DNA from: Gluconobacter wancherniae NBRC 103581
Lineage (GTDB): Bacteria > Pseudomonadota > Alphaproteobacteria > Acetobacterales > Acetobacteraceae
Reading direction: 5' to 3'
Assembly (NCBI RefSeq): GCF_007988885.1
Contig: NZ_BJUZ01000002.1
Coordinates: 1-64,000, forward strand
Length of the DNA stretch: 64,000 bases
How positions within the stretch are numbered: position 1 is the first letter of the stretch; every line of letters begins with the position of its first letter. Shown piece by piece: positions 1 to 64,000 of the stretch. The translations under genes and the position numbers were made by a program. Below the pieces are notes generated by a model. It saw only the letters and a list, made by a program, of their open reading frames with translations. It did not search any database and was not told the DNA's origin.

Positions 1-600
1 CGAATGCCCCGGGTGAACGGGCTTGGCGATCAGCTCGAAGCGTTTTCCCTGACTGTGGATTTTGAAGCGTTCCGTTCCGTTCTGATCTGAACAAGGCCTC
101 GGATGCCAAAACGGTCTGGCTGTTCCGTGAACGCCTGATACAGGTGGGGGTCATTGAAAGATGTTTGATCGTTTTGACGCGACCCTCCGGAACACGGGTT
201 ATCTGCCGATGTCGAGCTCTAGATCCTAGATGCAACATTGGTAGCTGCTCTAAAGCAGCGTAATACGAACGCTGAGAAAGCCGATCTTCGGGAAGGACGG
301 ATCCCACAGAAGTGGTAGGACAAACCCGCAAAGCGGCCGCACAAGGATCGTCATGCGCGCTAAATGCTGAAGTTCACGAAGGCGAAGCGGCAGGTGGCCA
401 ATATCGTCTACAACATGCGCCGCTTCCTCTTTTTGGAACGGATCAACGCGAGTGCGTAGCCATCCAGCAGGGAGACAGTCCCCGATCTGCTCAAAACGCA
501 GATCGAATGCTACTTCAAGAACCGTCAATCAAATCGCCAAAAGCCAGAAATTACGGACCAAGCACATCAATCAAAGGTTCTTCGATCCCTCCAGATCGCT
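1..600 (+). mobile_element. Decayed IS5-family element (IS12528-like), right part
   Basis: Pieces of a DDE transposase read forward with frame breaks. An N-terminal piece ends in GLGDQLEAFSLTVDFEAF (about 20-80). A middle piece contains DAKTVWLFRERL and then, after a one-base shift, MFDRFDATLRNTGYLPMS (about 107-215). A C-terminal piece ends NIVYNMRRFLFLERINA before a stop near 455. Most of the catalytic centre is deleted. Bases 572-597 are a near-perfect inverted copy of 19692-19717, so the right terminal repeat ends close to 597-600, right against the stop codon of the neighbouring glycosyltransferase. The left end lies outside the window. Family assignment is from remembered IS12528/IS5 sequences. 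The element is not functional. Confidence 0.8.
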
Positions 601-1843
601 ATGTCAAAGAAGAGATATAATCAAGTGCTCGGGCGACACTCTGGGGCCAAGTGAGGATTTGGTTTTTGGCTAAGGGCGCTTGAGGTAGGGACAGTCTCGA
701 TAGAGTCTCAATGGCTTGTATCCACGCTGGACCGTCCAATGGGTCGAGGTATGTGGCGCAGTCGCCGCCGATCTCCTGGAAAACTGGAATGTTCGAGCAC
801 AGGACGGGTGTACCCAATGCCAGAGCTTCTGCTAGGGGGAGGCCAAACCCCTCAGAAAACGACGGGAATAGGAGAGCTTTAGCGCCCCGAAGCAGGGTCA
901 CGACTGTCGTATCGGGAAGGGAGTTGTGTTCTTCTACCATCCCCCTCAGGGCTGGAGAGCGCTCCAGCATATCGATGACCTGTTCGTTCTCCCAGCCTCG
1001 CTTGCCTACGATAATTAGATGAGGTGCGCTCTCTCCGTGGATATCGACTAAGCGTCGCCAAAGGTTGAGAAGTAGGAGATGGTTCTTGCGTGCCTCGATT
1101 GTACCCAGACAGACGAAATAAGGGTGGCTGCGTCGGGTGATCGTGTTGGCTTTGTCGTCGGGGAGCATGTCTGCGTCTGATGTGGCACGCAAATGGACAC
1201 CGAGTGGGGCCGACCATATGGGAACGTCTCGCCGCGCTTGTATGAAATGTGGGCGAAGCGACTGTCCGGTGGCTACTGAAGGCACGAGAACGGCATCGGC
1301 ATATTGGACGACCGTCTTGATACGGCGCAGGTGTCTGTCGGGTTCACGTTCCCGGGAATATTCGGGGAATTCAAGCGGAATCAGATCATGGACCATCGGA
1401 ACAAACAGGCCATTGCGCCGTCGGATCGCAGCTGCGATGAGTCTGGGTTGTATCAGATGGTGGTGAGACATCAGAAGATAGATGTTGCGGCCACGAGTCT
1501 GCCCATGTGGCGCGGTAGAGCGGACGGGACGTGGCAGCAGAACACCGTGTAGAAGGGCGCGGCCCAGTCTGGAAGCTCGTCCTCCGTCATCCGTTCCGCT
1601 GTCCCAGACGGTGCCGATGGCCTTTATAAAGGCACTGGCCCTGTCATAAGGGAGAACAGCGAAACGCCCGAGCGGATGCGCGGCGGCGAATTCAAGATGG
1701 TCAGGCGCATGCTGGCGGAGATAGCGGGCATATTCAAGTTCGACGCGGTCGATCCCTGTCGGAACGCGGGCACTCGCACGGGTGAGAATTCGCGAGATGT
1801 CGAGGGTGTAGAACGGCCTGTTTCCAGACGGCGAATCACTCAC
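599..1843 (-). CDS. GT4-family glycosyltransferase
   Basis: A 414-residue retaining GT-B glycosyltransferase (glycosyl transferases group 1), probably cytoplasmic and acting on capsule or another surface glycan. The C-terminal half carries the GT4 nucleotide-sugar site: YFVCLGTIEARKN (about residue 245), LLFPSFSEGFGLPLAEALALG with the E-x7-E pair (about 325-345), then a terminal helix ending LDYISSLT. The N-terminus begins YTLDISRI and contains PTGIDRVELEYAR, typical of mannosyltransferase-like GT4 enzymes. The start overlaps the end of the upstream kpsS-like gene by four bases (ATGA), so the two are translationally coupled in a three-gene run kpsC-kpsS-GT. The stop codon touches the end of an IS5 remnant, so the 3' flank has been rearranged. 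Acceptor and donor cannot be told. Confidence 0.85.
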   Translation of the reverse strand: MSDSPSGNRPFYTLDISRILTRASARVPTGIDRVELEYARYLRQHAPDHLEFAAAHPLGRFAVLPYDRASAFIKAIGTVWDSGTDDGGRASRLGRALLHGVLLPRPVRSTAPHGQTRGRNIYLLMSHHHLIQPRLIAAAIRRRNGLFVPMVHDLIPLEFPEYSREREPDRHLRRIKTVVQYADAVLVPSVATGQSLRPHFIQARRDVPIWSAPLGVHLRATSDADMLPDDKANTITRRSHPYFVCLGTIEARKNHLLLLNLWRRLVDIHGESAPHLIIVGKRGWENEQVIDMLERSPALRGMVEEHNSLPDTTVVTLLRGAKALLFPSFSEGFGLPLAEALALGTPVLCSNIPVFQEIGGDCATYLDPLDGPAWIQAIETLSRLSLPQAPLAKNQILTWPQSVARALDYISSLT

Positions 1844-3276
1844 GATGAGACTTCTTTCAGAGCTTCAAGTTCTGCTTTGAGCGCGTTCTTGGGCAGAGCC
1901 GGAAAGGTGATTTCCGCAGGAGTATCTGGATAACGGGACAGTTTCTGGCGCAGAGCTTCACGGCGTGCCATTTCGGCGCGTGATGTGGCGGCGAAATCCC
2001 GTGGGCTGTGATGTGTCAACCGATCGATTGCGTGGCGTACCAGCTTGCTCATACCTTCGTTCGAGAAGAAGCCACCGGGAATCAGACAGCGTTCGATCAG
2101 AACGCGACGATAGGCCGCGAAGATTTCTGGATCGGGTTTACCCGGATTGGACCAGAATTCCTCTAGCGGACCCTGAAATGTGATGCCTGGAATATCGTAG
2201 ACGGCATTGCCCAAAGTGATGACAGGTTTGCCTTCTGCAAGTGCCAGTGTTCCGGTCGTGCTGTTGATGGTGATAACGCCGGTAGCTGTGCGGACCAGAT
2301 CCGCAATATCCCCCGCTTCGAAGTAGTCCACTCGGTCCGAGACGCCGTAGGCTGCGGCCTGCATCGCTACTTCATGGCACCAGTTCCGAATATTGTTGTC
2401 GAGTGGGTGCTCCTTGATGACGAGGCGCATACCATGGGGAGCATGGGAGGTAAAGGAAGCTATTACAACCCGGATGGCCTCTGCCATTCCGCTGAAGGAG
2501 GAATGAAGGCGCACCTGCGCGTCAGCATCGAGTTGAAGAGGAAAAAGCATGTAGAAGCTATGCGAAGCCCGTAGCGTTTTGAGTGCCTTTTCGCTTCGGG
2601 CGCGGCGCTCATCGCGGGCGAGAAGTTTACGTAACCATCCGATCCCTTCCGTCAGGGGGTGCCAGGGACGGTAGTTGTTCCAGTGGCGATAATGCCAACG
2701 GGAGAGGAGGTCGGCGGTATTGTAGGCCAGTCCCTGAAGGGCGCGGGTCCGGAAGGAGGACGGAACGGGATGGTGCGGCGGTAGGTCGGGAAGAGCTTTG
2801 GCGTTCTCGATGTAGTAAGTCGGATCGCGCGAAAGAGTAGAGTTGCCGTTGACGCCTCCAAGCTCGAACGTCACCCAGTCCGGGCGAAGATAGCCTTCTT
2901 CAAAGACATGCACTGGAATGTGCAGCCGTGCGCAGACGGCGATGGCCGCGCTATGCAATGGGCGGCAATCCCCGAAAAGTACGACATCAGTGATGTCATG
3001 TTCGATGATGATACGGGTCAGGGCGTCCGGCCACTCGTTGGCACGGCCGGTAAAGTCGATCCCACCCGGAAGGCGCCAGAAAAGCCGGTCTCCGCCGTTG
3101 AAATTGACTTTCCAGACACCGTATCCCCGACGGCGCAATTCTCTGCCGATTAGCCTGAAGAACGGCCCCATTAGCCCCTGAAGGAGCAGGATGTTGCGTT
3201 GTACACCATCGTTGGTGCGTTGCATCATGATGGGGGTCGTGTCTGCGGCAGAAGGGTGTGTCTTTACGGTGATCAT
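1840..3276 (-). CDS. kpsS: Capsule polysaccharide Kdo transferase, KpsS-like
   Basis: A 478-residue member of the capsule polysaccharide biosynthesis/export family. Family knowledge: KpsS adds the first beta-Kdo to (lyso)phosphatidylglycerol, starting the oligo-Kdo anchor of ABC-exported capsules at the cytoplasmic face of the inner membrane. Visible signatures are LLLQGLMGPFFRLIGREL and VNFNGGDRLF near the N-terminus, VVLFGDCRPLHSAAIAV, HVFEEGYLRPDWVTFE (about residue 130), VIKEHPLD (about 285) and the nucleotide-binding end VITINSTTGTLALAEGKPV (about 335-355). It overlaps the downstream GT4 and the upstream kpsC gene by four bases each, so the three are one operon. The annotated start gives a 20-residue leader before the conserved part; an internal ATG (MMQRTNDG) is an alternative. 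Confidence 0.88.
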   Translation of the reverse strand: MITVKTHPSAADTTPIMMQRTNDGVQRNILLLQGLMGPFFRLIGRELRRRGYGVWKVNFNGGDRLFWRLPGGIDFTGRANEWPDALTRIIIEHDITDVVLFGDCRPLHSAAIAVCARLHIPVHVFEEGYLRPDWVTFELGGVNGNSTLSRDPTYYIENAKALPDLPPHHPVPSSFRTRALQGLAYNTADLLSRWHYRHWNNYRPWHPLTEGIGWLRKLLARDERRARSEKALKTLRASHSFYMLFPLQLDADAQVRLHSSFSGMAEAIRVVIASFTSHAPHGMRLVIKEHPLDNNIRNWCHEVAMQAAAYGVSDRVDYFEAGDIADLVRTATGVITINSTTGTLALAEGKPVITLGNAVYDIPGITFQGPLEEFWSNPGKPDPEIFAAYRRVLIERCLIPGGFFSNEGMSKLVRHAIDRLTHHSPRDFAATSRAEMARREALRQKLSRYPDTPAEITFPALPKNALKAELEALKEVSS

Positions 3277-5060
3277 AACCGATTCTTCTTTTTCGCGGAG
3301 ATGTGCAGCACCGTTTGAACTCCCTGAACAAAGGCTTTTCTGATCCCTCCCTGAACTTCACGCAAACGCATGAGAAGATCAGGTCGCCAGACTTCGGGAG
3401 TGCCGAAGCGGGCGATGAGAATTTCTGGTCCGCAGAACAGGCCAGTTAGAGGATCAATATATCTTGGATAGAGCAGCAATGTGGCCGCCGTAAGCTGGGC
3501 GACGCTTAGTCGCCGGGTCCGCCGTGGAATGGGTTCCCGATCACAGGTTAGCCCCCACCCTGCGTAGAAAGGTTGACCATATGTCGTGACGGGAAGTCCG
3601 CGCATTAGGGCTTCAAAGCCAGTCAGGGAGGTCAGCGTATGGACTTCGTCCACTGCGTCCAGCAAAGGCGCCATGCCGCCGCCGCGAGAAATCTGGTTGG
3701 CTACTTGAAGTATGTCAGCATCGGGGATGGCACCAGCACGATGTCCTGCATCCACGTCCGGATGTGGACGATAAACGATGAATGCGTCCGGATTTTCTGC
3801 CCGGACGCGGCGTAGCAGTTCCATGTTGCCCTTTATGGCTACGCCTCCTAGCCGGACCGACATATCGTCAGCGACCTGTCCGGGAACCAGGAGGATCCGT
3901 CGCCCTTTCGGCGCGTTTATGGTCGGCACGTTGCCGCCTGCAGAATATTTTGAAATATTTTGTGCTCGAATTAGTTCCGTCAGGGAGCAGGCCCGCTTCT
4001 GAAGCTCTTCTCCAAGGGGATGTGTGGCGAGCAGGACTTCCAGATCACTAGGTTGGGCTGGGTCGTAATAGGCCCCCCTGCTGTCGGCGATGATGGAGGC
4101 AGGAGGTAAAAAGCCGCTTCCAAGACCGACAGAGCGTATAAAGCCGTCTTCGACACGGAGAAGGGGACGGTGATTTTTTTGTGCTGCTTGTTCCAGTTCG
4201 CGCGGCAAGCGGGTTGCCCAAGCGGCGATTCCGTTCCGACCTATAAGATTTTGCCGCACGCTTAGGGCGCCAGCGGTTGTACGACGGAAAAGCGGGTATG
4301 GATGGTGTTTTTCGGCTGTTGCGAAAAACGTTTTCATCCGGGAGCGTTTCCAGAATGACATGCCGACACACACGCTGATGGTGCGATTAGCCATGAGAAT
4401 GCGTTTCCATTCCGTAAGGAGAGAAATCGCTTCAAAGATATCGATCGGTTGCCCCGAAAATGGTGACCGGTACTCTGTTGCAGAATGGAGAATATGAAGC
4501 GCCTCCGAGGGGGCGTGAAAGTCCGGTTTCCAGCATTTATTTATATCGGAGCGCAGAACGAAATGTCCGGTCAGGGCCGCAAGCGCCGAAAGTGTCGTCA
4601 GACCTTTGGGGGGCAAGAGGAATGTGCGCTTTCCATCCAGAAGAGAGTGCGGGTCCACATTTGCCGAGATGGCCTGAGCCCCTTCGGCCCGGGCCTCATT
4701 TCGCATCCTGCGCCATTGGGGAGTGTCATGTGGTGTGACGAGCAGTAGTCGACGCGGGCTTGTCCACGCTTTTGCGTTTCGCCACATCTGCCGGGCATAC
4801 CCTGCATGAGAGGGTACGCAGACCACGGTTGCGACTGCTGCCGCCGCGGAGCGCTCCCAGAACATGCCTCCTATCCGCGCCTGTAAAATCATTCTTACGG
4901 CGAGATCGTTTCTGACATGATCCGGCGAGATTGATGCCTTATCTGACAGGAGCTCGTGATATGGTCGAACCTGGGTAAAGGTATAAATAGGGTTTCCTAG
5001 AGGAGGCGCGGAAAGAATGAGCGGAAGTGGACTAGATGTCGGAACGTCTTCTAGGCTCAA
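3273..5060 (-). CDS. kpsC: Capsule Kdo transferase, KpsC-like, with a reduced N-terminal module
   Basis: A 595-residue protein of the KpsC family, which extends the beta-Kdo anchor of group 2 type capsules. E. coli KpsC is about 675 residues with two similar transferase modules. Here only the C-terminal module is complete: the linker HSATEYRSPFSG (about 205), GMSFWKRSRMKTFF (about 235), LLRVEDGFIRSVGLG with E304/D305, YRPHPDVDAGHRAG (about 430), HTLTSLTGFEALMRGLPVTT, PFYAGWGLT and LLYPRYIDPLTG. The first 200 residues contain none of the RPHPDV or TSLTGFEA marks of a first module and look degenerate. The gene overlaps kpsS by four bases. The region 5061-5248 upstream is AT-rich and lies between this gene and the divergent LtaS-like gene, so it probably holds both promoters. 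Confidence 0.88.
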   Translation of the reverse strand: MSLEDVPTSSPLPLILSAPPLGNPIYTFTQVRPYHELLSDKASISPDHVRNDLAVRMILQARIGGMFWERSAAAAVATVVCVPSHAGYARQMWRNAKAWTSPRRLLLVTPHDTPQWRRMRNEARAEGAQAISANVDPHSLLDGKRTFLLPPKGLTTLSALAALTGHFVLRSDINKCWKPDFHAPSEALHILHSATEYRSPFSGQPIDIFEAISLLTEWKRILMANRTISVCVGMSFWKRSRMKTFFATAEKHHPYPLFRRTTAGALSVRQNLIGRNGIAAWATRLPRELEQAAQKNHRPLLRVEDGFIRSVGLGSGFLPPASIIADSRGAYYDPAQPSDLEVLLATHPLGEELQKRACSLTELIRAQNISKYSAGGNVPTINAPKGRRILLVPGQVADDMSVRLGGVAIKGNMELLRRVRAENPDAFIVYRPHPDVDAGHRAGAIPDADILQVANQISRGGGMAPLLDAVDEVHTLTSLTGFEALMRGLPVTTYGQPFYAGWGLTCDREPIPRRTRRLSVAQLTAATLLLYPRYIDPLTGLFCGPEILIARFGTPEVWRPDLLMRLREVQGGIRKAFVQGVQTVLHISAKKKNRL

Positions 5061-5248
5061 GACTGATACTCTTCTTTTCTCGTGCTCCTATCCGGATTTG
5101 ATGTTTACGGAGCTCTTGAGTGGGATAACATTTAAAGGATAGTCGCGAAAGATGAAAATAAACCATAAAATGGAAACATAGGATCTCATGGAGGCAGTAA
5201 GAAATTTACCAACATGAGTAAGTTAATATTGGAGCAATAAGGATTCAT

Positions 5249-6736
5249 GTGCATATAGTATGTTCTATACTGATAGACTTTATTTTATTTAATTTTATTG
5301 ATATAATTGCATTCAATAATAAAAAATCAAGGAGAATCCATAAATATTTAATTTTATTGCAAGCATCTCTGTTTCGTTTTTTTTTGGTGTTTGTAATTTT
5401 TGGAGCATTCGTATCATTGCTGGGGCACCCTCTGGTTGCTGCGGCGCTAACGGTTCTGATGGGAGTTCTTCTGCTCTTTGGCTCAAGTCTGAAGAGGAAT
5501 ATTCTCGGTGAGCCGCTGATGTTCAGTGATGTTGCAGTTATCGGCGCCTTTGTCCGGCATCCCAGATTTTATATCGGAGCCATTCCTCCAGTTGCGCGAG
5601 TTCTAGTCGTGACGGGGCTGACGTTGCTTGGATTATCTTTCGTAGTCCTGCTTTTGAGGGATATGTTCTGGTTCCGGACTGCCCCTGGCCTTACCGTCAG
5701 GATCCAGGGAGGGTGCTTATTTGTTACTGGATGGCTGTGTCTGCACATTCTGGGGCGTGCTGGATTGGCCCGCAGGATTTTACCTGATGCGGATCTCGAT
5801 ATGGGAGAGGAGCGCTACGGTCTGTTGGCGACTATCGTACTGGGTTGGCTGAGATGGAAGGATGATCGTCGTCAGAAGCTTCCGAACTGGTCGCCGGTAT
5901 CCTTAGGGCAATCCGCTCAGGCACCTCTGATTGTGGTGATCCAGTGTGAATCGTTTGCCGATCCCCGTGAGTTCGGTCTTGAAGAGGCTTCAGTTTGTAT
6001 GTTGCCTCACTTGCTACGCGCAGAACGGGACGGAGACGTCGGAAAGCTTCAGGTCTCGGGATTTGGTGCCTATACCATGCGTGCGGAATACGGCGTGTTG
6101 TTCGGCCACGAGGAAAGCGAACTGGGCTTCCGTCGTTTTGATCCTTATCTCACGGCTCGAAAGCAACCCGAGGATGCGCTGGCGGCCAGATTGGCTCAGG
6201 TCTGTGAGGAAAGGGTGTTTTTACATCCGCACGATCTCAGGTTTTATGGGCGTGACGATCTGATGCCGATTGGGGGATTTAATCGGCTAATCGGTGTGGA
6301 AGAATTCGCCGATACAGCCCGGTGTGGGTTCCACATCGCGGATGATGCCGTAGGAGACCGGATATTGCGGCTGATTGATGAGGCTGTTTCCAGACCTTCG
6401 GGAACATTCATCTTTACAGTCACTATCGAAAATCATGGGCCATGGTCAGGCGGGATAGCCGATTACCTTCATCATCTCCAGCATGGGGACGAACTGCTGG
6501 GGCGTGTGACGCAGGCTCTCGGGCAGACAGGTCGGAATGCTTTACTGGTGTTCTATGGGGATCATCGTCCTTCACTTCCAGGTGCCGTAATGCCGAGTGC
6601 GACACGTCATACACCAGTAGTTGTTAAAGGATATGGAACTCTTTCTACTTTAGCGCAGCTAAATGGCATGTCTTTGACGCCGGCAACCCTTCACCACCGA
6701 ATTATCAGTTTGATAGCACAGAGTTCGGCCCCCTAG
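5249..6736 (+). CDS. LtaS/phosphoglycerol-transferase-like membrane enzyme (sulfatase fold)
   Basis: 495 residues. The N-terminal 160 residues form about four to five membrane spans; the rest is an alkaline-phosphatase/sulfatase-fold domain expected on the periplasmic side. Active-site candidates fit the LtaS/OpgB pattern: E234 in QCESFADPR, nucleophile T276 in GFGAYTMRAEYGVL, a histidine in TIENHGPW, and D438/H439 in YGDHRPSLPG. LtaS-type proteins move glycerol-phosphate from phosphatidylglycerol to a glycan. In this capsule neighbourhood the natural inference is decoration of the polysaccharide with glycerol-phosphate or a similar phosphodiester; phosphoethanolamine transfer is possible. 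The start is GTG, preceded by AAGGA five bases upstream. The first 60 codons are very AT-rich compared with the rest of the gene. Confidence 0.8.
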   Translation: MHIVCSILIDFILFNFIDIIAFNNKKSRRIHKYLILLQASLFRFFLVFVIFGAFVSLLGHPLVAAALTVLMGVLLLFGSSLKRNILGEPLMFSDVAVIGAFVRHPRFYIGAIPPVARVLVVTGLTLLGLSFVVLLLRDMFWFRTAPGLTVRIQGGCLFVTGWLCLHILGRAGLARRILPDADLDMGEERYGLLATIVLGWLRWKDDRRQKLPNWSPVSLGQSAQAPLIVVIQCESFADPREFGLEEASVCMLPHLLRAERDGDVGKLQVSGFGAYTMRAEYGVLFGHEESELGFRRFDPYLTARKQPEDALAARLAQVCEERVFLHPHDLRFYGRDDLMPIGGFNRLIGVEEFADTARCGFHIADDAVGDRILRLIDEAVSRPSGTFIFTVTIENHGPWSGGIADYLHHLQHGDELLGRVTQALGQTGRNALLVFYGDHRPSLPGAVMPSATRHTPVVVKGYGTLSTLAQLNGMSLTPATLHHRIISLIAQSSAP

Positions 6737-7048
6737 AGCGCTTTCCTATCAATTAGGCCTATACCTTACAGGGGTAAAGGAAGTATGCGTATTCTGCAGG
6801 AGTGAACTCCTGATTAATCAATGTTCTGGTGCTCCTTTATAGGGCATTACGGCTTCGATCCTGAACTCATGGCTGCACTTCCATCTCGCTAGATCCACCC
6901 TCCAATGCTTTGGTCATGATTCTATCTTCGCGGCCATGAGGCAGGTAGCAGGCCAAGGGTAGTTGTTTTGCTATGATTTACAGATGACTGACTGAATGAT
7001 AGGAGTTTAGTTGACGGATTTTTTGTATAAAGACGGGTGAGGTTTGCA
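6737..7048. other. Intergenic stretch with a short palindrome
   Basis: No gene is supported here. Bases 6797-6812 form a CAGGAGT/ACTCCTG palindrome with almost no loop, about 60 bases after the LtaS-like stop; no T-run follows, so a terminator call is not justified. The last 50 bases should carry the promoter and ribosome site (GTGAGG before ATG at 7049) of the next gene. Confidence 0.4.
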
Positions 7049-7660
7049 ATGATGGTCCGGAATTTAAGGGCACATCCGACGCGGGTCCGTCTGTTTCGAA
7101 ACAAGTGGCTCGAACTGACGACGCTGACCCCTTTCCCTCTTTTTTTTAGTGTATGGATACTGATCGATATTCTTGCGGCCGTAACAGCCTTTCAGGCGGA
7201 CACAGGCTGGGGGATATTGATAGGTTTCATGGCGGGACTTCTAGTCTGGCTTCTTTTTGAATACGTCGCCCATCGCTATCTTTTTCATCTCAGCCTCAGT
7301 TCGGTGATGGGACGCCATTTGATTTTTCTAATACACGGCAATCATCATGAGGATCCGAAGGACCCCCTACGCAGTATCATGCCGTTGACCGTCAGTCTTC
7401 CTCTAGGGTTCCTGATATGGTTTTCTTGGTGTCATTCAGGAATTCCTGCACACGATTCAGCATTTTTTGGGTTTGCTGCGGGGTATACAGTCTATGATAC
7501 AGTGCACTGGTCTTGCCATCAGACCAGCTCACGTGGACGACTTGCTCGGGTACTAAGAAAGCATCACCTTTTGCATCATCATGCGCCCATTCACGGTAAT
7601 TATGCCACAACAGTCCCGCTGCTGGATCGTATTTTTCGAACCCATATCAAAATAAGGTAA
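7049..7660 (+). CDS. Fatty acid hydroxylase / sterol desaturase superfamily membrane protein
   Basis: 203 residues with about four hydrophobic segments and the di-iron histidine clusters of this superfamily: HRYLFHL (about residue 74), HGNHHEDP (about 98), TVHWSCHQ (about 154) and HHLLHHHAPIHGN (about 173). These enzymes hydroxylate or desaturate lipids using O2 and two iron atoms at the membrane. I chose the ATG at 7049 over the in-frame GTG at 7037 because GTGAGG lies six bases before the ATG and overlaps the GTG. The stop is 12 bases before the next GT4 gene, so they are probably co-transcribed. In an acetic acid bacterium the substrate could be a lipid A/ceramide acyl chain or a hopanoid; the sequence does not decide. 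Confidence 0.85.
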   Translation: MMVRNLRAHPTRVRLFRNKWLELTTLTPFPLFFSVWILIDILAAVTAFQADTGWGILIGFMAGLLVWLLFEYVAHRYLFHLSLSSVMGRHLIFLIHGNHHEDPKDPLRSIMPLTVSLPLGFLIWFSWCHSGIPAHDSAFFGFAAGYTVYDTVHWSCHQTSSRGRLARVLRKHHLLHHHAPIHGNYATTVPLLDRIFRTHIKIR

Positions 7661-7672
7661 ACTTCTGACTTC

Positions 7673-8857
7673 ATGCAGATTATTCTGGACGCTCGAAATA
7701 CCGGTCGCGTTATGGGTACGGGAGTTACAACTTATACTAGAACTCTCGCTGAAGCACTAAGAGAGCAGGAAGGCATTTCAGTCGGATACCTCAATGAAGC
7801 ATCCTGTTCACGAACAGATGAAGCGACGCGTGCTCATTCGCCCTCTGCAAGCAGCCTCCGTTTGACGAGAGCTTTAAGCAGTCGTCGTCGTAAAGCTTTT
7901 ATGGGCATCGGTAATCAAACGGGAAATTTGATTTGCGAAGATATTTTCCGGATTGGGCATGTACATTTTAATATCTATAAAAAGCTTCTAACCGTCGATC
8001 CCGCTCAAGAACCTTCGGTCATGCATTGGACCTGTCCATTACCGCTTCATATGCGTGGTTGTCCAAATGTTGTGACGATTCATGACCTCATTCCGATTTT
8101 ATATCCGGAATTCTGTCAGACGGAGCCTAGACGAATCCAGAGACTGCTCGAGAGTGTGATTGAGCGAGCGGATATGATCGTCGCTATTTCAGAAACTGTA
8201 AAAAAGGACATTGTGACGTATTTCGGACTTTCGCCGGAGCGTATTCGCGTCATTCATCAAGCTACCAATATCCTTTCTGAATTATCAAATATTGCTCCTG
8301 TAGAGTATGTTTCTTGTCCCGCTGACAGCTTTATCCATATCGGAACTGTGGAGCGTAGAAAAAATATTGCCCGCCTGATTCGGGCCCACAGCCTCAGTCG
8401 CACTCGACGCATGCTGGTACTTATTGGGCCAGACGGTTTTGATGCACGACAAGAGCTTGCCGCGCTCTCTGACCACCGTCATCCGGAGCGGGTTGTGCGT
8501 CTGCCCTGGATTAACCGATCAGATCTTCTCGTAGCTCTCCGAAAAGCCCGAGCCGTTGTATTTCCTTCTTTAGCTGAAGGCTTCGGACTTCCTATTGTGG
8601 AAGCAATGGCTTTAGGTGTTCCAGTTCTCACTTCTCGGGGAGGCGCCACTGAAGAAATCGCAGGTAAAGCCGCCTATTTGTGTGACCCGCTCGATATTGA
8701 ATCTATCGCGGAAGGTCTGATCCGGCTGGATCGAGATGAAAGTATGTGTCACGATCTGATTCATTTAGGTAACCAGCATGTGAAGAATTTTAACCCTCAT
8801 AATTACGGATTACATTTTAAGTCTTTATATCAGGACTTGCTCAGTATATCACGCTGA
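7673..8857 (+). CDS. GT4-family glycosyltransferase
   Basis: 394 residues, GT-B fold. The N-terminal domain starts LDARNTGRVMGTGVTTYTRTLAEAL and has VMHWTCPLPLHMRG and VVTIHDLIP (about residue 130-145). The C-terminal domain has FIHIGTVERRKNIARLI (about 218), VFPSLAEGFGLPIVEAMALG with the E-x7-E motif (about 300) and TSRGGATEEIAGKAA. It is clearly a paralogue of the next gene (9235-10563): the G-T-G-V-x-T-Y, HWT and IHDL motifs align. It follows the membrane hydroxylase by 12 bases. The donor is likely a nucleotide-activated hexose such as GDP-mannose (inference from family only). Confidence 0.88.
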   Translation: MQIILDARNTGRVMGTGVTTYTRTLAEALREQEGISVGYLNEASCSRTDEATRAHSPSASSLRLTRALSSRRRKAFMGIGNQTGNLICEDIFRIGHVHFNIYKKLLTVDPAQEPSVMHWTCPLPLHMRGCPNVVTIHDLIPILYPEFCQTEPRRIQRLLESVIERADMIVAISETVKKDIVTYFGLSPERIRVIHQATNILSELSNIAPVEYVSCPADSFIHIGTVERRKNIARLIRAHSLSRTRRMLVLIGPDGFDARQELAALSDHRHPERVVRLPWINRSDLLVALRKARAVVFPSLAEGFGLPIVEAMALGVPVLTSRGGATEEIAGKAAYLCDPLDIESIAEGLIRLDRDESMCHDLIHLGNQHVKNFNPHNYGLHFKSLYQDLLSISR

Positions 8858-9234
8858 TACAAAAATGTAATGATTTCGTTTGGGGTCTATCAATTTATTG
8901 AACGTAGTAATTCGCAAGCCTACCTGAAAGGCAGTCTGTAAGTGAAGTGTTTATATTTCCGGAGAGCCAGACGACACGAATCGAGCCATTTTCTCTCTGG
9001 TACACGGAATACCACACAAGGGTGACTGACGTGTTCTGAGTTGGGTCGTTTATGCGCTCTGCAATGGCCTTCAGCGGAAAGACGCCTCGAAACGTATGAT
9101 CCGCACAAATCTTTGTGTAATCCACACCGTAGTAAGCTTTATCTTCTACCTTAAAGGATGAGTGCTGAACCGATCAAAATGGGCTGGTGTAACGCCGCAG
9201 AATGTTTCATCCCTTCTCCTGCAGGAGTAAAAGA
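8858..9234. other. Intergenic stretch, possible gene remnant
   Basis: No convincing gene. A 76-codon reverse-strand frame (9125-8895, GTG start) exists but has no ribosome site and no family I recognise. The sequence just before 9235 has GCAGGAG seven bases from the ATG of the next gene. Confidence 0.35.
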
Positions 9235-10563
9235 ATGACAGTTGCCGTATCACGTCCCTTCCATGTGACACTTGATGGTTTCAATCTCGCTCTTCCACGC
9301 GGGACAGGTGTCGCTACCTACGCCCGAACCCTGAGCGAGGCTCTCAAGGGAATGTCCGTACAGGTAGACGTGCTCTATGGCTTGAACATTCCCTCCCATA
9401 CGCCAACAGCCCTCCGGGAAGTCCTGTTTTATGATCGTCTGGGCGAGGAAGAGCCAAAGACGAAGGCCCGCTTCTTGTCGGAACGCTGGAAAGCACGTCA
9501 ATATAGTGCTTTGGCAGGATGTACAGCCCAGACGATACCTGCGGACTCCCGGATTGACGCGCGTTCTTTTGGTGAACGCATGCCGGCCTTCGACTGCTTA
9601 TTGAACGCGCGCGATCTATTCTTCGTTGCTGCACAACGATACCGGGCCACACGACGTTTCATGACGGTGAATCTGCCGGAGCCCCCTGACGTTATGCACT
9701 GGACCTACCCTTTTCCAATCCGTGTCAAGGGTGCACGGAATGTTTATACTATTCATGATCTTGTGCCTTTGCGGCTGCCGCACACTACGCTTGATGACAA
9801 AGGTTATTATTTTCGTCTGATGAACGATTTGTGCCATCATGCGGACGCGATCTGCACGGTCTCCGAGGCCTCGAAACGCGATATCATCGCATTTTCTCCT
9901 CAAGCCGCACCGCTCGTTCATAATACTTATCAGACGATCCGCGTACCTTCAGTTTCTCTTAACAGCAGCGAAGAAACGTTGAGGGATGTTCTTGAAAGAC
10001 TTTATGGCCTGCGACTGGACGGTTACTATTTGTTTTTCGGTTCAATCGAGCCGAAAAAGAATATTGGCCGTCTTCTGGAAGCAATGCTTTCATCTTCCGC
10101 TGAGCGGCCGCTGGTCATCGTGGGTGCGATGGCCTGGAAAGCGACGGGCGAACTCAGGCTGCTTGAGCGCTGCCTGAATACCGGGCGGGTAATCCGCATG
10201 GAATATCTACCGGAGCGGGACCTGATGACGCTGGTACGTGGTGCACGTGCATTGCTGTTTCCCTCTCTGGCGGAAGGCTTCGGCCTTCCGGTCATAGAAG
10301 CTATGACGTTTGGCACGCCCGTCATGGCCTCACGCGAGGGCGCCCTTCCGGAAGTCGGGGGAGATGCCGTCCTGGCTGTGGATGCCTATGATATTCCCCA
10401 GATCACAGCGGCCATCGAGCGGCTGGACAGGGACGACGCGCTTTGTGCCAAACTACGCGCCGCAGGGCCCGGCCAGGCGGCGCGTTTTGACATGCATAGC
10501 TATCGAGCGCGGTTGGAGACATTTTACGCTGATGTCATGCGGGCACCAGTGAAGCATCCCTAA
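9235..10563 (+). CDS. GT4-family glycosyltransferase
   Basis: 442 residues, GT-B fold, paralogue of the gene at 7673. Motifs in order: VTLDGFNLALPRGTGVATYART (split over residues 10-30), VMHWTYPFPIRVKG, NVYTIHDLVPLRLP (about 175), YLFFGSIEPKKNIGRL (about 267), LLFPSLAEGFGLPVIEAM (about 340) and MASREGALPEVGGDAV. I placed the start at the ATG with GGAG seven bases upstream; an upstream in-frame ATG at 9202 lacks a ribosome site. It converges on the methyltransferase gene, with 15 bases between stops. A cytoplasmic role in building the island's polysaccharide is likely. Confidence 0.88.
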   Translation: MTVAVSRPFHVTLDGFNLALPRGTGVATYARTLSEALKGMSVQVDVLYGLNIPSHTPTALREVLFYDRLGEEEPKTKARFLSERWKARQYSALAGCTAQTIPADSRIDARSFGERMPAFDCLLNARDLFFVAAQRYRATRRFMTVNLPEPPDVMHWTYPFPIRVKGARNVYTIHDLVPLRLPHTTLDDKGYYFRLMNDLCHHADAICTVSEASKRDIIAFSPQAAPLVHNTYQTIRVPSVSLNSSEETLRDVLERLYGLRLDGYYLFFGSIEPKKNIGRLLEAMLSSSAERPLVIVGAMAWKATGELRLLERCLNTGRVIRMEYLPERDLMTLVRGARALLFPSLAEGFGLPVIEAMTFGTPVMASREGALPEVGGDAVLAVDAYDIPQITAAIERLDRDDALCAKLRAAGPGQAARFDMHSYRARLETFYADVMRAPVKHP

Positions 10564-10578
10564 CGAGGGGCGCGCGCT

Positions 10579-11466
10579 TTACGCAGAGATGCGCCACACT
10601 TTTTGATATCCAGAGTAAAGAACCTCTGCCCGAATCGTATTGAGAAACTGGTCTACGATTAAACCCTTGCCGCCCGGTCCCAGCGGCGCGACGTCGAAGT
10701 CGTCGATGCACAGGATCGTGCCTGGAGCCAGGAGACGACGCGCAGCCATTAATTCCATCGCGTGATGAATGGCGCTCGGCATCGGGTTATCGAGGTCCAG
10801 ATCGAAGGAATCTAGATAGATCAAGGCCGCTGGTCCCATCCCAGACGCACCCAGAGCATCGAGCGTCGCGACAGAATCGTTGAGGATGGTGCTGGTGACG
10901 CTGCTACAGGCACGGCGAGCACTGTCAATGCTTTGGGGATTGACATCGATGGTCAGGACCCGCCCTTGCTTTTCACGCGCATACCAGTCGAACTGAAAAG
11001 TGCTTTGTCCATCGCCGTCCCAGTTGCGCGGCACACGCAGGCATCCAGTTTCGATAATAAAGGGCGTTTCGTGTTGGTCGAGCGCTTCAAAAATTGTCGC
11101 AAAACCGTCGGCGCGCTTGCCAAGGCGCTCACGTAGATAGGTATCGAATCCTGATTTGAAATCGCAGTCCGCTGCTTCGGGGGGGAGGCCAACGTAGTCG
11201 TAATTTGCCTGTGTGACCCAGGCAATGCCGTCCGGCACGGTTCCTGTCCGGGCGAGTTTGGCCAGCTCTTCTACGGGCGTGCCTGAGGCGATCTCGCGTG
11301 CGATCGCCTCCATATCCGCATTCTGATTATTGATTTGGGTAAGGAGCGCCTTGCCTGCGCCATCCGTGAGCCTGTCTAGAAAGGCGAGTACATGAGCCGA
11401 AGATGCGCCCGTCACGGTGGATCGACCTGTCTTTTTCGCTATGCTTGTGCGTGTCTCAGCCATCAT
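10579..11466 (-). CDS. Class I SAM-dependent methyltransferase-like protein
   Basis: 295 residues. The C-terminal two thirds look like a Rossmann-fold methyltransferase of the Methyltransf_24 type: FIIETGCLRVP (motif I region, about residue 150), GRVLTIDVNPQSIDSARR (motif II, about 180), ALIYLDSFDLDLDNP (motif III/IV) and GTILCIDDFD. The N-terminal 100 residues are helical and unassigned. The start (ATGATG) overlaps the end of the AGE-family gene by 11 bases and has GGGAG nearby, so it is translationally coupled as the last gene of hldE-AGE-methyltransferase. A sugar or capsule methyltransferase is the simplest reading. The glycine-rich motif I is atypical (ETGCLR), so activity is unproven. 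Confidence 0.7.
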   Translation of the reverse strand: MMAETRTSIAKKTGRSTVTGASSAHVLAFLDRLTDGAGKALLTQINNQNADMEAIAREIASGTPVEELAKLARTGTVPDGIAWVTQANYDYVGLPPEAADCDFKSGFDTYLRERLGKRADGFATIFEALDQHETPFIIETGCLRVPRNWDGDGQSTFQFDWYAREKQGRVLTIDVNPQSIDSARRACSSVTSTILNDSVATLDALGASGMGPAALIYLDSFDLDLDNPMPSAIHHAMELMAARRLLAPGTILCIDDFDVAPLGPGGKGLIVDQFLNTIRAEVLYSGYQKVWRISA

Positions 11467-12697
11467 CCGTCTCCCGCATACGGCCCGATAGAAGCCGCGC
11501 CGCTCCATAGATATGATATAGTGAACTAGCGGGCATGTAATCTACTAGCGGTGAGCCGGCCTCGTCAAAGCGGTCTACCCATCCACCGGCGAGGCGCGAC
11601 GGAGCAAATCGTGAGAGAAATGCCGTGCCCAGATCGTGAACCGGGATGCTCTCTGGTTTGCCTAGAACCTGACGAGTGTACAGTAGGCGAAGGAGTTCTG
11701 TCTGCGGCCAGATCCGTGTCGTCCGCTCGAAAACAACTCCATCCTCGGTCATCGCATCTAAGGCAAATCCTGTCTTCTGGTCGATCCCGCATGACAGACC
11801 AGAACGGAACAGCCGTTCTGCTGTTTCCGTCAACCCGTTCATATCCTCTCCCGACGGCGAGACGAGCCGCCCATATTCACCTAGCAGCCATGCCCACTCG
11901 AATAGATGGCCGGGCTCTACACGATTACTGGACGCAGGTTCTGAAGGTTTCCACGAAGAATCGAAGAACTCCAGAAGCAGACCGGAGCGACGGTCGATAA
12001 GATGGTGCTGGGTAAGCGCGATCAGACCACGCAACCTGTCAAGATAATACTCGTCTCCCGTGGCTTCGAACAGGACGAGATAGGCTTCGAGCAGATGCAT
12101 ATGCGGATTTTGTCGTCGCAGGGAATCCGCGGGAGGGACCGTATCGAGATAACCTGCACCGGGCGCGGCAAAGATACGCTCCACCTCCTGTGTCGTCTGG
12201 CGGGCAATTTTTCGGTATTTTTCCTCTCCGGTCAGCCGGATTGCCCATCCATAGGCGAATAGTATGAAGGCATGGGCATAGAGATCGCGTCGAGAATCGG
12301 CAGGCGTCCCGTCGGGCGCGAGGGAAAAAACCCATCCTGCATCCCCGTCGCTGCCATGATAGGCGCACTCGACGACATCGAGACAACGCAGTGCCTGTGC
12401 GGAAGCGTCATAAAACCCGTCAAGAGTGGCGCGACAATAAGTCGAAATCTGGCGTGCCTGCACCATCAGGCGTAGCCCGCTCATGGCCACAGGGCGCCCG
12501 TCCCAATTCATCCGTTCATGGTAAAGATTACTCTTCTTATCGAATCCTGCGCCACTCCAGAGCGGGAGCGCCTTTGCGCTCAGCCAGTCCCTCCAGACTT
12601 CACTGGAGCCTGCATCCGTCGTGTCGGATGGGAAGGAAAGTTTGTCAGAAACCGTCATGAGTATGTCCTTGGATGAACGGGCAATGAAGCGGGTCAT
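11456..12697 (-). CDS. AGE-family sugar epimerase/isomerase
   Basis: 413 residues, the usual length of N-acylglucosamine 2-epimerase / mannose-type isomerases, which adopt an (alpha/alpha)6 barrel. Visible family marks: LYHERMNWDGRPV (about 60), RLMVQARQISTYCRA (about 75-90), YAHAFILFAYGWAIRLTGE (about 140), NPHMHLLEAYLVLFEATGDE (about 195, catalytic His region), EPGHLFEWAWLLGEYGRL (about 262) and RIWPQTELLRLLY. The start codon shares one base with the hldE stop (TGATG), so it is coupled to heptose biosynthesis. It could interconvert mannose/fructose/glucose or an N-acyl sugar, or feed the sugar phosphate pool for heptose; the sequence does not settle the substrate. Confidence 0.82.
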   Translation of the reverse strand: MTRFIARSSKDILMTVSDKLSFPSDTTDAGSSEVWRDWLSAKALPLWSGAGFDKKSNLYHERMNWDGRPVAMSGLRLMVQARQISTYCRATLDGFYDASAQALRCLDVVECAYHGSDGDAGWVFSLAPDGTPADSRRDLYAHAFILFAYGWAIRLTGEEKYRKIARQTTQEVERIFAAPGAGYLDTVPPADSLRRQNPHMHLLEAYLVLFEATGDEYYLDRLRGLIALTQHHLIDRRSGLLLEFFDSSWKPSEPASSNRVEPGHLFEWAWLLGEYGRLVSPSGEDMNGLTETAERLFRSGLSCGIDQKTGFALDAMTEDGVVFERTTRIWPQTELLRLLYTRQVLGKPESIPVHDLGTAFLSRFAPSRLAGGWVDRFDEAGSPLVDYMPASSLYHIYGAARLLSGRMRETDDG

Positions 12698-14157
12698 CAG
12701 GCGAGTGGCGATGATGCCGGTGCTACCTGCATTTTCTTGACGATGGACGTCGTGGAACGACCGGACACGATATCCACGAGAACGACCGATCCACCGTAGG
12801 ATTTCACGAAATCCCCGCCCACGACTTGGTGTTCCTGATAGTCCGCCCCTTTGACGACGACATCCGGCCGCAATGCCTGAATGGTTTCAAGTGGTGTGTC
12901 TTCGTTAAAGATCACGACCATATCGACGTCGCGCAGTGCCCCCATGACGGTTGCTCGCGCCCGCTCATCCTGAAGCGGACGCGTCTCGCCCTTCAGGCGC
13001 CGGACGGAAGCATCGCTATTCAGGGCGACTATCAGCTTGTCACCCTGACTCGCTGCAGCGCGGATCAGTGCGATATGTCCTGGATGTACGAGATCGAAAC
13101 AACCATTGGTAAACACGACCCGCGCGCCGTGATGATGCCACTGCTCGATTATGGACTTGGCGCGTTCGAGGGAGGCAACTGCCTCGTCCTCTTTCATCTC
13201 ATTTATCAGCGCAGCGCTCAGCTCGGCACGCGAGACTGCTGCTGTCCCAAGCTTGCCCACGACAATCGACGCCGCACTGGTGGCGATGACAACGGCGGTC
13301 TCAAGATCCTGTCCCGCCGAGAGTACGCTCGCCACCGTTGCTACGACCGTATCGCCCGCTCCGGACACATCATAGACCTCCGACTTGCGGACCTGTACAT
13401 GAGTGACTCGCTCGTCCTTACGGAAGAGCGTCATTCCTTCCTCCGAACGCGTCACAAGGACATGACCGCCGAACTGCCCGGATGCAATACGTGCAGCTCT
13501 TTCGATTTCTTCATCGTTGCGCAACGGCATGTTCGTGGCCACGCCCAATTCGCTTCGGTTGGGTGTAATGAGATCTGCGCCGCGATAAGCTGTGAAATCC
13601 CGCCGCTTGGGATCGACGATCACCGGAACACCATGCTGTTTCGCGGCTTCGAAAATTGCAGCCAGAACTTCGTCCGTCAGAACGCCTTTAGCGTAGTCAG
13701 AGCAAATGACGACATCTGCTTTGGCAATTGCCACTTGAGCTGCCTCCACGAGGCGGCGGCGCGTGGAGACTGTGGTCGTCTCAACCCGTTCCTCGTCAAT
13801 CCGCACAATCTGTTGGCGCCCGCTCAGCACGCGGGTCTTGGTGATCGTTGTCCATGCGGGATCTATCACGAGACCACTGATATCAATGCCCGGTTGAGCG
13901 GCGAGCGCTGAGCGAAGCTTGTGTGCTGATTCATCGTCCCCGACAAGCCCGACCAAGGTCACACTGCATCCCAGAGTGGCGGCATTCAGTGCCACATTGG
14001 CAGCGCCTCCAGGCACAGCGGTATGATTGGCCCGAAGAAGAACCGGAACCGGCGCTTCGGGAGAGATGCGGCTGACAGAACCGCTGATATAACAATCAAG
14101 CAGGAGATCACCGATAATGGCCACTTGGCCGAACGCGAAATTATCAATCATGACCAT
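12697..14157 (-). CDS. hldE: Bifunctional heptose-7-phosphate kinase / heptose-1-phosphate adenylyltransferase
   Basis: 486 residues, full length for HldE (RfaE). Residues 1-320 are a PfkB-type kinase: GDLLLDCYISG, PGGAANVALNAATLG (about 50) and DVSGAGDTVVATVAS (about 265, catalytic Asp region). Residues 345-486 are a nucleotidyltransferase: VVFTNGCFDLVHPGHIALI with the HxGH motif, LNSDASVRRLKGETRPL and VVKGADYQ. It phosphorylates D-glycero-D-manno-heptose 7-phosphate at C1 and later adenylylates the 1-phosphate to ADP-heptose, in the cytoplasm. Its partners GmhB and HldD are encoded at 25.6-31.7 kb; no gmhA isomerase is in the window. It heads the hldE-AGE-methyltransferase run. About 280 bases upstream (14158-14439) hold no supported gene. 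Confidence 0.95.
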   Translation of the reverse strand: MVMIDNFAFGQVAIIGDLLLDCYISGSVSRISPEAPVPVLLRANHTAVPGGAANVALNAATLGCSVTLVGLVGDDESAHKLRSALAAQPGIDISGLVIDPAWTTITKTRVLSGRQQIVRIDEERVETTTVSTRRRLVEAAQVAIAKADVVICSDYAKGVLTDEVLAAIFEAAKQHGVPVIVDPKRRDFTAYRGADLITPNRSELGVATNMPLRNDEEIERAARIASGQFGGHVLVTRSEEGMTLFRKDERVTHVQVRKSEVYDVSGAGDTVVATVASVLSAGQDLETAVVIATSAASIVVGKLGTAAVSRAELSAALINEMKEDEAVASLERAKSIIEQWHHHGARVVFTNGCFDLVHPGHIALIRAAASQGDKLIVALNSDASVRRLKGETRPLQDERARATVMGALRDVDMVVIFNEDTPLETIQALRPDVVVKGADYQEHQVVGGDFVKSYGGSVVLVDIVSGRSTTSIVKKMQVAPASSPLA

Positions 14158-14439
14158 ATTCTCGTGATTACCGTGGAAGAAAAGGGAGCCGGAACTGAAC
14201 GAAACTCCCGAAAAAAGAAAGACAGTGGAACAACCGATCCACCGCTTACGCGGCGTGCGATCCGTACAATACGGATATGCGCACGCACCTGCCCTGTTTT
14301 ATCACGCCGCTGACCACATGCCGGAAGCACTGAAGCTGTCTGGAAATGATGGACAAAAAGTAAAGAGCGTATCATTCGCCCCTTCCTTTCTGAATAATCC
14401 ATAATCCGTTGGACAGTGCAGCACGCAGCATCTTGAGGT

Positions 14440-15696
14440 TTACTTGGCTATCCATGCAGCCGTAATAGCCGGACTGACCAGTGTGCCGATTAGTTGATTG
14501 AATTTATAGAAACGGTTTGTCCGTGCATTAGCAACGAGGAGAACATCTTTGCTTTTCACCGGGATCTGTTGAGTCAGGAAATAAGATGTCGGACTCATCA
14601 GATCGGCCTGATATATGACGGGAACCCCTTTGGGGGTTATTGGCGTAGTAAGGCCCAATCTTCGCGCGGTCTCAGGAGTTTCGAAGCGGAATAGAAACGC
14701 GGCGTTCGGGTCGGCCCGCTCATCCGCAGGCCCTCCAACACGTGCAAGCGCCTCGGCCAGAGAGACATGCGGTGTTTCAAAACGCACTTCTGTCGCCTGC
14801 CTGCCAGCCGCTCCGAACACCGTATAGCTCCGTGGCTGATAAACGACATGTAGCCGGTCTCCCGGACGAGCTCGAAGATCCTCGGCAGGATATGTTTCCA
14901 GTGTTCCTAAATCCGTTTCGGCAGCGCGATCACCTCGTACGACCTGAACCTGCGTATCCTCGGGCGGATACATCGCGCCGCCAGCTATGGCCACAACATC
15001 TGATAACCGTTCTTGCGCAGTACTCAGTACGACGCGCCCCGGATGATGGACTGCCCCAGATACAATAACGGTATTCGAAATATCGTTCGCGATACGAACC
15101 ATAACTTCCGCGTTCTGTGACTTGCCGATGAGCCGCGTCCGAATCGACGCAGCAACTTGCTGGGGCGTAAGGCCGGAAACGTGCAAACGGCCCGCATATG
15201 GGATGGCGATCGTCCCATCCGCCTCGACCTCGGTAGGAGGCAAATTAGACGTCGTAACGCCTGTTGTCCCATGCGAGATCGCCCCAACATCGCCACTTTG
15301 CCCTGAGGACAACATGGAACCGCTGGAGGAAAATAATCCGTTACCAAGCTCGAAAACTGTGATTGTAAGAACGTCACCGGCCCCAACTCGGTCATTGTGG
15401 GCTGGAGGATTATTTGCCGTATCCAAGCTCGAAACCAATGGTGCCACCTCTGCGGACAGAATAGCGGCAACACGGGGAGAGAGGCGTACAATCGCATAAT
15501 CGAGCGGATTTCGCTTTGTATCCCGTGATTCTGAAAGCACACCGCGTTCTGTCGGCCCGCTATCAGGAAGTGCCGAACAGCCTCCAAGTATCAGAAGAAG
15601 CGCCACCTGAGACAGACCAAGAACGCTGAAATACCGGGAAGAACCTGTCAGAAAATTATTCGGCATAGTAGCTCGTTGCTTGGGATGTGCGATCAT
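14440..15696 (-). CDS. kpsD: Outer-membrane polysaccharide export (OPX) lipoprotein, KpsD/Wza type
   Basis: 418 residues. The N-terminus is a lipoprotein signal: a hydrophobic run then LILGGC with Cys40 as the lipid-attached residue. The mature part has the poly-export domain (VGAGDVLTITVFELG about residue 145; GTIAIPYAGRLHVSGLTPQQV about 190) and SLBB-like repeats (VIVSGAVHHPGRVVL, YTVFGAAGRQATEVRF, SLAEALARVGG), ending in a conserved KDVLLVANA region. OPX proteins form the periplasm-spanning outer-membrane channel for capsule. I chose the ATG at 15696 because AGAAAGG sits about five bases upstream; an ATG at 15666 has no such site, and a longer frame to 15873 is unlikely. It completes an exporter with KpsM, KpsE and KpsT. 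Confidence 0.9.
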   Translation of the reverse strand: MIAHPKQRATMPNNFLTGSSRYFSVLGLSQVALLLILGGCSALPDSGPTERGVLSESRDTKRNPLDYAIVRLSPRVAAILSAEVAPLVSSLDTANNPPAHNDRVGAGDVLTITVFELGNGLFSSSGSMLSSGQSGDVGAISHGTTGVTTSNLPPTEVEADGTIAIPYAGRLHVSGLTPQQVAASIRTRLIGKSQNAEVMVRIANDISNTVIVSGAVHHPGRVVLSTAQERLSDVVAIAGGAMYPPEDTQVQVVRGDRAAETDLGTLETYPAEDLRARPGDRLHVVYQPRSYTVFGAAGRQATEVRFETPHVSLAEALARVGGPADERADPNAAFLFRFETPETARRLGLTTPITPKGVPVIYQADLMSPTSYFLTQQIPVKSKDVLLVANARTNRFYKFNQLIGTLVSPAITAAWIAK

Positions 15697-16032
15697 GCAG
15701 CCTTTCTGGTCTGGTTTCACACTTGTTGCAACAGGTAGACGGCTTGAAAGGCCTTTTAAGTATGATGGAGGCCTCGTAAATCCCGTTCCTCGGAGCACAA
15801 CAAGAAACTCGAAAATGAACATGAAGGAGCTAGTTTTATGGCCAGAAAAAATTGATACACCTGAATGAAACATAGGGTCGAATTCTTGATTTGAATCAGA
15901 TATTTTAAAATTTTTCAGAAAATATGAAAGATTCTCTTTCTTTAATCAGTCTTGAAAGTAAACGAATATATAGTAACGCTTATATTGAAGTATTTATGGT
16001 AGCTTATTTATTGGGCGTTATCAATAAATAAG
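15697..16032. promoter_or_regulatory. AT-rich leader upstream of the OPX gene
   Basis: About 335 bases with no supported gene between kpsT and kpsD. It is very AT-rich and is the likely promoter region of the kpsD gene. Its right edge carries the inverted repeat at 16001-16034, which could separate kpsT from kpsD transcription. Confidence 0.4.
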
Positions 16033-16034
16033 CT
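16001..16034. repeat. Perfect 13-bp inverted repeat at the kpsT stop
   Basis: AGCTTATTTATTG at 16001-16013 is mirrored by CAATAAATAAGCT at 16022-16034, with an 8-base loop. It includes the kpsT stop codon. The stem is AT-rich and no T-run follows on the reverse strand, so it is not a classic terminator; it may be an attenuator, an mRNA 3'-end stabiliser or a protein site. Confidence 0.6.
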
Positions 16035-16680
16035 AAAGATTTTCATAGGTATCAATTGCCTCATCCATGCTATCGTAAGGAACTAATTTCCCCTGATCGA
16101 GAACTGCAACTCGATTACACGTCTCCCTCATAAAACCCATATCATGAGAGACAACAATCATCGCCCGTTCATCTCGCTTGCTAAATAGTTCCTCCTGACA
16201 ACGTGCATGGAAACGTGCGTCTCCAACCATTATGACTTCATCTATTAAATAACAATCGAACTCAATAACAATCGAGAGGGCAAAAGCGAGTCTTGCCCGC
16301 ATGCCTGAAGAATAGGTTTTGACAGGCTCGGTAAGTTGATGCCCTAGTTCAGCAAAATCATCTACAAAAGCGCGAGTATCTGTGTAATCTAGATTGTAGA
16401 TCCGACAAATAAATTTTAAGTTGTCGAGTCCGCTCAGGCTCCCTTGAAAAGCTCCGCCAAAGGCAAGGGGCCACGAGACAGTCATGTCTCTTTCTATCTT
16501 CCCCTCTGTAAAATGCTCTACCCCCCCGATTATACGGATCAACGTCGATTTTCCTGCGCCATTACGCCCGAGAATGCCGAGTTTTTCCCCTTTCTCAAGG
16601 GTGAAATTAACGCCGTTTAGTATACGGCGCCTTCCTCCATGGACTGGGTAGTCCTTTATGATATTAATGCATTGTAACAT
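16033..16680 (-). CDS. kpsT: Capsule ABC exporter ATP-binding subunit
   Basis: 215 residues, the short ATPase type of group 2 capsule exporters (no C-terminal carbohydrate-binding extension as in Wzt). Walker A is GILGRNGAGKST (about residue 34). The signature region is SSGMRARLAFALSI (about 125-140), Walker B is CYLIDEVIMVGD, and the switch histidine is in VVSHDM (about 175). It powers export of the lipid-linked polysaccharide through KpsM. Eight bases separate its start from the kpsE stop, so they form one operon. Its base composition is clearly more AT-rich than hldE and the housekeeping genes further right. Confidence 0.95.
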   Translation of the reverse strand: MLQCINIIKDYPVHGGRRRILNGVNFTLEKGEKLGILGRNGAGKSTLIRIIGGVEHFTEGKIERDMTVSWPLAFGGAFQGSLSGLDNLKFICRIYNLDYTDTRAFVDDFAELGHQLTEPVKTYSSGMRARLAFALSIVIEFDCYLIDEVIMVGDARFHARCQEELFSKRDERAMIVVSHDMGFMRETCNRVAVLDQGKLVPYDSMDEAIDTYENL

Positions 16681-16688
16681 CAGTCATC

Positions 16689-17852
16689 TCACATACTTTT
16701 ATGCTCACGGGCACCGGCAACAAGTAGTGAACCGATGAAATACAATCCAAGCATAGTTACGAAAACAATTGCTATGTCTGCAATGCTTCGAGGGTAGACG
16801 GGGTAGTCTGGAAAATCAGGTTTGGAGATCTCTTCCAAGTAAAGTTGCTGACGATCAGCTTGAATTCGTGCACTATCGAGTGCTGCATCTGCTGCGCTAA
16901 CTTCCCTTTCCACAAGTTGTCGCTGAAAGATCAAATCCTCGTATCCACTAATCTTCGGTACGAACGATTTTCCGTCCCCTGTCACTTTGGTCGCCGAATT
17001 GGCGATTTCTTGATCCAATGCACTCAGTCGTCGTGTCAAAACTTCGATCAAAGGGCTATTAGGTGTTGAACGACGGAGCTGCTCTAGTTGCACGCGCGTG
17101 GTCATTCTAGCTGTATCGAGGCCAGCAAGATCAGTCAGAAGCGGCTGGGACTGACGTTGGGGATCGAGCAGGCCTGTCTGATTGCGGTATGCATCGATTC
17201 GAATGTTGAGTGTCTGCAAACGACTGATAGCCTTATCTCGTTCGCGCAGAGACGCTGCGATGGTATTTTCGCGTTGTCGCTCGTTCATCTCGTTAACAAG
17301 CTGCTCGGCGGCCGTGAGAAGTGCACGGGCGATACGTTGAGAAGTCGCAGCCTCAAAAGTACGAACAGAAAGCGTGGAAAGACCGGTGGTCGTATCGAGT
17401 TCGGCTTTTACGTGTCTCTTATAGTAGCGGTAGAAATGTTCGAATGTGCCTCCAGAATAGAAATTCGGGAAACGCGCTAGAACGTCAGCTTCGGGAATAT
17501 TGAAAACATGGGAGAGATCCTGCGTTTTCAGCAGAAGCTGCGCCGCATCACGCGACATCACGTAGTCTTGAACGGCATACGTATCTTCGCTGCCACCTGT
17601 CGCGCCACCAGAGGATAAGATCCCCGCCAATAACCCTGGGGTCTGGGGCGTTTGTCCGCGAACTATAAAATCAGCCTGCGAGACATATTGAGGAGACGCT
17701 ATAAGGCCATAATAGATAATGGCCAACAACGTCGGTAGAACGACCATCAGAAGAAAAACTACACGGCGCCTACCCCAGGCAGTGATCTGCCTGATGCTAA
17801 GCCCAAATTTTACATCGGATCTGGAGGCCGAGGTGATGAACAGTTTAGCCAT
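16689..17852 (-). CDS. kpsE: Capsule export inner-membrane/periplasmic adaptor
   Basis: 387 residues of the KpsE/CtrB polysaccharide co-polymerase family. One membrane span near the N-terminus (RVVFLLMVVLPTLLAIIYYGLIA, residues about 29-51, given in part) is followed by SPQYVSQADFIVRG. A long periplasmic coiled-coil region (about 180-330) follows, then a second span near the C-terminus (IADIAIVFVTMLGLYFIG region). KpsE links the KpsMT exporter to the OPX outer-membrane channel. It is transcribed between kpsM and kpsT. A 328-base gap separates it from kpsM, unusual within such operons. Confidence 0.93.
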   Translation of the reverse strand: MAKLFITSASRSDVKFGLSIRQITAWGRRRVVFLLMVVLPTLLAIIYYGLIASPQYVSQADFIVRGQTPQTPGLLAGILSSGGATGGSEDTYAVQDYVMSRDAAQLLLKTQDLSHVFNIPEADVLARFPNFYSGGTFEHFYRYYKRHVKAELDTTTGLSTLSVRTFEAATSQRIARALLTAAEQLVNEMNERQRENTIAASLRERDKAISRLQTLNIRIDAYRNQTGLLDPQRQSQPLLTDLAGLDTARMTTRVQLEQLRRSTPNSPLIEVLTRRLSALDQEIANSATKVTGDGKSFVPKISGYEDLIFQRQLVEREVSAADAALDSARIQADRQQLYLEEISKPDFPDYPVYPRSIADIAIVFVTMLGLYFIGSLLVAGAREHKSM

Positions 17853-18180
17853 AGATCTGCTTTGCCTTAAACATCACAGGAAGGCAACGCAGCGTTTCCT
17901 TCTTTATTCTATAAGGTGATAGTGTGATTCCTAACCACGCTGATTTAGTCTCATTAAATGAGAGAGTTTCCCTGGAACCTTTGATTCACCGGAAATTTTT
18001 TGAAAGACCATCTTATGGGCTATTGTTACCGCTGACCAAAAGGGTTTACGTAGATAATTTCACCGCAGGATTAGGGCAACCATTCTCTTCTACTCCTCAT
18101 AATAAACTGATTGATCAGCGCAGCTGCATTAGGCAATGATAAAAATTGCTTCTAAAAATTAAATTATTTTTAATCTAAAA
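17853..18180. other. AT-rich gap between kpsM and kpsE
   Basis: 328 bases without a supported gene. A 71-codon forward frame at 17924-18139 has no recognisable family or good ribosome site and opposes the operon. The segment may hold a second promoter for kpsE-kpsT. Confidence 0.35.
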
Positions 18181-18975
18181 TTACTGAACGTTGATATATT
18201 TCCTACTTCTGAGTGTCAGTGAAATCCCCATAATAAGCATGAACGCTATCGCGTATGAATTATAAACCATGTCATAATACGGATGAATAGTGTGTCCGAA
18301 TTGACCACCCCGAATCATTTCAATATTATTAACAGACGGAGACCACAGAAGAAGGTTTCTCGCTTTGAGTGGTAGCCAGCTTTCTAAAATAAAAGCACCA
18401 GAAAATGGTAAAGAAAGATAAGAAAAAACGCTAATAGATTTCTCGACTAGTTCTGATCTCTGACTTAAAGCGGCAACAAGTAAAGCTGTCGCATAAGAAA
18501 AAAGGCTCTGGTAAAAAATTCCTACGTAAAGAAGACCATAATCCTTTGGGGGGGTCATATATCCCAGTAGCATAGCACCGGAGCAAACGATAATCCCTGC
18601 GATGATCGTACCAGCTATTTCAAGAATGCTTCTGGCCGTAATGATATCGAGGGGCGTTACCTGTCGATGAAAGAGCAAACTGCCATTCGCTTCAAATGCC
18701 CGAACGGAACTTGCCAAGCAATGTCGCCACATCGTCAAGGGGACATAACCTGTAATGACAACGGCTGTAGTTTGAAGGCCATGTTCATGAGATGGGCGGA
18801 TAGCTGTCCAAGCAATAGCGACGCCAGCACAAAAGAGTATCGGCTCGCCTACGATCCAAAGATATCCGAGATTTTCGCGTCCGAAGCGAGTGTGTAATTC
18901 GCGCAGCATCAAGGCGCCTATAACCCGAATTTGAATTAGAAAGAGTTGCGGAAGAGTTTGGCGACTTTGAAGCAT
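18181..18975 (-). CDS. kpsM: Capsule ABC exporter permease
   Basis: 264 residues with six predicted membrane spans, ABC-2 type. The N-terminal amphipathic segment has GALMLRELHTRFGRENLGYLW (split: GALMLRELHTRFGREN then LGYLW), the hallmark of KpsM/CtrC/BexB permeases. Later marks are GYVPLTMWRHCL, RQVTPLDIITARSILE, LSLPFSGAFI and WSPSVNNIEMIRGGQFG near the C-terminus. With KpsT it carries the anchored polysaccharide across the inner membrane. It is the first gene of the reverse kps run. Upstream DNA (18976-21110) is a pile-up of IS remnants, so its original promoter may have been replaced. Confidence 0.94.
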   Translation of the reverse strand: MLQSRQTLPQLFLIQIRVIGALMLRELHTRFGRENLGYLWIVGEPILFCAGVAIAWTAIRPSHEHGLQTTAVVITGYVPLTMWRHCLASSVRAFEANGSLLFHRQVTPLDIITARSILEIAGTIIAGIIVCSGAMLLGYMTPPKDYGLLYVGIFYQSLFSYATALLVAALSQRSELVEKSISVFSYLSLPFSGAFILESWLPLKARNLLLWSPSVNNIEMIRGGQFGHTIHPYYDMVYNSYAIAFMLIMGISLTLRSRKYINVQ

Positions 18976-19143
18976 GGAACATCATGCCCTCAACAAGAAG
19001 ATCATCGCAAGTGTTGCAGCCTGAATGGTTCGCAAATTCCCTTGATTTTGTTGCACAATTCACTCTCTCCACATGACGAGGTCGTCAAGTGTGCTCTCTT
19101 GCGCGATCTCGTAGGAAAAAGGATTCCGGGCGTGCTGAGGCGG

Positions 19144-19511
19144 TTAAGGATAGTAGCACGGATGTGAATTTGGGTGAGTTAGCGATCGAATTGCGTATGT
19201 CAGGTGCGGGGCCAGTTGAATTGGTACACCTGAAACGGTGGTAAACCTGCAGAGCCTTATTTCGAGTGATGGTTCCTGCATATTGGGGTGCTGTAGTTTA
19301 CGATGTTCGCATCCTTCGGCATAGCCCACTCAACTCCGGTCATGTGCGGGAGATTTTCGACAAAACCCATTGTCTGTCCCAACACAAAACTGCGAATTGG
19401 ATCTGAGGCGAATCCTATAGGCTTCATAGAGCGCGCGTTCAACCAATGATCACGATCGCTTATGTTGATGGCTATTGAAAATCTTCGGCGCACCGGAGCG
19501 AATATGCGCAC
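19144..19511 (-). pseudogene. IS5-family transposase remnant (second IS5 subgroup)
   Basis: Two overlapping reverse frames contain DHWLNARSMKPIGFASDP, RSFVLGQTMGFVENLPHMTG and VEWAMPKDANIV. They match in layout the N-terminal part of IS5-group transposases of the form (LRQTxGFVESLLxLxGLDWxxPDxST). A shifted frame then has SLEIRLCRFTTVSGVPIQLAP. Frameshifts and loss of both ends show decay. Assignment is from remembered family pattern only. Confidence 0.5.
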
Positions 19512-19691
19512 CCTTAAGTGCCTTGATACCGAAATTTATTCTCCATTATAACATCAGACAATGGATTGTTGATCCGGTCATTTATTATAATCGCATTCCG
19601 ATAGTTTTCACGAATACCTTCGATGAGGGCAAGATAAGAGCACTGTCAGACTTTATCATGTCGCAACTCATTCGGTCTCAACGGTCCGGAT

Positions 19692-20290
19692 GATCTGGAG
19701 GGTACGAAAAACCCCTTGGTTCTGACCTGTTCTGTATGATTCCATCTCTTTTGATCTGGAGCTGGTTGGCCTATTCAGATGGAAGCAAAGGCCGTCGTCC
19801 GCCGTTTGATCCGGTGCTGATGTTCAAAATTCTAGTAATTCAGACACTGAACAATCTGTCTGATGAACGGACGGAGTACCTGATCAACGATAGCCTGTCC
19901 TTATCATGCGTTTTTCTGTGATGTGGATTTTGAGCTGTTCCGTGAACGCCTGACCTAGGCGGGTGCTATTGAACGATGTTTGACCGCTTTGACACGACCC
20001 TGCGCAACGCGAGCTATTTACTGATGTCGGGTCAGATTCTGGACGCTAGACTGGTGACCGCTCCAAAGCAGCGCAGTAAGAACGCTGCAAAAGGGAATCT
20101 GCGAGCAGACCGTATTCCCGCAGGCTGGCAGGACAAGCCTGCAAATCTGTCCCACAAGGACCGTCATGCACGCTGGACGCTGAAGTTTACCAAAGCGGAA
20201 GCGGCAGGACGATGGAAGCATGCCATCCAGCGGTCTCGCCACTCCGTTCTTTGGCTACAAATCCCAGGTATCGATAGCGGTGCCAGGTCT
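19692..20290 (+). mobile_element. Decayed IS5-family element (IS12528-like), left part
   Basis: Starts with a terminal repeat GATCTGGAGGGTACGAAAAA at 19692 that is the inverse of 572-597. Transposase pieces follow: SDGSKGRRPPFDPVLMFKIL, VIQTLNNLSDERTEYLIND, then after a break FERCLTALTRP/MFDRFDTTLRNASYLLMSGQ, RIPAGWQDKPANLSHKDRHA and RWTLKFTKAE, ending at about 20280 in FGYKSQVSIA. The C-terminal catalytic part is missing. A possible right end lies at about 21015-21045 beyond the IS110 remnant, which would mean one IS inserted into the other. Confidence 0.8.
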
Positions 20291-20413
20291 ATACTCCCAG
20301 AGTGAACCAGGCTGTTTCGGGGCTGAAGTCCCTGAGAGATTCGCCGATCGTCTCGTCTTTTGTGAAGCATGAACCCGGTCCGGCCGCGCTGACGGGGTAA
20401 GAGTAACGTTATT

Positions 20414-21110
20414 GTGATGTCTGCTTTAAATGAAGTTGATCGGCCCTCACTCACCGCTTTTGTTCAGACTGCCGTGATGGGGCTGATGACAGATGACCAC
20501 GTTCAGGTCATCATGGAGCCAACCGGCATGAGCTGGTTTCCTGTTACCCACCATCTTGCAGATGCTGGCGTTACCGTGGTTCGCGTCAAGGGAAAACGGG
20601 TTAAGGCTCTACGCCGTTACCTTTCCGGACACGCCAAAACAGATATGGCTGATGCCCAGATTTTGACGGCCATACCGACATTTGGTGGATCACTTCTTGA
20701 TCCAGTCTATATTCCGGATCCACGAAGCCACGCTCTTCAACGTCTGACCAAACAGAAAAGTCGCTTTCAGAACGAGATCGCGGATGCCAGGCAGTGCCTG
20801 CTTGATCTCATTCGTTGGGCATCCCACAAGCTCTTCTGCTCAGTATTCCGGGTGTCGGCCGTCATCTCGCGCCGACCCTGATTGGTATCTTGCAGAACAT
20901 TGAGCGGTTGCATTCTGAAAAACATTTACGGTGTTTCTGTAGCCTGTTTCCTAAGAAGGCCGATAGCGGTGGTGTGGAGCGAGCAGGTCAGACCCTGATC
21001 CAGAATGTCAATAACCGTATCAAACAATGGTTCTTCGATCTCCCCCTCGTGCCTCTGCTACAACGTCTTGGCTGCTGGTGTGGTGGCCTTGAAGGCATTG
21101 GGTCTTATCA
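20414..21110 (+). pseudogene. IS110-family transposase remnant
   Basis: The forward frame 20414-20881 has VIMEPTGMSWFPVTHHLADA, VTVVRVKGKRVKALRRYLSG and HAKTDMADAQIL, which is the DEDD RuvC-like N-terminal domain of IS110 transposases without its first Asp. A shifted frame from 20815 has LLLSIPGVGRHLAPTLIGIL and FCSLFPKKADSGG, the transposase_20 (helix-hairpin-helix) domain with the usual PGxG motif. The frameshift at about 20815 and truncated ends make it non-functional. Its tail merges into the 5' flank of the next gene. Confidence 0.8.
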
Positions 21111-21169
21111 TTAACAATCGCTCCGGATGGACCCGGTGGGGGTTTCGTAAGGCTAGAGACGTCAGGGTT

Positions 21170-23416
21170 ATGATACTGAACCAGAAGATCGAGAAATTAG
21201 GCGACACCGCGGATAAGGCATACCGTCTTCTAAAGAAAAAGATGAGAACTCCGGCTAACAGGCTGGCAGCGACATTGACGTCACTCGGAGATCGGGCACG
21301 CGATAGCGGTAAATTTTTGGCCGCCGCCGATCTTTATCGTCAGGCCATCGAAGCGGGAACTCCGCCCGTCGGGCTACTGCTGATATGCGGGCACATGTAC
21401 AAAGAGGGGCGGGATTTTCCCTCAGCCGAACGATACTACAAGAAGGCGCTCGCCGTGTCCCCCATGGACAAGGAAGTTTTCCTGCAGCTCGGCCATTTCA
21501 ACAAATCCATAGGGAGATACGGCGAAGCAGAAAAATACTACCAAGAGGCCATCATCGTCGATCCCGACTGGGATGTGCCTCGGCAAGAAATCGAAAATCT
21601 CCGTCGCTCGAACGAATATCGCCGCCTTTATCGTAAAGGAAGCCAAGCGGACGGCAGGCTCAGCAGTGATCTCGTCGCCAAGACACGCGACGAACTGTAT
21701 ATCGATCACGGTCCAGCTTTTGTTTTTACGCATAATGGCAACGGGCAGGCGACTCGCTGGGGCTCCGGCGTAACGATTCGCGGCATAGATGCGTTGCGCG
21801 GTTACGTCGTTTCTGACCAGATCTACACGTCCATTGAAATTTCCCTCGACGGCACTCTCATTTATGCTGGCGATCTTACGCCGGCGCCGTTGCGACGCGA
21901 AAAATCGAACGCAGCGATGCGCAAATATGTCTATAATGCGTGGATCGATTTCTCCGATATCTCCTATGGTCCACACGATCTCCTGTTCGTAGCCAAGGGA
22001 CCAGGTGTCGAGCCGCGGGAAGGAGTCAACTGGCGGCGCGAACACGTGATTTTCGCGGAACCGTTTCCCGAAGATGTTATGATTGAAAGCCCTGCCTATG
22101 TCTCGCGGGCACAGGTCGAGGCAATTCTTGCCCAGATGCCGGTCTCTGAGGCCGTAAGTGTTGAGGCACAGGCCCTAGTTTCGGCCCCCGCGATCGTCGC
22201 CCCCTCCTTGCAGATAGCGCCCGAACCTGCCGACCTGTGGAAGACCGTGCCGGAGGCGTATTTCTCGGCGGAGGTCGTCGCGCGCGTACGGAACGCCTCG
22301 CGCCGTCTCCAAGACGCGATCAATGCCCTTCCGACCGTCGTTATGACACCGAAGCCGGACACGCTGCCCGGCAAGGTCCGCAATATTGCCGTCATTCGCG
22401 GCGACCAGTTGGGAGATCTGTCCGTATCGGTCGGAGCCCTTATGCGGCTTCGGCAGGCACTCCCCAATGCCCGCATCGTGGGTCTGCTCAGTCCTGCTAA
22501 TGTCGATCTAGCCAAGACACTCGATGTATTCGACGAATATGTAGTTTTGGATTATCCGGACGATGCGCTCCAGCGTGACCGTGTAATGAACCGGGTGGGC
22601 CAGTTAGACCTGATCAAAAAACTCAAAACCTATAATTTTGACGTCGCAATCGATTTTTCGATTGCCGGTGGGACTAGGAAGCTCCTGCCAATGACCGGCG
22701 CCCCGATCACCATCGGTTTCGGTAACGGCAACGAGGGGTTCCGGTCTCTCAACCTCAACGTTGTGGCGATGGACCCCCGCGGAGGTGGTCGTGGCATGCG
22801 GCATTCCGCAAACGTTCATCTGCTGGCCGAAGCGATCACGCTCTGGCTCAATGGCGCCGGACAAATTGTCAAGCGAAATGACATCACGCGTGAGGATATT
22901 GCAAAATTCGGACTTGCGTCGACGGAGGACTACATTGTCATTCATAGCGGATCTAGGCTGCCGATGGTGCGCTGGCTGCAATATCCTGCGTTGTGCGAAC
23001 GTTTCTTAGCCCAGGGCTGGAAAGTGGTCTATTTCTCCGATGATGAATCCGAGATTGAGCGTCTGCCGAAGGATAAAATAGACGATGGCAGCATTATCTA
23101 CATGTCGCGCAAGATTTCATTCAAAGAATTCGATGCGCTGCTGGCCTATTGTTCGCTTTTCGTCGGAAACGATTCCGGGCCGAAGCATCTCGCAAGCCTG
23201 CGCGGAGCTAAGGTACTGAGTATCCAACCAGGGCGGTCGGACTGGCGCGAATGGGGGCAGGAGTTAACAGGAAACATCCTGATCCGCCGTGTGCCGTGTG
23301 CAGGTTGCGCCTTACATTATGATCCTGAAGAATGCGCCCATGATGTCGCGTGCGTGACGAAAATCACGCTTGATGAGGTCTTTCAGGAGGCGATGAGGCT
23401 CCTTGAGGTGGTGTAG
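21170..23416 (+). CDS. TPR and GT9 heptosyltransferase-type fusion protein
   Basis: 748 residues from the chosen ATG. Residues about 25-140 are TPR-like helices (LGDRARDSGKFLAAADLYRQ, GHMYKEGRDFPSAERYYKKA, LGHFNKSIGRYGEAEKYYQE). Residues about 175-300 form a beta-rich module of unknown function with DHGPAFVFTHNGN, YNAWIDFSDI and WRREHVIF. From about 400 there is a GT9 fold: IAVIRGDQLGDLSVSVGALM, MTGAPITIGFGNGN, VIHSGSRLP and VGNDSGPKHLASLRG (about 665). The C-terminal Cys cluster is CAGC-x9-C-x4-C. GT9 enzymes transfer heptose from ADP-heptose, so this fits hldE/hldD/gmhB. An open frame runs back to 21005 into IS DNA, so the native start is uncertain. The next gene is a tandem paralogue. Confidence 0.82.
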   Translation: MILNQKIEKLGDTADKAYRLLKKKMRTPANRLAATLTSLGDRARDSGKFLAAADLYRQAIEAGTPPVGLLLICGHMYKEGRDFPSAERYYKKALAVSPMDKEVFLQLGHFNKSIGRYGEAEKYYQEAIIVDPDWDVPRQEIENLRRSNEYRRLYRKGSQADGRLSSDLVAKTRDELYIDHGPAFVFTHNGNGQATRWGSGVTIRGIDALRGYVVSDQIYTSIEISLDGTLIYAGDLTPAPLRREKSNAAMRKYVYNAWIDFSDISYGPHDLLFVAKGPGVEPREGVNWRREHVIFAEPFPEDVMIESPAYVSRAQVEAILAQMPVSEAVSVEAQALVSAPAIVAPSLQIAPEPADLWKTVPEAYFSAEVVARVRNASRRLQDAINALPTVVMTPKPDTLPGKVRNIAVIRGDQLGDLSVSVGALMRLRQALPNARIVGLLSPANVDLAKTLDVFDEYVVLDYPDDALQRDRVMNRVGQLDLIKKLKTYNFDVAIDFSIAGGTRKLLPMTGAPITIGFGNGNEGFRSLNLNVVAMDPRGGGRGMRHSANVHLLAEAITLWLNGAGQIVKRNDITREDIAKFGLASTEDYIVIHSGSRLPMVRWLQYPALCERFLAQGWKVVYFSDDESEIERLPKDKIDDGSIIYMSRKISFKEFDALLAYCSLFVGNDSGPKHLASLRGAKVLSIQPGRSDWREWGQELTGNILIRRVPCAGCALHYDPEECAHDVACVTKITLDEVFQEAMRLLEVV

Positions 23417-23469
23417 GTAGACCTGTCTGCACGTCACGTCCACTCCTCAACGTAATACGGATTATCGCC

Positions 23470-25596
23470 ATGAACGTCCTAAAATACCTCAACGTCAAAC
23501 CAGAGCCCACGGATACCGGGACTGATATTCGCGCAGGATTGTTGTCGCGCGCCGAGGAAGCGCGCTCGCGCGGCAATTTCGTCGCCAGCGCGCTGCTGTT
23601 CGAACACATAGCCGAGATGGAATCGAACCCCGCCTCCGCCCTCCACCAGAGTGCTCGGATGTATATCGAGGCTACTGATTTTACCCGGGCAGAGCAGTTG
23701 CTGCTGCGTGTCGCGCAGGCAGAGCCGCATAATGCGGAGGCATATCTCGATCTCGCGCAGCTCTCGTTCCATCAGTCTCGTCTCGACGAGGCGGAATTTT
23801 TCTATGAGCGGGCGCTGGCACTGCGACCCGAATGGCATGAGGCGAAGGCGGGCCTCCTGCGCGTCGGCGAGACGCGCACCGAGCAGCTCCGGCGCGAACG
23901 CTTAGCTCGCAAGGAAACTGCGTTGAGTTTTGCGCAGTACGAAGAAAAGGAAAACCTGCTCGGTTCGCGAGACAAACGCGTCGATCCCAGTCTTTTCAAA
24001 AAGGGATGGAACGAACTCCATCATGATCACGGCCCAGCCTTCGTCTTTACGCATAGTGGCAACAATGCCAAGACGGAATGGGGGAACGGCGCGACATTAA
24101 GGGGCATCGAGGCCCTTCGGGGCTATCTCGTGTCGGACGTCCCGATGGCGAGCTTACGCATCTATATGGACGGTGACGTGATCCACGACGCCCCGCTGAT
24201 CGAGGCCCCGCAGCGGTTCGAGCGCTCCAACCCGAATATTCGCAAATGGGCTTATAACGCATGGATCGATTTCACGAATTTGCCCCGTGGCTGGCACGAG
24301 TTTATATTCTGCGCGTTCGGTGCTGACGGCGAGGCGCATGAGGGGCGGACATGGCGGCGAGAGCACATGATTGTCGCCGACCCGCTGCCAGCGGAATTCG
24401 CTACAGAGTCGGACACGGTCGTGCCGCCGTTCGAGCCGGGAACGTCAGGCTCTCTGGTCGAGCGGATCAATGCCCGTCCTAGCATTGTTCACAAGGCGTC
24501 ACCCCACTCCTTCCCGGGGAAAATCGATACGGTCGCTGTCCTGCGCAGCGACCAGCTTGGCGACACAGCAGTGTCTGCCGCAGCGTTTCTGCATCTGCGG
24601 CAGATCCTGCCGGACGCACGTCTGGTGGGTCTGATGAGTTCAGCCAGCGCCGAGTTGTCGCGCTCTTACGGCGTATTCGATGAAATCATCGAATTGGATT
24701 TTCCCGAGGATCAGGCGCAACGCCAGCGGGTGATGGATTTCGATGCACAGGAAGCTCTGATCGATCGGCTCAAGCCATATAATTTTGATGTAGCGATCGA
24801 TTTCGTCGTCAATGGCACGTCCAAGCGGTTGGTCGCGATGACCGGCGCGCCGGTGACGATGGGCTTCGGAAACGACGATTCCAAGACGTTTGCGATGGAC
24901 ATCGTCACCAACGACCCTTTGTCCAACAACGACATCACGCATCATTCCGTCCGCATGATGATGCTAGTCAAAAGCCTCGAACTATGGATGAAGAGTGATA
25001 CCCGGATCGTGCGGCGCGAGGATATCGGGCGCGAGGAGCTCGCCGCTTTCGGTATCGCGCCCAACGAACGGTACGTGTTGATCCACTCCGGCTCGCGCAT
25101 AACCTTTACTCGCTGGCAGCATTATGTCGCGCTGGCCAAACAGGTCATCGCCGAACTGGGGGTGAAAGTTGTCTTCATGGCCGATGATGACTCTGTTCGT
25201 GACCAGTTCGCGGAAGAGGAAGGGGCAGGGCGCCTCATCTATCTTGCGCGCAAGCTTCCGTTCGACCAGTTTGATGCCCTGATTTCATTCGCGTCTGTGT
25301 TTGTCGGAAACGATTCTGGTCCGAAACATCTTGCTGCTCTGCGCGGAGCACCTGTCGTCAGCCTACATTCTTCGCGGATTAGCTGGATCGAATGGGGACA
25401 GGAACAGACCGGCGTCGTCATCAGTCGCCAGGTGCCCTGTGCGGGCTGCGGACTACATCATGATCCGGAGGAATGCGCGCAAGATGTCGCATGTATGAAG
25501 TATATCCGGCTCGCCGAAGTCTTTCGCGAGGTCCGCGCACTGTTCGAAGCGGGGGCGCCAAACGATCAGGTGGTTGCTGCCATCTCGCCAGCGTAA
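23470..25596 (+). CDS. TPR and GT9 heptosyltransferase-type fusion protein, paralogue
   Basis: 708 residues with the same layout as the gene at 21170. TPR-like repeats occupy about 15-135 (AEEARSRGNFVASALLFEHI, LAQLSFHQSRLDEAEFFYER). The beta module at about 183-305 has DHGPAFVFTHSGNN, YNAWIDFTNL and WRREHMIV. The GT9 domain starts at about 352 with VAVLRSDQLGDTAVSAAAFL and includes MTGAPVTMGFGNDD, LIHSGSRITFTRW and VGNDSGPKHLAALRG (about 612). The C-terminal CAGCGLHHDPEECAQDVAC cluster is shared. The two genes are 53 bases apart, clear products of tandem duplication that have diverged. It is followed after 14 bases by an HldD-type epimerase, which supports ADP-heptose as donor. Acceptor unknown; the TPRs may mediate assembly or membrane docking. 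Confidence 0.82.
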   Translation: MNVLKYLNVKPEPTDTGTDIRAGLLSRAEEARSRGNFVASALLFEHIAEMESNPASALHQSARMYIEATDFTRAEQLLLRVAQAEPHNAEAYLDLAQLSFHQSRLDEAEFFYERALALRPEWHEAKAGLLRVGETRTEQLRRERLARKETALSFAQYEEKENLLGSRDKRVDPSLFKKGWNELHHDHGPAFVFTHSGNNAKTEWGNGATLRGIEALRGYLVSDVPMASLRIYMDGDVIHDAPLIEAPQRFERSNPNIRKWAYNAWIDFTNLPRGWHEFIFCAFGADGEAHEGRTWRREHMIVADPLPAEFATESDTVVPPFEPGTSGSLVERINARPSIVHKASPHSFPGKIDTVAVLRSDQLGDTAVSAAAFLHLRQILPDARLVGLMSSASAELSRSYGVFDEIIELDFPEDQAQRQRVMDFDAQEALIDRLKPYNFDVAIDFVVNGTSKRLVAMTGAPVTMGFGNDDSKTFAMDIVTNDPLSNNDITHHSVRMMMLVKSLELWMKSDTRIVRREDIGREELAAFGIAPNERYVLIHSGSRITFTRWQHYVALAKQVIAELGVKVVFMADDDSVRDQFAEEEGAGRLIYLARKLPFDQFDALISFASVFVGNDSGPKHLAALRGAPVVSLHSSRISWIEWGQEQTGVVISRQVPCAGCGLHHDPEECAQDVACMKYIRLAEVFREVRALFEAGAPNDQVVAAISPA

Positions 25597-25610
25597 GGAA
25601 AAGCAAACCC

Positions 25611-26591
25611 ATGATCATTATTACCGGAGGGGCCGGATTCATCGGCTCTTTTCTTCAGGCTGAGTTGCACGCTCGTGGTGAAGAAACTGTCGTGGTTGAC
25701 TGGCTCGGCCATGAAGAGAAATGGCGTAATCTACAGCTTCATGCTCCCTCCACCATGCTATCTCCCGCTGATTTGGACGCATTCCTCTCAACTGATCCCC
25801 CGGTCCGCGCCGTCTTCCATATGGGGGCGATCAGCGAGACTACGGCCACGGATGGTGATCTAGTCTGGCGAACGAACGTGACGCTGTCGCAGCGGCTGTG
25901 GACCTGGTGCGCGAAGCGCGAAATTAGCTTCATCTACGCATCATCTGCCGCGACCTATGGTGCTGCGGCTTCCATGGATGCCTTTTCGGACATCCCCGCG
26001 AAGCTGGACAGTCTGCGGCCCCTGAACTTATATGGCTGGTCGAAGCATGTCTTCGACCAGTGGGTGATGCGCCGGATCGCCAAGGGAGAAAAGGCCCCGC
26101 CCCAGTGGGCAGGCCTCAAGTTCTTCAACGTCTATGGTCCGAACGAATATCACAAGGGCAAGATGATTTCGGTTATCAAAGTGAAGTTTGACGAAATTCG
26201 GCGCGGCCAATCTGCCACGCTCTTTCGATCCGACGACCCGCTGATAGAGGATGGTCATCAGGCGCGTGACTTCATCTGGGTCGGAGATGTGATCGCTGTA
26301 ATGCTGTGGCTGTTAGATCACCCGGAAGTCAGCGGACTGTTCAATTGCGGTACTGGAACGGCGCGCACCTACCTTGACCTGACGAAGGCGATCTTCGCGG
26401 CCCTCGACGTGACACCGACCGTTTCATTCGTGGACATGCCGACTGCGTTACACGGCAAGTATCAGAACTTCACATGCGCAGATATGTCATCGCTATGCGA
26501 CAAAGGTTACGATCGGCAGTTCACGCCGCTTGAGACCGGCATCGAACGCTACATAAAAGACTATTTGATCGCAAAAACACCTTACCGGTAA
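25611..26591 (+). CDS. hldD: ADP-glyceromanno-heptose 6-epimerase, alphaproteobacterial type
   Basis: 326 residues, extended short-chain dehydrogenase fold. NAD(P) site IIITGGAGFIGSFLQ at the N-terminus, [13 protein letters not shown] (catalytic Ser/Thr region, about 105), LYGWSKHVFDQWV with YxxxK (about 141-145), [17 protein letters not shown] (about 168), RDFIWVGDVI and HGKYQNFTCADM near the end. It converts ADP-D-glycero- to ADP-L-glycero-manno-heptose. The start is the ATG 14 bases after the upstream GT9 stop; an in-frame extension to 25473 only overlaps that gene. It differs strongly from the second HldD at 29974, so two lineages coexist. It sits at the right edge of an IS-bounded block. 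Confidence 0.9.
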   Translation: MIIITGGAGFIGSFLQAELHARGEETVVVDWLGHEEKWRNLQLHAPSTMLSPADLDAFLSTDPPVRAVFHMGAISETTATDGDLVWRTNVTLSQRLWTWCAKREISFIYASSAATYGAAASMDAFSDIPAKLDSLRPLNLYGWSKHVFDQWVMRRIAKGEKAPPQWAGLKFFNVYGPNEYHKGKMISVIKVKFDEIRRGQSATLFRSDDPLIEDGHQARDFIWVGDVIAVMLWLLDHPEVSGLFNCGTGTARTYLDLTKAIFAALDVTPTVSFVDMPTALHGKYQNFTCADMSSLCDKGYDRQFTPLETGIERYIKDYLIAKTPYR

Positions 26592-26645
26592 GAAGGCAGC
26601 TGTAGGAGGCGATTCGTTCCTCATGCAAATGGGACAGAACGATGG

Positions 26646-27513
26646 TGGACGTGTCCTAGTTTACTTCCGGACCATGGGTTGTCTGTTAAGCTGCGTTGCG
26701 CTCATCTTCCAGAAGGTTTCTCCATTGAAGCGTGGAATGCAGCCTCTGCGGATTACAGAAATCATGGATGTAGGATGTGAGAGCCTGCTCGACCTCCTGA
26801 CGCGCCATCCGTACTTGCTGCCACAGGAGTTCAGCTTTTAGGGTCTTGAAGAAGCTTTCCGTGACAGCATTGTCCCAGCAGTTTCCCCTTTTGCTCATGG
26901 ACACGATAAAGCCATGGGCAGAAAAGAGTTTGCGGTAATCTTCTGAACAATACTGATTGCCGCGATTAGCATGATGGACGCAGCCGGCGATCTCCGGCGG
27001 AAAATCCACGAGCCCTAAGTGTCTCTGTCACACGGGGGCTTCCGTAACATCGCCTGCTCTGGGCGTGAATGGCGCGGATATGAAGCATCAGAATGCCATC
27101 CTGTCTTTTGCAGGCACAGACCGGATGCTGTCGACAGGCTTTCAAACATCGCTCGCTGACACCAAACAATCGATAGACTCGATCACGGGAAAGCGGACCG
27201 CAATATCGTGCAATGAACGCAAATCTCAAGATCTTTGGTTCGCGGCGTAACTTCTCATTCTCACGCAATAACGCCGTATGATCCGTTGTGTCATCAGCGA
27301 CAGTATCGTGCTTCTGGGAAACACGTCTCCATGTCTTCAACGTCAAAAGCTGATACCCAGATTTTGGGTAATAAGCTCACGCGACAGACTGCTGCTCAGA
27401 GCTTAATGTACCGCCTTGTGCCTGACCGAGGCCTTATAAATTCCCACCATTACACGTCTCCTTCATGACCATCTTTGGTCTTAAAAGTCCGAAATTAAAC
27501 TGGTACACGTCCA
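26646..27513 (-). mobile_element. Deleted IS3-family element with both terminal repeats
   Basis: The ends are inverted repeats: TGGACGTGTCCTAGTTTACT at 26646 and, read from 27513 backwards, TGGACGTGTACCAGTTTAAT, about 22 of 27 positions matching. Between them, on the reverse strand, 27346-26966 encodes the OrfA end and OrfB start (ALLRENEKLRRE, RCYGSPRVTETLRARGFSAG), and 27009-26686 encodes the OrfB end (NRGNQYCSEDYRKLF, KRGNCWDNAVTESFFKTLKA). About 870 bases remain of a typical 1.2 kb, and the middle of the DDE core is gone. No clear target duplication is visible. Confidence 0.85.
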
Positions 27514-28067
27514 TTGCCCTGCTGCCGCGCCAATGGTATTGCGCTGCCTTGAGAACTGCCATCAAAACGCTCAAACAGTGGACGCCCGCCTGTGCTTTCG
27601 TCTGAATGTGCCAGTGCCTGCGTCAGATCAGACGGAACACCTCAAAGTCCGCAGTCCGTGAAAGGCCTCAAGTTGGTCAACAAGGTCACTCAAACGAGCA
27701 GGCCGCTCTTTAACTATCAAAGAAACCGAACTGCTTCATCCGCTGGAGCCACCTCGGTGTTTTTGACCGGATATTCGTCGCCCTGACAGAACAGGCTGGC
27801 CCTTCTATGTTATGAGAATAATCGTCGAACTCTGGTATGAAATTCTAGAGTTCTGGATTTTATTGTCTCGATTCAATGCCATATGGGCTGACTGCCCAGC
27901 AGGACTTCGCTTGCATCAGGTAGATCATCGTCGAGGAGGTGTTTGGAAGGTTTTGTGATCATAATGCGCGCTCATCTTGGTCCAGTGCAGGTCTTAATTC
28001 AGTCGGCACCGGCCTTTCAGTAAGGGTTCTAGAATGGAATCTGCAATAAAAAAGAAGGTCTTGAAGC
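27514..28067 (+). pseudogene. IS5/IS1031-like scrap in an otherwise empty stretch
   Basis: Only 27718-27800 is recognisable: one forward frame reads NCFIRWSHLGVFDRIFVALT, the pattern of the N-terminal region of IS1031-type transposases (FxRWxxxGVFxRIF). The remaining sequence to 28067 shows no gene. The last 30 bases contain AAGAAGG 10 bases before the ATG of the next gene. Confidence 0.5.
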
Positions 28068-29858
28068 ATGGCGGAGGTATACAGCGTTCGGAATGTAGGA
28101 CACTGCGACTTATATACTGACGGGAACACGCTCCTTTCTCATCTGTCCCCACAAGCAGGACCTACTCGCGCAGCGGCCCTGCTTGACGGCGTAATTTTCC
28201 GCCATATCGGCTGGCTGGCCAGGCGACTGATAGTATGGTCTCGGAGTAGGAACCCGGTCGTTGGGTTTGTTCTACGTCCTCTAGGTAACTCCCTTGCCAC
28301 TCTTCTTGCTGTAAGTCAGACACGTTTTTCGATTGTCCAGATTGGTTGGATGAAAACCAAAACAGGCGTACCGATCCTTTCTGGTATCGTAGCGTTCCGT
28401 GTGCTTGTTCATTCGCGCCACGAGCTTACAGAGGTTCTGGCTTACTCGGACGATACGGGAGAGGTCATTAGTCGCATTGCGCCAGTACGCTTGATGACGA
28501 CCGGTGCTGTTACCACCTGGTCTGCCAATCTTTGGATTGACACGTCTTGTCTCAATGTGGGTAAGCAGAAGATTCATATTCGTGCCTGGTCTGGATCGCG
28601 TCTGGCCGGGCGGATGCGTCGTTTCGTCGTGGTGCAGAGCGAGGAGACAACTCTGAGCGCGGTACCCGACGCAGTACATTCATCTTCTTATCTTCAGTCA
28701 TCTGGCTCTCCGACAAATGACGCCACCTCTTGGGTGCTGTCTCGCCCGGTCGCACGTCATTATCCTCCAAATCCCCTTTTCTCAGGTCCTATAAACTCAA
28801 TCCTTGTCTTACGAACCGATCAACTCGGTGATGTCGCCGCTTCGCTCCCCGCTATGGCTCGGCTTAGAAAGCTTTTTCCCCAGGCCAAAGTGACGATGCT
28901 TCTTCAGACAGCTAATGTGCCTGTAGCTCAGGCCTCGGGTGTCGCGGACGAGTATCTCGACCTGACATTGCGTTACGATCCAAAGACAGAGCGCCGCTAT
29001 CTGGATGCAGAGTCGGACGTCCATCTGCGGAATCAACTTCGCGGGCGTAGCTTCGATCTGGCTATTGACCTTTCTCCTGGTGCGGAAAGTCAGCCCCTTC
29101 TCCTTCTCTGTTCAGCACGCTATCGTGTAGGTTTCAAGCCTGAGCAGTTCCCGTTTCTGGATTTTGGGATTGAGGTAATATCCCGTGAAGCTATCAACCG
29201 TAAGCCTGTTATTTCCCATACAGCCCATGTTGAGCTTCTTGTATCTTCTATTGAAAAACTCATGGATCAGAGGCGTGAAACCGTTCCTCGCTGTGAATCT
29301 ATCTCATCGCAATTTGATCAGATACGTCCTCATGATCGCCCCATCATCGTCCATTCAGGCGCCCGCCATCCCATCAATCGCTGGCCGATCGAGAATTTCC
29401 TGACACTCTGCGCTGCCCTTGCTGCAGAGAGTGGACGCGATGTTCTTCTTTTCGTCGATGGCGACACGCTTAACGATGCAGTACGCGTACGTTGCACCGA
29501 ACTCCCTGGTGTGACGCTCATGGACCACCTGCCTATGGATGCATTTGACGCTCTGGTCGCACAAGCTGCTCTGTTTGTGGCTAATGATACCGGCCCTAAA
29601 CATCTTGCGGCTGCACGTGGTGTGCCAGTTGTTAGTATCGCTATTCCCCGCTTGAATTGGGAGGAGTGGGGACAGAACCAAGGAGGTGTGATTTTATCTC
29701 GTGCTGTTCCGTGTGCGGGATGTGGACTGAACAATCGTGATGCCTGTGGACGAGATGCAGCGTGCATCACCACAATATCTGTCGAGACCGTTCTCAAGGC
29801 TGCACTGGACGTCTTCGAACAGTCGAAGATCGAATATAAAAGAATGTCCCAAGACTGA
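28068..29858 (+). CDS. GT9 heptosyltransferase-type protein with an N-terminal accessory domain
   Basis: 596 residues. Residues 1-240 lack TPRs but contain a beta-rich module (FSIVQIGWMKTKTGVP, WSANLWIDTSCL, IHIRAWSGSRLAGRMRRFVV) that looks like a divergent form of the module in the two proteins at 21-25.6 kb. GT9 starts at about 243: ILVLRTDQLGDVAASLPAMA, FDLAIDLSPGAES, IVHSGARHPINRWP and VANDTGPKHLAAARG (about 505). It ends with the CAGCGLNNRDACGRDAAC cluster. Third member of the island's GT9 group, likely using ADP-heptose. It is 115 bases upstream of an hldD gene. A longer variant is unlikely because upstream DNA is IS debris. Confidence 0.82.
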   Translation: MAEVYSVRNVGHCDLYTDGNTLLSHLSPQAGPTRAAALLDGVIFRHIGWLARRLIVWSRSRNPVVGFVLRPLGNSLATLLAVSQTRFSIVQIGWMKTKTGVPILSGIVAFRVLVHSRHELTEVLAYSDDTGEVISRIAPVRLMTTGAVTTWSANLWIDTSCLNVGKQKIHIRAWSGSRLAGRMRRFVVVQSEETTLSAVPDAVHSSSYLQSSGSPTNDATSWVLSRPVARHYPPNPLFSGPINSILVLRTDQLGDVAASLPAMARLRKLFPQAKVTMLLQTANVPVAQASGVADEYLDLTLRYDPKTERRYLDAESDVHLRNQLRGRSFDLAIDLSPGAESQPLLLLCSARYRVGFKPEQFPFLDFGIEVISREAINRKPVISHTAHVELLVSSIEKLMDQRRETVPRCESISSQFDQIRPHDRPIIVHSGARHPINRWPIENFLTLCAALAAESGRDVLLFVDGDTLNDAVRVRCTELPGVTLMDHLPMDAFDALVAQAALFVANDTGPKHLAAARGVPVVSIAIPRLNWEEWGQNQGGVILSRAVPCAGCGLNNRDACGRDAACITTISVETVLKAALDVFEQSKIEYKRMSQD

Positions 29859-29973
29859 TGAGAAGAGTCCTGCCTGATCTAGACTGTTCGAGTTAAATTT
29901 TTGTCAAATTTCTATCAAACTCTATGGTTTGAGTAGTAAACTAAATTTCTTTCTCGTTTGGTGAGTTTTAAGT

Positions 29974-30975
29974 ATGCGTAAATGTATCATTGTAACCGGT
30001 GCAGCCGGCTTTATTGGAAGTAACATCGTTCGAGGCCTGAACGCCCGCGGGTATACCAATATCATTGCGGTCGATAATCTCGCGAATGCAGAGAAATTTC
30101 ATAATCTCGTTGATCTTGGCATTAGCGACTATGTGGACAAAACAACATTTTATGATTCTTTCTCGGCAGGGAAGTTCGGTTCGGTAGACGCTATTTTCCA
30201 TGAAGGTGCGTGTTCCGATACAATGGAGCATGATGGCCGCTATATGCTTGCCAATAATTATGCCACGAGCAAGGCGTTGCTAGATACCTGTGCGTCTACG
30301 GGCACGCGCCTGCTCTATGCGTCCAGTGCTGCGACTTATGGCGGATCATCAAAATTTATAGAGGATCCCCGTTTCGAGCGTCCGCTAAATGTATATGGCT
30401 ATTCGAAACTGCTTTTCGACCAGGTTGTACGTCAATCTCTACCGCTGTTCCGCAGTCAGGTAGCAGGGTTTCGCTACTTTAATGTTTACGGTCCTAATGA
30501 GCAGCATAAAGGCCGCATGGCCTCGGTCGCCTATCACCAATTCAATCAGTTTCGGGCAGACGGAAAGGTTAAACTGTTTGGCGCTTATGATGGTTACGGA
30601 CCCGGCCAGCAACTGCGTGATTTTGTCTATGTTGACGATGTCGTAGCGGTCAATCTTTGGTTTTTTGACAATCCAGAACACAGCGGCGTGTTCAACCTGG
30701 GTTCTGGCCGGGCACAACCGTTTAATGACGTGGCGCATGCAGTGGTGAACAGTTTGCGCAGTACACAGGACCAGTCTTCCATCACGCTGGAGCAGATGGT
30801 CAGTGACGGGATTGTGGAATATATTGATTTTCCTCAAGCGCTGATTGGTAAATATCAAAGTTTCACCCAAGCCGATCTGACGGGTCTACGTGCCGTCGGT
30901 TGCAACCATGTGTTTGCGGATGTTGCAACTGGAGTTTCGGCTTATGTCCGGTCCCTTTTGGCGGAAAAATCCTAA
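29974..30975 (+). CDS. hldD: ADP-L-glycero-D-manno-heptose 6-epimerase
   Basis: 333 residues, closely following the E. coli HldD layout: [87 protein letters not shown] (YxxxK), [55 protein letters not shown]. It is a cytoplasmic NADP-dependent epimerase for the C6 position of ADP-heptose. It is the second HldD in the window and of the enterobacterial-like subtype. It may serve core LPS while the 25.6 kb copy serves the capsule block, or the reverse. Its stop overlaps a short coupled frame (TAATG). Confidence 0.95.
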
Positions 30976-31124
30976 TGACCACCTCCCCGCTTATGGTTGA
31001 AATGTTAGTGCGTACGTTTGTTCGGGCAGGACACAGGCTGCTGCAAATCTTCGCATGCTCTTACGAATATGGCCGTAGCATAATGATAACACTGGATGAG
31101 GCACATCATCATGCCGCATGCTAG
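30975..31124 (+). CDS. Possible small coupled protein of unknown function
   Basis: A 49-codon frame ([20 protein letters not shown]...) begins with an ATG sharing a base with the hldD stop (TAATG) and runs into the start region of the gmhB-like gene. Such overlap favours reinitiation. I recognise no family; it may only be a coupling leader that carries ribosomes to gmhB. Confidence 0.25.
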   Translation: MTTSPLMVEMLVRTFVRAGHRLLQIFACSYEYGRSIMITLDEAHHHAAC

Positions 31125-31701
31125 TAATGTTATGCTACAGCGTCGACCGATTTCTTCCGGTACGCCAGCACTATTCCTGGATCGGGACGGAGTCGTTAAT
31201 GTTGATACTGGCTATCTCTCAGACCCAGAAAGCGTAACGCTCCGTGACGGGGCCGCGACTATGATTGCGGCTTTCAATGCTGCGGCTTGGCCGGTGGTCA
31301 TAGTCTCAAATCAAAGTGGTCTGGGTCGTGGTTATTTTGATCTTTGCACCATGCTGGCCGTACAGGAACGGATTGAGGCACTGCTTCTGCACGAAGGGGC
31401 ATATGTCGATGCCGTGTTTCTTTGTGGTGCAGCTCCTGACGACGTTAGCTCTCTTGCCGAATGGCGTAAGCCGGCACCAGGAATGTTGACGACAGCGGGG
31501 CTGCTATATGGCATTGATCTGACGCGAAGTGTACTGGTGGGCGACAAGGTTAGTGACATGCAGGCAGCCGCCACTGCAGGACTATGCAAAGGTTTTTTAG
31601 TCGATGCTGACTGTATCGCAGACATCCAGATCGTTCCAATTCCAGTTCACGCCGTAAATAATCTGTCAGATATTTACCCTGCCTCTTTGCTCTCTTGGTA
31701 G
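31096..31701 (+). CDS. gmhB: Heptose bisphosphate phosphatase-like HAD hydrolase
   Basis: 201 residues, HAD subfamily IIIA. Motif I is ALFLDRDGVVNVDTGYLSDP (both Asp present, about residue 26-28), motif II is VVIVSNQSGLGRGYF (about 75), the Lys of motif III is in EWRKPAPGML (about 130), and motif IV is VLVGDKVSDMQAAATAG (about 150). GmhB removes the 7-phosphate of heptose 1,7-bisphosphate between the two HldE steps. The usual zinc ligands (HxxxxxCxC before RKP) are absent: only one Cys (FLCGAAP) remains there, and WRKP replaces CRKP. The start could be 31096 or, with GAGG nine bases ahead, the ATG at 31111. Confidence 0.85.
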   Translation: MRHIIMPHASNVMLQRRPISSGTPALFLDRDGVVNVDTGYLSDPESVTLRDGAATMIAAFNAAAWPVVIVSNQSGLGRGYFDLCTMLAVQERIEALLLHEGAYVDAVFLCGAAPDDVSSLAEWRKPAPGMLTTAGLLYGIDLTRSVLVGDKVSDMQAAATAGLCKGFLVDADCIADIQIVPIPVHAVNNLSDIYPASLLSW

Positions 31702-31743
31702 AGTTCTAAAAATTTGTCAGCGGCGATTCTATTTTTGGTGTGC

Positions 31744-31898
31744 TTAGAGGCTTTTGGGGAAGTCAGGGATGAGTGTTTCTGCGAAGCATGAGGTCTTCCA
31801 TGACTATGTGGATCATGGACTCTGAGGCGTCGATGCGCTGTTCGTAATCCTTCACCAGACTGCGCCAGCGGGTCATCCAGCCGAAGGTACCTTCAACA
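31744..31898 (-). pseudogene. IS5/IS1031-like transposase C-terminal fragment
   Basis: On the reverse strand the frame reads VEGTFGWMTRWRSLVKDYEQ then RIDASESMIHIVMEDLMLRR before a stop, the C-terminal end of an IS1031-group DDE transposase. The rest of the element is gone. It abuts the next IS remnant head to head. Confidence 0.75.
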
Positions 31899-32040
31899 AC
31901 TCATCGGCGAGGCAGAACCTCAAACCTTTTTGTCGCATCTGAGCGGACTTGGCGATCAAATCGAAGCATTTTCTCGAGCTGTAGATTTTGAAGTCTTCCG
32001 TAAGAAGAATAAATATTAATCAACAGTTCTTCGAACCTTT
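31898..32040 (+). pseudogene. IS5 (IS12528-like) mini-remnant: transposase start plus right end
   Basis: A forward frame with FLSHLSGLGDQIEAFSRAVD then FEVFRK is the same transposase N-terminal segment seen at 20-80. It jumps straight to CAACAGTTCTTCGAACCTTT (32021-32040), which resembles the element's right terminal repeat at 572-597. Nearly the whole coding part has been lost by deletion. Confidence 0.65.
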
Positions 32041-32053
32041 CATCTTTATTGTG

Positions 32054-32083
32054 AATTCAGCCCCACAATTCGGGGGCTGAATT
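32054..32083. terminator. Hairpin after the TonB receptor gene
   Basis: AATTCAGCCCC (32054-32064) pairs with GGGGCTGAATT (32073-32083) around an 8-base loop, just beyond the reverse-strand receptor stop. A short T-rich run (TTTTAAT) lies only on the forward side, so bidirectional or forward termination is also possible. Confidence 0.6.
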
Positions 32084-32089
32084 TTAATA

Positions 32090-35000
32090 TTAGAAGTGTG
32101 CGCCGATTGCCAACTGGAACGAACGGCCCAGAAGGACATCGTAATAACGTGTAAGGCTCACGGTATTCGCATATGCAGGCAGAGCGTTGGTTACGTTGTT
32201 CATCATGAAATTGACGTCAAAATTCTTTGTGATTTTGTAACCAATTGTCGTGTTGAAATAGGCGAAATCTGAACGCTTGTTGTTCTGGTAGGTGCTTTCT
32301 GCAACCTGAACGGCATAGTGAGAAGGGCCGTAATAGATTGTCTGCCACTGAACAAAGAGCGGGCCACGTGTGTAGTTTAGGTTGGTCGTGAATGCATCAC
32401 GTGTCTGGCCGGTTGTGCCCACGCCCTGATACGTGCTGCCGAGATAGGTCTGGGCAAGTTTTACGTAATGGGTGTAGTTGCCATCCAGTTCGAGTGCGCC
32501 TGCGGAGCTGGGAAGGCCAAGGCGACGTAGGGGAAGATAATAGCCCAGATGTGCCTGAAGCGCCTGCATATGCTCGTTAGCAATGTTGTAATAACCCGCC
32601 GTATAATCCGTGACCTGGTGGTTGGAATCACGGGTGAATGACTGGCAATACTGACCGCTGGGGTATGATGAGGAATCATAGCAGGCGGCCATGAGGTCAC
32701 CTACAGACAGGGACGTGATTTCGTTCTGGATTTTTACGTCGATGAACGATGCCTTCAGATCGAAGCCCGGGATAAAATGCGGACGTAGTTCGAGCGTGCC
32801 GGTGTAGCTTTTGGACGTTTCGTTCTGCAGGTGTCTGTTGCCGCCGCTTTTGCCCGGAACTGTCTGGTTGACGATGTCAGATTCGAAATTCGTCGGAATT
32901 CCTGCTTTTGCACAGTTTGCTGCACGGATAGCCGGATTCGGACCGCTTCCCAGAAATTCCTGCGAGCATGGATCGTTGGCTGTGGCGTATTCCTGACCCT
33001 GCGGTGCAAATAGTTCGGTAACGGAAGGGTTTCGGACGGACTGTGCATAGTTGCCGTAAAGACCGAAATCCTTTGTTGGCCACCATGAAGCACCGAACAT
33101 ATATGTCCAGTAATTACCGGTCATGCTGTTGTTGGTGAAACGGCCGTTCGCGGTTGCGGACAGGTTGTAGATTCCGGGGACATGCATCTGGGGTGATACA
33201 ATGGGAACGTCCAGCTCCCCAAACGCCTCATGTGTATGGTACGCCCCAGACACCGGCTGGATGGGGATGAAGTTTCCGTACTGCTTGTATGTTCCATCCG
33301 TCTGCAGTTCACCCTGCATGAACGAACCCGGGTTGAAGTTGTATCCTTCACGACGATGCTCGTAGCCGATATCCCAACGGACGTCGCCCGCGGGTAGTGT
33401 CAGAACCGTGCTTCCGATTTCTGCCTGCAGGTCGCGCTGAGCATTCGAATTTTTTGAGTTGGCGTCCGATATGACATAGTCGCGGGCCGCAGTTGTCATC
33501 TGCCCGTTACCGAACGGATTGAGGGGCGAGCAGGTGCTGCTGCGGGTTCTTGCGCTGGAATTCGTATAGTTTGGTGCGCAGACAATGTTTCCATTGCTGT
33601 CGATTGTTGAATTCAGGGCGTTGAGCAGGTTTTGCGTGTTGATCATGGGTTCAACGGTATCATTCAGATACTTGCTGTATTCGCCCTTGATGCTCCAGTG
33701 GAAATTACGACTGACGGCGTCGAAATCTCCGTTCAGGCCACCGGCGAAACGGAACATTTGATTGGTCGTTGTGAATAGTGCTGAATCCAGATCCTGATTC
33801 AGCTTGCTCATGTAAAATGTGTCGGTTGGCTTGCCAGCTGCCGCGAGTGCGTTGACGATCGTCGTACGCTCTGCCGGTGTGAGGTACGGATTGTTAGTGC
33901 TGAGAGAGTAGGCGCCGTTTACGTCGGAATAATCTCTGTAGCTTTCCTGGGTCAGAGGATCATCACCAAACATTGGTGTGCTCCATGTGCCCTGACCAAC
34001 GGTGCTGGATGCTGTGCCGCGCTGGTACCAGCCCTGCCATGTTGCGTGCAGGTGATCCGTGAAATCGTAATGACCCAAAGTGGTCAGGTTCAGGGAGTTC
34101 GACGGTGTGAAAAGCTGGTTGTACTGGGCGAGCGAAAGACCGTTACCGCCCGTTGTGTAGCGGTTGCCCGCAATGGCTGTGTCATATGTCAGCGGAATGA
34201 GGGACTTTCCGTCCTGACTGAACATCAATGCGCTGCCATTGGCGCCTGCGATGGCCGTATTGGGTCTGCCATTGGTCAGAGGAAGTACTCCGCCCGCGGC
34301 TGACAGTGTCGGGATGCCAGATGTCGAAACCTGTGCGAAGCGTGTGTCGCGAGTCAGCATGTAAGTGTAGGGAGACGTCGTTCCTACTGCCGCGCGACGA
34401 TAGGTTTCGCCGTTGTAGCCCGTGATGTTCGGGCGATCGTTGGCGACCATGCCGCCGCTGTTGCGGTATTCGACGTCGAATACGACCCCACCCTTGCCAT
34501 GATCAAAGCTCGTGCCAGCTTTGAAGACGATCTTTTCCTGTGGCGCATCAAGTTTCTGGGTGAAATTGCCCTGAGCGTTGAAATCCACGCCGGTGAAGTG
34601 GTCATCAAGTTGGTAGTTGACGACGCCGCCGATAGCGTCTGCGCCGTATGCAGCACCTGCGCCACCATACTGCGAGTCAATTTTCTTCACTAGCGATGTT
34701 GGAATTGTTCCCACATCAACTTGGGACCCCGAGGAAGAGCCGAACATGGACGACGTGGCGCCGCCGACCATACGCATGCCGTCAATGAGTGTCAGGGTGC
34801 GCTGGTCCCCAAGCCCGAAAAGTCCTGAGAAGGTCTGGCCTGCACCGAAGCTGCCCTGACTGCCGATCTGGCTGTTGGACGGGACGGAGAAGGCGGGGTT
34901 TTCACGCAGGAGAGCAAGACCGAGATTGGTGTAGCCACGGGCTGCCAGCTGTGTCGCGTCAATGGAGGTTCCTGCCATGACGTTCGTCAGGCGCGTTTGT

Positions 35001-35323
35001 GAAAGACGTGTTCCTGTGACGGTGACCTGCTCAGGAGAGGATGACTGAATAACCGCACTATTTACCGCCGTCACCTTGGAGGGGGTCGGGGTTGCACTAA
35101 TCGTCGTAGTTGTATGAGCCGCGGGAGCAATCGTTACTGGAGCTGTAACGACTGCTTTTTTCTTCTTTGTTACATGCTTATGGACAACGCCTGAGTGTTT
35201 CGCTGTCTCCTGTGCCTGCACATGACAAACGGGGACGGCGGCATAGGAAATACCGGCCATCAGAAGCATTTTAAGGACTGTCTGGGGTGTCTTTTTACTG
35301 AAGACGTGTCGTGAGGTGTTCAT
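32090..35323 (-). CDS. TonB-dependent outer-membrane receptor
   Basis: 1077 residues. A signal peptide (LLMAGISYAAVPVCHVQA, cut after about residue 37) is followed by a low-complexity K/T/A-rich linker (about 40-95) and a TonB-box-like EQVTVTGTRL (about 98). Next come a plug domain (RTLTLIDGMRMVGG about 175; YGADAIGGVVNYQL about 225) and a 22-strand type beta barrel, ending in the aromatic signature RSFQLAIGAHF. Plug and barrel layout resemble receptors with large ligands. The substrate is not evident; neighbours (cupin, VOC) give no strong hint. It imports a ligand across the outer membrane using ExbBD-TonB energy. The 300 bases upstream are AT-rich with no recognisable Fur-type site. Confidence 0.9.
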   Translation of the reverse strand: MNTSRHVFSKKTPQTVLKMLLMAGISYAAVPVCHVQAQETAKHSGVVHKHVTKKKKAVVTAPVTIAPAAHTTTTISATPTPSKVTAVNSAVIQSSSPEQVTVTGTRLSQTRLTNVMAGTSIDATQLAARGYTNLGLALLRENPAFSVPSNSQIGSQGSFGAGQTFSGLFGLGDQRTLTLIDGMRMVGGATSSMFGSSSGSQVDVGTIPTSLVKKIDSQYGGAGAAYGADAIGGVVNYQLDDHFTGVDFNAQGNFTQKLDAPQEKIVFKAGTSFDHGKGGVVFDVEYRNSGGMVANDRPNITGYNGETYRRAAVGTTSPYTYMLTRDTRFAQVSTSGIPTLSAAGGVLPLTNGRPNTAIAGANGSALMFSQDGKSLIPLTYDTAIAGNRYTTGGNGLSLAQYNQLFTPSNSLNLTTLGHYDFTDHLHATWQGWYQRGTASSTVGQGTWSTPMFGDDPLTQESYRDYSDVNGAYSLSTNNPYLTPAERTTIVNALAAAGKPTDTFYMSKLNQDLDSALFTTTNQMFRFAGGLNGDFDAVSRNFHWSIKGEYSKYLNDTVEPMINTQNLLNALNSTIDSNGNIVCAPNYTNSSARTRSSTCSPLNPFGNGQMTTAARDYVISDANSKNSNAQRDLQAEIGSTVLTLPAGDVRWDIGYEHRREGYNFNPGSFMQGELQTDGTYKQYGNFIPIQPVSGAYHTHEAFGELDVPIVSPQMHVPGIYNLSATANGRFTNNSMTGNYWTYMFGASWWPTKDFGLYGNYAQSVRNPSVTELFAPQGQEYATANDPCSQEFLGSGPNPAIRAANCAKAGIPTNFESDIVNQTVPGKSGGNRHLQNETSKSYTGTLELRPHFIPGFDLKASFIDVKIQNEITSLSVGDLMAACYDSSSYPSGQYCQSFTRDSNHQVTDYTAGYYNIANEHMQALQAHLGYYLPLRRLGLPSSAGALELDGNYTHYVKLAQTYLGSTYQGVGTTGQTRDAFTTNLNYTRGPLFVQWQTIYYGPSHYAVQVAESTYQNNKRSDFAYFNTTIGYKITKNFDVNFMMNNVTNALPAYANTVSLTRYYDVLLGRSFQLAIGAHF

Positions 35324-35621
35324 CTCAGGGAGAAGTCCTTTCTAGATTTCCCGCGGCTCTTTACCTTCAGTTACGATTTTGTAAGGAGTCGACATGGTTT
35401 CACAAGGACAACAATGAGTTGTATTTCGAGATTTTATGTATTGTTGCTCAATAAGCACATTTATTACAAAATATGTAAGTATTATTTTTTGATGTTTCTT
35501 CACTTTATTGAGGTAAAGAAATTTAATTCCAATATTTTCTTCGAATTGTAATAAATATTATTATGATGTTTTTGCGTGGAGGGAGTTTATTTTTACATCC
35601 CTCCGTAATTAAAAAACGTTC
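35324..35621. other. AT-rich intergenic region with a weak hairpin
   Basis: It holds the receptor's promoter region. At 35578-35604 GGAGGGA pairs with TCCCTCC around a 13-base AT-rich loop, close to the cupin stop; no T-run follows on the reverse strand, so it is at best a weak terminator. No gene seen. Confidence 0.45.
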
Positions 35622-36149
35622 CTATTTGAATCTGCAAGGCTGATCGACTGTAGGTTTTTCGTCGAGCTGTATAACCATTAATGTAACAGGACCATCTCCG
35701 ACATTACCCGCGAAGTGTCCTATATGTCCGTTTGTATCTTTTTTACTCATCTGGTCTTCACCCAGAGACACGTCTCCTGGTCCCATAATGGCCTTTTGAC
35801 CATCCATGGCTGTTACATACCACGTTCCCTGAAGGGGAATTATCCACTGCACTTTTGGGTCAGGATGCCAGCTCCCATCCCAGTGCGGGGGCTGAACGGT
35901 TGAAATAACCTGTGCTTTGCCTTCCTTGAGTCGGTCCTGCCACTGGGGACCTGCAGGCTTGGACATGGTTTTCAGGATGTAATTGTGGAAGGGGCAGTGG
36001 GTCATGTGGCTTACGCCATTATGGTCTGTCCAGTTGTGCCAGTACCACGCCGTCGGCGGAGAAGGTTTTGCGTTGTCAGCGGCCCTGACCTGTAAGGGGG
36101 AAATGAAGGTGCCGAGTGCCAGAAAGCATGCCAGTGATAAGCGTGTCAC
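35622..36149 (-). CDS. Exported cupin-like protein
   Basis: 175 residues with a clear Sec signal peptide (LSLACFLALGTFISPLQVRA, about 1-23). The mature protein has a cupin pattern: HWDGSWHPDPKVQWIIPLQG (metal-binding His region and first cupin motif, about 95), YVTAMDGQKAIMGPGDVSLG (about 115) and GHIGHFAGNVGDGPVTLMVI (second motif, about 140). A CPFHNY stretch near residue 52 and a near-terminal Cys could form a disulfide. Probably a periplasmic small-molecule binding or dioxygenase-like protein. Its start overlaps the VOC gene stop by four bases, so the two are coupled. Function unknown. Confidence 0.75.
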   Translation of the reverse strand: MTRLSLACFLALGTFISPLQVRAADNAKPSPPTAWYWHNWTDHNGVSHMTHCPFHNYILKTMSKPAGPQWQDRLKEGKAQVISTVQPPHWDGSWHPDPKVQWIIPLQGTWYVTAMDGQKAIMGPGDVSLGEDQMSKKDTNGHIGHFAGNVGDGPVTLMVIQLDEKPTVDQPCRFK

Positions 36150-36721
36150 GAATCATTCCTTTGTGGTGGCTGATAGCGTTTGACGGGAGAAACTGCGTCC
36201 ATGCCAGCCCGGCTGGGGGTTGAGAGCAACTCTATGATCATGCCCCAGGGCGTCCGTCCGTAGCAGAAGAGGTTGCCGGGGCCGGCTTCTACGGAGGGCT
36301 GATTGCGAGGTTCTGTTAAAAGGTGCCCGCCAGCATAGGAAAAGCGCTGGCACGCCGCACGGATGTCGTCGACGTAGACGGCGAAGTGCTGGATGCCAAA
36401 ATCGCTGGGCCTGACTGCGGCCCGTTGTTCGGGCCCATGCATCTCAAACAGTTCGATACATGGGCCATGACCAATGGCCATCATGCACATTTCGCGAATG
36501 ACTGTGCCCTCAGCGAGGCCCAGAAGCTCCTCGGTTTCCGGCCCTTCCTGAGGTTTTCCAGGAAGGACGTTTCGATAAAGTGGAATGGCCCCGAACGCTT
36601 TTTCAAGAAAGCGTATGGCGTCCTCTATATCGGGGACTGTGACGCCAACATGGTCGATGCCGCGAGGCAGACCTGAATAATCTGTGACCAAGGTTGATAT
36701 CCTCCATTTTGGAGGAGTCAA
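36146..36721 (-). CDS. VOC (glyoxalase/extradiol dioxygenase) superfamily protein
   Basis: 191 residues, a single vicinal-oxygen-chelate unit of two beta-alpha-beta-beta-beta modules. GIDHVGVTVPDIEDAIRFLE (first metal His, about residue 23) and PCIELFEMHG (Glu, about 93) form the first module. IQHFAVYVDDIRAACQRF (second His, about 113) and WGMIIELLSTP (final Glu, about 160) form the second. Such metal enzymes act on thiol adducts, lactones or aromatic compounds. No signal peptide, so cytoplasmic, unlike its coupled partner, the exported cupin. The substrate is unknown. Confidence 0.8.
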   Translation of the reverse strand: MTPPKWRISTLVTDYSGLPRGIDHVGVTVPDIEDAIRFLEKAFGAIPLYRNVLPGKPQEGPETEELLGLAEGTVIREMCMMAIGHGPCIELFEMHGPEQRAAVRPSDFGIQHFAVYVDDIRAACQRFSYAGGHLLTEPRNQPSVEAGPGNLFCYGRTPWGMIIELLSTPSRAGMDAVSPVKRYQPPQRNDS

Positions 36722-36743
36722 CTATTCCGTAAGGGATTCGGTT

Positions 36744-36768
36744 GCCGGAACGTCTATGACATTCCGGC
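36744..36768. terminator. Possible weak hairpin between VOC and hpnN genes
   Basis: GCCGGAA (36744-36750) pairs with TTCCGGC (36762-36768) in the gap downstream of hpnN on the reverse strand. No T-run follows, so it may be a Rho-dependent or processing signal. Confidence 0.35.
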
Positions 36769-36788
36769 GATTTAGACGATGTCTTGAA

Positions 36789-39377
36789 TCAGGCTTCGTC
36801 GATTGGACGTTTGGGGAGCAGGGCTGGCACAAAGATTAGCGTGCAAAGCAGGGTGCAGCCCAAAGACATCAGGAGCAGGCGTCCCATGCTGGCGGTTCCG
36901 GGGTGAGCGGATGCGGCCAGGGAGCCGAAAGCCGTGCCGGTTGTCAGTGCTGAAAAGAGTACAGCTCTAGCGGTGGGGGATGTGAGCGGGCCTTTGACGC
37001 CTGCGCGCCAGTTCATCACGAAATAGATGTTGAACGAGACGCCTACGCCCAGAAGCAGCGGCAGTGCGATGATATTTGCGTAGTTTAGTGTCTCGGGGAC
37101 TGTGACGATCAGGATGACTGTCAGAAGTGCGGAGAGCAGCAGCGGCGCCATAACCAGAGCTGTGTCCAGCAGGCGCCTGAGTGCGACAAGCAGGATCAGT
37201 GCGATCATGATCAGAGCGGAGACAGCCGCGATCGTGAACGCATGTACGATCGTGTGGGCGCTCTCCGTGATTTCGGAAGCGGGACCCGCGATATTCTGGC
37301 TTACCGTATGAAGCTGGTTGACGAACGTGTGCAGCACGGAATTTTCAGACATCTGGCCATTGGGGTGAATGGTCAGACGGGCGCGGCCGTCCGGGAGGAT
37401 ATAGTCCTGACGGATATCCTGCGGGATATTGTCTATCGTGACGGTGCTGGGTTGAAGTGCCGTACGCAGCATCTGAAGTTCGTCAGGCAGGAAGCGGGTG
37501 AGGGCTTTGTCGGCAGCGATCAGGGTTGCGTCAGGCGCTGTGGAAAGGGTGGTGAGGGCCGCGCGGATGCGCTCAAGCGGAGCAGGAAGCTGTGCCTTTA
37601 CGGCGTTGAGCTTGGCAGCAGCACTGACTGCAGCGGCGCGAATTGCCGCAGCATCTGGGGTGGGTGCTGGGTGATCCACGACGATGGTCGGCAGCAGAAT
37701 TGATGCTGTGTCCTGGATCATTGCCATTTTGGCAGCCTGATCCTGGGGAACGAGTGCGCCCAGCCAGAGCACGTCATGCACGCTGGAGAGTTTTGAGAAT
37801 GCCTCTGCCTGTTCTGCGGCGGCGGTCAGGTTCGGAACCAGAACCTGCGCACTGTAAGGCGTGGTCAGAGGATTTGCTTCGAGCAGGTGCAAGGCACGCA
37901 TGCCTTCGGAATTCGGGTTTTTTGTATGAAGTGGATCTGCATCAAACTTCAACAGCGGCATCAGCGCGAGCCCGACAACTCCGAGCAGCGCAAAAACCCC
38001 AAGAACGCGTTTTCTGCGGTGACGCAGAGCATGGTCCACAGGTGCCATGAACATGAAGCCGGGTTCGCCCTCGCCGATTTGTGCGCGGAATAGGACGAGA
38101 AGGGCTGGCAGAAGTGTCAGCGTGCAGATGAAGGCGATCAGCATGCCGAAACCTGCGATCAGCCCAAGCTGGGCGACACCGACAAAGCTGGTGGGTGTAA
38201 AGGCCAGAAATCCTGCGGCTGTTGCCAGAGCGGCGACGAAGATCTGGGTTCCACTTTCCCGACCTGTCAGGATCAGGGCTTCGGATAATGTCGGATGACT
38301 GCCGTCTTCATGGCGCTGACCACGGAAACGGACGGAGTATTGAATGGCGAAATCGACCGCAATGCCGACGAACAGGATCGCGAAGGCGACGGAAATCAGG
38401 TTGAGTTCGCCGACACTTATGGCCGCAAAACCTGTGGTTAGTAACAATCCGCAGATCAGAGTCAGGAGGATGGGGAGGATGACCCTGATCGAGCGCACGG
38501 CCAGAATCAGCCAGACCGCAACAAGTGCCAGCGACAGCACCAGCCCCAGAACCATGCCATGCGCGACGGTGGCAAATTCCTCATCGTTGAGTTTGACCTC
38601 ACCGGTGATGATGCCTGTGGCCTCGCCTGCTTTTACGAAGGAAAGCTTGTTGATGGCGGCACGCATGGCGTCCGTTGCGGCTCCGCCGGGCTGGAACGAA
38701 TTATAGTCCAGGCGGGGCTGGGTGACGACGAACTGGTAGCGGCTTCCCATATCCGCAACCTTGCCTGCGAGAAGGCTCTGCCAGGACATATCATGCGGGT
38801 GGCCGTTGGCGGCATCAGTCAGGGAGGTTGCAAATCCGTCCAGAGCGCCGGTGAAACCGCTGGGGATGCCCTGTCCGACCTTGATGCCCTCGCCAATCAG
38901 GCCAAGTGCACCGAACAGTCCGCGAGCAGACGGGTCTGCTGCGAGTGTGCCCAGAAAGGGCTGTGCGGAGACAGTGGAATCCAGCAGGGAATTGAGGTCT
39001 TCACGGTCCAGGAACAGGAAGCCATTGCTGTGGTAAAAGGCATTGTCTTCAGGATCTTTCACGCTGCGGAAATGTTCGTGATCCTTGCTGAGGATATCCG
39101 TCAATTCGCGGGCAGTGGCACGACCCTGCTCGGGGATCTTGGCATCGATGATTGCAACGAGCTGGTTGTCATCCTGCGGGAAGAGGCGCGCGATTTCGGC
39201 GTTGCGCTTTTTCCACGGCAGGTTTGCGGCAAACATCTTGCCGGTATCGGTGGTTACGCTGAGGTGTGTGACGCTCAGGGCAACGCATCCCGCACAGAGC
39301 AGTACGAAGATCGCGGCAACAAGGGGGGCGCGGCGCGTGCAGGCGGCATTCAGCCGCGCAATCAGATCCGAAAACAT
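36789..39377 (-). CDS. hpnN: Hopanoid-associated RND transporter
   Basis: 862 residues from the chosen ATG. MMPL/RND layout: a first span (APLVAAIFVLLCAGCVALSV, about 16), then a periplasmic domain beginning TDTGKMFAANLPWKKRNAEI and DDNQLVAIIDA. A block of spans with SVAFAILFVGIAVDFAIQYS (about 320) and a long second periplasmic loop follow, then a final block with ANIIALPLLLGVGVSFNIYF (about 780). HpnN moves hopanoids from the inner to the outer membrane. A longer frame to 39740 exists, but AGGGTAGG lies just upstream of the ATG at 39377 and the extra residues overlap the divergent yigZ gene. Other hpn genes are not in the window. Confidence 0.92.
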   Translation of the reverse strand: MFSDLIARLNAACTRRAPLVAAIFVLLCAGCVALSVTHLSVTTDTGKMFAANLPWKKRNAEIARLFPQDDNQLVAIIDAKIPEQGRATARELTDILSKDHEHFRSVKDPEDNAFYHSNGFLFLDREDLNSLLDSTVSAQPFLGTLAADPSARGLFGALGLIGEGIKVGQGIPSGFTGALDGFATSLTDAANGHPHDMSWQSLLAGKVADMGSRYQFVVTQPRLDYNSFQPGGAATDAMRAAINKLSFVKAGEATGIITGEVKLNDEEFATVAHGMVLGLVLSLALVAVWLILAVRSIRVILPILLTLICGLLLTTGFAAISVGELNLISVAFAILFVGIAVDFAIQYSVRFRGQRHEDGSHPTLSEALILTGRESGTQIFVAALATAAGFLAFTPTSFVGVAQLGLIAGFGMLIAFICTLTLLPALLVLFRAQIGEGEPGFMFMAPVDHALRHRRKRVLGVFALLGVVGLALMPLLKFDADPLHTKNPNSEGMRALHLLEANPLTTPYSAQVLVPNLTAAAEQAEAFSKLSSVHDVLWLGALVPQDQAAKMAMIQDTASILLPTIVVDHPAPTPDAAAIRAAAVSAAAKLNAVKAQLPAPLERIRAALTTLSTAPDATLIAADKALTRFLPDELQMLRTALQPSTVTIDNIPQDIRQDYILPDGRARLTIHPNGQMSENSVLHTFVNQLHTVSQNIAGPASEITESAHTIVHAFTIAAVSALIMIALILLVALRRLLDTALVMAPLLLSALLTVILIVTVPETLNYANIIALPLLLGVGVSFNIYFVMNWRAGVKGPLTSPTARAVLFSALTTGTAFGSLAASAHPGTASMGRLLLMSLGCTLLCTLIFVPALLPKRPIDEA

Positions 39378-39459
39378 GGGGCCTACCCTTAGCAGAGAGT
39401 GGGCTGTTTCCACACCCCTGCGAGGCAGGAACCTGACATCCTTGATCTGATAGGGCAGA

Positions 39460-40056
39460 ATGGCCGTCATGACATGGACACTCGATGGCCCCGCAGAACA
39501 TGAAAGCGTCATCAAGAACAGTGTTTTCCGTGCTCTGGCGAGGCCTGTAGGGGACGAAGCTGCGGCTCTGGCGTTCCTTGCGGAAGTGGCTGTGCCGGAC
39601 GCAACGCATAATTGCTGGGCGTTCCGAACGGGGCAGCGATACCGTGCAAGTGATGATGGCGAACCCTCTGGTACGGCGGGCCGCCCCATTCTCTCGGCCA
39701 TCGAGGGGCAGGATTTTGATAATGTGATGGTGGTCGTCACCCGCTGGTATGGTGGTGTGAAGCTGGGTGCCGGAGGGCTTGTAAGAGCCTATGGCGGGGC
39801 TGCTGCTGCCTGCCTGCGGGAAGCAGCGAAGATAGAGCGGATCGAGACGGTTTCTCTACGGTTTCATTGCCCGTTTTCGGAATATGCGATGGTGGAATCG
39901 CGTCTGCCTGTCTGGCGTGCGGAAAAGCTGGTCTGTGACTTCGATGCGGAAGGGGCATCAATGGTGCTTGCTGTTCCGGCTGAAGGCGCGGACGATATCA
40001 CGAGTTACCTGCGCGACCTGACACGCGGGCAGATGTCGATTACCAGAGCGGATTAG
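39460..40056 (+). CDS. yigZ: YigZ/IMPACT family protein
   Basis: 198 residues. The conserved UPF0029 N-terminal domain has VIKNSVFRALARPVGDEAAA, ATHNCWAFRTG, DDGEPSGTAGRPIL and VMVVVTRWYGGVKLGAGGLV (about 90), RAYGGAA. The C-terminal part is a DUF1949-like ferredoxin fold (CPFSEYAMVESRLPVW). In eukaryotes IMPACT regulates translation; bacterial YigZ has no firmly established role. It is divergent from hpnN with about 80 bases between starts and stands alone before the uracil permease gene. Confidence 0.9.
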   Translation: MAVMTWTLDGPAEHESVIKNSVFRALARPVGDEAAALAFLAEVAVPDATHNCWAFRTGQRYRASDDGEPSGTAGRPILSAIEGQDFDNVMVVVTRWYGGVKLGAGGLVRAYGGAAAACLREAAKIERIETVSLRFHCPFSEYAMVESRLPVWRAEKLVCDFDAEGASMVLAVPAEGADDITSYLRDLTRGQMSITRAD

Positions 40057-40142
40057 ATGCAGCAGGCTTGCGCCGCTCGTTGCGTAATGAAATCGTATGG
40101 TGGTGGGTATTCCGCTGTATGATGGCAGGAGAAAATATTTAG

Positions 40143-41450
40143 ATGACGGAACGCTGGCTACCTGTCTGGAGACGTTCTGCGCAGGTCGACTTCGTTGCCC
40201 CTGACGAGCATCCCGGCTTGTCCCAGACCATCCTTCTCGGCGGGCAGCATGTCCTTGCGATGATGGGGGCCACGGTTCTGGGGCCGATGCTGATGGGCTT
40301 CGACCCTAATGTTTCGGTCCTGTGCAGTGGTGTGGGAACGCTTCTCTTTTTTGTTCTGACAGGTGGGCGCGTTCCCAGCTATCTTGGGGCAAGTTTTTCA
40401 TTCATTTCGCTTGTCATTGGCCTGACGCATTATTCAGGCCATGGCATCAATCGTGATCTCGCCGAGGCGTGTGGTGGCATCATCGTTGCCGGCGCGATTT
40501 ACGCGTTCATTGGCCTTGTGGTGCAGTTCACTGGCTCAGGCTGGATCGAAAAGCTCATGCCGCCTTCCGTTACGGGGGCTGTTGGGGCTGCGATTGGTTT
40601 GAATCTGGCGCCTGCCGCGACGCATGATCTGGGGACGGGTGGACCCGGGACGGCCTGTGGTCTGTTTGGATTGCTCGTTCTTGCCGTGTGCTCGGTTTAC
40701 GCTCCGCCATTGCTTCGACGTATCTCTGTTCTGATCGCGCTGGCTCTGGGAACGTTGCTCTATGCTGTTCTGGCCAATGGTTTGGGACTGATGCCGGGGA
40801 TAAACCTTGAGACCATTCGACAGGCTCCCCTGTTCGGGATGCCACATTTTACGGCCCCGCACTTTACGGGTCATGCGGCTGCGCTGATCGCACCCGTAGC
40901 GCTGGTTCTGGTTGCGGAAAATTTGGGGCACTTGAAGGCATTGGGTGCGATGACGGGACGTTCATTTGATGGGCTGGCAGGCCGGGCATTCATAGGAGAC
41001 GGTCTGGCCACGATGTTGTCTGCGGCCGTGGGTGGCACTGCGGTGACGACCTATGTCGAGAATATCGGGGTTATGGCTTTGTCCCGGGTATATTCGACGC
41101 TTGTGTTCGTCGTGGCCGCCCTTTTCGCGATTGGATTGGGTTTTTCACCGTTTTTCGGCGCCGTTGTACGCGCCATTCCTGACCCAGTTCTGAGTGGTGT
41201 AGCGCTTGGGCTTTTCGCGATGATCGCTGCGACCATGGTTCGTGTCTGGATGGATCATCGTGTTGATTTCACGAAGCCAGCCACATTGTTTCCCGTAGGC
41301 GTTGCACTGATTGCCGGAGCGGGGGACCTTACGATCAATATCGGTGGGGTGGCTCTGGGCGGAATCACTACGGCCACCCTCTCGGCTATTATCCTCAATC
41401 AGCTTCTGGCCAGAGGGGCGGATCTGAAGGAGCCACCTCTGGCACCATAA
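40143..41450 (+). CDS. uraA: Uracil/xanthine permease (NCS2 family)
   Basis: 435 residues, about 14 membrane spans of the UraA/7TMIR fold. Signatures: LGGQHVLAMMGATVLGPMLM (TM1, substrate-linked QH, about 31), GASFSFISLVIG (TM3), LVLVAENLGHLKA (TM8 Glu, about 258) and VGGTAVTTYVENIGVMALSR (TM10, about 300; UraA has a closely similar NTTYGENIGVM). It imports a pyrimidine or purine base with protons. Sequence spacing fits a UraA/RutG-like transporter better than xanthine permeases, but specificity is not certain. It appears monocistronic. Confidence 0.88.
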   Translation: MTERWLPVWRRSAQVDFVAPDEHPGLSQTILLGGQHVLAMMGATVLGPMLMGFDPNVSVLCSGVGTLLFFVLTGGRVPSYLGASFSFISLVIGLTHYSGHGINRDLAEACGGIIVAGAIYAFIGLVVQFTGSGWIEKLMPPSVTGAVGAAIGLNLAPAATHDLGTGGPGTACGLFGLLVLAVCSVYAPPLLRRISVLIALALGTLLYAVLANGLGLMPGINLETIRQAPLFGMPHFTAPHFTGHAAALIAPVALVLVAENLGHLKALGAMTGRSFDGLAGRAFIGDGLATMLSAAVGGTAVTTYVENIGVMALSRVYSTLVFVVAALFAIGLGFSPFFGAVVRAIPDPVLSGVALGLFAMIAATMVRVWMDHRVDFTKPATLFPVGVALIAGAGDLTINIGGVALGGITTATLSAIILNQLLARGADLKEPPLAP

Positions 41451-41485
41451 ATTCAGGTCTGAGCCTGTTATGTTTTTAAGGTTGA

Positions 41486-43480
41486 TTAGTTCAGAGACGG
41501 TTCTGCAGGGTCCGTGAATGTTTCCGGTGAAGGAAGGCTGATTTCCACGGGAGGCAGAAGGGTGCGGAATGTTTCCTGTATGAGAGCTGCCGAGAAGCGT
41601 TCCCGCAGGATTCTGCGTGCCTCGGTGATCTGTTTGCGTCCGAGGGATGGTTTTTCAAGGAAGAGTGCTGTTTTCCGTGCAAAATCTTCAGCAGTAGATG
41701 CAATCGCCATTTCCCAGAGCGGATCTTCGGAATCGACGAGCCCTTCAGCGGCGATCGGCGTCATGACAATTGGAATGCCCACAGACCATGATTCAAGGAC
41801 CTTTCCTTTAAGCCCCGCACCATATCGTAACGGGGCGATGCAGAGTGTGGTCTGTGCTAGCGCCGGATGCAGATCAGGCACAAAGCCGAGAATTTCGACG
41901 TCGTCTGCCGCGAGTTGATGGATGGCGTGGGGCATGGCGCTCCCGATGAGGCGACACCGGATATCGGGGCAGAGTTTGCGAAGTCTGGGCAGGATATCCA
42001 GCACCAGCCATTTTGCAGCATCCAGATTGGGCGCATGAGCGAAATGCCCGACAAAGGTGATTGTGGGTCGGTCGATAGTCGTTTTACGGCGTGACAGCAC
42101 CGGGACGGCCCATGGGATAATTGCGGCGCGGGCTGTGGGAATGGTTCGGGAAATCCACTCGGCTTCGACTGAGGAATGGGTGATTGTCACATCTGCAAGC
42201 CATGCGCACATGCTCTCGCGCACTTCCAGATTTGTGGCCATGCGATCAAGTTCAGGGCGATGTTCGATGGTTGCCTGTCGATGCAGCCGCATGGAGGCGA
42301 GGTCTGCGATGCTCCAGATCAGCGTGGCTGTTGGTGCAAATGCGCGCGCGAGCGCCGAATAGCATTCGGCATTGTTCAGGCGGTGCAGATATATGGCTTC
42401 AAGCCCATCGCCCAGATGCCGCAATGCGTCTTCCGGGCCAGAGCAGAAAGGCTCGGTCAGACATTCGATTTCGAGTGTGGCGAGCTTCCTGCGATCGTCT
42501 TCAGATGACGGGCGACGGGATGCAACGAAGAAGACACGATACCCGAGCGCCTGGATGGCAGACATGTGTGATACAATCGCGACGGAACCTGCGTCTCGCG
42601 TTATGTCCGGGGCCTGATCGTCCACGAACAGGATTGTGGGAGGAATTGGAGCGGTAGGGATCTGCTGTCGACGCGCCTGTGCCTTGCGTGCCCGTGCGTC
42701 ACAGTCTGTTAGGAGTGCACCTGTCCGGTCTTTCAGGGATTTAGCCTCGTGCATCAGGAACGACAGGGCTTTTTCACGCTCAGGGAGTGTGTCGATCCCT
42801 TGCAGGAGCGTGGAAAGATAATTCCTCATCGCTGTATCGAGAGTTCCTGCGCGGGCAAGCGTCACAGGGTTCCCGAACGGGGTGTCTCCGTGTGTCAGGT
42901 AGATATCGTGTCCTTGGAGGGGGTCCAAGGGAGCAGGAAAAATATGGTCGAAGCCGTGTCGGCCAGTTCCGAATCCGGCTTCCCGCAGATCCCGCCTGAA
43001 CTGGTTCGCAGGAAATCGCGACACTGGCTTTCCATCCAGCCATAGCGTCAGCCAGACGGTGCGATCCGGGTTGGCTGCATCCTGTACCCAACCTGCGACG
43101 TGCCTACGATCTGCAATATCCAGGCTTCCCCGAAGGGTGGCGGGCAGAGGCGCAAGTCTGAATGGTGAGCCCGAGAGGGGGCGATCTAGCAGGACGTCCA
43201 CAATCTCAATCAGGCACCCTTCATGGGGCGGGGCTTCAGGCCATGTCCATTCAAACGCGCAATGGCCTTCTCGCGGCAGTCCTTCGAGATCTGTGCGTGG
43301 AAGGTCTGCGTCTGTTTCATCGACGGGGCGTCCGTCGCACAGAATACGGAGGCGCACTGGGAGGTCTGGGGCGGACAGATCGACCGCCCAGCCTGCAATC
43401 CGTGTGCGGTCACAGACATCCAGAAACCCTGTCAGGGGGCAAGGTGGTGTGCCAGAGGACTCAGGCTGCCTGGATGTCAT
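41486..43480 (-). CDS. Modular GT4 glycosyltransferase with two N-terminal repeat units
   Basis: 664 residues. Two related units of about 70 residues lie at the N-terminus: GFLDVCDRTRIAGWAVDLSA... and GSLDIADRRHVAGWVQDAAN..., each with DG-x-PV, a RxDL motif and an HxxF ending, probably beta-sandwich carbohydrate modules. A helical linker (about 215-265) leads to a GT4 catalytic part: TILFVDDQAPDITRDAGSVA (about 283), TITFVGHFAHAPNLDAAKWL (about 470), RCRLIGSAMP and APLRYGAGLKGKVLESWSVG (about 555). It overlaps the end of the Hint-domain gene by 20 bases, so the two are coupled. A likely job is glycosylating a surface component, perhaps the Hint protein itself. Confidence 0.82.
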   Translation of the reverse strand: MTSRQPESSGTPPCPLTGFLDVCDRTRIAGWAVDLSAPDLPVRLRILCDGRPVDETDADLPRTDLEGLPREGHCAFEWTWPEAPPHEGCLIEIVDVLLDRPLSGSPFRLAPLPATLRGSLDIADRRHVAGWVQDAANPDRTVWLTLWLDGKPVSRFPANQFRRDLREAGFGTGRHGFDHIFPAPLDPLQGHDIYLTHGDTPFGNPVTLARAGTLDTAMRNYLSTLLQGIDTLPEREKALSFLMHEAKSLKDRTGALLTDCDARARKAQARRQQIPTAPIPPTILFVDDQAPDITRDAGSVAIVSHMSAIQALGYRVFFVASRRPSSEDDRRKLATLEIECLTEPFCSGPEDALRHLGDGLEAIYLHRLNNAECYSALARAFAPTATLIWSIADLASMRLHRQATIEHRPELDRMATNLEVRESMCAWLADVTITHSSVEAEWISRTIPTARAAIIPWAVPVLSRRKTTIDRPTITFVGHFAHAPNLDAAKWLVLDILPRLRKLCPDIRCRLIGSAMPHAIHQLAADDVEILGFVPDLHPALAQTTLCIAPLRYGAGLKGKVLESWSVGIPIVMTPIAAEGLVDSEDPLWEMAIASTAEDFARKTALFLEKPSLGRKQITEARRILRERFSAALIQETFRTLLPPVEISLPSPETFTDPAEPSLN

Positions 43481-45158
43481 TGGCTGAGAGAGCTGTCAGG
43501 CGACGGTGAATGGTTTCGAGAAGTGGCCCCTCTTCTACGCGCGGTGCGCAATATATGGCTTTGCGGCGTGCCGCATCGGGATAGCGGGTATCGTAGTCAC
43601 CTGCGTTGTGGAACATGCCGCGCGAACCATCATCAACGAAGCTTTCAGAAGGTGCGCGCTCGGCAAGGAGGATGTCGTGGGTGTCCAGTTCGATGTGGAT
43701 ATAGTTGATCTGGCCGGGGTGTTGGACCTGTATGATGCTCCGCCCGTTCACGAGATGAAGCGCAGGAATCAAAAGGCCATCAATGAACATGGCATGAAGT
43801 GGCGAAATCATGAGGTTCCGTGCGGGAAGGTTATTTCCAAGTGCGCCCTTATGAATGAGGATCGGCAGGATATCGCGGTTTCCATGCGCAAAAACCGGAT
43901 CGTATGAGCGGCGTCCGATCCAGCGTATCGGACGCACATGGCCGTTTGCAGTGAGGATCATGTCTCCGATGTGGAGCGTTTCGACAGGGCATTCCCCGTC
44001 GGGTGTCATGATGAGGGTGCCTGGGCAATAACAGGGCGTTCCGAACGAAACCTGCGCGCCGCTGCCAGAGGGGGCTGTGCGGAAATAGAGCGGGGAGGAG
44101 AACGCGCTCGTAACTGGAATTTCTTTCAGGATTGTCGTGCCCGACATGATCTCGAGCGTTGTGGGCGCAACGCTGCGTGTAAGAGAATTTTGAACGAAGA
44201 TGCCGCTTAGTGTGGAAGGAGGCGCGGTAATATCAGTGAAAGTAATGGCGCCACCGCTTTGTATAGAGAGCGGATCTTCAATAATGGCTCCTGAATCGAG
44301 GATCAGATAACCGCCATTGCTAATGGTGGTTTCAAACAGTTCTGATCCTGTGCTGCCAGAGAGGATTCCGCCTGAGAAAACGACGGTGTGGCTGGCGACA
44401 CCTGTGGTGCCGATGGTGAGGATTCCGCCGGTGCTGACAGTTGCGCTTTCGGAGTAACCGTCGACCTTTTGTACCGCGCTCCAGGTGGAAGTAACGGACT
44501 CATAATGGAATGGTGGGAAATTGTCGTAAATCTGCTGCCAGGCGCTCGATAATCCCGAGAGCGTAGTCCTGATGGCTGTGCCTCCCTGGGCAACATATGA
44601 GGAGCCTACGTAATCGACGGTGGTGTCATATGTCGTTCCGCCACTACTTACTGTTTGTAATGAGGAGTTCGTATAATAGACAATTAGACTGCCAAAAACT
44701 CTCTCTGAAAGAACGCCCTGTACGGCAGTGGAGTAGGCTGTTCCACCATTGGTAACAATTTGGGATGGAGCATCGTCTGGCCCACCAGCGCCTCCGTAAT
44801 ATTGCGCTACTATTGTGGTGTTTTTGACCGTGCCTCCGCTTACAAGCTGTATTCCGCCGTTCCAGATTTGTACGCCGTTGACAGTTCCGCCTGAGAGGAC
44901 GGTTTCCTGAGCAAAAACGGTGATGTTTTGCCCATAAGGATTGTAAGTCGTGCCACCAGTAATCGTTCCCTGAAGGACGCTTCCTCCAGACGAAACGATC
45001 TGGTTGGTACCTGACAGAGATATATTACTTACGACCTGTCCGGAGCTGACAATCGTCGTATTTGCAGGTGATGCCGTCACGACGGCGCCTCCTGCGTAGA
45101 CGGTCAGGTTTTCTGTGGAAGGACTGGGTGTTGCAGATGAAGATACTTGAGTAGCCAT
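43461..45158 (-). CDS. Repeat-rich surface protein with C-terminal Hint domain
   Basis: 565 residues. Residues 1-340 are T/S/G-rich repeats with recurring SGG(T/S)-x-x-x-T-x-(V/I) units (VSSGQVVSNISLSG, LSGGTVNGVQIWNG, VSSGGTTYDTTVDY and others), the beta-helix pattern of AIDA-type passenger domains. Residues about 372-530 are a Hint (hedgehog/intein, Hint_2) domain: TPCYCPGTLIMTPDGECPVE with the nucleophile-like Cys near 377, LHIGDMILTANGH, RPIRWIGRRSY, RNLMISPLHAMFIDG and LVNGRSIIQVQHPG. No signal peptide or barrel is visible, so export may be by type I secretion. The Hint part may self-cleave. It precedes and overlaps the modular GT4 gene. Confidence 0.85.
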   Translation of the reverse strand: MATQVSSSATPSPSTENLTVYAGGAVVTASPANTTIVSSGQVVSNISLSGTNQIVSSGGSVLQGTITGGTTYNPYGQNITVFAQETVLSGGTVNGVQIWNGGIQLVSGGTVKNTTIVAQYYGGAGGPDDAPSQIVTNGGTAYSTAVQGVLSERVFGSLIVYYTNSSLQTVSSGGTTYDTTVDYVGSSYVAQGGTAIRTTLSGLSSAWQQIYDNFPPFHYESVTSTWSAVQKVDGYSESATVSTGGILTIGTTGVASHTVVFSGGILSGSTGSELFETTISNGGYLILDSGAIIEDPLSIQSGGAITFTDITAPPSTLSGIFVQNSLTRSVAPTTLEIMSGTTILKEIPVTSAFSSPLYFRTAPSGSGAQVSFGTPCYCPGTLIMTPDGECPVETLHIGDMILTANGHVRPIRWIGRRSYDPVFAHGNRDILPILIHKGALGNNLPARNLMISPLHAMFIDGLLIPALHLVNGRSIIQVQHPGQINYIHIELDTHDILLAERAPSESFVDDGSRGMFHNAGDYDTRYPDAARRKAIYCAPRVEEGPLLETIHRRLTALSANDIQAA

Positions 45159-45350
45159 AATGATTCGGCCTTACGCAATGTGTCCTCAGATAGCTCAAAT
45201 GTACTCTGTTTCAGGGTATCTGATGGATGAATAACGACAAGAATTCTTTTCGTTGTGACGGAAGGTGACAGAATAAACTTAAAATAAGTAGTCAAAAAAA
45301 ATAATTGACGATTTATTGACGATCTCAGTTTCTATTAAATAAACTGTCGC

Positions 45351-46757
45351 CTAATCTTCAGTGCTCTCGCCTGCGAACATTCCAACCAGATCTGTAAGAT
45401 GGCCAATTTCTACTAATTTGAGGCCAGCGGGCGGCTTGACGCGCGCGGACCCTGCCGAGACGCGTCGGGGAAGTACGGCTTCCCCAAAGCCGAGCTTTGC
45501 GACTTCCTTCAGGCGCTGGTCTGCCTGGCTGACCAGCCGGATCTCTCCTGAAAGGCCGACCTCACCGAAATAGGCTGCGGTGGATGATGTCGGTTTTCCT
45601 GTGGCTGCCGAGACCAGTGCTGCGGCGATTGCAAGATCTGCGGCTGGCTCACCAATGCGCAGGCCACCGGCGACGTTTAGATGAACGTCCATATTGGCCA
45701 GTTTCAGCCCGCAACGCGCATCCAGAACGGCGAGCAGCATGTTGAGGCGGGATGTTTCCCATCCCACGACTGCGCGTCGGGGGGCGCCGTCTCCGGCTTT
45801 GGGGGAGAGAAGGGCCTGCACTTCAAGCAGGACAGGGCGCGTTCCTTCAAGGCCAGCAAAAACGGCAGATCCGGCAATGTTGCCCCGGCGCTCTGCGAGG
45901 AACAGTGCGGAAGGATTTGGAACTTCGGTGAGACCTGCGTCGGTCATGGCAAACACGCCGATTTCGTCTGTAGCGCCAAAGCGGTTCTTGGCGGCGCGAA
46001 GAATGCGGAACTGATGGCCCCGATCACCTTCGAAATACATGACGGCATCGACCATATGTTCCAGAACGCGCGGGCCTGCCAGTGAGCCTTCTTTGGTGAC
46101 ATGCCCGATCAGGATCAGGGCAAATCCAAGAGTTTTTGCAAGGCGGATCAGTTCGAAGGCGCTGGCGCGGACCTGCGCAACCGAGCCGGGAGAGCTTTCT
46201 ACGCTTTCCAGCCACATTGTCTGGATGGAGTCGATGACGACGACTGTGTGGGCACGGGATTCTTCCAGCGATCCAACGATATCGCTGACATTGATGGAGG
46301 CTGCGAGGTCCAGCGAGTCCAGCGTCTTTTTTTCGTCCGCCAGTCCCAGGCGCTGGGCGCGCAGGCGGATCTGGTCCACGGATTCTTCACCCGATACATA
46401 AAGAATGCGATGGCCACTGCGCGCCAGTGCGCAGGTCGTCTGGAGCATGAGTGTCGATTTGCCGATACCGGGATCGCCCCCCACAAGCACAACGGATGCA
46501 GGGACCAAGCCGCCCCCAAGAACACGGTCCAGTTCGTCGATCGATGTATTGATACGCGGCGGTGGTTTTGCCTCACCATCCAGTCGGACGGTCTGGAGGC
46601 GTCCTGAACGTATTTTCCCGGATTTGAGCGCGGTGGGCTCTACACTTTCCTCGACCAGAGAATTCCACTCTCCACAGGCTTCGCAACGTCCCGCCCATTT
46701 AGGGTAGTGGGCGCCGCAGGACTGACAAACGAAGCGCGTGGTCGGCTTTTTGGCCAA
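45351..46757 (-). CDS. radA: DNA repair protein RadA
   Basis: 468 residues. Zinc finger C11-x2-C14-x10-C25-x2-C28 (CQSCGAHYPKWAGRCEACGE), Walker A GGDPGIGKST (about 95), Walker B VVVIDSIQTMW, the RadA motif KNRFG (about 258) and a C-terminal Lon-like domain (ALLSPKAGDGAPRRAVVGWE, GLRIGEPAADLAIAAALVSA). RadA is a DnaB-type helicase that promotes branch migration in recombinational repair. It follows mlaF on the same strand with about 90 bases between and probably has its own promoter. Nothing unusual is seen in its length or motifs. Confidence 0.96.
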   Translation of the reverse strand: MAKKPTTRFVCQSCGAHYPKWAGRCEACGEWNSLVEESVEPTALKSGKIRSGRLQTVRLDGEAKPPPRINTSIDELDRVLGGGLVPASVVLVGGDPGIGKSTLMLQTTCALARSGHRILYVSGEESVDQIRLRAQRLGLADEKKTLDSLDLAASINVSDIVGSLEESRAHTVVVIDSIQTMWLESVESSPGSVAQVRASAFELIRLAKTLGFALILIGHVTKEGSLAGPRVLEHMVDAVMYFEGDRGHQFRILRAAKNRFGATDEIGVFAMTDAGLTEVPNPSALFLAERRGNIAGSAVFAGLEGTRPVLLEVQALLSPKAGDGAPRRAVVGWETSRLNMLLAVLDARCGLKLANMDVHLNVAGGLRIGEPAADLAIAAALVSAATGKPTSSTAAYFGEVGLSGEIRLVSQADQRLKEVAKLGFGEAVLPRRVSAGSARVKPPAGLKLVEIGHLTDLVGMFAGESTED

Positions 46758-46848
46758 GGTATGTTCTCTCTGTCTGTATCCGGAGCCTTCCCGATATAGG
46801 GTGTGTTCCCGTTATGATCCAGTCAGCGCCGCAGTAAGGCCAGGTGAA

Positions 46849-47637
46849 TTATTTGCGGAGTTCCATTCCGATTGGCCCCTCACGGCGACCATGAGTGAAC
46901 TGGTCCACCATGGCATTTCCGGAGTTCATCAGTTCCGAAGCCAGCCCTTGCCAGACCAACTGGCCATGATAGAGCATGGCCGCGCGGTTTCCGATCCGCT
47001 GGGCGGAGGCCATGTCATGAGTGATGGCGATGGCTGTGGAGCCAAGCTTCTGCACACAATCTACAATCAGGCCATCAATGACGGCGCCCATGATTGGATC
47101 GAGGCCTGTTGTGGGTTCGTCGAAGAACAGAATGTTCGGTTGGCCAGCAATGGCCCGTGCAAGCCCCACGCGCTTTTGCATTCCGCCTGAGAGCTCGGAA
47201 GGGCTGAGCAGTCCCACAGAGGCATCAAGCCCGACCTGCTGGAGGATATTGCCAGCAAGTTCGCGTGCCTTGGCCATCGAGGGCTTTGGGCCTGCTGTGG
47301 GCAGGTGCTTGGCACGTAGACCAAACGCAATGTTGTCGGCCACGCTCATGCTGTCGAACAGGGCTGCATTCTGGAAGAGCATGCCAATCTGGCGGCGCAG
47401 TTCTTCCTGTCTTGTGCGGGATGCAGTGAGAACGTTTTCCCCATCAATTTCGATGGTACCGGCATCGGGTTGGATCAGGCCGAGGATACAGCGCAGCAGG
47501 ACGGATTTTCCCGACCCTGAGCCGCCGATAATGACCATCGAGGTCCCGGTTTCAACATCCAGGTCAATGCCATCCAGCACGACCTTGGAACCGAAAGCCT
47601 TGGAAAGGCCGCGAATGCGGATCTTGGGGGTGCTCAT
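46849..47637 (-). CDS. mlaF: Lipid-transport ABC ATPase MlaF-like
   Basis: 262 residues: Walker A IIGGSGSGKSVLLRC (about 35), Q-loop in LFQNAALFDSMSV, signature ELSGGMQKRVGLARAIA (about 145), Walker B ILFFDEPTTGLDPIMGAVID and the switch His in AITHDM. With MlaE it drives glycerophospholipid transport between inner and outer membrane, maintaining asymmetry. It overlaps mlaE by four bases. The usual MCE substrate-binding gene (mlaD) and mlaB/mlaC are not next to it; radA follows instead. The pair lies directly downstream of the psp genes on the same strand. Confidence 0.92.
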   Translation of the reverse strand: MSTPKIRIRGLSKAFGSKVVLDGIDLDVETGTSMVIIGGSGSGKSVLLRCILGLIQPDAGTIEIDGENVLTASRTRQEELRRQIGMLFQNAALFDSMSVADNIAFGLRAKHLPTAGPKPSMAKARELAGNILQQVGLDASVGLLSPSELSGGMQKRVGLARAIAGQPNILFFDEPTTGLDPIMGAVIDGLIVDCVQKLGSTAIAITHDMASAQRIGNRAAMLYHGQLVWQGLASELMNSGNAMVDQFTHGRREGPIGMELRK

Positions 47638-48419
47638 TGCGAGAAAAACAGGTCCGTCAGAAGATAATCGAATGTCAGCAGCAAGATGGATGCTGCGACG
47701 ACTGCGGCTGTTGTTGCCGCGCCTACGCCTTCTGCGCCGCCGCGGCTGTTGTAGCCATGATAGCAGCCAAGCAGAGCTATCAGGAAACCGAACACCGCCG
47801 CCTTCACCAGCCCGACCGTGACATCGATCGTCTTCAGAGAGCTCAGTGTTGCGTTGATATAGCCAGACGGAGAAAACCCGAGCTTGGCGACGGACACCGT
47901 GAAGCCGCCAAAGACGCCCAGAATATCGGCCACCAGCACCAGAAACGGAAGTGCGAGAGCTCCTGCCAGAAGGCGTGGCGTCACGAGATATTTCATGGGG
48001 TTGGTGGAGAGGGTTGTCAGGGCGTCGATCTGATCGGTGACGCGCATTGTGCCAATCTGGGCAGACATTGCAGCGCCAACGCGTCCGGCGACCATGAGTC
48101 CAGCCAGAACGGGCCCCAGTTCACGGGTGACGGAAAGGACCACGATGCCTGCGATGGCACTCTGAACATGGTACTGCCCGAAGCCCACATAGGATTGCAG
48201 GGCAATGACGCCGCCCGCGAAGAGGGCTGTCAGGGCTACGACTGGCAGTGAGAAAAAACCGATCTCGACAAGGCTGCTCAGGAATACGCGCCAGTAGAAG
48301 GGGGGGCGCACCAGATGCGACAGGGCTTCCAGCGCAAAAAGCGCGAGTGCACCTGCCTCTTTGACGAGACCAAGAAAAGCGCGGCCGAGGGCTGCGATAG
48401 GATCAAGAACGGCATTCAC
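47634..48419 (-). CDS. mlaE: Lipid-transport ABC permease MlaE-like
   Basis: 261 residues from a GTG at 48419 (AGGGG seven bases upstream); an in-frame TTG at 48455 would add 12 residues but lacks a ribosome site. Five to six spans with the permease signature RELGPVLAGLMVAGRVGAAM (about 105), SAQIGTMRVTDQIDAL and NPMKYLVTPRLLAG. The N-terminal interfacial helix AALGRAFLGLVKEAGALALF is typical of MlaE. It forms the membrane dimer partner of MlaF. The start is only about 45 bases from the stop of the PspC-like gene, so it may be read as the tail of the psp operon. Confidence 0.9.
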   Translation of the reverse strand: MNAVLDPIAALGRAFLGLVKEAGALALFALEALSHLVRPPFYWRVFLSSLVEIGFFSLPVVALTALFAGGVIALQSYVGFGQYHVQSAIAGIVVLSVTRELGPVLAGLMVAGRVGAAMSAQIGTMRVTDQIDALTTLSTNPMKYLVTPRLLAGALALPFLVLVADILGVFGGFTVSVAKLGFSPSGYINATLSSLKTIDVTVGLVKAAVFGFLIALLGCYHGYNSRGGAEGVGAATTAAVVAASILLLTFDYLLTDLFFSQ

Positions 48420-48464
48420 CCTTCTGCCCCTACCCTGCCTGCCCCGTGCCGTCAAAGGGAAGGC

Positions 48465-49814
48465 TCAGGCCTGACGCTCTGCGGAGCGCTCCAGATCACG
48501 GAACTGGCGCTCCAGCATGAAATCTGAAGATGTCACGAATTGTTCCATACGCGCCAGTCTGGGCTCCATGCGTGCCAGACGATCCTGAAGGTGGCTGAGT
48601 GGATGGCCGGGAGGTGCAGAAAATTCTTCAGCCGTTGTTGCGCGGCGGTTGCGATGGATGTTTCGCTGTTCACGGGCTGTGTGCGTAACTTCTGCCCACA
48701 AATCTACGGCGCGGCGTGTGTAGTAAATGTGTGGTGGAGTGTGGGCTTCTGACGCATTGCTACGTTGTTCAGCCATTCTGTGCTCCCAGTTCTGTACGAA
48801 CGACGCATATCCTGCGGAAGCATCGTCCCAGACCCTTTGCGGAATGGCCGAGATCGGCTCCCCGGTTTTGCGGCGGTGTCGACGCACAATGCTTATCACT
48901 CCCCAAATGATCAGGCCCACAAAGATATAATGCACGGGGCCATGATGTTCAGTGTGTGATGTGTGTGTCGTCGGTGCCTCATCGGAGTCGTCGTTGTCCC
49001 ATATTGGGCCGAGGCCGACTGCGGAGGTCATGGCTCCGATTGTGTCGGACGTGATTCGTGCACCGTCTGGATGGTGGCTGGTGGTGACATGTGCACCATT
49101 CGTGTTCGACGCGGTAATGTCTCCGCTGCCGAAAGAAGACTTGGTCAGCGTGCCGGTGACAGTGTCGATATGCAGGTCGCCACTGCTGAAACTGGCAAGT
49201 GCTGCGTCGCGCGCACTGATCTGGGCGTTGATGTCGCCGCTACCGTAAGACCGGGCATTGAGGGAGGCGATTTTCCCTCCGTCCAGCGCGATATCGCCAG
49301 AGGCCATGTTGTTGATGTCGGCGCTTGAAACGTCGCTGTTGCGGATGGTCAGGTCACCGCTGGAAAAATTATGGATGGCCATGGTGCCGGTGGCATGGTC
49401 GATGCGAACATCTCCGCCGCCGAGCATCGAGAGGTTCAGCCCTGTAACGCTATCGACGATAACATCTCCCGACCCTGTTCGGGCGGAGAGCGCGCCATTC
49501 ACATCTTGAATGGAATAGCTCGTTTTACCGCCCTGTTGGATCGTGATCGCCGTTCCGGTTGGAACATGCAATGTCGCCGTGTTGTGGTCTGTGCTGCAAT
49601 CGGCGTCATTGGCCGAAAAAACACTGTCCCCGTTTTCTCCGCTCTGGAGATGAATACCGTCTGGAAACTGGTTTTCGCCGTTTTCGCCCGTAATGGTGAG
49701 GTGGGAAAGGCAGGTTTTCCTGATGACAAGTGTGCTCGCAGTTGCCTGCGCACTCAGAGCCAGCATGCTTCCAATACCGAAAAGCGCGAGTGACAGGCTG
49801 CTGCGGGATGTCAT
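48465..49814 (-). CDS. Toastrack-like periplasmic repeat protein with PspC-type cytoplasmic tail
   Basis: 449 residues. Signal peptide about 1-26 (ALFGIGSMLALSAQATAS). The periplasmic domain, about 27-275, is a beta-repeat region rich in SGD(I/L/V) turns (TGSGDVIVDSVTG, SSGDLTIRNSDV, GSGDINAQISARD, SSGDLHIDTVTG, GSGDITASNTNG), like DUF4097/DUF2807 'toastrack' domains. One span (IFVGLIIWGVISIV, about 298) is followed by a basic stop RRHRRK and a cytoplasmic region. The last 30 residues (RLARMEQFVTSSDFMLERQF) resemble the C-terminus of E. coli PspC (RLREMERYVTSDTF as I recall it). It sits where pspC would be, one base after the previous stop, with GGAGG ahead. I infer that it replaces PspC as the stress sensor/partner of PspA and PspB. 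Confidence 0.75.
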   Translation of the reverse strand: MTSRSSLSLALFGIGSMLALSAQATASTLVIRKTCLSHLTITGENGENQFPDGIHLQSGENGDSVFSANDADCSTDHNTATLHVPTGTAITIQQGGKTSYSIQDVNGALSARTGSGDVIVDSVTGLNLSMLGGGDVRIDHATGTMAIHNFSSGDLTIRNSDVSSADINNMASGDIALDGGKIASLNARSYGSGDINAQISARDAALASFSSGDLHIDTVTGTLTKSSFGSGDITASNTNGAHVTTSHHPDGARITSDTIGAMTSAVGLGPIWDNDDSDEAPTTHTSHTEHHGPVHYIFVGLIIWGVISIVRRHRRKTGEPISAIPQRVWDDASAGYASFVQNWEHRMAEQRSNASEAHTPPHIYYTRRAVDLWAEVTHTAREQRNIHRNRRATTAEEFSAPPGHPLSHLQDRLARMEPRLARMEQFVTSSDFMLERQFRDLERSAERQA

Positions 49815-49815
49815 G

Positions 49816-51081
49816 TCATCCTCCCTGTTTTTCAGGAGTGACAGGCTGAACCGGAGCGGGTTGTGCCGTACTCTTTGGAGTTGATTGGGTTACGGGCGCC
49901 GCCGGGCTGGTGGGTGCAGAAGTAGCGGTAGGTGCTGCAGCGGACTGTGTCTCGGCTGGTGAGGGCGAAGCGGTGTTTTCAGGCGCATTTTGTGGTGCGC
50001 TCTGCACGGGGGGCATGCTGGATATTGTGGTGCCGGGCAATGGCCTGGAGAGCGACGGTGCGGTCGGCTGCGTGCTCGGAGGGAGCGTCGGTGCTGGGAT
50101 GGATACCGGAGGGTTGGGTGGCGTCTGTGCCGGTGCCGGGGGAGGTGCTGGCGCAGGATCGGGAATGCTGGGCTGCGGTTGCTGCGGGATCGTTGGTGTA
50201 GGCGCCGTGATGGTCGGGGGTGATGGTGCGGTCGGGGCAGGAGCCGGGGTTTGCGCTGGTGGCTGGACCGGTGGTGCGGCGACTGGGACTGCAGCGGGTG
50301 GCTGTGCTGTTGGACGCAGGATCTCGCCGTTTGGTGCGCCGACGCGAAGGGAGCCTGAGCCAGACCGGACGAGTGGTCCCGTGACCTTTTCGATGTTGAC
50401 CACGCCCGACCCATTTGCCGTGACGGTTGCGACGGTTGCGTTTCCCATGATTGTGGCGGTGGCCTGATCAGCTGTCACGATCGTAAGGGCTTCGATGCTT
50501 CCGCCGTTGATCATCAGGGACGCATTGTTCGTCAGTTGTGCCGATAGAGCGGAAAGCTGTGCGTTATCGGCTGTGAATGTGGATGTGCCTGACGACACGA
50601 TCTGTGCCGCGCGCTCCAGATAGCTGACATGAACGCTGGATGTTCCGTGCAGGCTCAGATCGAGAGACTGCACCCGTTCCATGTCCATCGTGTCAGAATC
50701 GAGACTGGCATCGAGGGATGCAAGGCTGCCGATGATGGTGAAATGCGTATCGTGGCTGTCATGGATGGACAGGCCTGTATTGGGCGAAATGCGGATGGCC
50801 AGCTTGCCGCCGGGTGCGCAGTTTCGCGTGGCGATCGTAATTTTGCTTTCGGCTTCGTCCTTGCCGTCACGCATCATCACCTGGGTGTTGCTGCTGCTGT
50901 CGAGAGACGCACCGTCCTTCAGGGAGGGGTCAACTGTAATTTTTACCTGACCCATGCAGGGTGTCGTCAGGTCCAGATCCTCTCCGGACATGGTGACATG
51001 CGCCGCATAGGCGGAATGCAGCGGTGCTGCACTGGCCAGACCGGCCAGAAACAGGTGACGCAGGACGATGCGAAACTTCAT
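49816..51081 (-). CDS. Exported toastrack-like protein with proline-rich tail
   Basis: 421 residues. Signal peptide about 1-26 (LFLAGLASAAPLHSAYA). Residues 27-255 form a beta-repeat domain of the same general type as the next gene (ITIATRNCAPGGKLAIRISP, GSGVVNIEKVTGPLVRSGSG, SLRVGAP), with short repeated units TxxNASLMINGGSIEALTIV. Residues about 258-421 are a low-complexity P/A/T/S/Q tail without a membrane span, able to reach through peptidoglycan. The start overlaps the pspB stop by four bases (ATGA), so it is a true psp-operon member. The two Cys at about 41 and 87 may pair. No family name; function inferred to be periplasmic sensing or scaffolding. Confidence 0.7.
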   Translation of the reverse strand: MKFRIVLRHLFLAGLASAAPLHSAYAAHVTMSGEDLDLTTPCMGQVKITVDPSLKDGASLDSSSNTQVMMRDGKDEAESKITIATRNCAPGGKLAIRISPNTGLSIHDSHDTHFTIIGSLASLDASLDSDTMDMERVQSLDLSLHGTSSVHVSYLERAAQIVSSGTSTFTADNAQLSALSAQLTNNASLMINGGSIEALTIVTADQATATIMGNATVATVTANGSGVVNIEKVTGPLVRSGSGSLRVGAPNGEILRPTAQPPAAVPVAAPPVQPPAQTPAPAPTAPSPPTITAPTPTIPQQPQPSIPDPAPAPPPAPAQTPPNPPVSIPAPTLPPSTQPTAPSLSRPLPGTTISSMPPVQSAPQNAPENTASPSPAETQSAAAPTATSAPTSPAAPVTQSTPKSTAQPAPVQPVTPEKQGG

Positions 51082-51305
51082 CGTGAACTCCTAGCTCTCC
51101 ACCCCGGTGCATCCTCATCGAGAATACGTTCGAGGTGGTCGATCCTTTCTTCCAGACGGGCGGCCTGCGCCTCAGCCTGTGATAATGCCAGATGCAGGGT
51201 CGGGTCAGCGGTCGTCCGCGTTCGTCGTCCCTGCAGTAATGCATGGACGATATAGATGATCGTTCCGAAGAAACAGGGGACGGCGACAAGGCCAACAATA
51301 TCCAC
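51078..51305 (-). CDS. pspB: Phage shock protein B-like membrane protein
   Basis: 75 residues. One N-terminal membrane span (IVGLVAVPCFFGTIIYIVHA, about 3-22) is followed by a short basic stretch and a coiled coil: ARLEERIDHLERILDEDAPGWR. The same region in E. coli PspB ends in the similar RIQALESILDAEHPNWR (remembered). The start is GTG with GGAGG eight bases upstream, 26 bases from the pspA stop. PspB works with PspC at the inner membrane to release PspF from PspA inhibition. The surrounding gene order pspF/pspA/pspB supports the call despite the short length. Confidence 0.85.
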   Translation of the reverse strand: MDIVGLVAVPCFFGTIIYIVHALLQGRRTRTTADPTLHLALSQAEAQAARLEERIDHLERILDEDAPGWRARSSR

Positions 51306-51331
51306 GTCAGAACCCTCCGTTTTTGACGGGA

Positions 51332-52015
51332 TCAGGCATCATGCTTTTTCTCGGCAACGCGGCGCTTGAGGGCTTCGAATTCGTCTTCAACGGCGGCATC
51401 GGTTTCCAGAGCGGCAAGTTCATCGTGGAGGGAGGGCCGACCGGAGCGGCGACCGAGATCATATGCTTCCGCCTTGCCTTCCAGTTCGTCCAGTGCGCGT
51501 TCAACCTGCTCGAAGCGGTTGAGCGTATCGTCGATACGGGTGTCATACAGTTTTTCGCGGGTCTTGAGGCGTCCCTGTGCGGTGCGTGCCCGCATGGTCA
51601 GTGCTTTCTCACGCGATTTTGCATCTGCCAGCTTGGCCTGAAGCTTCGCGATGTCGTCGTTCTGGTTTTCCAGACCTTCGATGACCTGCGCGATCTGCTG
51701 TTCAAGGGCCTCACGGGATTTTTCGACCGAGTGGCGCGCCGCGAGAGCGGCCTTGGCAAGGTCGTCGCGGTTGCGCGTGATGGCGAGCTCTGCCTTGCGC
51801 TGCCATTCGTCTTCCTCATGCATCATGGTGCGCACACGGCGTTCGAGCTGTTTGCGTTCGGCGATTGTACGGACCGCCTGACTGCGGACCTCTACCAGCG
51901 TGTCTTCCATTTCCTGGATGACAAGTCGGATCATCTTCTGCGGGTCCTCCGCATTGGCGAGGATCGCATTGAGGTTCGAGTTCACGATATCGGCGAGGCG
52001 AGAAAAAATACCCAT
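51332..52015 (-). CDS. pspA: Phage shock protein A (PspA/IM30)
   Basis: 227 residues, nearly all helix. The N-terminal amphipathic helix and first motif are GIFSRLADIVNSNLNAILAN and AEDPQKMIRLVIQEMEDTLV. A long coiled coil follows (RTIAERKQLERRVRTM, WQRKAELAITRNRDDLAKAA, IDDTLNRFEQVERALDELEG). PspA binds PspF to keep it inactive and, under envelope stress, assembles on the inner membrane to limit proton leak. I chose the ATG at 52015 with GGAAGGA upstream; a longer frame to 52162 is not conserved and enters the divergent promoter region. It is the first gene of the reverse psp operon. Confidence 0.95.
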   Translation of the reverse strand: MGIFSRLADIVNSNLNAILANAEDPQKMIRLVIQEMEDTLVEVRSQAVRTIAERKQLERRVRTMMHEEDEWQRKAELAITRNRDDLAKAALAARHSVEKSREALEQQIAQVIEGLENQNDDIAKLQAKLADAKSREKALTMRARTAQGRLKTREKLYDTRIDDTLNRFEQVERALDELEGKAEAYDLGRRSGRPSLHDELAALETDAAVEDEFEALKRRVAEKKHDA

Positions 52016-52128
52016 GACGCTTTCCTTCCTGAAGGAGAGATTTAGGACAGTTTGGACCGGCTTGTCAGGACCTTCATTCTGAGGCTGTACTGTTTTGCAC
52101 AAGACGATCTGGCGAAAGAGGCTGAGAA
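52016..52128. promoter_or_regulatory. Divergent pspA/pspF control region
   Basis: 113 bases separate the two starts. A PspF-controlled sigma-54 promoter for pspA is expected here. I searched both strands for GG-N10-GC; the nearest candidates have spacings of 9 (minus strand, GGTCCTGACAAGC) or 12, so no canonical -24/-12 site can be called by eye. Confidence 0.5.
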
Positions 52129-53196
52129 ATGGCGAGATCCACCGATCCCGATGAGGTTCCAACGCCGCTCGGGCGTTCTCCTGCCTTTCTCTCGATGCTG
52201 GATCACGTATCCCGTCTGGCGCCGCTGCGCCGTCCGGTTCTGGTGATTGGGGAGCGCGGGACCGGCAAGGAACTTGTCGCCGCCCGTCTGGCTCTTTTGT
52301 CCGAACGGTGGGATCGACCGCTCGTTAAACTTAACTGCGCGGCCCTGCCCGAAGCCCTGCTTGATAGCGAGTTGTTCGGCCATGAGGCTGGTGCCTTCAC
52401 GGGGGCCCAGAAGCGCCGGCAATCCCGATTCGAACGCGCTGATGGCGGCACGCTGTTTTTGGACGAAATCGCCACAGCGTCTCTGGCTGTTCAGGAAAAG
52501 CTCCTGCGCGTTATTGAATATGGCAGCTTCGAACGTGTGGGTGGGAACGAGACCATTCGCGTGGATGTCCGCATTATCGGTGCAACCAATGCAGATCTTC
52601 CTGCGATGGCCCGGCAAGGCACCTTCCGTGCGGATTTGCTGGATCGTCTGGCGTTTGATGTCGTCAATATTCCGCCGTTGCGTGCGCGGAAGGAGGACAT
52701 AGCCCTGCTCGCTGGACATTTCGCCACAAGGATGAGCTCGGAGTTGGGGCGTGATCTCTTTGCGGGTTTTACCAATCGGGGGATGAGTGTGCTCGAAGGG
52801 CATGGCTGGCCAGGGAACGTGCGTGAGCTCCGCAATGTCGTGGAGCGCAGCGTATATCGTATGGAGCGGCCGGAAAGGGCGCTGGACGAGATTGTACTGG
52901 ATCCTTTTGTCGTGCCGGACTGGCAATCCAAGCAGGGAGAAAGTCTTTCTGTGGAGCGCTCTCAAGATATTGTTTCTGGGGCTTCGGGCGAGGCTCATGG
53001 CTTTCCGCTGGATTTTGCGGAAGTCATCAAGGGGCATGAGCGGCATTTGCTGGAGGCGGCCCTGCGGGATGCGCAGTTCAGCCAGCGCCGGGCAGCAGAG
53101 CTTCTGGGGCTCACGTATTACCAGTTTCGCCACCATCTGCGGCTGCATGGTCTGGCGGACAAAGAGTCCCGAAAGGCGCTCGACCGAAAAGAGTAG
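52129..53196 (+). CDS. pspF: Sigma-54 activator PspF
   Basis: 355 residues, with no N-terminal receiver domain, as in PspF. AAA+ domain: Walker A IGERGTGKEL (about 41), the sigma-54 contact loop GAFTGA in GHEAGAFTGAQKRR (about 87), Walker B GGTLFLDEIATASLA (about 105) and the arginine-finger region. The C-terminal Fis-type helix-turn-helix is QRRAAELLGLTYYQFRHHLR (about 322-341). It hydrolyses ATP to open sigma-54 promoters and is held off by PspA. Divergent from pspA as in enterobacteria. Loss of a typical HTH spacing was not seen. Confidence 0.94.
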   Translation: MARSTDPDEVPTPLGRSPAFLSMLDHVSRLAPLRRPVLVIGERGTGKELVAARLALLSERWDRPLVKLNCAALPEALLDSELFGHEAGAFTGAQKRRQSRFERADGGTLFLDEIATASLAVQEKLLRVIEYGSFERVGGNETIRVDVRIIGATNADLPAMARQGTFRADLLDRLAFDVVNIPPLRARKEDIALLAGHFATRMSSELGRDLFAGFTNRGMSVLEGHGWPGNVRELRNVVERSVYRMERPERALDEIVLDPFVVPDWQSKQGESLSVERSQDIVSGASGEAHGFPLDFAEVIKGHERHLLEAALRDAQFSQRRAAELLGLTYYQFRHHLRLHGLADKESRKALDRKE

Positions 53197-53478
53197 GGCA
53201 TTGCTCATGGAAAATGGTGATGCAGGAATCGTGCCAAAATTTTGAACGCGGTGTTCGGGCCTGCTGAGGGCGTTTCTGGAGTGTTCGACCCTGTGTGATG
53301 TGGCGATATTTTCTGTTTAGTGGTGCGATGAGCCATTAAACAAAAAAATCCTGCCATTAAATAATATAAACGAAAAAATATAGTAATTTACAATAATACT
53401 ATTGAATTTTGTGTTTTATAATCCTATGTATCCTTTCGTCGTCGTGGTTTGAATGCCATTTCAGAGGATGGGAACAGC
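53197..53478. other. Intergenic region before the cys operon
   Basis: About 280 bases, with AT-rich runs at 53338-53415. It is the likely promoter region for cysH-cysD-cysNC. No gene, CysB-like site or terminator was recognised. Confidence 0.4.
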
Positions 53479-54159
53479 GTGTCGCTCTCGCAGACCGAAT
53501 TTCAGAGCCTGGAACAGCTCCCGGAAGAAGAGCTGCTTGGACAAGCATTGCGGACGCTCAAGGGGCGTGTGGCCATTGTTTCGTCGTTTGGGGCAGAGTC
53601 TGCTGTGCTGCTGGCGCTTGCGGCAAAGGCTGACCCGTCTGTTCCAGTCTTCTTTTTGGATACAAAGCGCCATTTTCCGGAGACGCTGGTCTATCGCGAT
53701 GTGCTGTCAGCCCGGCTGGGTCTGACTAATGTGCGCACGATTGGCCCGCGAGAGAAATCACTGGAAGATCGTGATCCTCAGGATCAGCTTGCGGCCTTTG
53801 ATCCGGATGCATGTTGCGCGCTGCGCAAGGTGGAGCCGCTGGATCTCGTATTGCCCGATTTTGATGTGTGGATTACGGGGCGCAAGCGAAATCAGGCACA
53901 GACACGGTCGCGCCTCCAACTTGTGGAGCGCGAAGACAACGGACAGGTAAAGCTCAATCCGCTGGCAAACTGGACACCAGAACGGATCGGGGATGCCATG
54001 AGTGAATGGGGGCTGCCCCCTCATCCCCTCGTTGCACAGGGTTACACTTCAATAGGTTGCGCGCCCTGCACGCGTGCCATCAGGAGTGGTGAGGACGGGC
54101 GGGCTGGTCGATGGGCCGGACTCGCCAAAACGGAATGCGGCATCCACCGGCCGGCATGA
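53479..54159 (+). CDS. cysH: Adenylylsulfate (APS/PAPS) reductase
   Basis: 226 residues. PP-loop SSFGAESAVLLAL (about 29) and FFLDTKRHFPETL. The Cys pair DACCALRK (about 113), a second pair GCAPC (about 193) and a near-terminal catalytic Cys in ECGIH. The CC...CxxC pattern marks the iron-sulfur type (assimilatory APS reductases), while short E. coli-type PAPS reductases lack it. It makes sulfite in the cytoplasm. The start is a choice: a TTG at 53449 has no ribosome site, whereas the GTG at 53479 follows GGATGGGA and gives MSLSQTEF. Its stop overlaps a possible cysD start (ATGA). Confidence 0.9.
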   Translation: MSLSQTEFQSLEQLPEEELLGQALRTLKGRVAIVSSFGAESAVLLALAAKADPSVPVFFLDTKRHFPETLVYRDVLSARLGLTNVRTIGPREKSLEDRDPQDQLAAFDPDACCALRKVEPLDLVLPDFDVWITGRKRNQAQTRSRLQLVEREDNGQVKLNPLANWTPERIGDAMSEWGLPPHPLVAQGYTSIGCAPCTRAIRSGEDGRAGRWAGLAKTECGIHRPA

Positions 54160-54173
54160 AACGGGAACGGACA

Positions 54174-54992
54174 ATGACACTGCCAGAACCGCGTATTATG
54201 GATGACCTCGATCAACTCGAGGCTCAAAGCATTTTCATCCTGCGCGAAGCGTACCGTAAGCTGAAGCCTCTCTCGCTGCTGTGGTCTCTTGGAAAAGACA
54301 GCAACGTGATGGTCTGGCTTGCACGAAAAGCCTTTATGGGGCGCGTGCCTTTCCCGGTGATGCACGTTGATACCGAGAAGAAATTCCCGGAAATGTATGC
54401 ATTCCGTGATGAGTACACCAAGAAGTGGGATCTGGACCTTCTTCTGGGTTATTGCCCGCCGGTTGAGGAAATTGATCCGTCTCTGCCGCCTGCTGCCCGT
54501 TCCGCTGCGCGTAAGACCGCTGGACTGGCTGCCATGATCGAGAAGCACAAGCTGCGTGGTGTGATTGCGGGTATTCGCCGCGATGAGCAGGCCACGCGTG
54601 CGAAAGAGCGCGTGTTTAGTCCACGCGGGGCTGGGCATCGCTGGGACGTGCGCAACCAGCCGCCGGAATTCTGGGACCAGTATGCAACGCCTTATGAAGA
54701 CGGCATGCATATCCGTGTTCATCCGCTGCTTGCGTGGCGCGAGATTGATATCTGGCGTTATATCGAGCGCGAAGGCATTCCGCTGGTTGATTTGTACTTT
54801 GCCAAGGATGGCAAGCGTTATCGCTCGCTTGGCGATCAGGACATTACTAACCCTGTTGAAAGCAATGCCACTACGGTTTCCGAGGTTATTGCCGAATTGG
54901 AAAACAGTAAGACTTCCGAGCGGGCTGGCCGCGCGATGGATCATGAATCAGAAGACGTGTTCGAGCGTCTGCGTGTTGCGGGGTATCTGTGA
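54174..54992 (+). CDS. cysD: Sulfate adenylyltransferase subunit 2
   Basis: 272 residues. PP-loop [17 protein letters not shown] (about 36-52), [40 protein letters not shown] (about 122) and [18 protein letters not shown], all typical of CysD. It adenylylates sulfate to APS, driven by the GTPase CysN. I chose the ATG at 54174; an ATG at 54156 overlaps the cysH stop and is also possible. It lies within a tight operon, with the cysN start only 3 bases beyond its stop. Confidence 0.94.
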
Positions 54993-54994
54993 TC

Positions 54995-56875
54995 ATGGGC
55001 GATATCATTTCAACCGAGCATAAGTCGGTGGAATCACGCGCAGCTGCCACGCCAATCGTGATTGTCGGGCATGTCGATCATGGGAAGTCCACGCTGATCG
55101 GGCGTCTTCTCTATGATACGGATAGCCTGCAGGACGGCAAGCTTGCGCAGATTGTCGAGAGCAGCCGCAAGCGTGGTTTGGCTGTGGAGTGGAGCTTTCT
55201 GCTCGACTCTCTGCAGATCGAGCGCGATCAGGGTGTGACCGTTGATTCGACGCGTATTCCCTTCACGCTCAATGGCCGCGAATTCGTTATTGTTGATGCG
55301 CCTGGCCACCGCCAGTTCCTGCGGAATATGATCACGGGTGCGGCTGACGCGGAAGCAGCCGTTCTTGTGGTTGATGCGCAGGAAGGCGCGCAGGAGCAGA
55401 CGCGCCGTCATGCAATGCTGCTGCGTCTTATCGGTATTCGCCATGTGATCGTGCTGCTAAACAAATCCGATATTCTGGGGTTTGATGAGGCACGCATTGC
55501 GCAGGCTGAGGCAGATGTGCGCCAGCTTCTGGGTCGTCTGGAAATTCAGGTGGAGGCTGTTGTTCCGGCCTCCGCGCGTGATGGCGATAATATCGCTACC
55601 CGTTCGGAGCGTGCGCCTTGGTATAAGGGGCCCACACTGATTGAGGCTCTGGCAGACGTGCCACCGCCAGCTTCGCGTCTCACACTTCCGTTCCGTATGC
55701 CGGTTCAGGACGTCTATCGTTTCGATGATGTGCGTTATGTCGCTGGTCGCATCGAGCGCGGGACCGTGCGGGTTGGTGACAAGCTGGCTATCGGGTCTCA
55801 GGGGCAGGTTGCTACTGTTGCGGAAGTCTGCCGCTGGCATGCTCCTGTTCATCCGATAGCCGGTGCTGGCGAATCCATTGCCCTGCGTCTTGAGCCGGAT
55901 CTGGTTCCGGATCGTGGTGATCTTCTCTTCGCAGCCGATGACGCTGCTGCTGCACCGGAGAAGGCTGCACGTATCCGCACGCGCCTTTTCTGGCTGCGCG
56001 GTGAGCCGCTTCGGGTTGGGGAAAGCTTTAAGCTGCGCCTCACGACGGCCGAACATGATGTGACGGTTGTATCCATTGATGCTGTCGTTGATCTTGATGA
56101 TCTGACATTGCGTCCGGGCGACAGCGTGCAGCCTGATGGTTTTGCGGAAGTGACGCTTGCTGCGTCTCATGCCGTGCTGTTCGACCCATTCTCTCCCGGT
56201 TTTGGGGATGGTCGCGGCGTTCTGGTTGATCATCATCAGCGGATTGTTGGTGGTGCTCCACTGATTGGTCCGGCTGAACTGGCGACTGGCGAGCGTGCCA
56301 TTCATCCGACGGCAAGTCGTGTTTCCGCGCAGCAGCATGCGCAGGCCCGTGGGCACAAAAGCGCTGTATTCTGGCTGACCGGTTTGCCGGGCTCTGGGAA
56401 AAGCACTGTGGCGCGTGCTGCGGAGGAAGCTCTCGTTGCTCAGGGTATTAAGGCTACGGTTCTGGATGGAGACACTCTGCGCGCCGGGTTGTGCAGTGAT
56501 CTTGGTTTCTCACCGGAGGACCGTACGGAAAATATCCGTCGTGCGGCTCATGTGGCACGGATTCTGGCGCAGAGTGGTCAGGTCGTGATTGTTGCGCTCG
56601 TATCGCCGCTGCAGGCTGATCGTAATCAGGCGCGCAGCATTGTAGGCGAGGGCTTCCATGAAGCATTTGTCGATACATCGCTGAGTGTGTGCGAGACGCG
56701 TGATCCGAAGGGTCTTTATGCTGCGGCCCGGGCCGGGAAAATTCCCGAATTTACGGGGGTTTCTGCGCCATACGAAGCACCCCTTTCGCCAGATCTGCGT
56801 ATCAACTCTGAACGCTCTACTGAAGAAGCTGTTGGAGAGTTGACCGGGTTTATCCTGAGAGTCGTGCAGGCCTGA
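54995..56875 (+). CDS. cysNC: Fused sulfate adenylyltransferase subunit 1 / APS kinase
   Basis: 626 residues. Residues 1-430 are a CysN GTPase: [18 protein letters not shown] (about 24), [12 protein letters not shown] (about 101), LNKSDILGF (about 155), then beta-barrel domains. Residues about 455-626 are a CysC kinase: [17 protein letters not shown] (about 459), [16 protein letters not shown] and [19 protein letters not shown]. The first half drives APS formation and the second makes PAPS. A GTG at 54989 overlapping the cysD stop is an alternative start. Having an APS kinase next to an iron-sulfur type reductase raises the question of which substrate CysH uses. Confidence 0.95.
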
Positions 56876-56884
56876 TGGTTACGG

Positions 56885-56913
56885 TGGTGGGACATCGTTA
56901 TGGTGTCCCACCA
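56885..56913 (+). terminator. Hairpin at the end of the cys operon
   Basis: TGGTGGGACA (56885-56894) pairs perfectly with TGTCCCACCA (56904-56913), nine-base loop, 10 bases after the cysNC stop. The following sequence is TTAAAGG rather than a T-run, so termination strength is uncertain. Confidence 0.65.
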
Positions 56914-57367
56914 TTAAAGGCATCGTTCATGCGCTGCCTCATGAGAAGAAAATGTTCATTGTTGTGATGCATAAAGCTGCGAGCTGATCCGCTTAGTGTT
57001 TGTTTTTTTTGGTAATGTATTTATAAATTTCATAATTAAAACCAATAGTTATTGTGTTTTATTTTAATTAATACAAAAAACATAAAAATATCATTTAAAT
57101 AATAACTCAAGAATCAATTCAATGTGATATTTTTGTTATTAACATATTTAAATGTTTGTTTTTTAACTAAAGGACATATTTCTAATAATTTTTAATATTA
57201 TTATGGCATTCCAGGAATATTACTTGTTATTTTCTTGGCTTATTTCTAATGGAATTTGCTCGCGAATAATTTAGCTCTGCGCGCGTAGTTGTGAGAACGC
57301 ACATATGAGATGTTGCGTTAGTGATGGGGTATAGCACAAAGACCCCAGCGGGCGCGGAAGAAAAAAC
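56914..57367. other. Long AT-rich upstream region of the sugar transporter
   Basis: About 450 bases without a gene, extremely AT-rich between 57000 and 57260. It probably includes the transporter's promoter and control sites. GGAAG lies seven bases before the ATG at 57368. No repeat array or RNA gene recognised. Confidence 0.45.
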
Positions 57368-58777
57368 ATGTCAGATCAGTTAACCACCACCAAGAGAAGC
57401 ACCGGGACGGCTTTGACCAATACGATTGCCGCCATTTCTGCAACGGGCGGCCTGCTGTTTGGTTATGACACAGGGATCATCTCCTCGGCCCTCCTGCAGC
57501 TCAAGGCGGAGTTTCATCTGGATACGCTGGGGGCGGAAATCGTGACGTCGGCCATTATTCTCGGCGCTCTTTTTGGGTGTCTGGGGGCTGGCACACTCTC
57601 TGACCGAATGGGGCGGCGGCGCACGGTAATGGTTGCTGCCGCGCTATTTCTGATCGGCACAGTGATGGTTGCGACAGCGCACAGCGTTGCCATGCTGATT
57701 ACAGCACGCCTTCTTCTTGGTTTGGCTATTGGTGCTGCGTCTCAGATCGTGCCGATATACATTGCTGAAATTTCACCGCCCGAAAAACGCGGCCGTTTGG
57801 TTGTCGGTTTTCAGTTGGCCGTTGTTTTCGGTGTTACCGTCTCGTTCGTCACCGGGTATCTACTGCGCGATCACAGCTGGCGGATCATGTTTGGCATTGG
57901 AATGCTGCCGGCCTTGATTCTCTTTGTGGGTATGGTTTTCTTGCCGAACAGCCCACGCTGGCTCGCGATGCGGGGGCGTCATGATGAAGCGCGGGACGTG
58001 TTGCGCAAGGTTCGCCCTTCTGATGAGGTTGCAGAACAGGAACTGCGCGAAATCCTGGAGGGGCATGACGAGCAGGCTCCTTGGTCCGTGCTGGCCAAGC
58101 CGTGGGTTCGCCCTGCTGTCATTGCGTCTGTTGGTATTGCGCTTTTGTGCCAGCTGACCGGCATCAATGCCGTAATGTATTACGCTCCGACAATTTTTTC
58201 GGGTGCAGGATTCGGGCAGGACTCAGCGCTTCTGACGTCTGTTGCTGTTGGGTGTGCGATGATTTGTGCCACTTTGTTTGGTGGCTGGGCTGTAGATGCC
58301 TTGGGTCGTCGTACCCTGCTGCTGAGACTGCTCCCAGGTGCGGTCGTATCGCTTATTATTCTCGGTGGTCTCTTCGCCTTTCACCTGACGACCGGCATTG
58401 GCGCATGGCTCACTGTTCTGGCTGTGATGGGATATACGGTTTTCAACACGGGTAGCCTGTCTGTTGCGATTTGGCTTATTGGTGCGGAGGTTTACCCTCT
58501 GTCGTGCCGTGGCAAGGGAATGAGCCTTGTTGCAGGAAGCCATTGGGGCGCTGATCTTGTTATTTCACTCACCACGCTTTCGCTGGTTGAGGGGCTCGGT
58601 GCTGGTGGCACGTTCTGGCTATTCGCTGCGGTTAATGCGCTCGCGCTGGTGTTCATCGCGCGGTATGTCCCCGAGACCAAAGGCAAGTCTTTGGAACAAC
58701 TCGAAGCCAGTCTGAAGAACGGCACTTTTGCTCCTGTTGCCAAAGCTCAGAAGCAGGCCAATCTTCAGACATCTTGA
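57368..58777 (+). CDS. Sugar-porter family MFS transporter
   Basis: 469 residues, 12 predicted spans. Family signatures: GGLLFGYDTGIISSALL (TM1, about 29), DRMGRRRTVM (loop 2-3, about 80), PIYIAEISPPEKRGRLV (about 128), FLPNSPRWLAMRGRHDEA (loop 6-7), LCQLTGINAVMYYAPTIF (TM7, about 262), DALGRRTLLLRL and the C-terminal PETKGKSLEQLE. It is related to GalP/XylE/GLUT-type proton-hexose symporters. It probably imports a hexose or pentose; exact substrate unknown. It is monocistronic, ending at a strong terminator. UDP-glucose dehydrogenase lies convergent downstream. Confidence 0.9.
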   Translation: MSDQLTTTKRSTGTALTNTIAAISATGGLLFGYDTGIISSALLQLKAEFHLDTLGAEIVTSAIILGALFGCLGAGTLSDRMGRRRTVMVAAALFLIGTVMVATAHSVAMLITARLLLGLAIGAASQIVPIYIAEISPPEKRGRLVVGFQLAVVFGVTVSFVTGYLLRDHSWRIMFGIGMLPALILFVGMVFLPNSPRWLAMRGRHDEARDVLRKVRPSDEVAEQELREILEGHDEQAPWSVLAKPWVRPAVIASVGIALLCQLTGINAVMYYAPTIFSGAGFGQDSALLTSVAVGCAMICATLFGGWAVDALGRRTLLLRLLPGAVVSLIILGGLFAFHLTTGIGAWLTVLAVMGYTVFNTGSLSVAIWLIGAEVYPLSCRGKGMSLVAGSHWGADLVISLTTLSLVEGLGAGGTFWLFAAVNALALVFIARYVPETKGKSLEQLEASLKNGTFAPVAKAQKQANLQTS

Positions 58778-58802
58778 TGATTTCAGTGTAGATGCGGTTT
58801 GC

Positions 58803-58832
58803 GCCCGGCGGAAAATTCCGCCGGGCTTTTTT
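58803..58832 (+). terminator. Rho-independent terminator of the MFS gene
   Basis: GCCCGGCGGAA (58803-58813) pairs with TTCCGCCGGGC (58816-58826), followed by TTTTTT. A strong GC stem with a T-run, just before the convergent gene's stop at 58838; the reverse strand also has a preceding A-run. Confidence 0.95.
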
Positions 58833-58837
58833 GTGTG

Positions 58838-60163
58838 TCAGACGCGGCCGATGGAACGGTAATCGAAGCCTGCCGCTTTCATGGTGTCCGAGTTCCAGAT
58901 ATTCCGCAGGTCTGCAATTGCTGTTCCGCGCATGGCCGTTTTGAGGCGGGCCGGATCCAGGGCGCGAAACATGTTCCATTCTGTCAGCACGACCAGAATA
59001 TCGGCATTTTCAGCGGCAGACAGTGCGTCGTCGCAGTAGCGAATCTTTTCCGGCAAGAGCGCGCGGGCGGGTGTCATCCCTTCTGGATCGAAAGCCTGAA
59101 TGACAGCGCCGGCGTCGTGCAGGCGATGAAGGATGGGAATGGATGCCGCTTCGCGCATGTCATCAGTGTCTGGTTTGAAGGTCAGGCCCAATACACCGAC
59201 CGTCCTCCCCGCAACACTGCCACCAGCCTGCTCGATGATACGCTCCGCCATGCGTATCTTGCGGGCTTCATTGACAGCCACTGTTGCCTCGACGAGTTGT
59301 GTTGGAGCGCCTGCGTCCTGCGCGATGGCCGTCAGGGCGCGTGTGTCTTTTGGAAAGCAGGAGCCGCCATATCCTGGCCCTGGATACAGGAATCTTGGCC
59401 CGATCCGTTCATCCAGACCCATGCCGCGCGCGACATCGTGGATGTTGCCACCGACTTTCTCGCAGAGATCGGCCATCTCGTTGATGAACGTCACTTTCAT
59501 GGCGAGGAAAGCATTGGCTGCGTATTTGGTGAGCTCGGCCGTTTCCAGATCGGTGAAGACGATTGGGGCATCAATCATATAGAGAGGACGATAGAGTTCT
59601 CTCAGGGCGTCCTTTGCGCTTATGCCTTGATCGGGGCCGCTTTCATCTATGCCAATAATCACGCGGTCCGGGCGCATAAAGTCGCCAATGGCGTTGCCTT
59701 CGCGCAGAAATTCCGGATTTGAGGCTACATCAAACAACAGGTCGGGTCGGGCTTCACGCAGGATACGCGCGACTTCGCGGCCTGTGCCTACGGGCACGGT
59801 GGATTTAGTGACAACGAGCAGGCCACGCTTTGCCGTACGCGCGATTTCGGCTGCTGCATCGTAGACATAGGTCAGATCTGCATGGCCATCGCCGCGACGG
59901 GTCGGTGTTCCCACAGCAATGAAAACCGCATCGGCGTTTTCGATTGCAGTTGAGAGGTCATCTCCGAAGGTAAGACGTCCTGCCTGTGTATTGGTGGCGA
60001 CGATCGTGTCGAGGCCAGGCTCATAGATGGGAATACTGCCTTTGCGGAGCGCTTCGAGACGTTTTGGATCCCGTTCGACGATGGCAACATCCGTACCAAA
60101 TTCGGCAAAACATGCGCCGGATACAAGTCCGACATATCCACCGCCGATCATTGCGATACGCAT
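58838..60163 (-). CDS. ugd: UDP-glucose 6-dehydrogenase
   Basis: 441 residues. NAD site MIGGGYVGLVSGACFAEFG at the N-terminus, FIAVGTPTRRGDGHADL (about 83), STVPVGTGREVARIL (about 119), SNPEFLREGNAIGDFMRPDR (about 146) and the catalytic Cys in PGYGGSCFPKDTRAL (about 262). It oxidises UDP-glucose twice to UDP-glucuronate for acidic exopolysaccharides. A longer frame to 60454 exists, but GGAGAGGAGA lies just before the ATG at 60163 and the family starts there. Convergent with the sugar transporter gene; the AsmA gene lies upstream on the same strand. Confidence 0.95.
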   Translation of the reverse strand: MRIAMIGGGYVGLVSGACFAEFGTDVAIVERDPKRLEALRKGSIPIYEPGLDTIVATNTQAGRLTFGDDLSTAIENADAVFIAVGTPTRRGDGHADLTYVYDAAAEIARTAKRGLLVVTKSTVPVGTGREVARILREARPDLLFDVASNPEFLREGNAIGDFMRPDRVIIGIDESGPDQGISAKDALRELYRPLYMIDAPIVFTDLETAELTKYAANAFLAMKVTFINEMADLCEKVGGNIHDVARGMGLDERIGPRFLYPGPGYGGSCFPKDTRALTAIAQDAGAPTQLVEATVAVNEARKIRMAERIIEQAGGSVAGRTVGVLGLTFKPDTDDMREAASIPILHRLHDAGAVIQAFDPEGMTPARALLPEKIRYCDDALSAAENADILVVLTEWNMFRALDPARLKTAMRGTAIADLRNIWNSDTMKAAGFDYRSIGRV

Positions 60164-60248
60164 TAAGGTGTCTCCTCTCCGATTGGGTGTGCATAGCGAC
60201 CTCCCGCGAGAGGGGCAAACAGCGGAGTTGTGGCCAGTATATGTGTGC

Positions 60249-62147
60249 TCAGCGTGTAGGGCGCAGGCAGGCATTGCCCGATGCGAAGGAGCGCAGTGCT
60301 GGTGGCAGTGTTGTGACGGTATTGGACTCTGCGAGCAGTGCTTTGCCCTGTTTTGAGAGGGCTGCCAGACTGAGCTGTGGGCTATCGAACGGCCCTTTGA
60401 CGCGGACCGGAATATCGAGGGCAAAAAAGCCTGTTGAGAACGGACGGCTGGCAAATACGAGATCGAACCAGTGTCTGTTCAGGTCGAACGATGCTTTCGC
60501 TGCGACGATTCCGATAGAGGTTCTGATCCTCAGAGGCGCTACGGTTCCGATGCCCTGATGCAGTTCCATCACGCCCAGAAGGCAGGTGATTGGGACTGTA
60601 CCTTTGGGGCGCCGGAAGATGAGCCGCAGATCCATTGATGCGGCTTCCACAATTTCCCGGGCAATTTCACCTTGCTCCATACTTACGGCTGCCGAGAGAT
60701 CTGCCTTGCGCGTGGCTTCATTGAGCGTATGGGCGTTTCTGGCGCTCGCGATGACCTGAATTCCGAGTTTGCCTTTGACGGGAATGGGCGCAAATCCGGC
60801 AGCCTTGCGAAGGCGGTCTATGTCGCCATGGCGGGCGTCGAACTGAGCATCGATATCCGTGCCGTCACGGGCGGCTTTCAGGCTTCCCTGTGCACGAATG
60901 GTTGTTCCCAGATAGCCAAGCGACAGTTCGTGAACGACGATTTTCCCCGGAGCCTGTTCAGCATTCAGAGCAAGGCCCGACATGGACAGGTCATTATACG
61001 TGACCTGTGTGGCGGAGAGACGGATGTTCAGGAGTGGATCCGGCTTGAGGGGCACTTGCAGGGGGATGTCTGTGTGGGCCGCTCGGCCAGTGGGTTTCTT
61101 GCCTTTCGGCTGGGACAATCCTGCCAGCATGCTGTTTACATCCAGAGCGCCCAGCGAAATGTTCGCGTGAATGTCGTCGGGTTTTGTGTGATTGCCTTCC
61201 TCAAGGTCAAAGGTGGCGTCCTTGATGACGGTGCCCTTGATCTGCCCGGAAGTCTGCTCAAGGTGCCAGCTATCCTGAAGATGGGAAAAATTCCCGTTGA
61301 TCTCCATCGGTACGGTGTCCTGAAAGTCTTTCAGGCCCGCCAGATCAAGCAGGGGACGGGATGTGGGAGTTTTGACTGTAATGTGGCCTTTGATGCCGTC
61401 TACGTTCAGGACATCGGTCAGGGTGCCGTCAAAACCGATCTCCAGATCCCCTGAGGTGATCTTCGCTTTTGCTTCATATGGGCGTGGGGAGAGGCGGAGC
61501 ATGGCGATTGATGCCATTGTGGTATCAATCGCGACTGGGGTTCCGTTATAGGCTCCTGCAAGGGTCATGAGGAGCGGGCTGGTGTCGCTTTGGGACGACA
61601 GATGCATGTTGTCGAGGCGCGCATCGTATGAGCTGCCGCCTGCAGAGCGATATGTGACGTCGCTTTTTAGAATCCGTACATCGCGAATGCCCGGAAACCA
61701 GTGTGTATCGGGCGCATCATTTTCGGGTTTGTCAGTGTTTGTTGGCCCGGGCTGGGCATCTGCTGGCGCAAACCGCCAGTTGGGTTGCCGCTCGGGGGTG
61801 CGTTCGAAAATGCCTGAAAAGCCGGTGATGATAACATCTCTGCTCTGGACGGGGCCGTGTAAAAGCGTGGTCAGGCGTATCTGTGCGTGCAGGGTGTCTA
61901 GCGTGATCATCTGAGGGCGGCTGCCGCCGGGGATGTTGGCAATGGACAGGCCCTCCAGATCGGCTGTCAGCCAAAGTCCGGCGCGGACATGCAGATGGTG
62001 GATCTCGACGCTGCGTCCTGTTGCATGCGCAATGCGTTGCGCGGCAAGGGAGGCGAAATCCTTGTGATCGACCCAGTACAGGCCTGCTCCAAGAGTACAG
62101 GCTGTGATAGCGGGAACGATGAGGGCAAGCGACGTAAGCCAGCGCAA
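60249..62147 (-). CDS. AsmA-family envelope protein
   Basis: 632 residues. An N-terminal membrane span (SLALIVPAITACTLGAGLYW, about 5-24) is followed by the AsmA start FASLAAQRIAHATGRSVEIH and LSIANIPGG. Long beta-rich periplasmic stretches follow, and the C-terminal AsmA_2-type domain has EQGEIAREIVEAASMDLRLIF and VKGPFDSPQLSLAALSKQGK. AsmA-like proteins are bridge-type lipid transporters or assembly factors between the membranes. It starts at a TTG with GAAAGG upstream. Located between ugd and the porin gene on the same strand; the 85-base gap to ugd has no terminator I can see. Confidence 0.88.
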   Translation of the reverse strand: MRWLTSLALIVPAITACTLGAGLYWVDHKDFASLAAQRIAHATGRSVEIHHLHVRAGLWLTADLEGLSIANIPGGSRPQMITLDTLHAQIRLTTLLHGPVQSRDVIITGFSGIFERTPERQPNWRFAPADAQPGPTNTDKPENDAPDTHWFPGIRDVRILKSDVTYRSAGGSSYDARLDNMHLSSQSDTSPLLMTLAGAYNGTPVAIDTTMASIAMLRLSPRPYEAKAKITSGDLEIGFDGTLTDVLNVDGIKGHITVKTPTSRPLLDLAGLKDFQDTVPMEINGNFSHLQDSWHLEQTSGQIKGTVIKDATFDLEEGNHTKPDDIHANISLGALDVNSMLAGLSQPKGKKPTGRAAHTDIPLQVPLKPDPLLNIRLSATQVTYNDLSMSGLALNAEQAPGKIVVHELSLGYLGTTIRAQGSLKAARDGTDIDAQFDARHGDIDRLRKAAGFAPIPVKGKLGIQVIASARNAHTLNEATRKADLSAAVSMEQGEIAREIVEAASMDLRLIFRRPKGTVPITCLLGVMELHQGIGTVAPLRIRTSIGIVAAKASFDLNRHWFDLVFASRPFSTGFFALDIPVRVKGPFDSPQLSLAALSKQGKALLAESNTVTTLPPALRSFASGNACLRPTR

Positions 62148-62389
62148 AAGAGTGACGCCTTTCTGGGGAAGAAAGAAAGCACGCTACTCCAGATGGCGCG
62201 TGTGGGGGAGTGGCTGTATCTTGTGTATCGGTTATTGTGTTGCTGGAAACTATTTTGAGATTTTCCCGCATCTGACAATGCGGGAAAATTCGTCCGAAAT
62301 ACCCTTGAGCGTGAAGAGCATCGTCCAGTCAATCATATTCAATTTATGGATTGAATTATGATTTTTAAATAATTCAAAAATGGTGGATT

Positions 62390-62407
62390 GCAGGGCCTAA
62401 GCCCTGC
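62390..62407 (-). terminator. Possible terminator of the porin gene
   Basis: On the reverse strand GCAGGGC pairs with GCCCTGC around a four-base loop, seven bases after the stop codon; a T-run (TTTTT) appears about ten bases further on. Confidence 0.6.
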
Positions 62408-62414
62408 TGTGGAT

Positions 62415-64000
62415 TTAGTTAAAAGGCATGTAACGCAGGGACATGAACACCATGTTATCGCTGGTGTGTGGGGCGCCACCAATGCCTGAGAAAGAGTCGA
62501 CGTAGGTGTACGAATATTGTGCGCCTACGCGGACGGTGCCGTAATCACCTTTCAGGTAATCATACCAGAAACCTGTGGTGCCTTGCGCAACCGTGTGGAC
62601 GTTGGCCCCGGCAGCACAAAGGCTGCTGAGTTCTGTGTTGCATCCAGACATATTGTAGAGTGGGTTGCCGTAACCGTAGGATTTTCCACCGGCGTTGAAG
62701 TAGGCCCGAGACCTGACTTCTTCTGCGCCGGCATAAGCGTAGAGGCGCAGGGCTTTTGTGGGGTTGCCATAAACTCCAAGAAGGACATTGGCCTCTGGGA
62801 GAGGGTGTGTGGAGCCGTTTTGGTTGAAGCTGTAGTCGGGAATATTGGAGGTGCCATAGCGGCCGATTCCAACGCCGACTAGACCCGAGGCTTGGAAATA
62901 AAGTTTTTTGTTGATGATTGGCAGGATCAGACCGCCGCCGCCGCCGCCCGCAACGGATGTGTGGCTCTGGCCGCTTCCGGTTACGCTGGTGCGGTCGTGC
63001 AGAAAGCGCATGACGCCGGTAAGTTCGTAGTGGCCCCAACCTGGATCAGCAGAAAATTTTGTGATGATGTCAGGAGCAACATCGGTCGCGTAATAAGTGT
63101 CTGGGTTATTTACGTTTGCGCCGCTCTCTTTATAGGTCACGACGGTGCTGCCAGGCTCATAAGGAGAGCCCGACGGAACGGCAGACGGATTTTCGATCGA
63201 CAGACCGACATGATAGCGACTGTTGTCGAAGCCTTTGACGATACGGACCTGACTGTTTCTGGTCCAGTTGAAGCCGGGGACGTACTGGGCTTCGATGGTC
63301 AGCGGGATCTGTTCATCACGAGCTGACATGCCCTTGTTGAACATCGTAATGAGAGACCAGTTCTGGCCGCCAAGAATCTGGAGATCATCAGCCTGATCTT
63401 TCAGCTCTCCATAAAACAGACGAGCGCGCAGGACGTAAGAATTGGACTGGCGGGAGTTTGATGCAGATCCTGCGCCTTGGAAATCTGTTTCCACATAAGC
63501 GTCAGCTTCAAGCTTGCTGCTGATTTTTCCTTCCACCAGTGCAGCCAAACGGCTTTGGCGCTCCGTCTGGTGGAATTCATTCATGTGGGCTGCAGCATTG
63601 TTGCCCCACGGAATGGCATTAAAGCCTGTTGAGATATCAGACGCTGTGTTGCGTGATCTCCATATTGTGGCCGCTTCAGCAAACCCGCCAAGCGTAATTC
63701 GGATGCCACCCACCTGAATTTGACCGCGACGCAAAGGGCCATACAAGCTGGAGTGTGCCGGGGGGGTGCCGGTTATTTCGCCATAAGGTGTGCTTGCTGT
63801 GCGGGGAGGAGCCAGCAGGGGAGTGCTGACATTCCAGGAGGTCTGACCGCCACGGGCGTTAGGATTAATGTATCCTGCGCGCTGGCTGTAAGGGTTGTTT
63901 TCGGCTTCTTCACGCTGGTGCGCGAGAACGGCGCGCGCGCGCTTTACCTCCTCGTTGTGTTCTTTCTTCATTACGGCGAGCTGGCTTTGCATGGCGCGGA
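62415..64000 (-). CDS. DcaP-like outer-membrane porin, 5' end cut by the window
   Basis: At least 525 residues are visible; the reading frame stays open to the window edge and the signal peptide is missing, so the true start lies beyond 64000. A coiled-coil/linker region (QLAVMKKEHNEEVKRARAVL) leads to a barrel beginning IQVGGIRITLGGFAEAATIW, then TERQSRLAALVEGKISSKLE, EADAYVETDF, LRARLFYGELKDQADDLQIL and GGQNWSLITMF. It ends with aromatic-rich strands (DNMVFMSLRYMPF). DcaP-type trimeric porins take up dicarboxylates or sugars; here the substrate is unknown. Nearby terminator at 62390-62407. Confidence 0.8.
   Translation of the reverse strand, partial: RAMQSQLAVMKKEHNEEVKRARAVLAHQREEAENNPYSQRAGYINPNARGGQTSWNVSTPLLAPPRTASTPYGEITGTPPAHSSLYGPLRRGQIQVGGIRITLGGFAEAATIWRSRNTASDISTGFNAIPWGNNAAAHMNEFHQTERQSRLAALVEGKISSKLEADAYVETDFQGAGSASNSRQSNSYVLRARLFYGELKDQADDLQILGGQNWSLITMFNKGMSARDEQIPLTIEAQYVPGFNWTRNSQVRIVKGFDNSRYHVGLSIENPSAVPSGSPYEPGSTVVTYKESGANVNNPDTYYATDVAPDIITKFSADPGWGHYELTGVMRFLHDRTSVTGSGQSHTSVAGGGGGGLILPIINKKLYFQASGLVGVGIGRYGTSNIPDYSFNQNGSTHPLPEANVLLGVYGNPTKALRLYAYAGAEEVRSRAYFNAGGKSYGYGNPLYNMSGCNTELSSLCAAGANVHTVAQGTTGFWYDYLKGDYGTVRVGAQYSYTYVDSFSGIGGAPHTSDNMVFMSLRYMPFN

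Follow-up and report, generated by a model that had tools for sequence, protein, structure and literature searches.

The window analysed here, a stretch of 64,000 nucleotides from Gluconobacter wancherniae NBRC 103581, contains homologues of the gene set of an ABC-transporter-dependent capsule. Four of its members exceed Pfam cut-offs: the KpsM-like ABC permease (18181..18975, minus strand; PF01061 33.9 bits, cut-off 26.9), the KpsT-like ABC ATPase (16033..16680, minus; PF00005 67.1 bits), the KpsS-like protein (1840..3276, minus; PF05159 259.6 bits; NF050054 271.9 bits, below its cut-off of 600) and the KpsC-like protein (3273..5060, minus; PF05159 142.9 bits, with no NCBIfam match at 1e-5). 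Two more are recognised by NCBIfam models below cut-off, namely the KpsE/BexC/CtrB-like protein (16689..17852, minus; TIGR01010 264.5 bits with almost full model coverage, cut-off 437.5) and the Wza/VexA-like export protein (14440..15873, minus; NF011722 95 bits, cut-off 456). The same stretch encodes GT4 glycosyltransferases at 599..1843 (minus; PF00534 65.1 bits), 7673..8857 (plus; 84.7 bits) and 9202..10563 (plus; 77.8 bits), and a methyltransferase-like protein at 10579..11508 (minus) with a weak PF13578 match (E = 0.0044, below cut-off).

Two large GT9 proteins, P1 (21170..23416) and P2 (23470..25596), are followed by HldD1 (25611..26591), an ADP-glyceromanno-heptose 6-epimerase (TIGR02197 359.3 bits, cut-off 274.6), all on the plus strand. 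These genes are flanked by insertion-sequence remnants of the DUF772 and IS110 types on the left (PF05598, PF01548; 19694..20881, plus) and of the rve and HTH_21 types on the right (PF13683, PF13276; 26686..27376, minus), and look like a cassette exchanged between them. A third large GT9 protein, P3, lies further right (28068..29858, plus).

Architecture of the three GT9 proteins

As the initial annotation described, P1, P2 and P3 are oversized at 748, 708 and 596 residues, and all score above the 22-bit gathering cut-off of PF01075 (51.7, 60.2 and 61.5 bits), which places them in GT9. Its further observations, that two of them begin with TPRs, that the third does not, and that the motifs DHGPAFVFTH, YNAWIDF and WRREH recur, agree with our searches: Pfam TPR families match P1 and P2 above their cut-offs and P3 not at all, and the three motifs are present in both P1 and P2. 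The frame of P1 is open from 21005 (803 residues), its first 55 codons adjoining insertion-sequence debris; the TPR matches fall at 21254..21568 (residues 84-188 of the 803-residue frame), an Ig-like module at 21689..22111 and the GT9 (GT-B) part at 22355..23413. In P2, modelled by AlphaFold2 with a pLDDT of 87.1, TPR helices seen in both Pfam matches and model (residues 17-164, 23518..23961) precede a ten-stranded Ig-like module (residues 190-303, 24037..24378) and the GT9 part (24523..25569). P3 consists of a divergent module (28320..28667, alignment A8) and a GT9 part (28779..29837). Among the P3-type relatives, some are extended further at the N-terminus, and in L041 and L055 the extension contains TPR matches.

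The relationship between the two module types was assessed by profile comparison. Profile A6 covers 38 of 40 TPR-type modules, leaving out two rows whose linkers are long (P1 of the window and one from K. melaceti), and it matches the module of P1 with an E-value of 6.2e-44. Aligned to A8 by hhalign over 109 columns, it gives a probability of 99.1 (E = 1.4e-18), so that the P3 module is a divergent homologue, as first proposed. The module was also correctly called unassigned with respect to Pfam and NCBIfam, both libraries used here, and to PDB sequences (best E = 1.3). The best Pfam matches are at chance level (TcfC E-set, E = 0.0029, in 4 of 38 members), none of them a convincing link to a known family, and a viral library yielded no match at E ≤ 0.001. 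Structure prediction, suggested earlier as a check, gives a confident Ig-like sandwich for the P2 module (pLDDT 90). Its best Foldseek match is sulfite oxidase (E = 2.1e-4), and its best VIA-align matches are 6tn6 (Z 9.3 over 91 residues, rmsd 2.5) and chitinase A (3b9e, Z 8.9); these lie near the best Z of 7-8 typical of queries without relatives, and the assignment is thus limited to the Ig-like/E-set class. This is a common fold and so gives no pointer to role, including the polysaccharide binding or enzyme anchoring suggested in the initial annotation.

The GT9 parts match 3tov (E = 2.2e-18), WaaF (1psw, 4e-12) and WaaC (2gt1, 2.5e-9) in PDB profile searches, and 1psw is also the top Foldseek match (E = 5.6e-13, TM-score by target 0.46). 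Conservation was read from alignment A7, which holds 39 of 54 GT9 parts and, like A11 (30 of 40), was thinned for closeness. A candidate catalytic Asp in the LGD motif (D365 of P2) is present in all 39 rows, and the NDSG position is Asp in 37 and Glu in two. In WaaC, the donor-phosphate lysine is K192. In TibC, D110 is the catalytic Asp of the N-lobe and K230 the lysine touching the donor phosphate (PMC4358343). The LGD Asp is the candidate N-lobe counterpart of TibC D110. No lysine is conserved between the HxGxR motif and the W, as judged from the alignment only, one nearby column having K in 8 of 39 rows.

All three proteins also end in the reported four-Cys cluster (P1 23297..23353; P2 C657, C660, C669 and C675, 25438..25494; P3 C549, C552, C560 and C566, 29712..29765). 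Each Cys of P2 is kept in 38 of 39 A7 rows, one being gapped, and those of P3 are invariant in A5, the 14 P3-type rows left from the 19 of A4 once five short proteins of other architecture were removed. The spacing C-x2-C-x7/8/10-C-x5-C is found in 39/40 TPR-type and 14/14 P3-type rows; the sole exception, L053, stops short of the cluster position. The related cluster attributed to WaaF is borne out in Paraburkholderia WaaF, with other spacing, but not in E. coli K-12 WaaF, which has none. Since 41 of 42 GT9-only control proteins carry a Cys cluster as well, we reject it as a distinguishing mark of the architecture.

Recurrence and gene neighbourhoods

The module precedes GT9 in 27 fetched loci from 24 genomes of Acetobacteraceae, Sphingomonadales, Caulobacteraceae, Rhizobiales and one Burkholderiaceae. 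In a tree of 71 rows (40 TPR-type, 14 P3-type, 10 of the 42 controls, 4 of 9 TibC-family proteins and 3 others), the module-GT9 proteins fall into two old clades. Orthologous P1 and P2 sets are adjacent in Gluconobacter, Komagataeibacter and Pararobbsia, and the tree partner of P1 is protein 7756 of K. melaceti L035. Relatives of P1-P3 occur in only 3 of 25 congeners, and a class-wide search with the module profile matched 4 of 385 genomes, besides G000 three partial matches with E of about 2e-4. Among 18 plasmid records none covers 80% of P2, and the Gemmobacter one lacks the module. The analysis supports a distinct GT9 architecture that is unnamed in Pfam and NCBIfam, and a literature search found no paper evidently concerned with it.

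We further note that export-type genes accompany the module. At least one lies in 14 of the 27 loci and at least two in 11 (8 of 24 when the three Gluconobacter loci L038-L040 are set aside), with none at 80 bits in 13; the 42 GT9-only loci have none. ADP-heptose genes are found in both sets, at least one in 18 of 27 module loci (none in 9 at 80 bits) and in 25 of 42 GT9-only loci.

ADP-heptose supply and proposed function

In the window, genes for ADP-heptose synthesis include, besides HldD1, a second epimerase, HldD2 (29974..30975, plus; TIGR02197 415.3 bits), a GmhB-like heptose-bisphosphate phosphatase (31096..31701, plus; NF006506 130.2 bits, below the cut-off of 178) and the heptose-7-phosphate kinase/adenylyltransferase HldE (12697..14157, minus; TIGR02198 355.5 and TIGR02199 193 bits, both above cut-off). 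Adjoining HldE is the gene of an AGE-family isomerase (11456..12697, minus; PF07221 199 bits), a family distinct from GmhA (TIGR00441), so that the same role rather than membership is claimed. Across 299 Acetobacteraceae genomes, 110 have AGE only, 147 GmhA only, 11 both and 31 neither, absence of GmhA in the AGE-only genomes meaning no match at E ≤ 1e-15. This complementarity suggests a non-orthologous sedoheptulose-7-phosphate isomerase, and we consider it likely that the AGE-family aldose-ketose isomerase replaces GmhA in the first step of ADP-heptose synthesis, a substitution on which a literature search found nothing. The gap in ADP-heptose synthesis thereby becomes directly testable in the 110 genomes with AGE and without GmhA.

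The locus probably builds and exports a heptose-containing capsule. With moderate confidence, we read P1-P3 as paired, TPR-scaffolded heptosyltransferases of this Kps-type capsule. They would be cytoplasmic GT-B enzymes moving heptose from ADP-heptose, supplied by HldE, the GmhB-like protein and HldD, onto a polysaccharide being extended from a lipid-Kdo anchor of the KpsC/KpsS type; export of this polysaccharide would be the task of the KpsM/KpsT/KpsE/Wza-type machinery that the locus also encodes. P1 and P2 would be old paralogues retained as neighbours, probably making two different linkages of a repeat, with P3 making a third, separate one. A probable role of the TPR part is docking, either between the enzymes or onto the assembly complex, and the Ig-like module may join it to the catalytic domain or aid dimerisation or acceptor positioning. 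A more tentative extension pictures a self-contained heptose-capsule system, in which AGE stands in for GmhA, the TPR-scaffolded pair alternates in polymerising a heptose-rich capsule, the third enzyme joins the chain to the anchor and the pair forms an intergeneric exchangeable cassette.

Against the capsule reading stand the TibC donor-phosphate lysine, not conserved in the P1-P3 type, the ADP-heptose genes also found in loci without the module, and other likely users of ADP-heptose in the genome, namely a TibC-family enzyme and two ordinary-sized GT9 proteins. The 9 module loci with no ADP-heptose gene and the 13 with no export gene at 80 bits also count against it, as do the KpsS, KpsE and Wza scores below their NCBIfam cut-offs. 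A literature search found no chemistry for such a heptose polysaccharide.

Comparison with known systems

P1-P3 resemble WaaC, WaaF and WaaQ in their GT-B fold, LGD and NDSG motifs and nearby ADP-heptose genes, but are about twice as long, with TPR and Ig-like module in front, and sit in a capsule-type locus. ADP-heptose is best known as an LPS precursor, and the window HldE, the only strong match in the genome, would feed LPS too if LPS contains heptose. That P1-P3 are LPS core or O-chain heptosyltransferases placed in a capsule locus by chance is nonetheless improbable: their best scores against TIGR02193, TIGR02195 and TIGR02201 (66.8, 35.4 and 57.5 bits) fall far below the cut-offs (185.3, 134.6 and 170.2), the two ordinary-sized GT9 genes lie elsewhere in the genome, and, unlike core enzymes, their relatives are confined to few congeners.

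The glycoprotein half of the earlier proposal of a new heptosyltransferase architecture is not supported; its capsule half is, since this locus and many of its relatives contain genes for ADP-heptose synthesis and of the Kps/Wza type. Like the GT41 enzymes O-GlcNAc transferase and SPINDLY, P1 and P2 place a TPR superhelix ahead of a GT-B domain, and Foldseek matches both as well as TibC (4rap/4rb4). Protein O-heptosyltransferases choosing a protein substrate through TPR and module, as O-GlcNAc transferase does or TibC with autotransporters, would fit this layout and also the likeness to TibC/AAH: in both, a beta domain precedes GT9 and four Cys cluster close to the C-terminal end, and the GT9 profiles align (probability 77.6, E = 1.9e-5) with the Cys in register. 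Yet P1 and P2 are GT9 enzymes with an intervening Ig-like module in a bacterial polysaccharide locus, and their recurring neighbours are polysaccharide export genes. TIGR04414 has no match in P1-P3 at E ≤ 1 and gives 565 bits to the genome's own TibC-family enzyme elsewhere; the Cys spacing of TibC/AAH is x2-x15-x11 (9/9 rows) against x2-x7/8/10-x5 (53/54 P1-P3-type rows). These differences rule out TibC/AAH membership despite the aligned GT9 parts. By profile the beta domains are also unlike, since the module matches none of eight N-terminal domains from the TibC family (the flattened barrel of TibC 1-97), and TPRs occur in two of P1-P3. In structure, Foldseek aligns TibC over more columns than GT9 alone accounts for, its ranges not being given, and TibC is not among the 50 VIA-align matches listed for the full model. 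No PF03797 autotransporter occurs in five genomes, and we regard protein glycosylation as unlikely.

A switch of the GT9 domains to a donor other than heptose, which the unconserved lysine might indicate, is similarly doubtful given HldE, GmhB and HldD genes often nearby and an HldD inside the exchanged cassette.

Read as capsule heptosyltransferases, P1-P3 would link ADP-heptose to a capsule and would add a TPR/Ig-like/GT9 architecture, unnamed in Pfam and NCBIfam, whose range takes in acetic acid bacteria, Sphingomonas, Caulobacteraceae and one member of the Burkholderiaceae. The locus shares KpsM/T/E, Wza and KpsC/S-like genes with ABC-transporter-dependent (group 2) capsule loci and differs from them in adding ADP-heptose genes and large GT9 enzymes.

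Domain layout and distribution of P1, P2 and P3

The three large GT9 proteins of the window, P1 (21170-23416), P2 (23470-25596) and P3 (28068-29858), are encoded on the forward strand where the initial annotation placed them, and each exceeds the Pfam cut-off for GT9. TPR matches in Pfam are found in P1 and P2 and not in P3, as had been claimed, and a stretch of about 115 residues ahead of GT9 has no match in Pfam or NCBIfam, in agreement with its description as an unassigned module. The view that this module is common to all three proteins and divergent in P3 also holds, the P1/P2 and P3 versions being homologous (hhalign probability 99.1, E 1.4e-18). The AlphaFold2 model of P2 (mean pLDDT 87.1, 40 aligned sequences) places TPR helices at 17-164, ten strands at 190-303 and then a GT-B domain; modelled by itself, the module has a pLDDT of 90.2 (AlphaFold2, 38 sequences). 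Its nearest folds in Foldseek and VIA-align are Ig-like and E-set sandwiches at scores barely over background, with sulfite oxidase, the N-terminal part of chitinase A and CbhA Fn3-like among the neighbours. As modelled, the module is Ig-like, a fold class that carries no role assignment.

A scan of genome contigs finds 256 relatives, the best 80 of which fall into 69 distinct loci. The module aligns ahead of GT9 in 27 of these (L032-L058, from 24 genomes), and the GT9 part alone matches in the other 42 (L059-L100), which serve as controls. The control proteins span 819-1915 aa, some cut by contig ends, and Pfam scans of three (L060, L062 and L087) show GT2 with a C-terminal GT9. HldE is present at 24 of the 42 control loci. 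P2 is matched at E <= 1e-20 in ten of 100 relatives; five (G000, G009, G013, G018 and G034) have module-type proteins, and in the other five, whose frames are 1361-2000 aa long, the match is confined to the GT9 part. Relatives of P1-P3 occur in three of 25 other Gluconobacter genomes, and among 385 genomes sampled across the class a clear module is found only in the window's own.

Maximum-likelihood analysis of 71 GT9 domains recovers a TPR-type clade of P1/P2-like proteins (40 rows, support 96/100) and a P3-type clade (12 rows, support 100/99), leaving L055 and L058 unplaced. In the latter two proteins (L055:2556-5936, 1126 aa; L058:8153-11521, 1122 aa), an N-terminal extension of about 615 residues, which in L055 has TPR matches, precedes the module and GT9. 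At L044, L045, L046, L050 and L053 the module genes have neighbours that encode proteins of about 500 aa; these match P3 at about 20%, have a non-TPR part followed by a GT9-like N-lobe, lack the Cys cluster, and are excluded from the P3 alignment. Judged on 39 of 54 GT9 parts, the LGD Asp is present in every row; 37 rows have the NDSG Asp and two have Glu in its place, and each of four Cys is present in 38, the remaining row being gapped.

Capsule-export genes and a putative cassette exchange

The window encodes export-type genes (KpsC/KpsS-like, KpsM, KpsT, KpsE and Wza-like), three GT4 genes, and the ADP-heptose genes HldE, two HldD and a GmhB-like phosphatase. A sulfatase-domain protein (5249-6736) and a fatty-acid-hydroxylase-like gene (7037-7660) adjoin the KpsC/KpsS-like genes. 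Neighbours were counted by BLAST against window proteins (at least 80 bits), with flanks and contigs of limited extent. At least two export-type genes are found at 11 of 27 module loci versus none of 42 control loci (Fisher p 7e-6, kinship ignored), and at 8 of 24 module loci once Gluconobacter L038-L040 are removed. At least one ADP-heptose gene is found at 18 of 27 module and 25 of 42 control loci. Within these limited flanks and contigs, nine module loci lack any ADP-heptose gene and 13 lack any export gene by the same BLAST threshold. By these neighbour counts, ADP-heptose genes accompany both groups and capsule export accompanies the module group. We consider it most likely, with moderate confidence, that P1, P2 and P3 make a heptose-containing polysaccharide, which would be assembled in the cytoplasm upon a Kps-type anchor, with P1 and P2 acting as a pair. 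Docking via the TPRs, and the role of the module, we infer.

In the tree, the partners of P1 and P2 come from Komagataeibacter melaceti (63% and 69% identity, respectively) and not from other Gluconobacter; P3 groups with Gluconobacter (88%). Three other Gluconobacter loci match the window DNA at 79-87% over two blocks, about 9.2-19.0 kb and 27.9-31.7 kb. Between these blocks only 157- and 290-base Gluconobacter matches occur among the matches listed (at least 150 bases), and 21.3-26.4 kb instead resembles K. melaceti DNA (68%). The gene order P1-P2-HldD is common to the window and K. melaceti, a P2-type gene comes first in other Gluconobacter loci and in Pararobbsia, and insertion-sequence remnants flank the region on both sides. 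From sequence, we read this as a putative exchange of a P1-P2-HldD1 cassette, resembling a capsule-type switch, whose source and direction we infer.

An AGE-family candidate for the GmhA step

An AGE-family isomerase gene (11456-12697, reverse strand) follows HldE in the window, and at the same 80-bit BLAST threshold AGE genes are found at 13 of 27 module loci versus 2 of 42 control loci. Across 26 Gluconobacter genomes, 19 have AGE alone, five GmhA alone, two both (including the window's own) and none neither. Among 299 Acetobacteraceae genomes (E <= 1e-15), 110 have only AGE and 147 only GmhA (Fisher p 3e-39 for complementarity, kinship ignored), and HldE is found in 291 at E <= 1e-60. AGE-only and GmhA-only species coexist within eight genera (g1, g4, g16, g19, g31, g345, g349 and g372). 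An HldE position is among the matches listed for 74 of 121 AGE-bearing genomes; on these matches, AGE starts at most 4 kb from HldE in 41, within 30 kb in two and not within that range in 31. AGE relatives with known activity include mannose isomerase (NF051846, below cut-off), sulfoquinovose isomerase and cellobiose 2-epimerase, and ketose-aldose isomerisation is the type of chemistry that the step requires. Complementary to GmhA across Acetobacteraceae, the AGE-family protein is a candidate non-orthologous sedoheptulose-7-phosphate isomerase that may replace GmhA.

Several observations count against this assignment. The curated TIGR00441 cut-off is reached in only three of the 299 genomes, so nearly every "GmhA" counted here scores below it. 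Neither gene is found in 31 genomes, 11 have both, and the window's own genome is one with both. Many AGE matches share only 27-40% identity and may have other functions, and several contain an in-frame stop in six-frame reading. One such stop occurs in each of the congeners G011, G013 (second copy), G015, G016, G021 and G025, where it may lie at an extended end or mark a decayed gene.

In PMC9818992, G. entanii gmhB is assigned to LPS. In G. entanii LTH 4560 (L037), GmhB adjoins HldE and AGE, with a TPR-type GT9 1.3 kb further, and a role outside LPS is therefore an alternative there. Gluconobacter polyketide clusters include O-heptosyltransferase genes, according to PMC8776678.

Comparison with TibC/AAH heptosyltransferases

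We reject a TibC identity for P1-P3, as TIGR04414, the profile of the TibC/AAH autotransporter heptosyltransferases, gives no match at E <= 1. A true member (565 bits) is encoded in the same genome outside the window, at contig position 82827-83987 (within L107:2611-4047, contig C2 82611-84047). G009 and G013 have three and seven TIGR04414 matches over cut-off, yet no PF03797 autotransporter is found in any of five genomes examined. In TibC, a lysine touches the donor phosphate (PMC4358343), and the 39 aligned GT9 parts have no conserved counterpart. All but one of the 42 control proteins likewise have a Cys cluster, as does a Paraburkholderia WaaF; E. coli K-12 WaaF has none. The N-terminal domains of the TibC family fail to align with the module in profile comparison and the Cys spacing of P1-P3-type proteins differs, whereas the GT9 profiles of the two groups can be aligned, and their Cys then fall in register (probability 77.6, E 1.9e-5).
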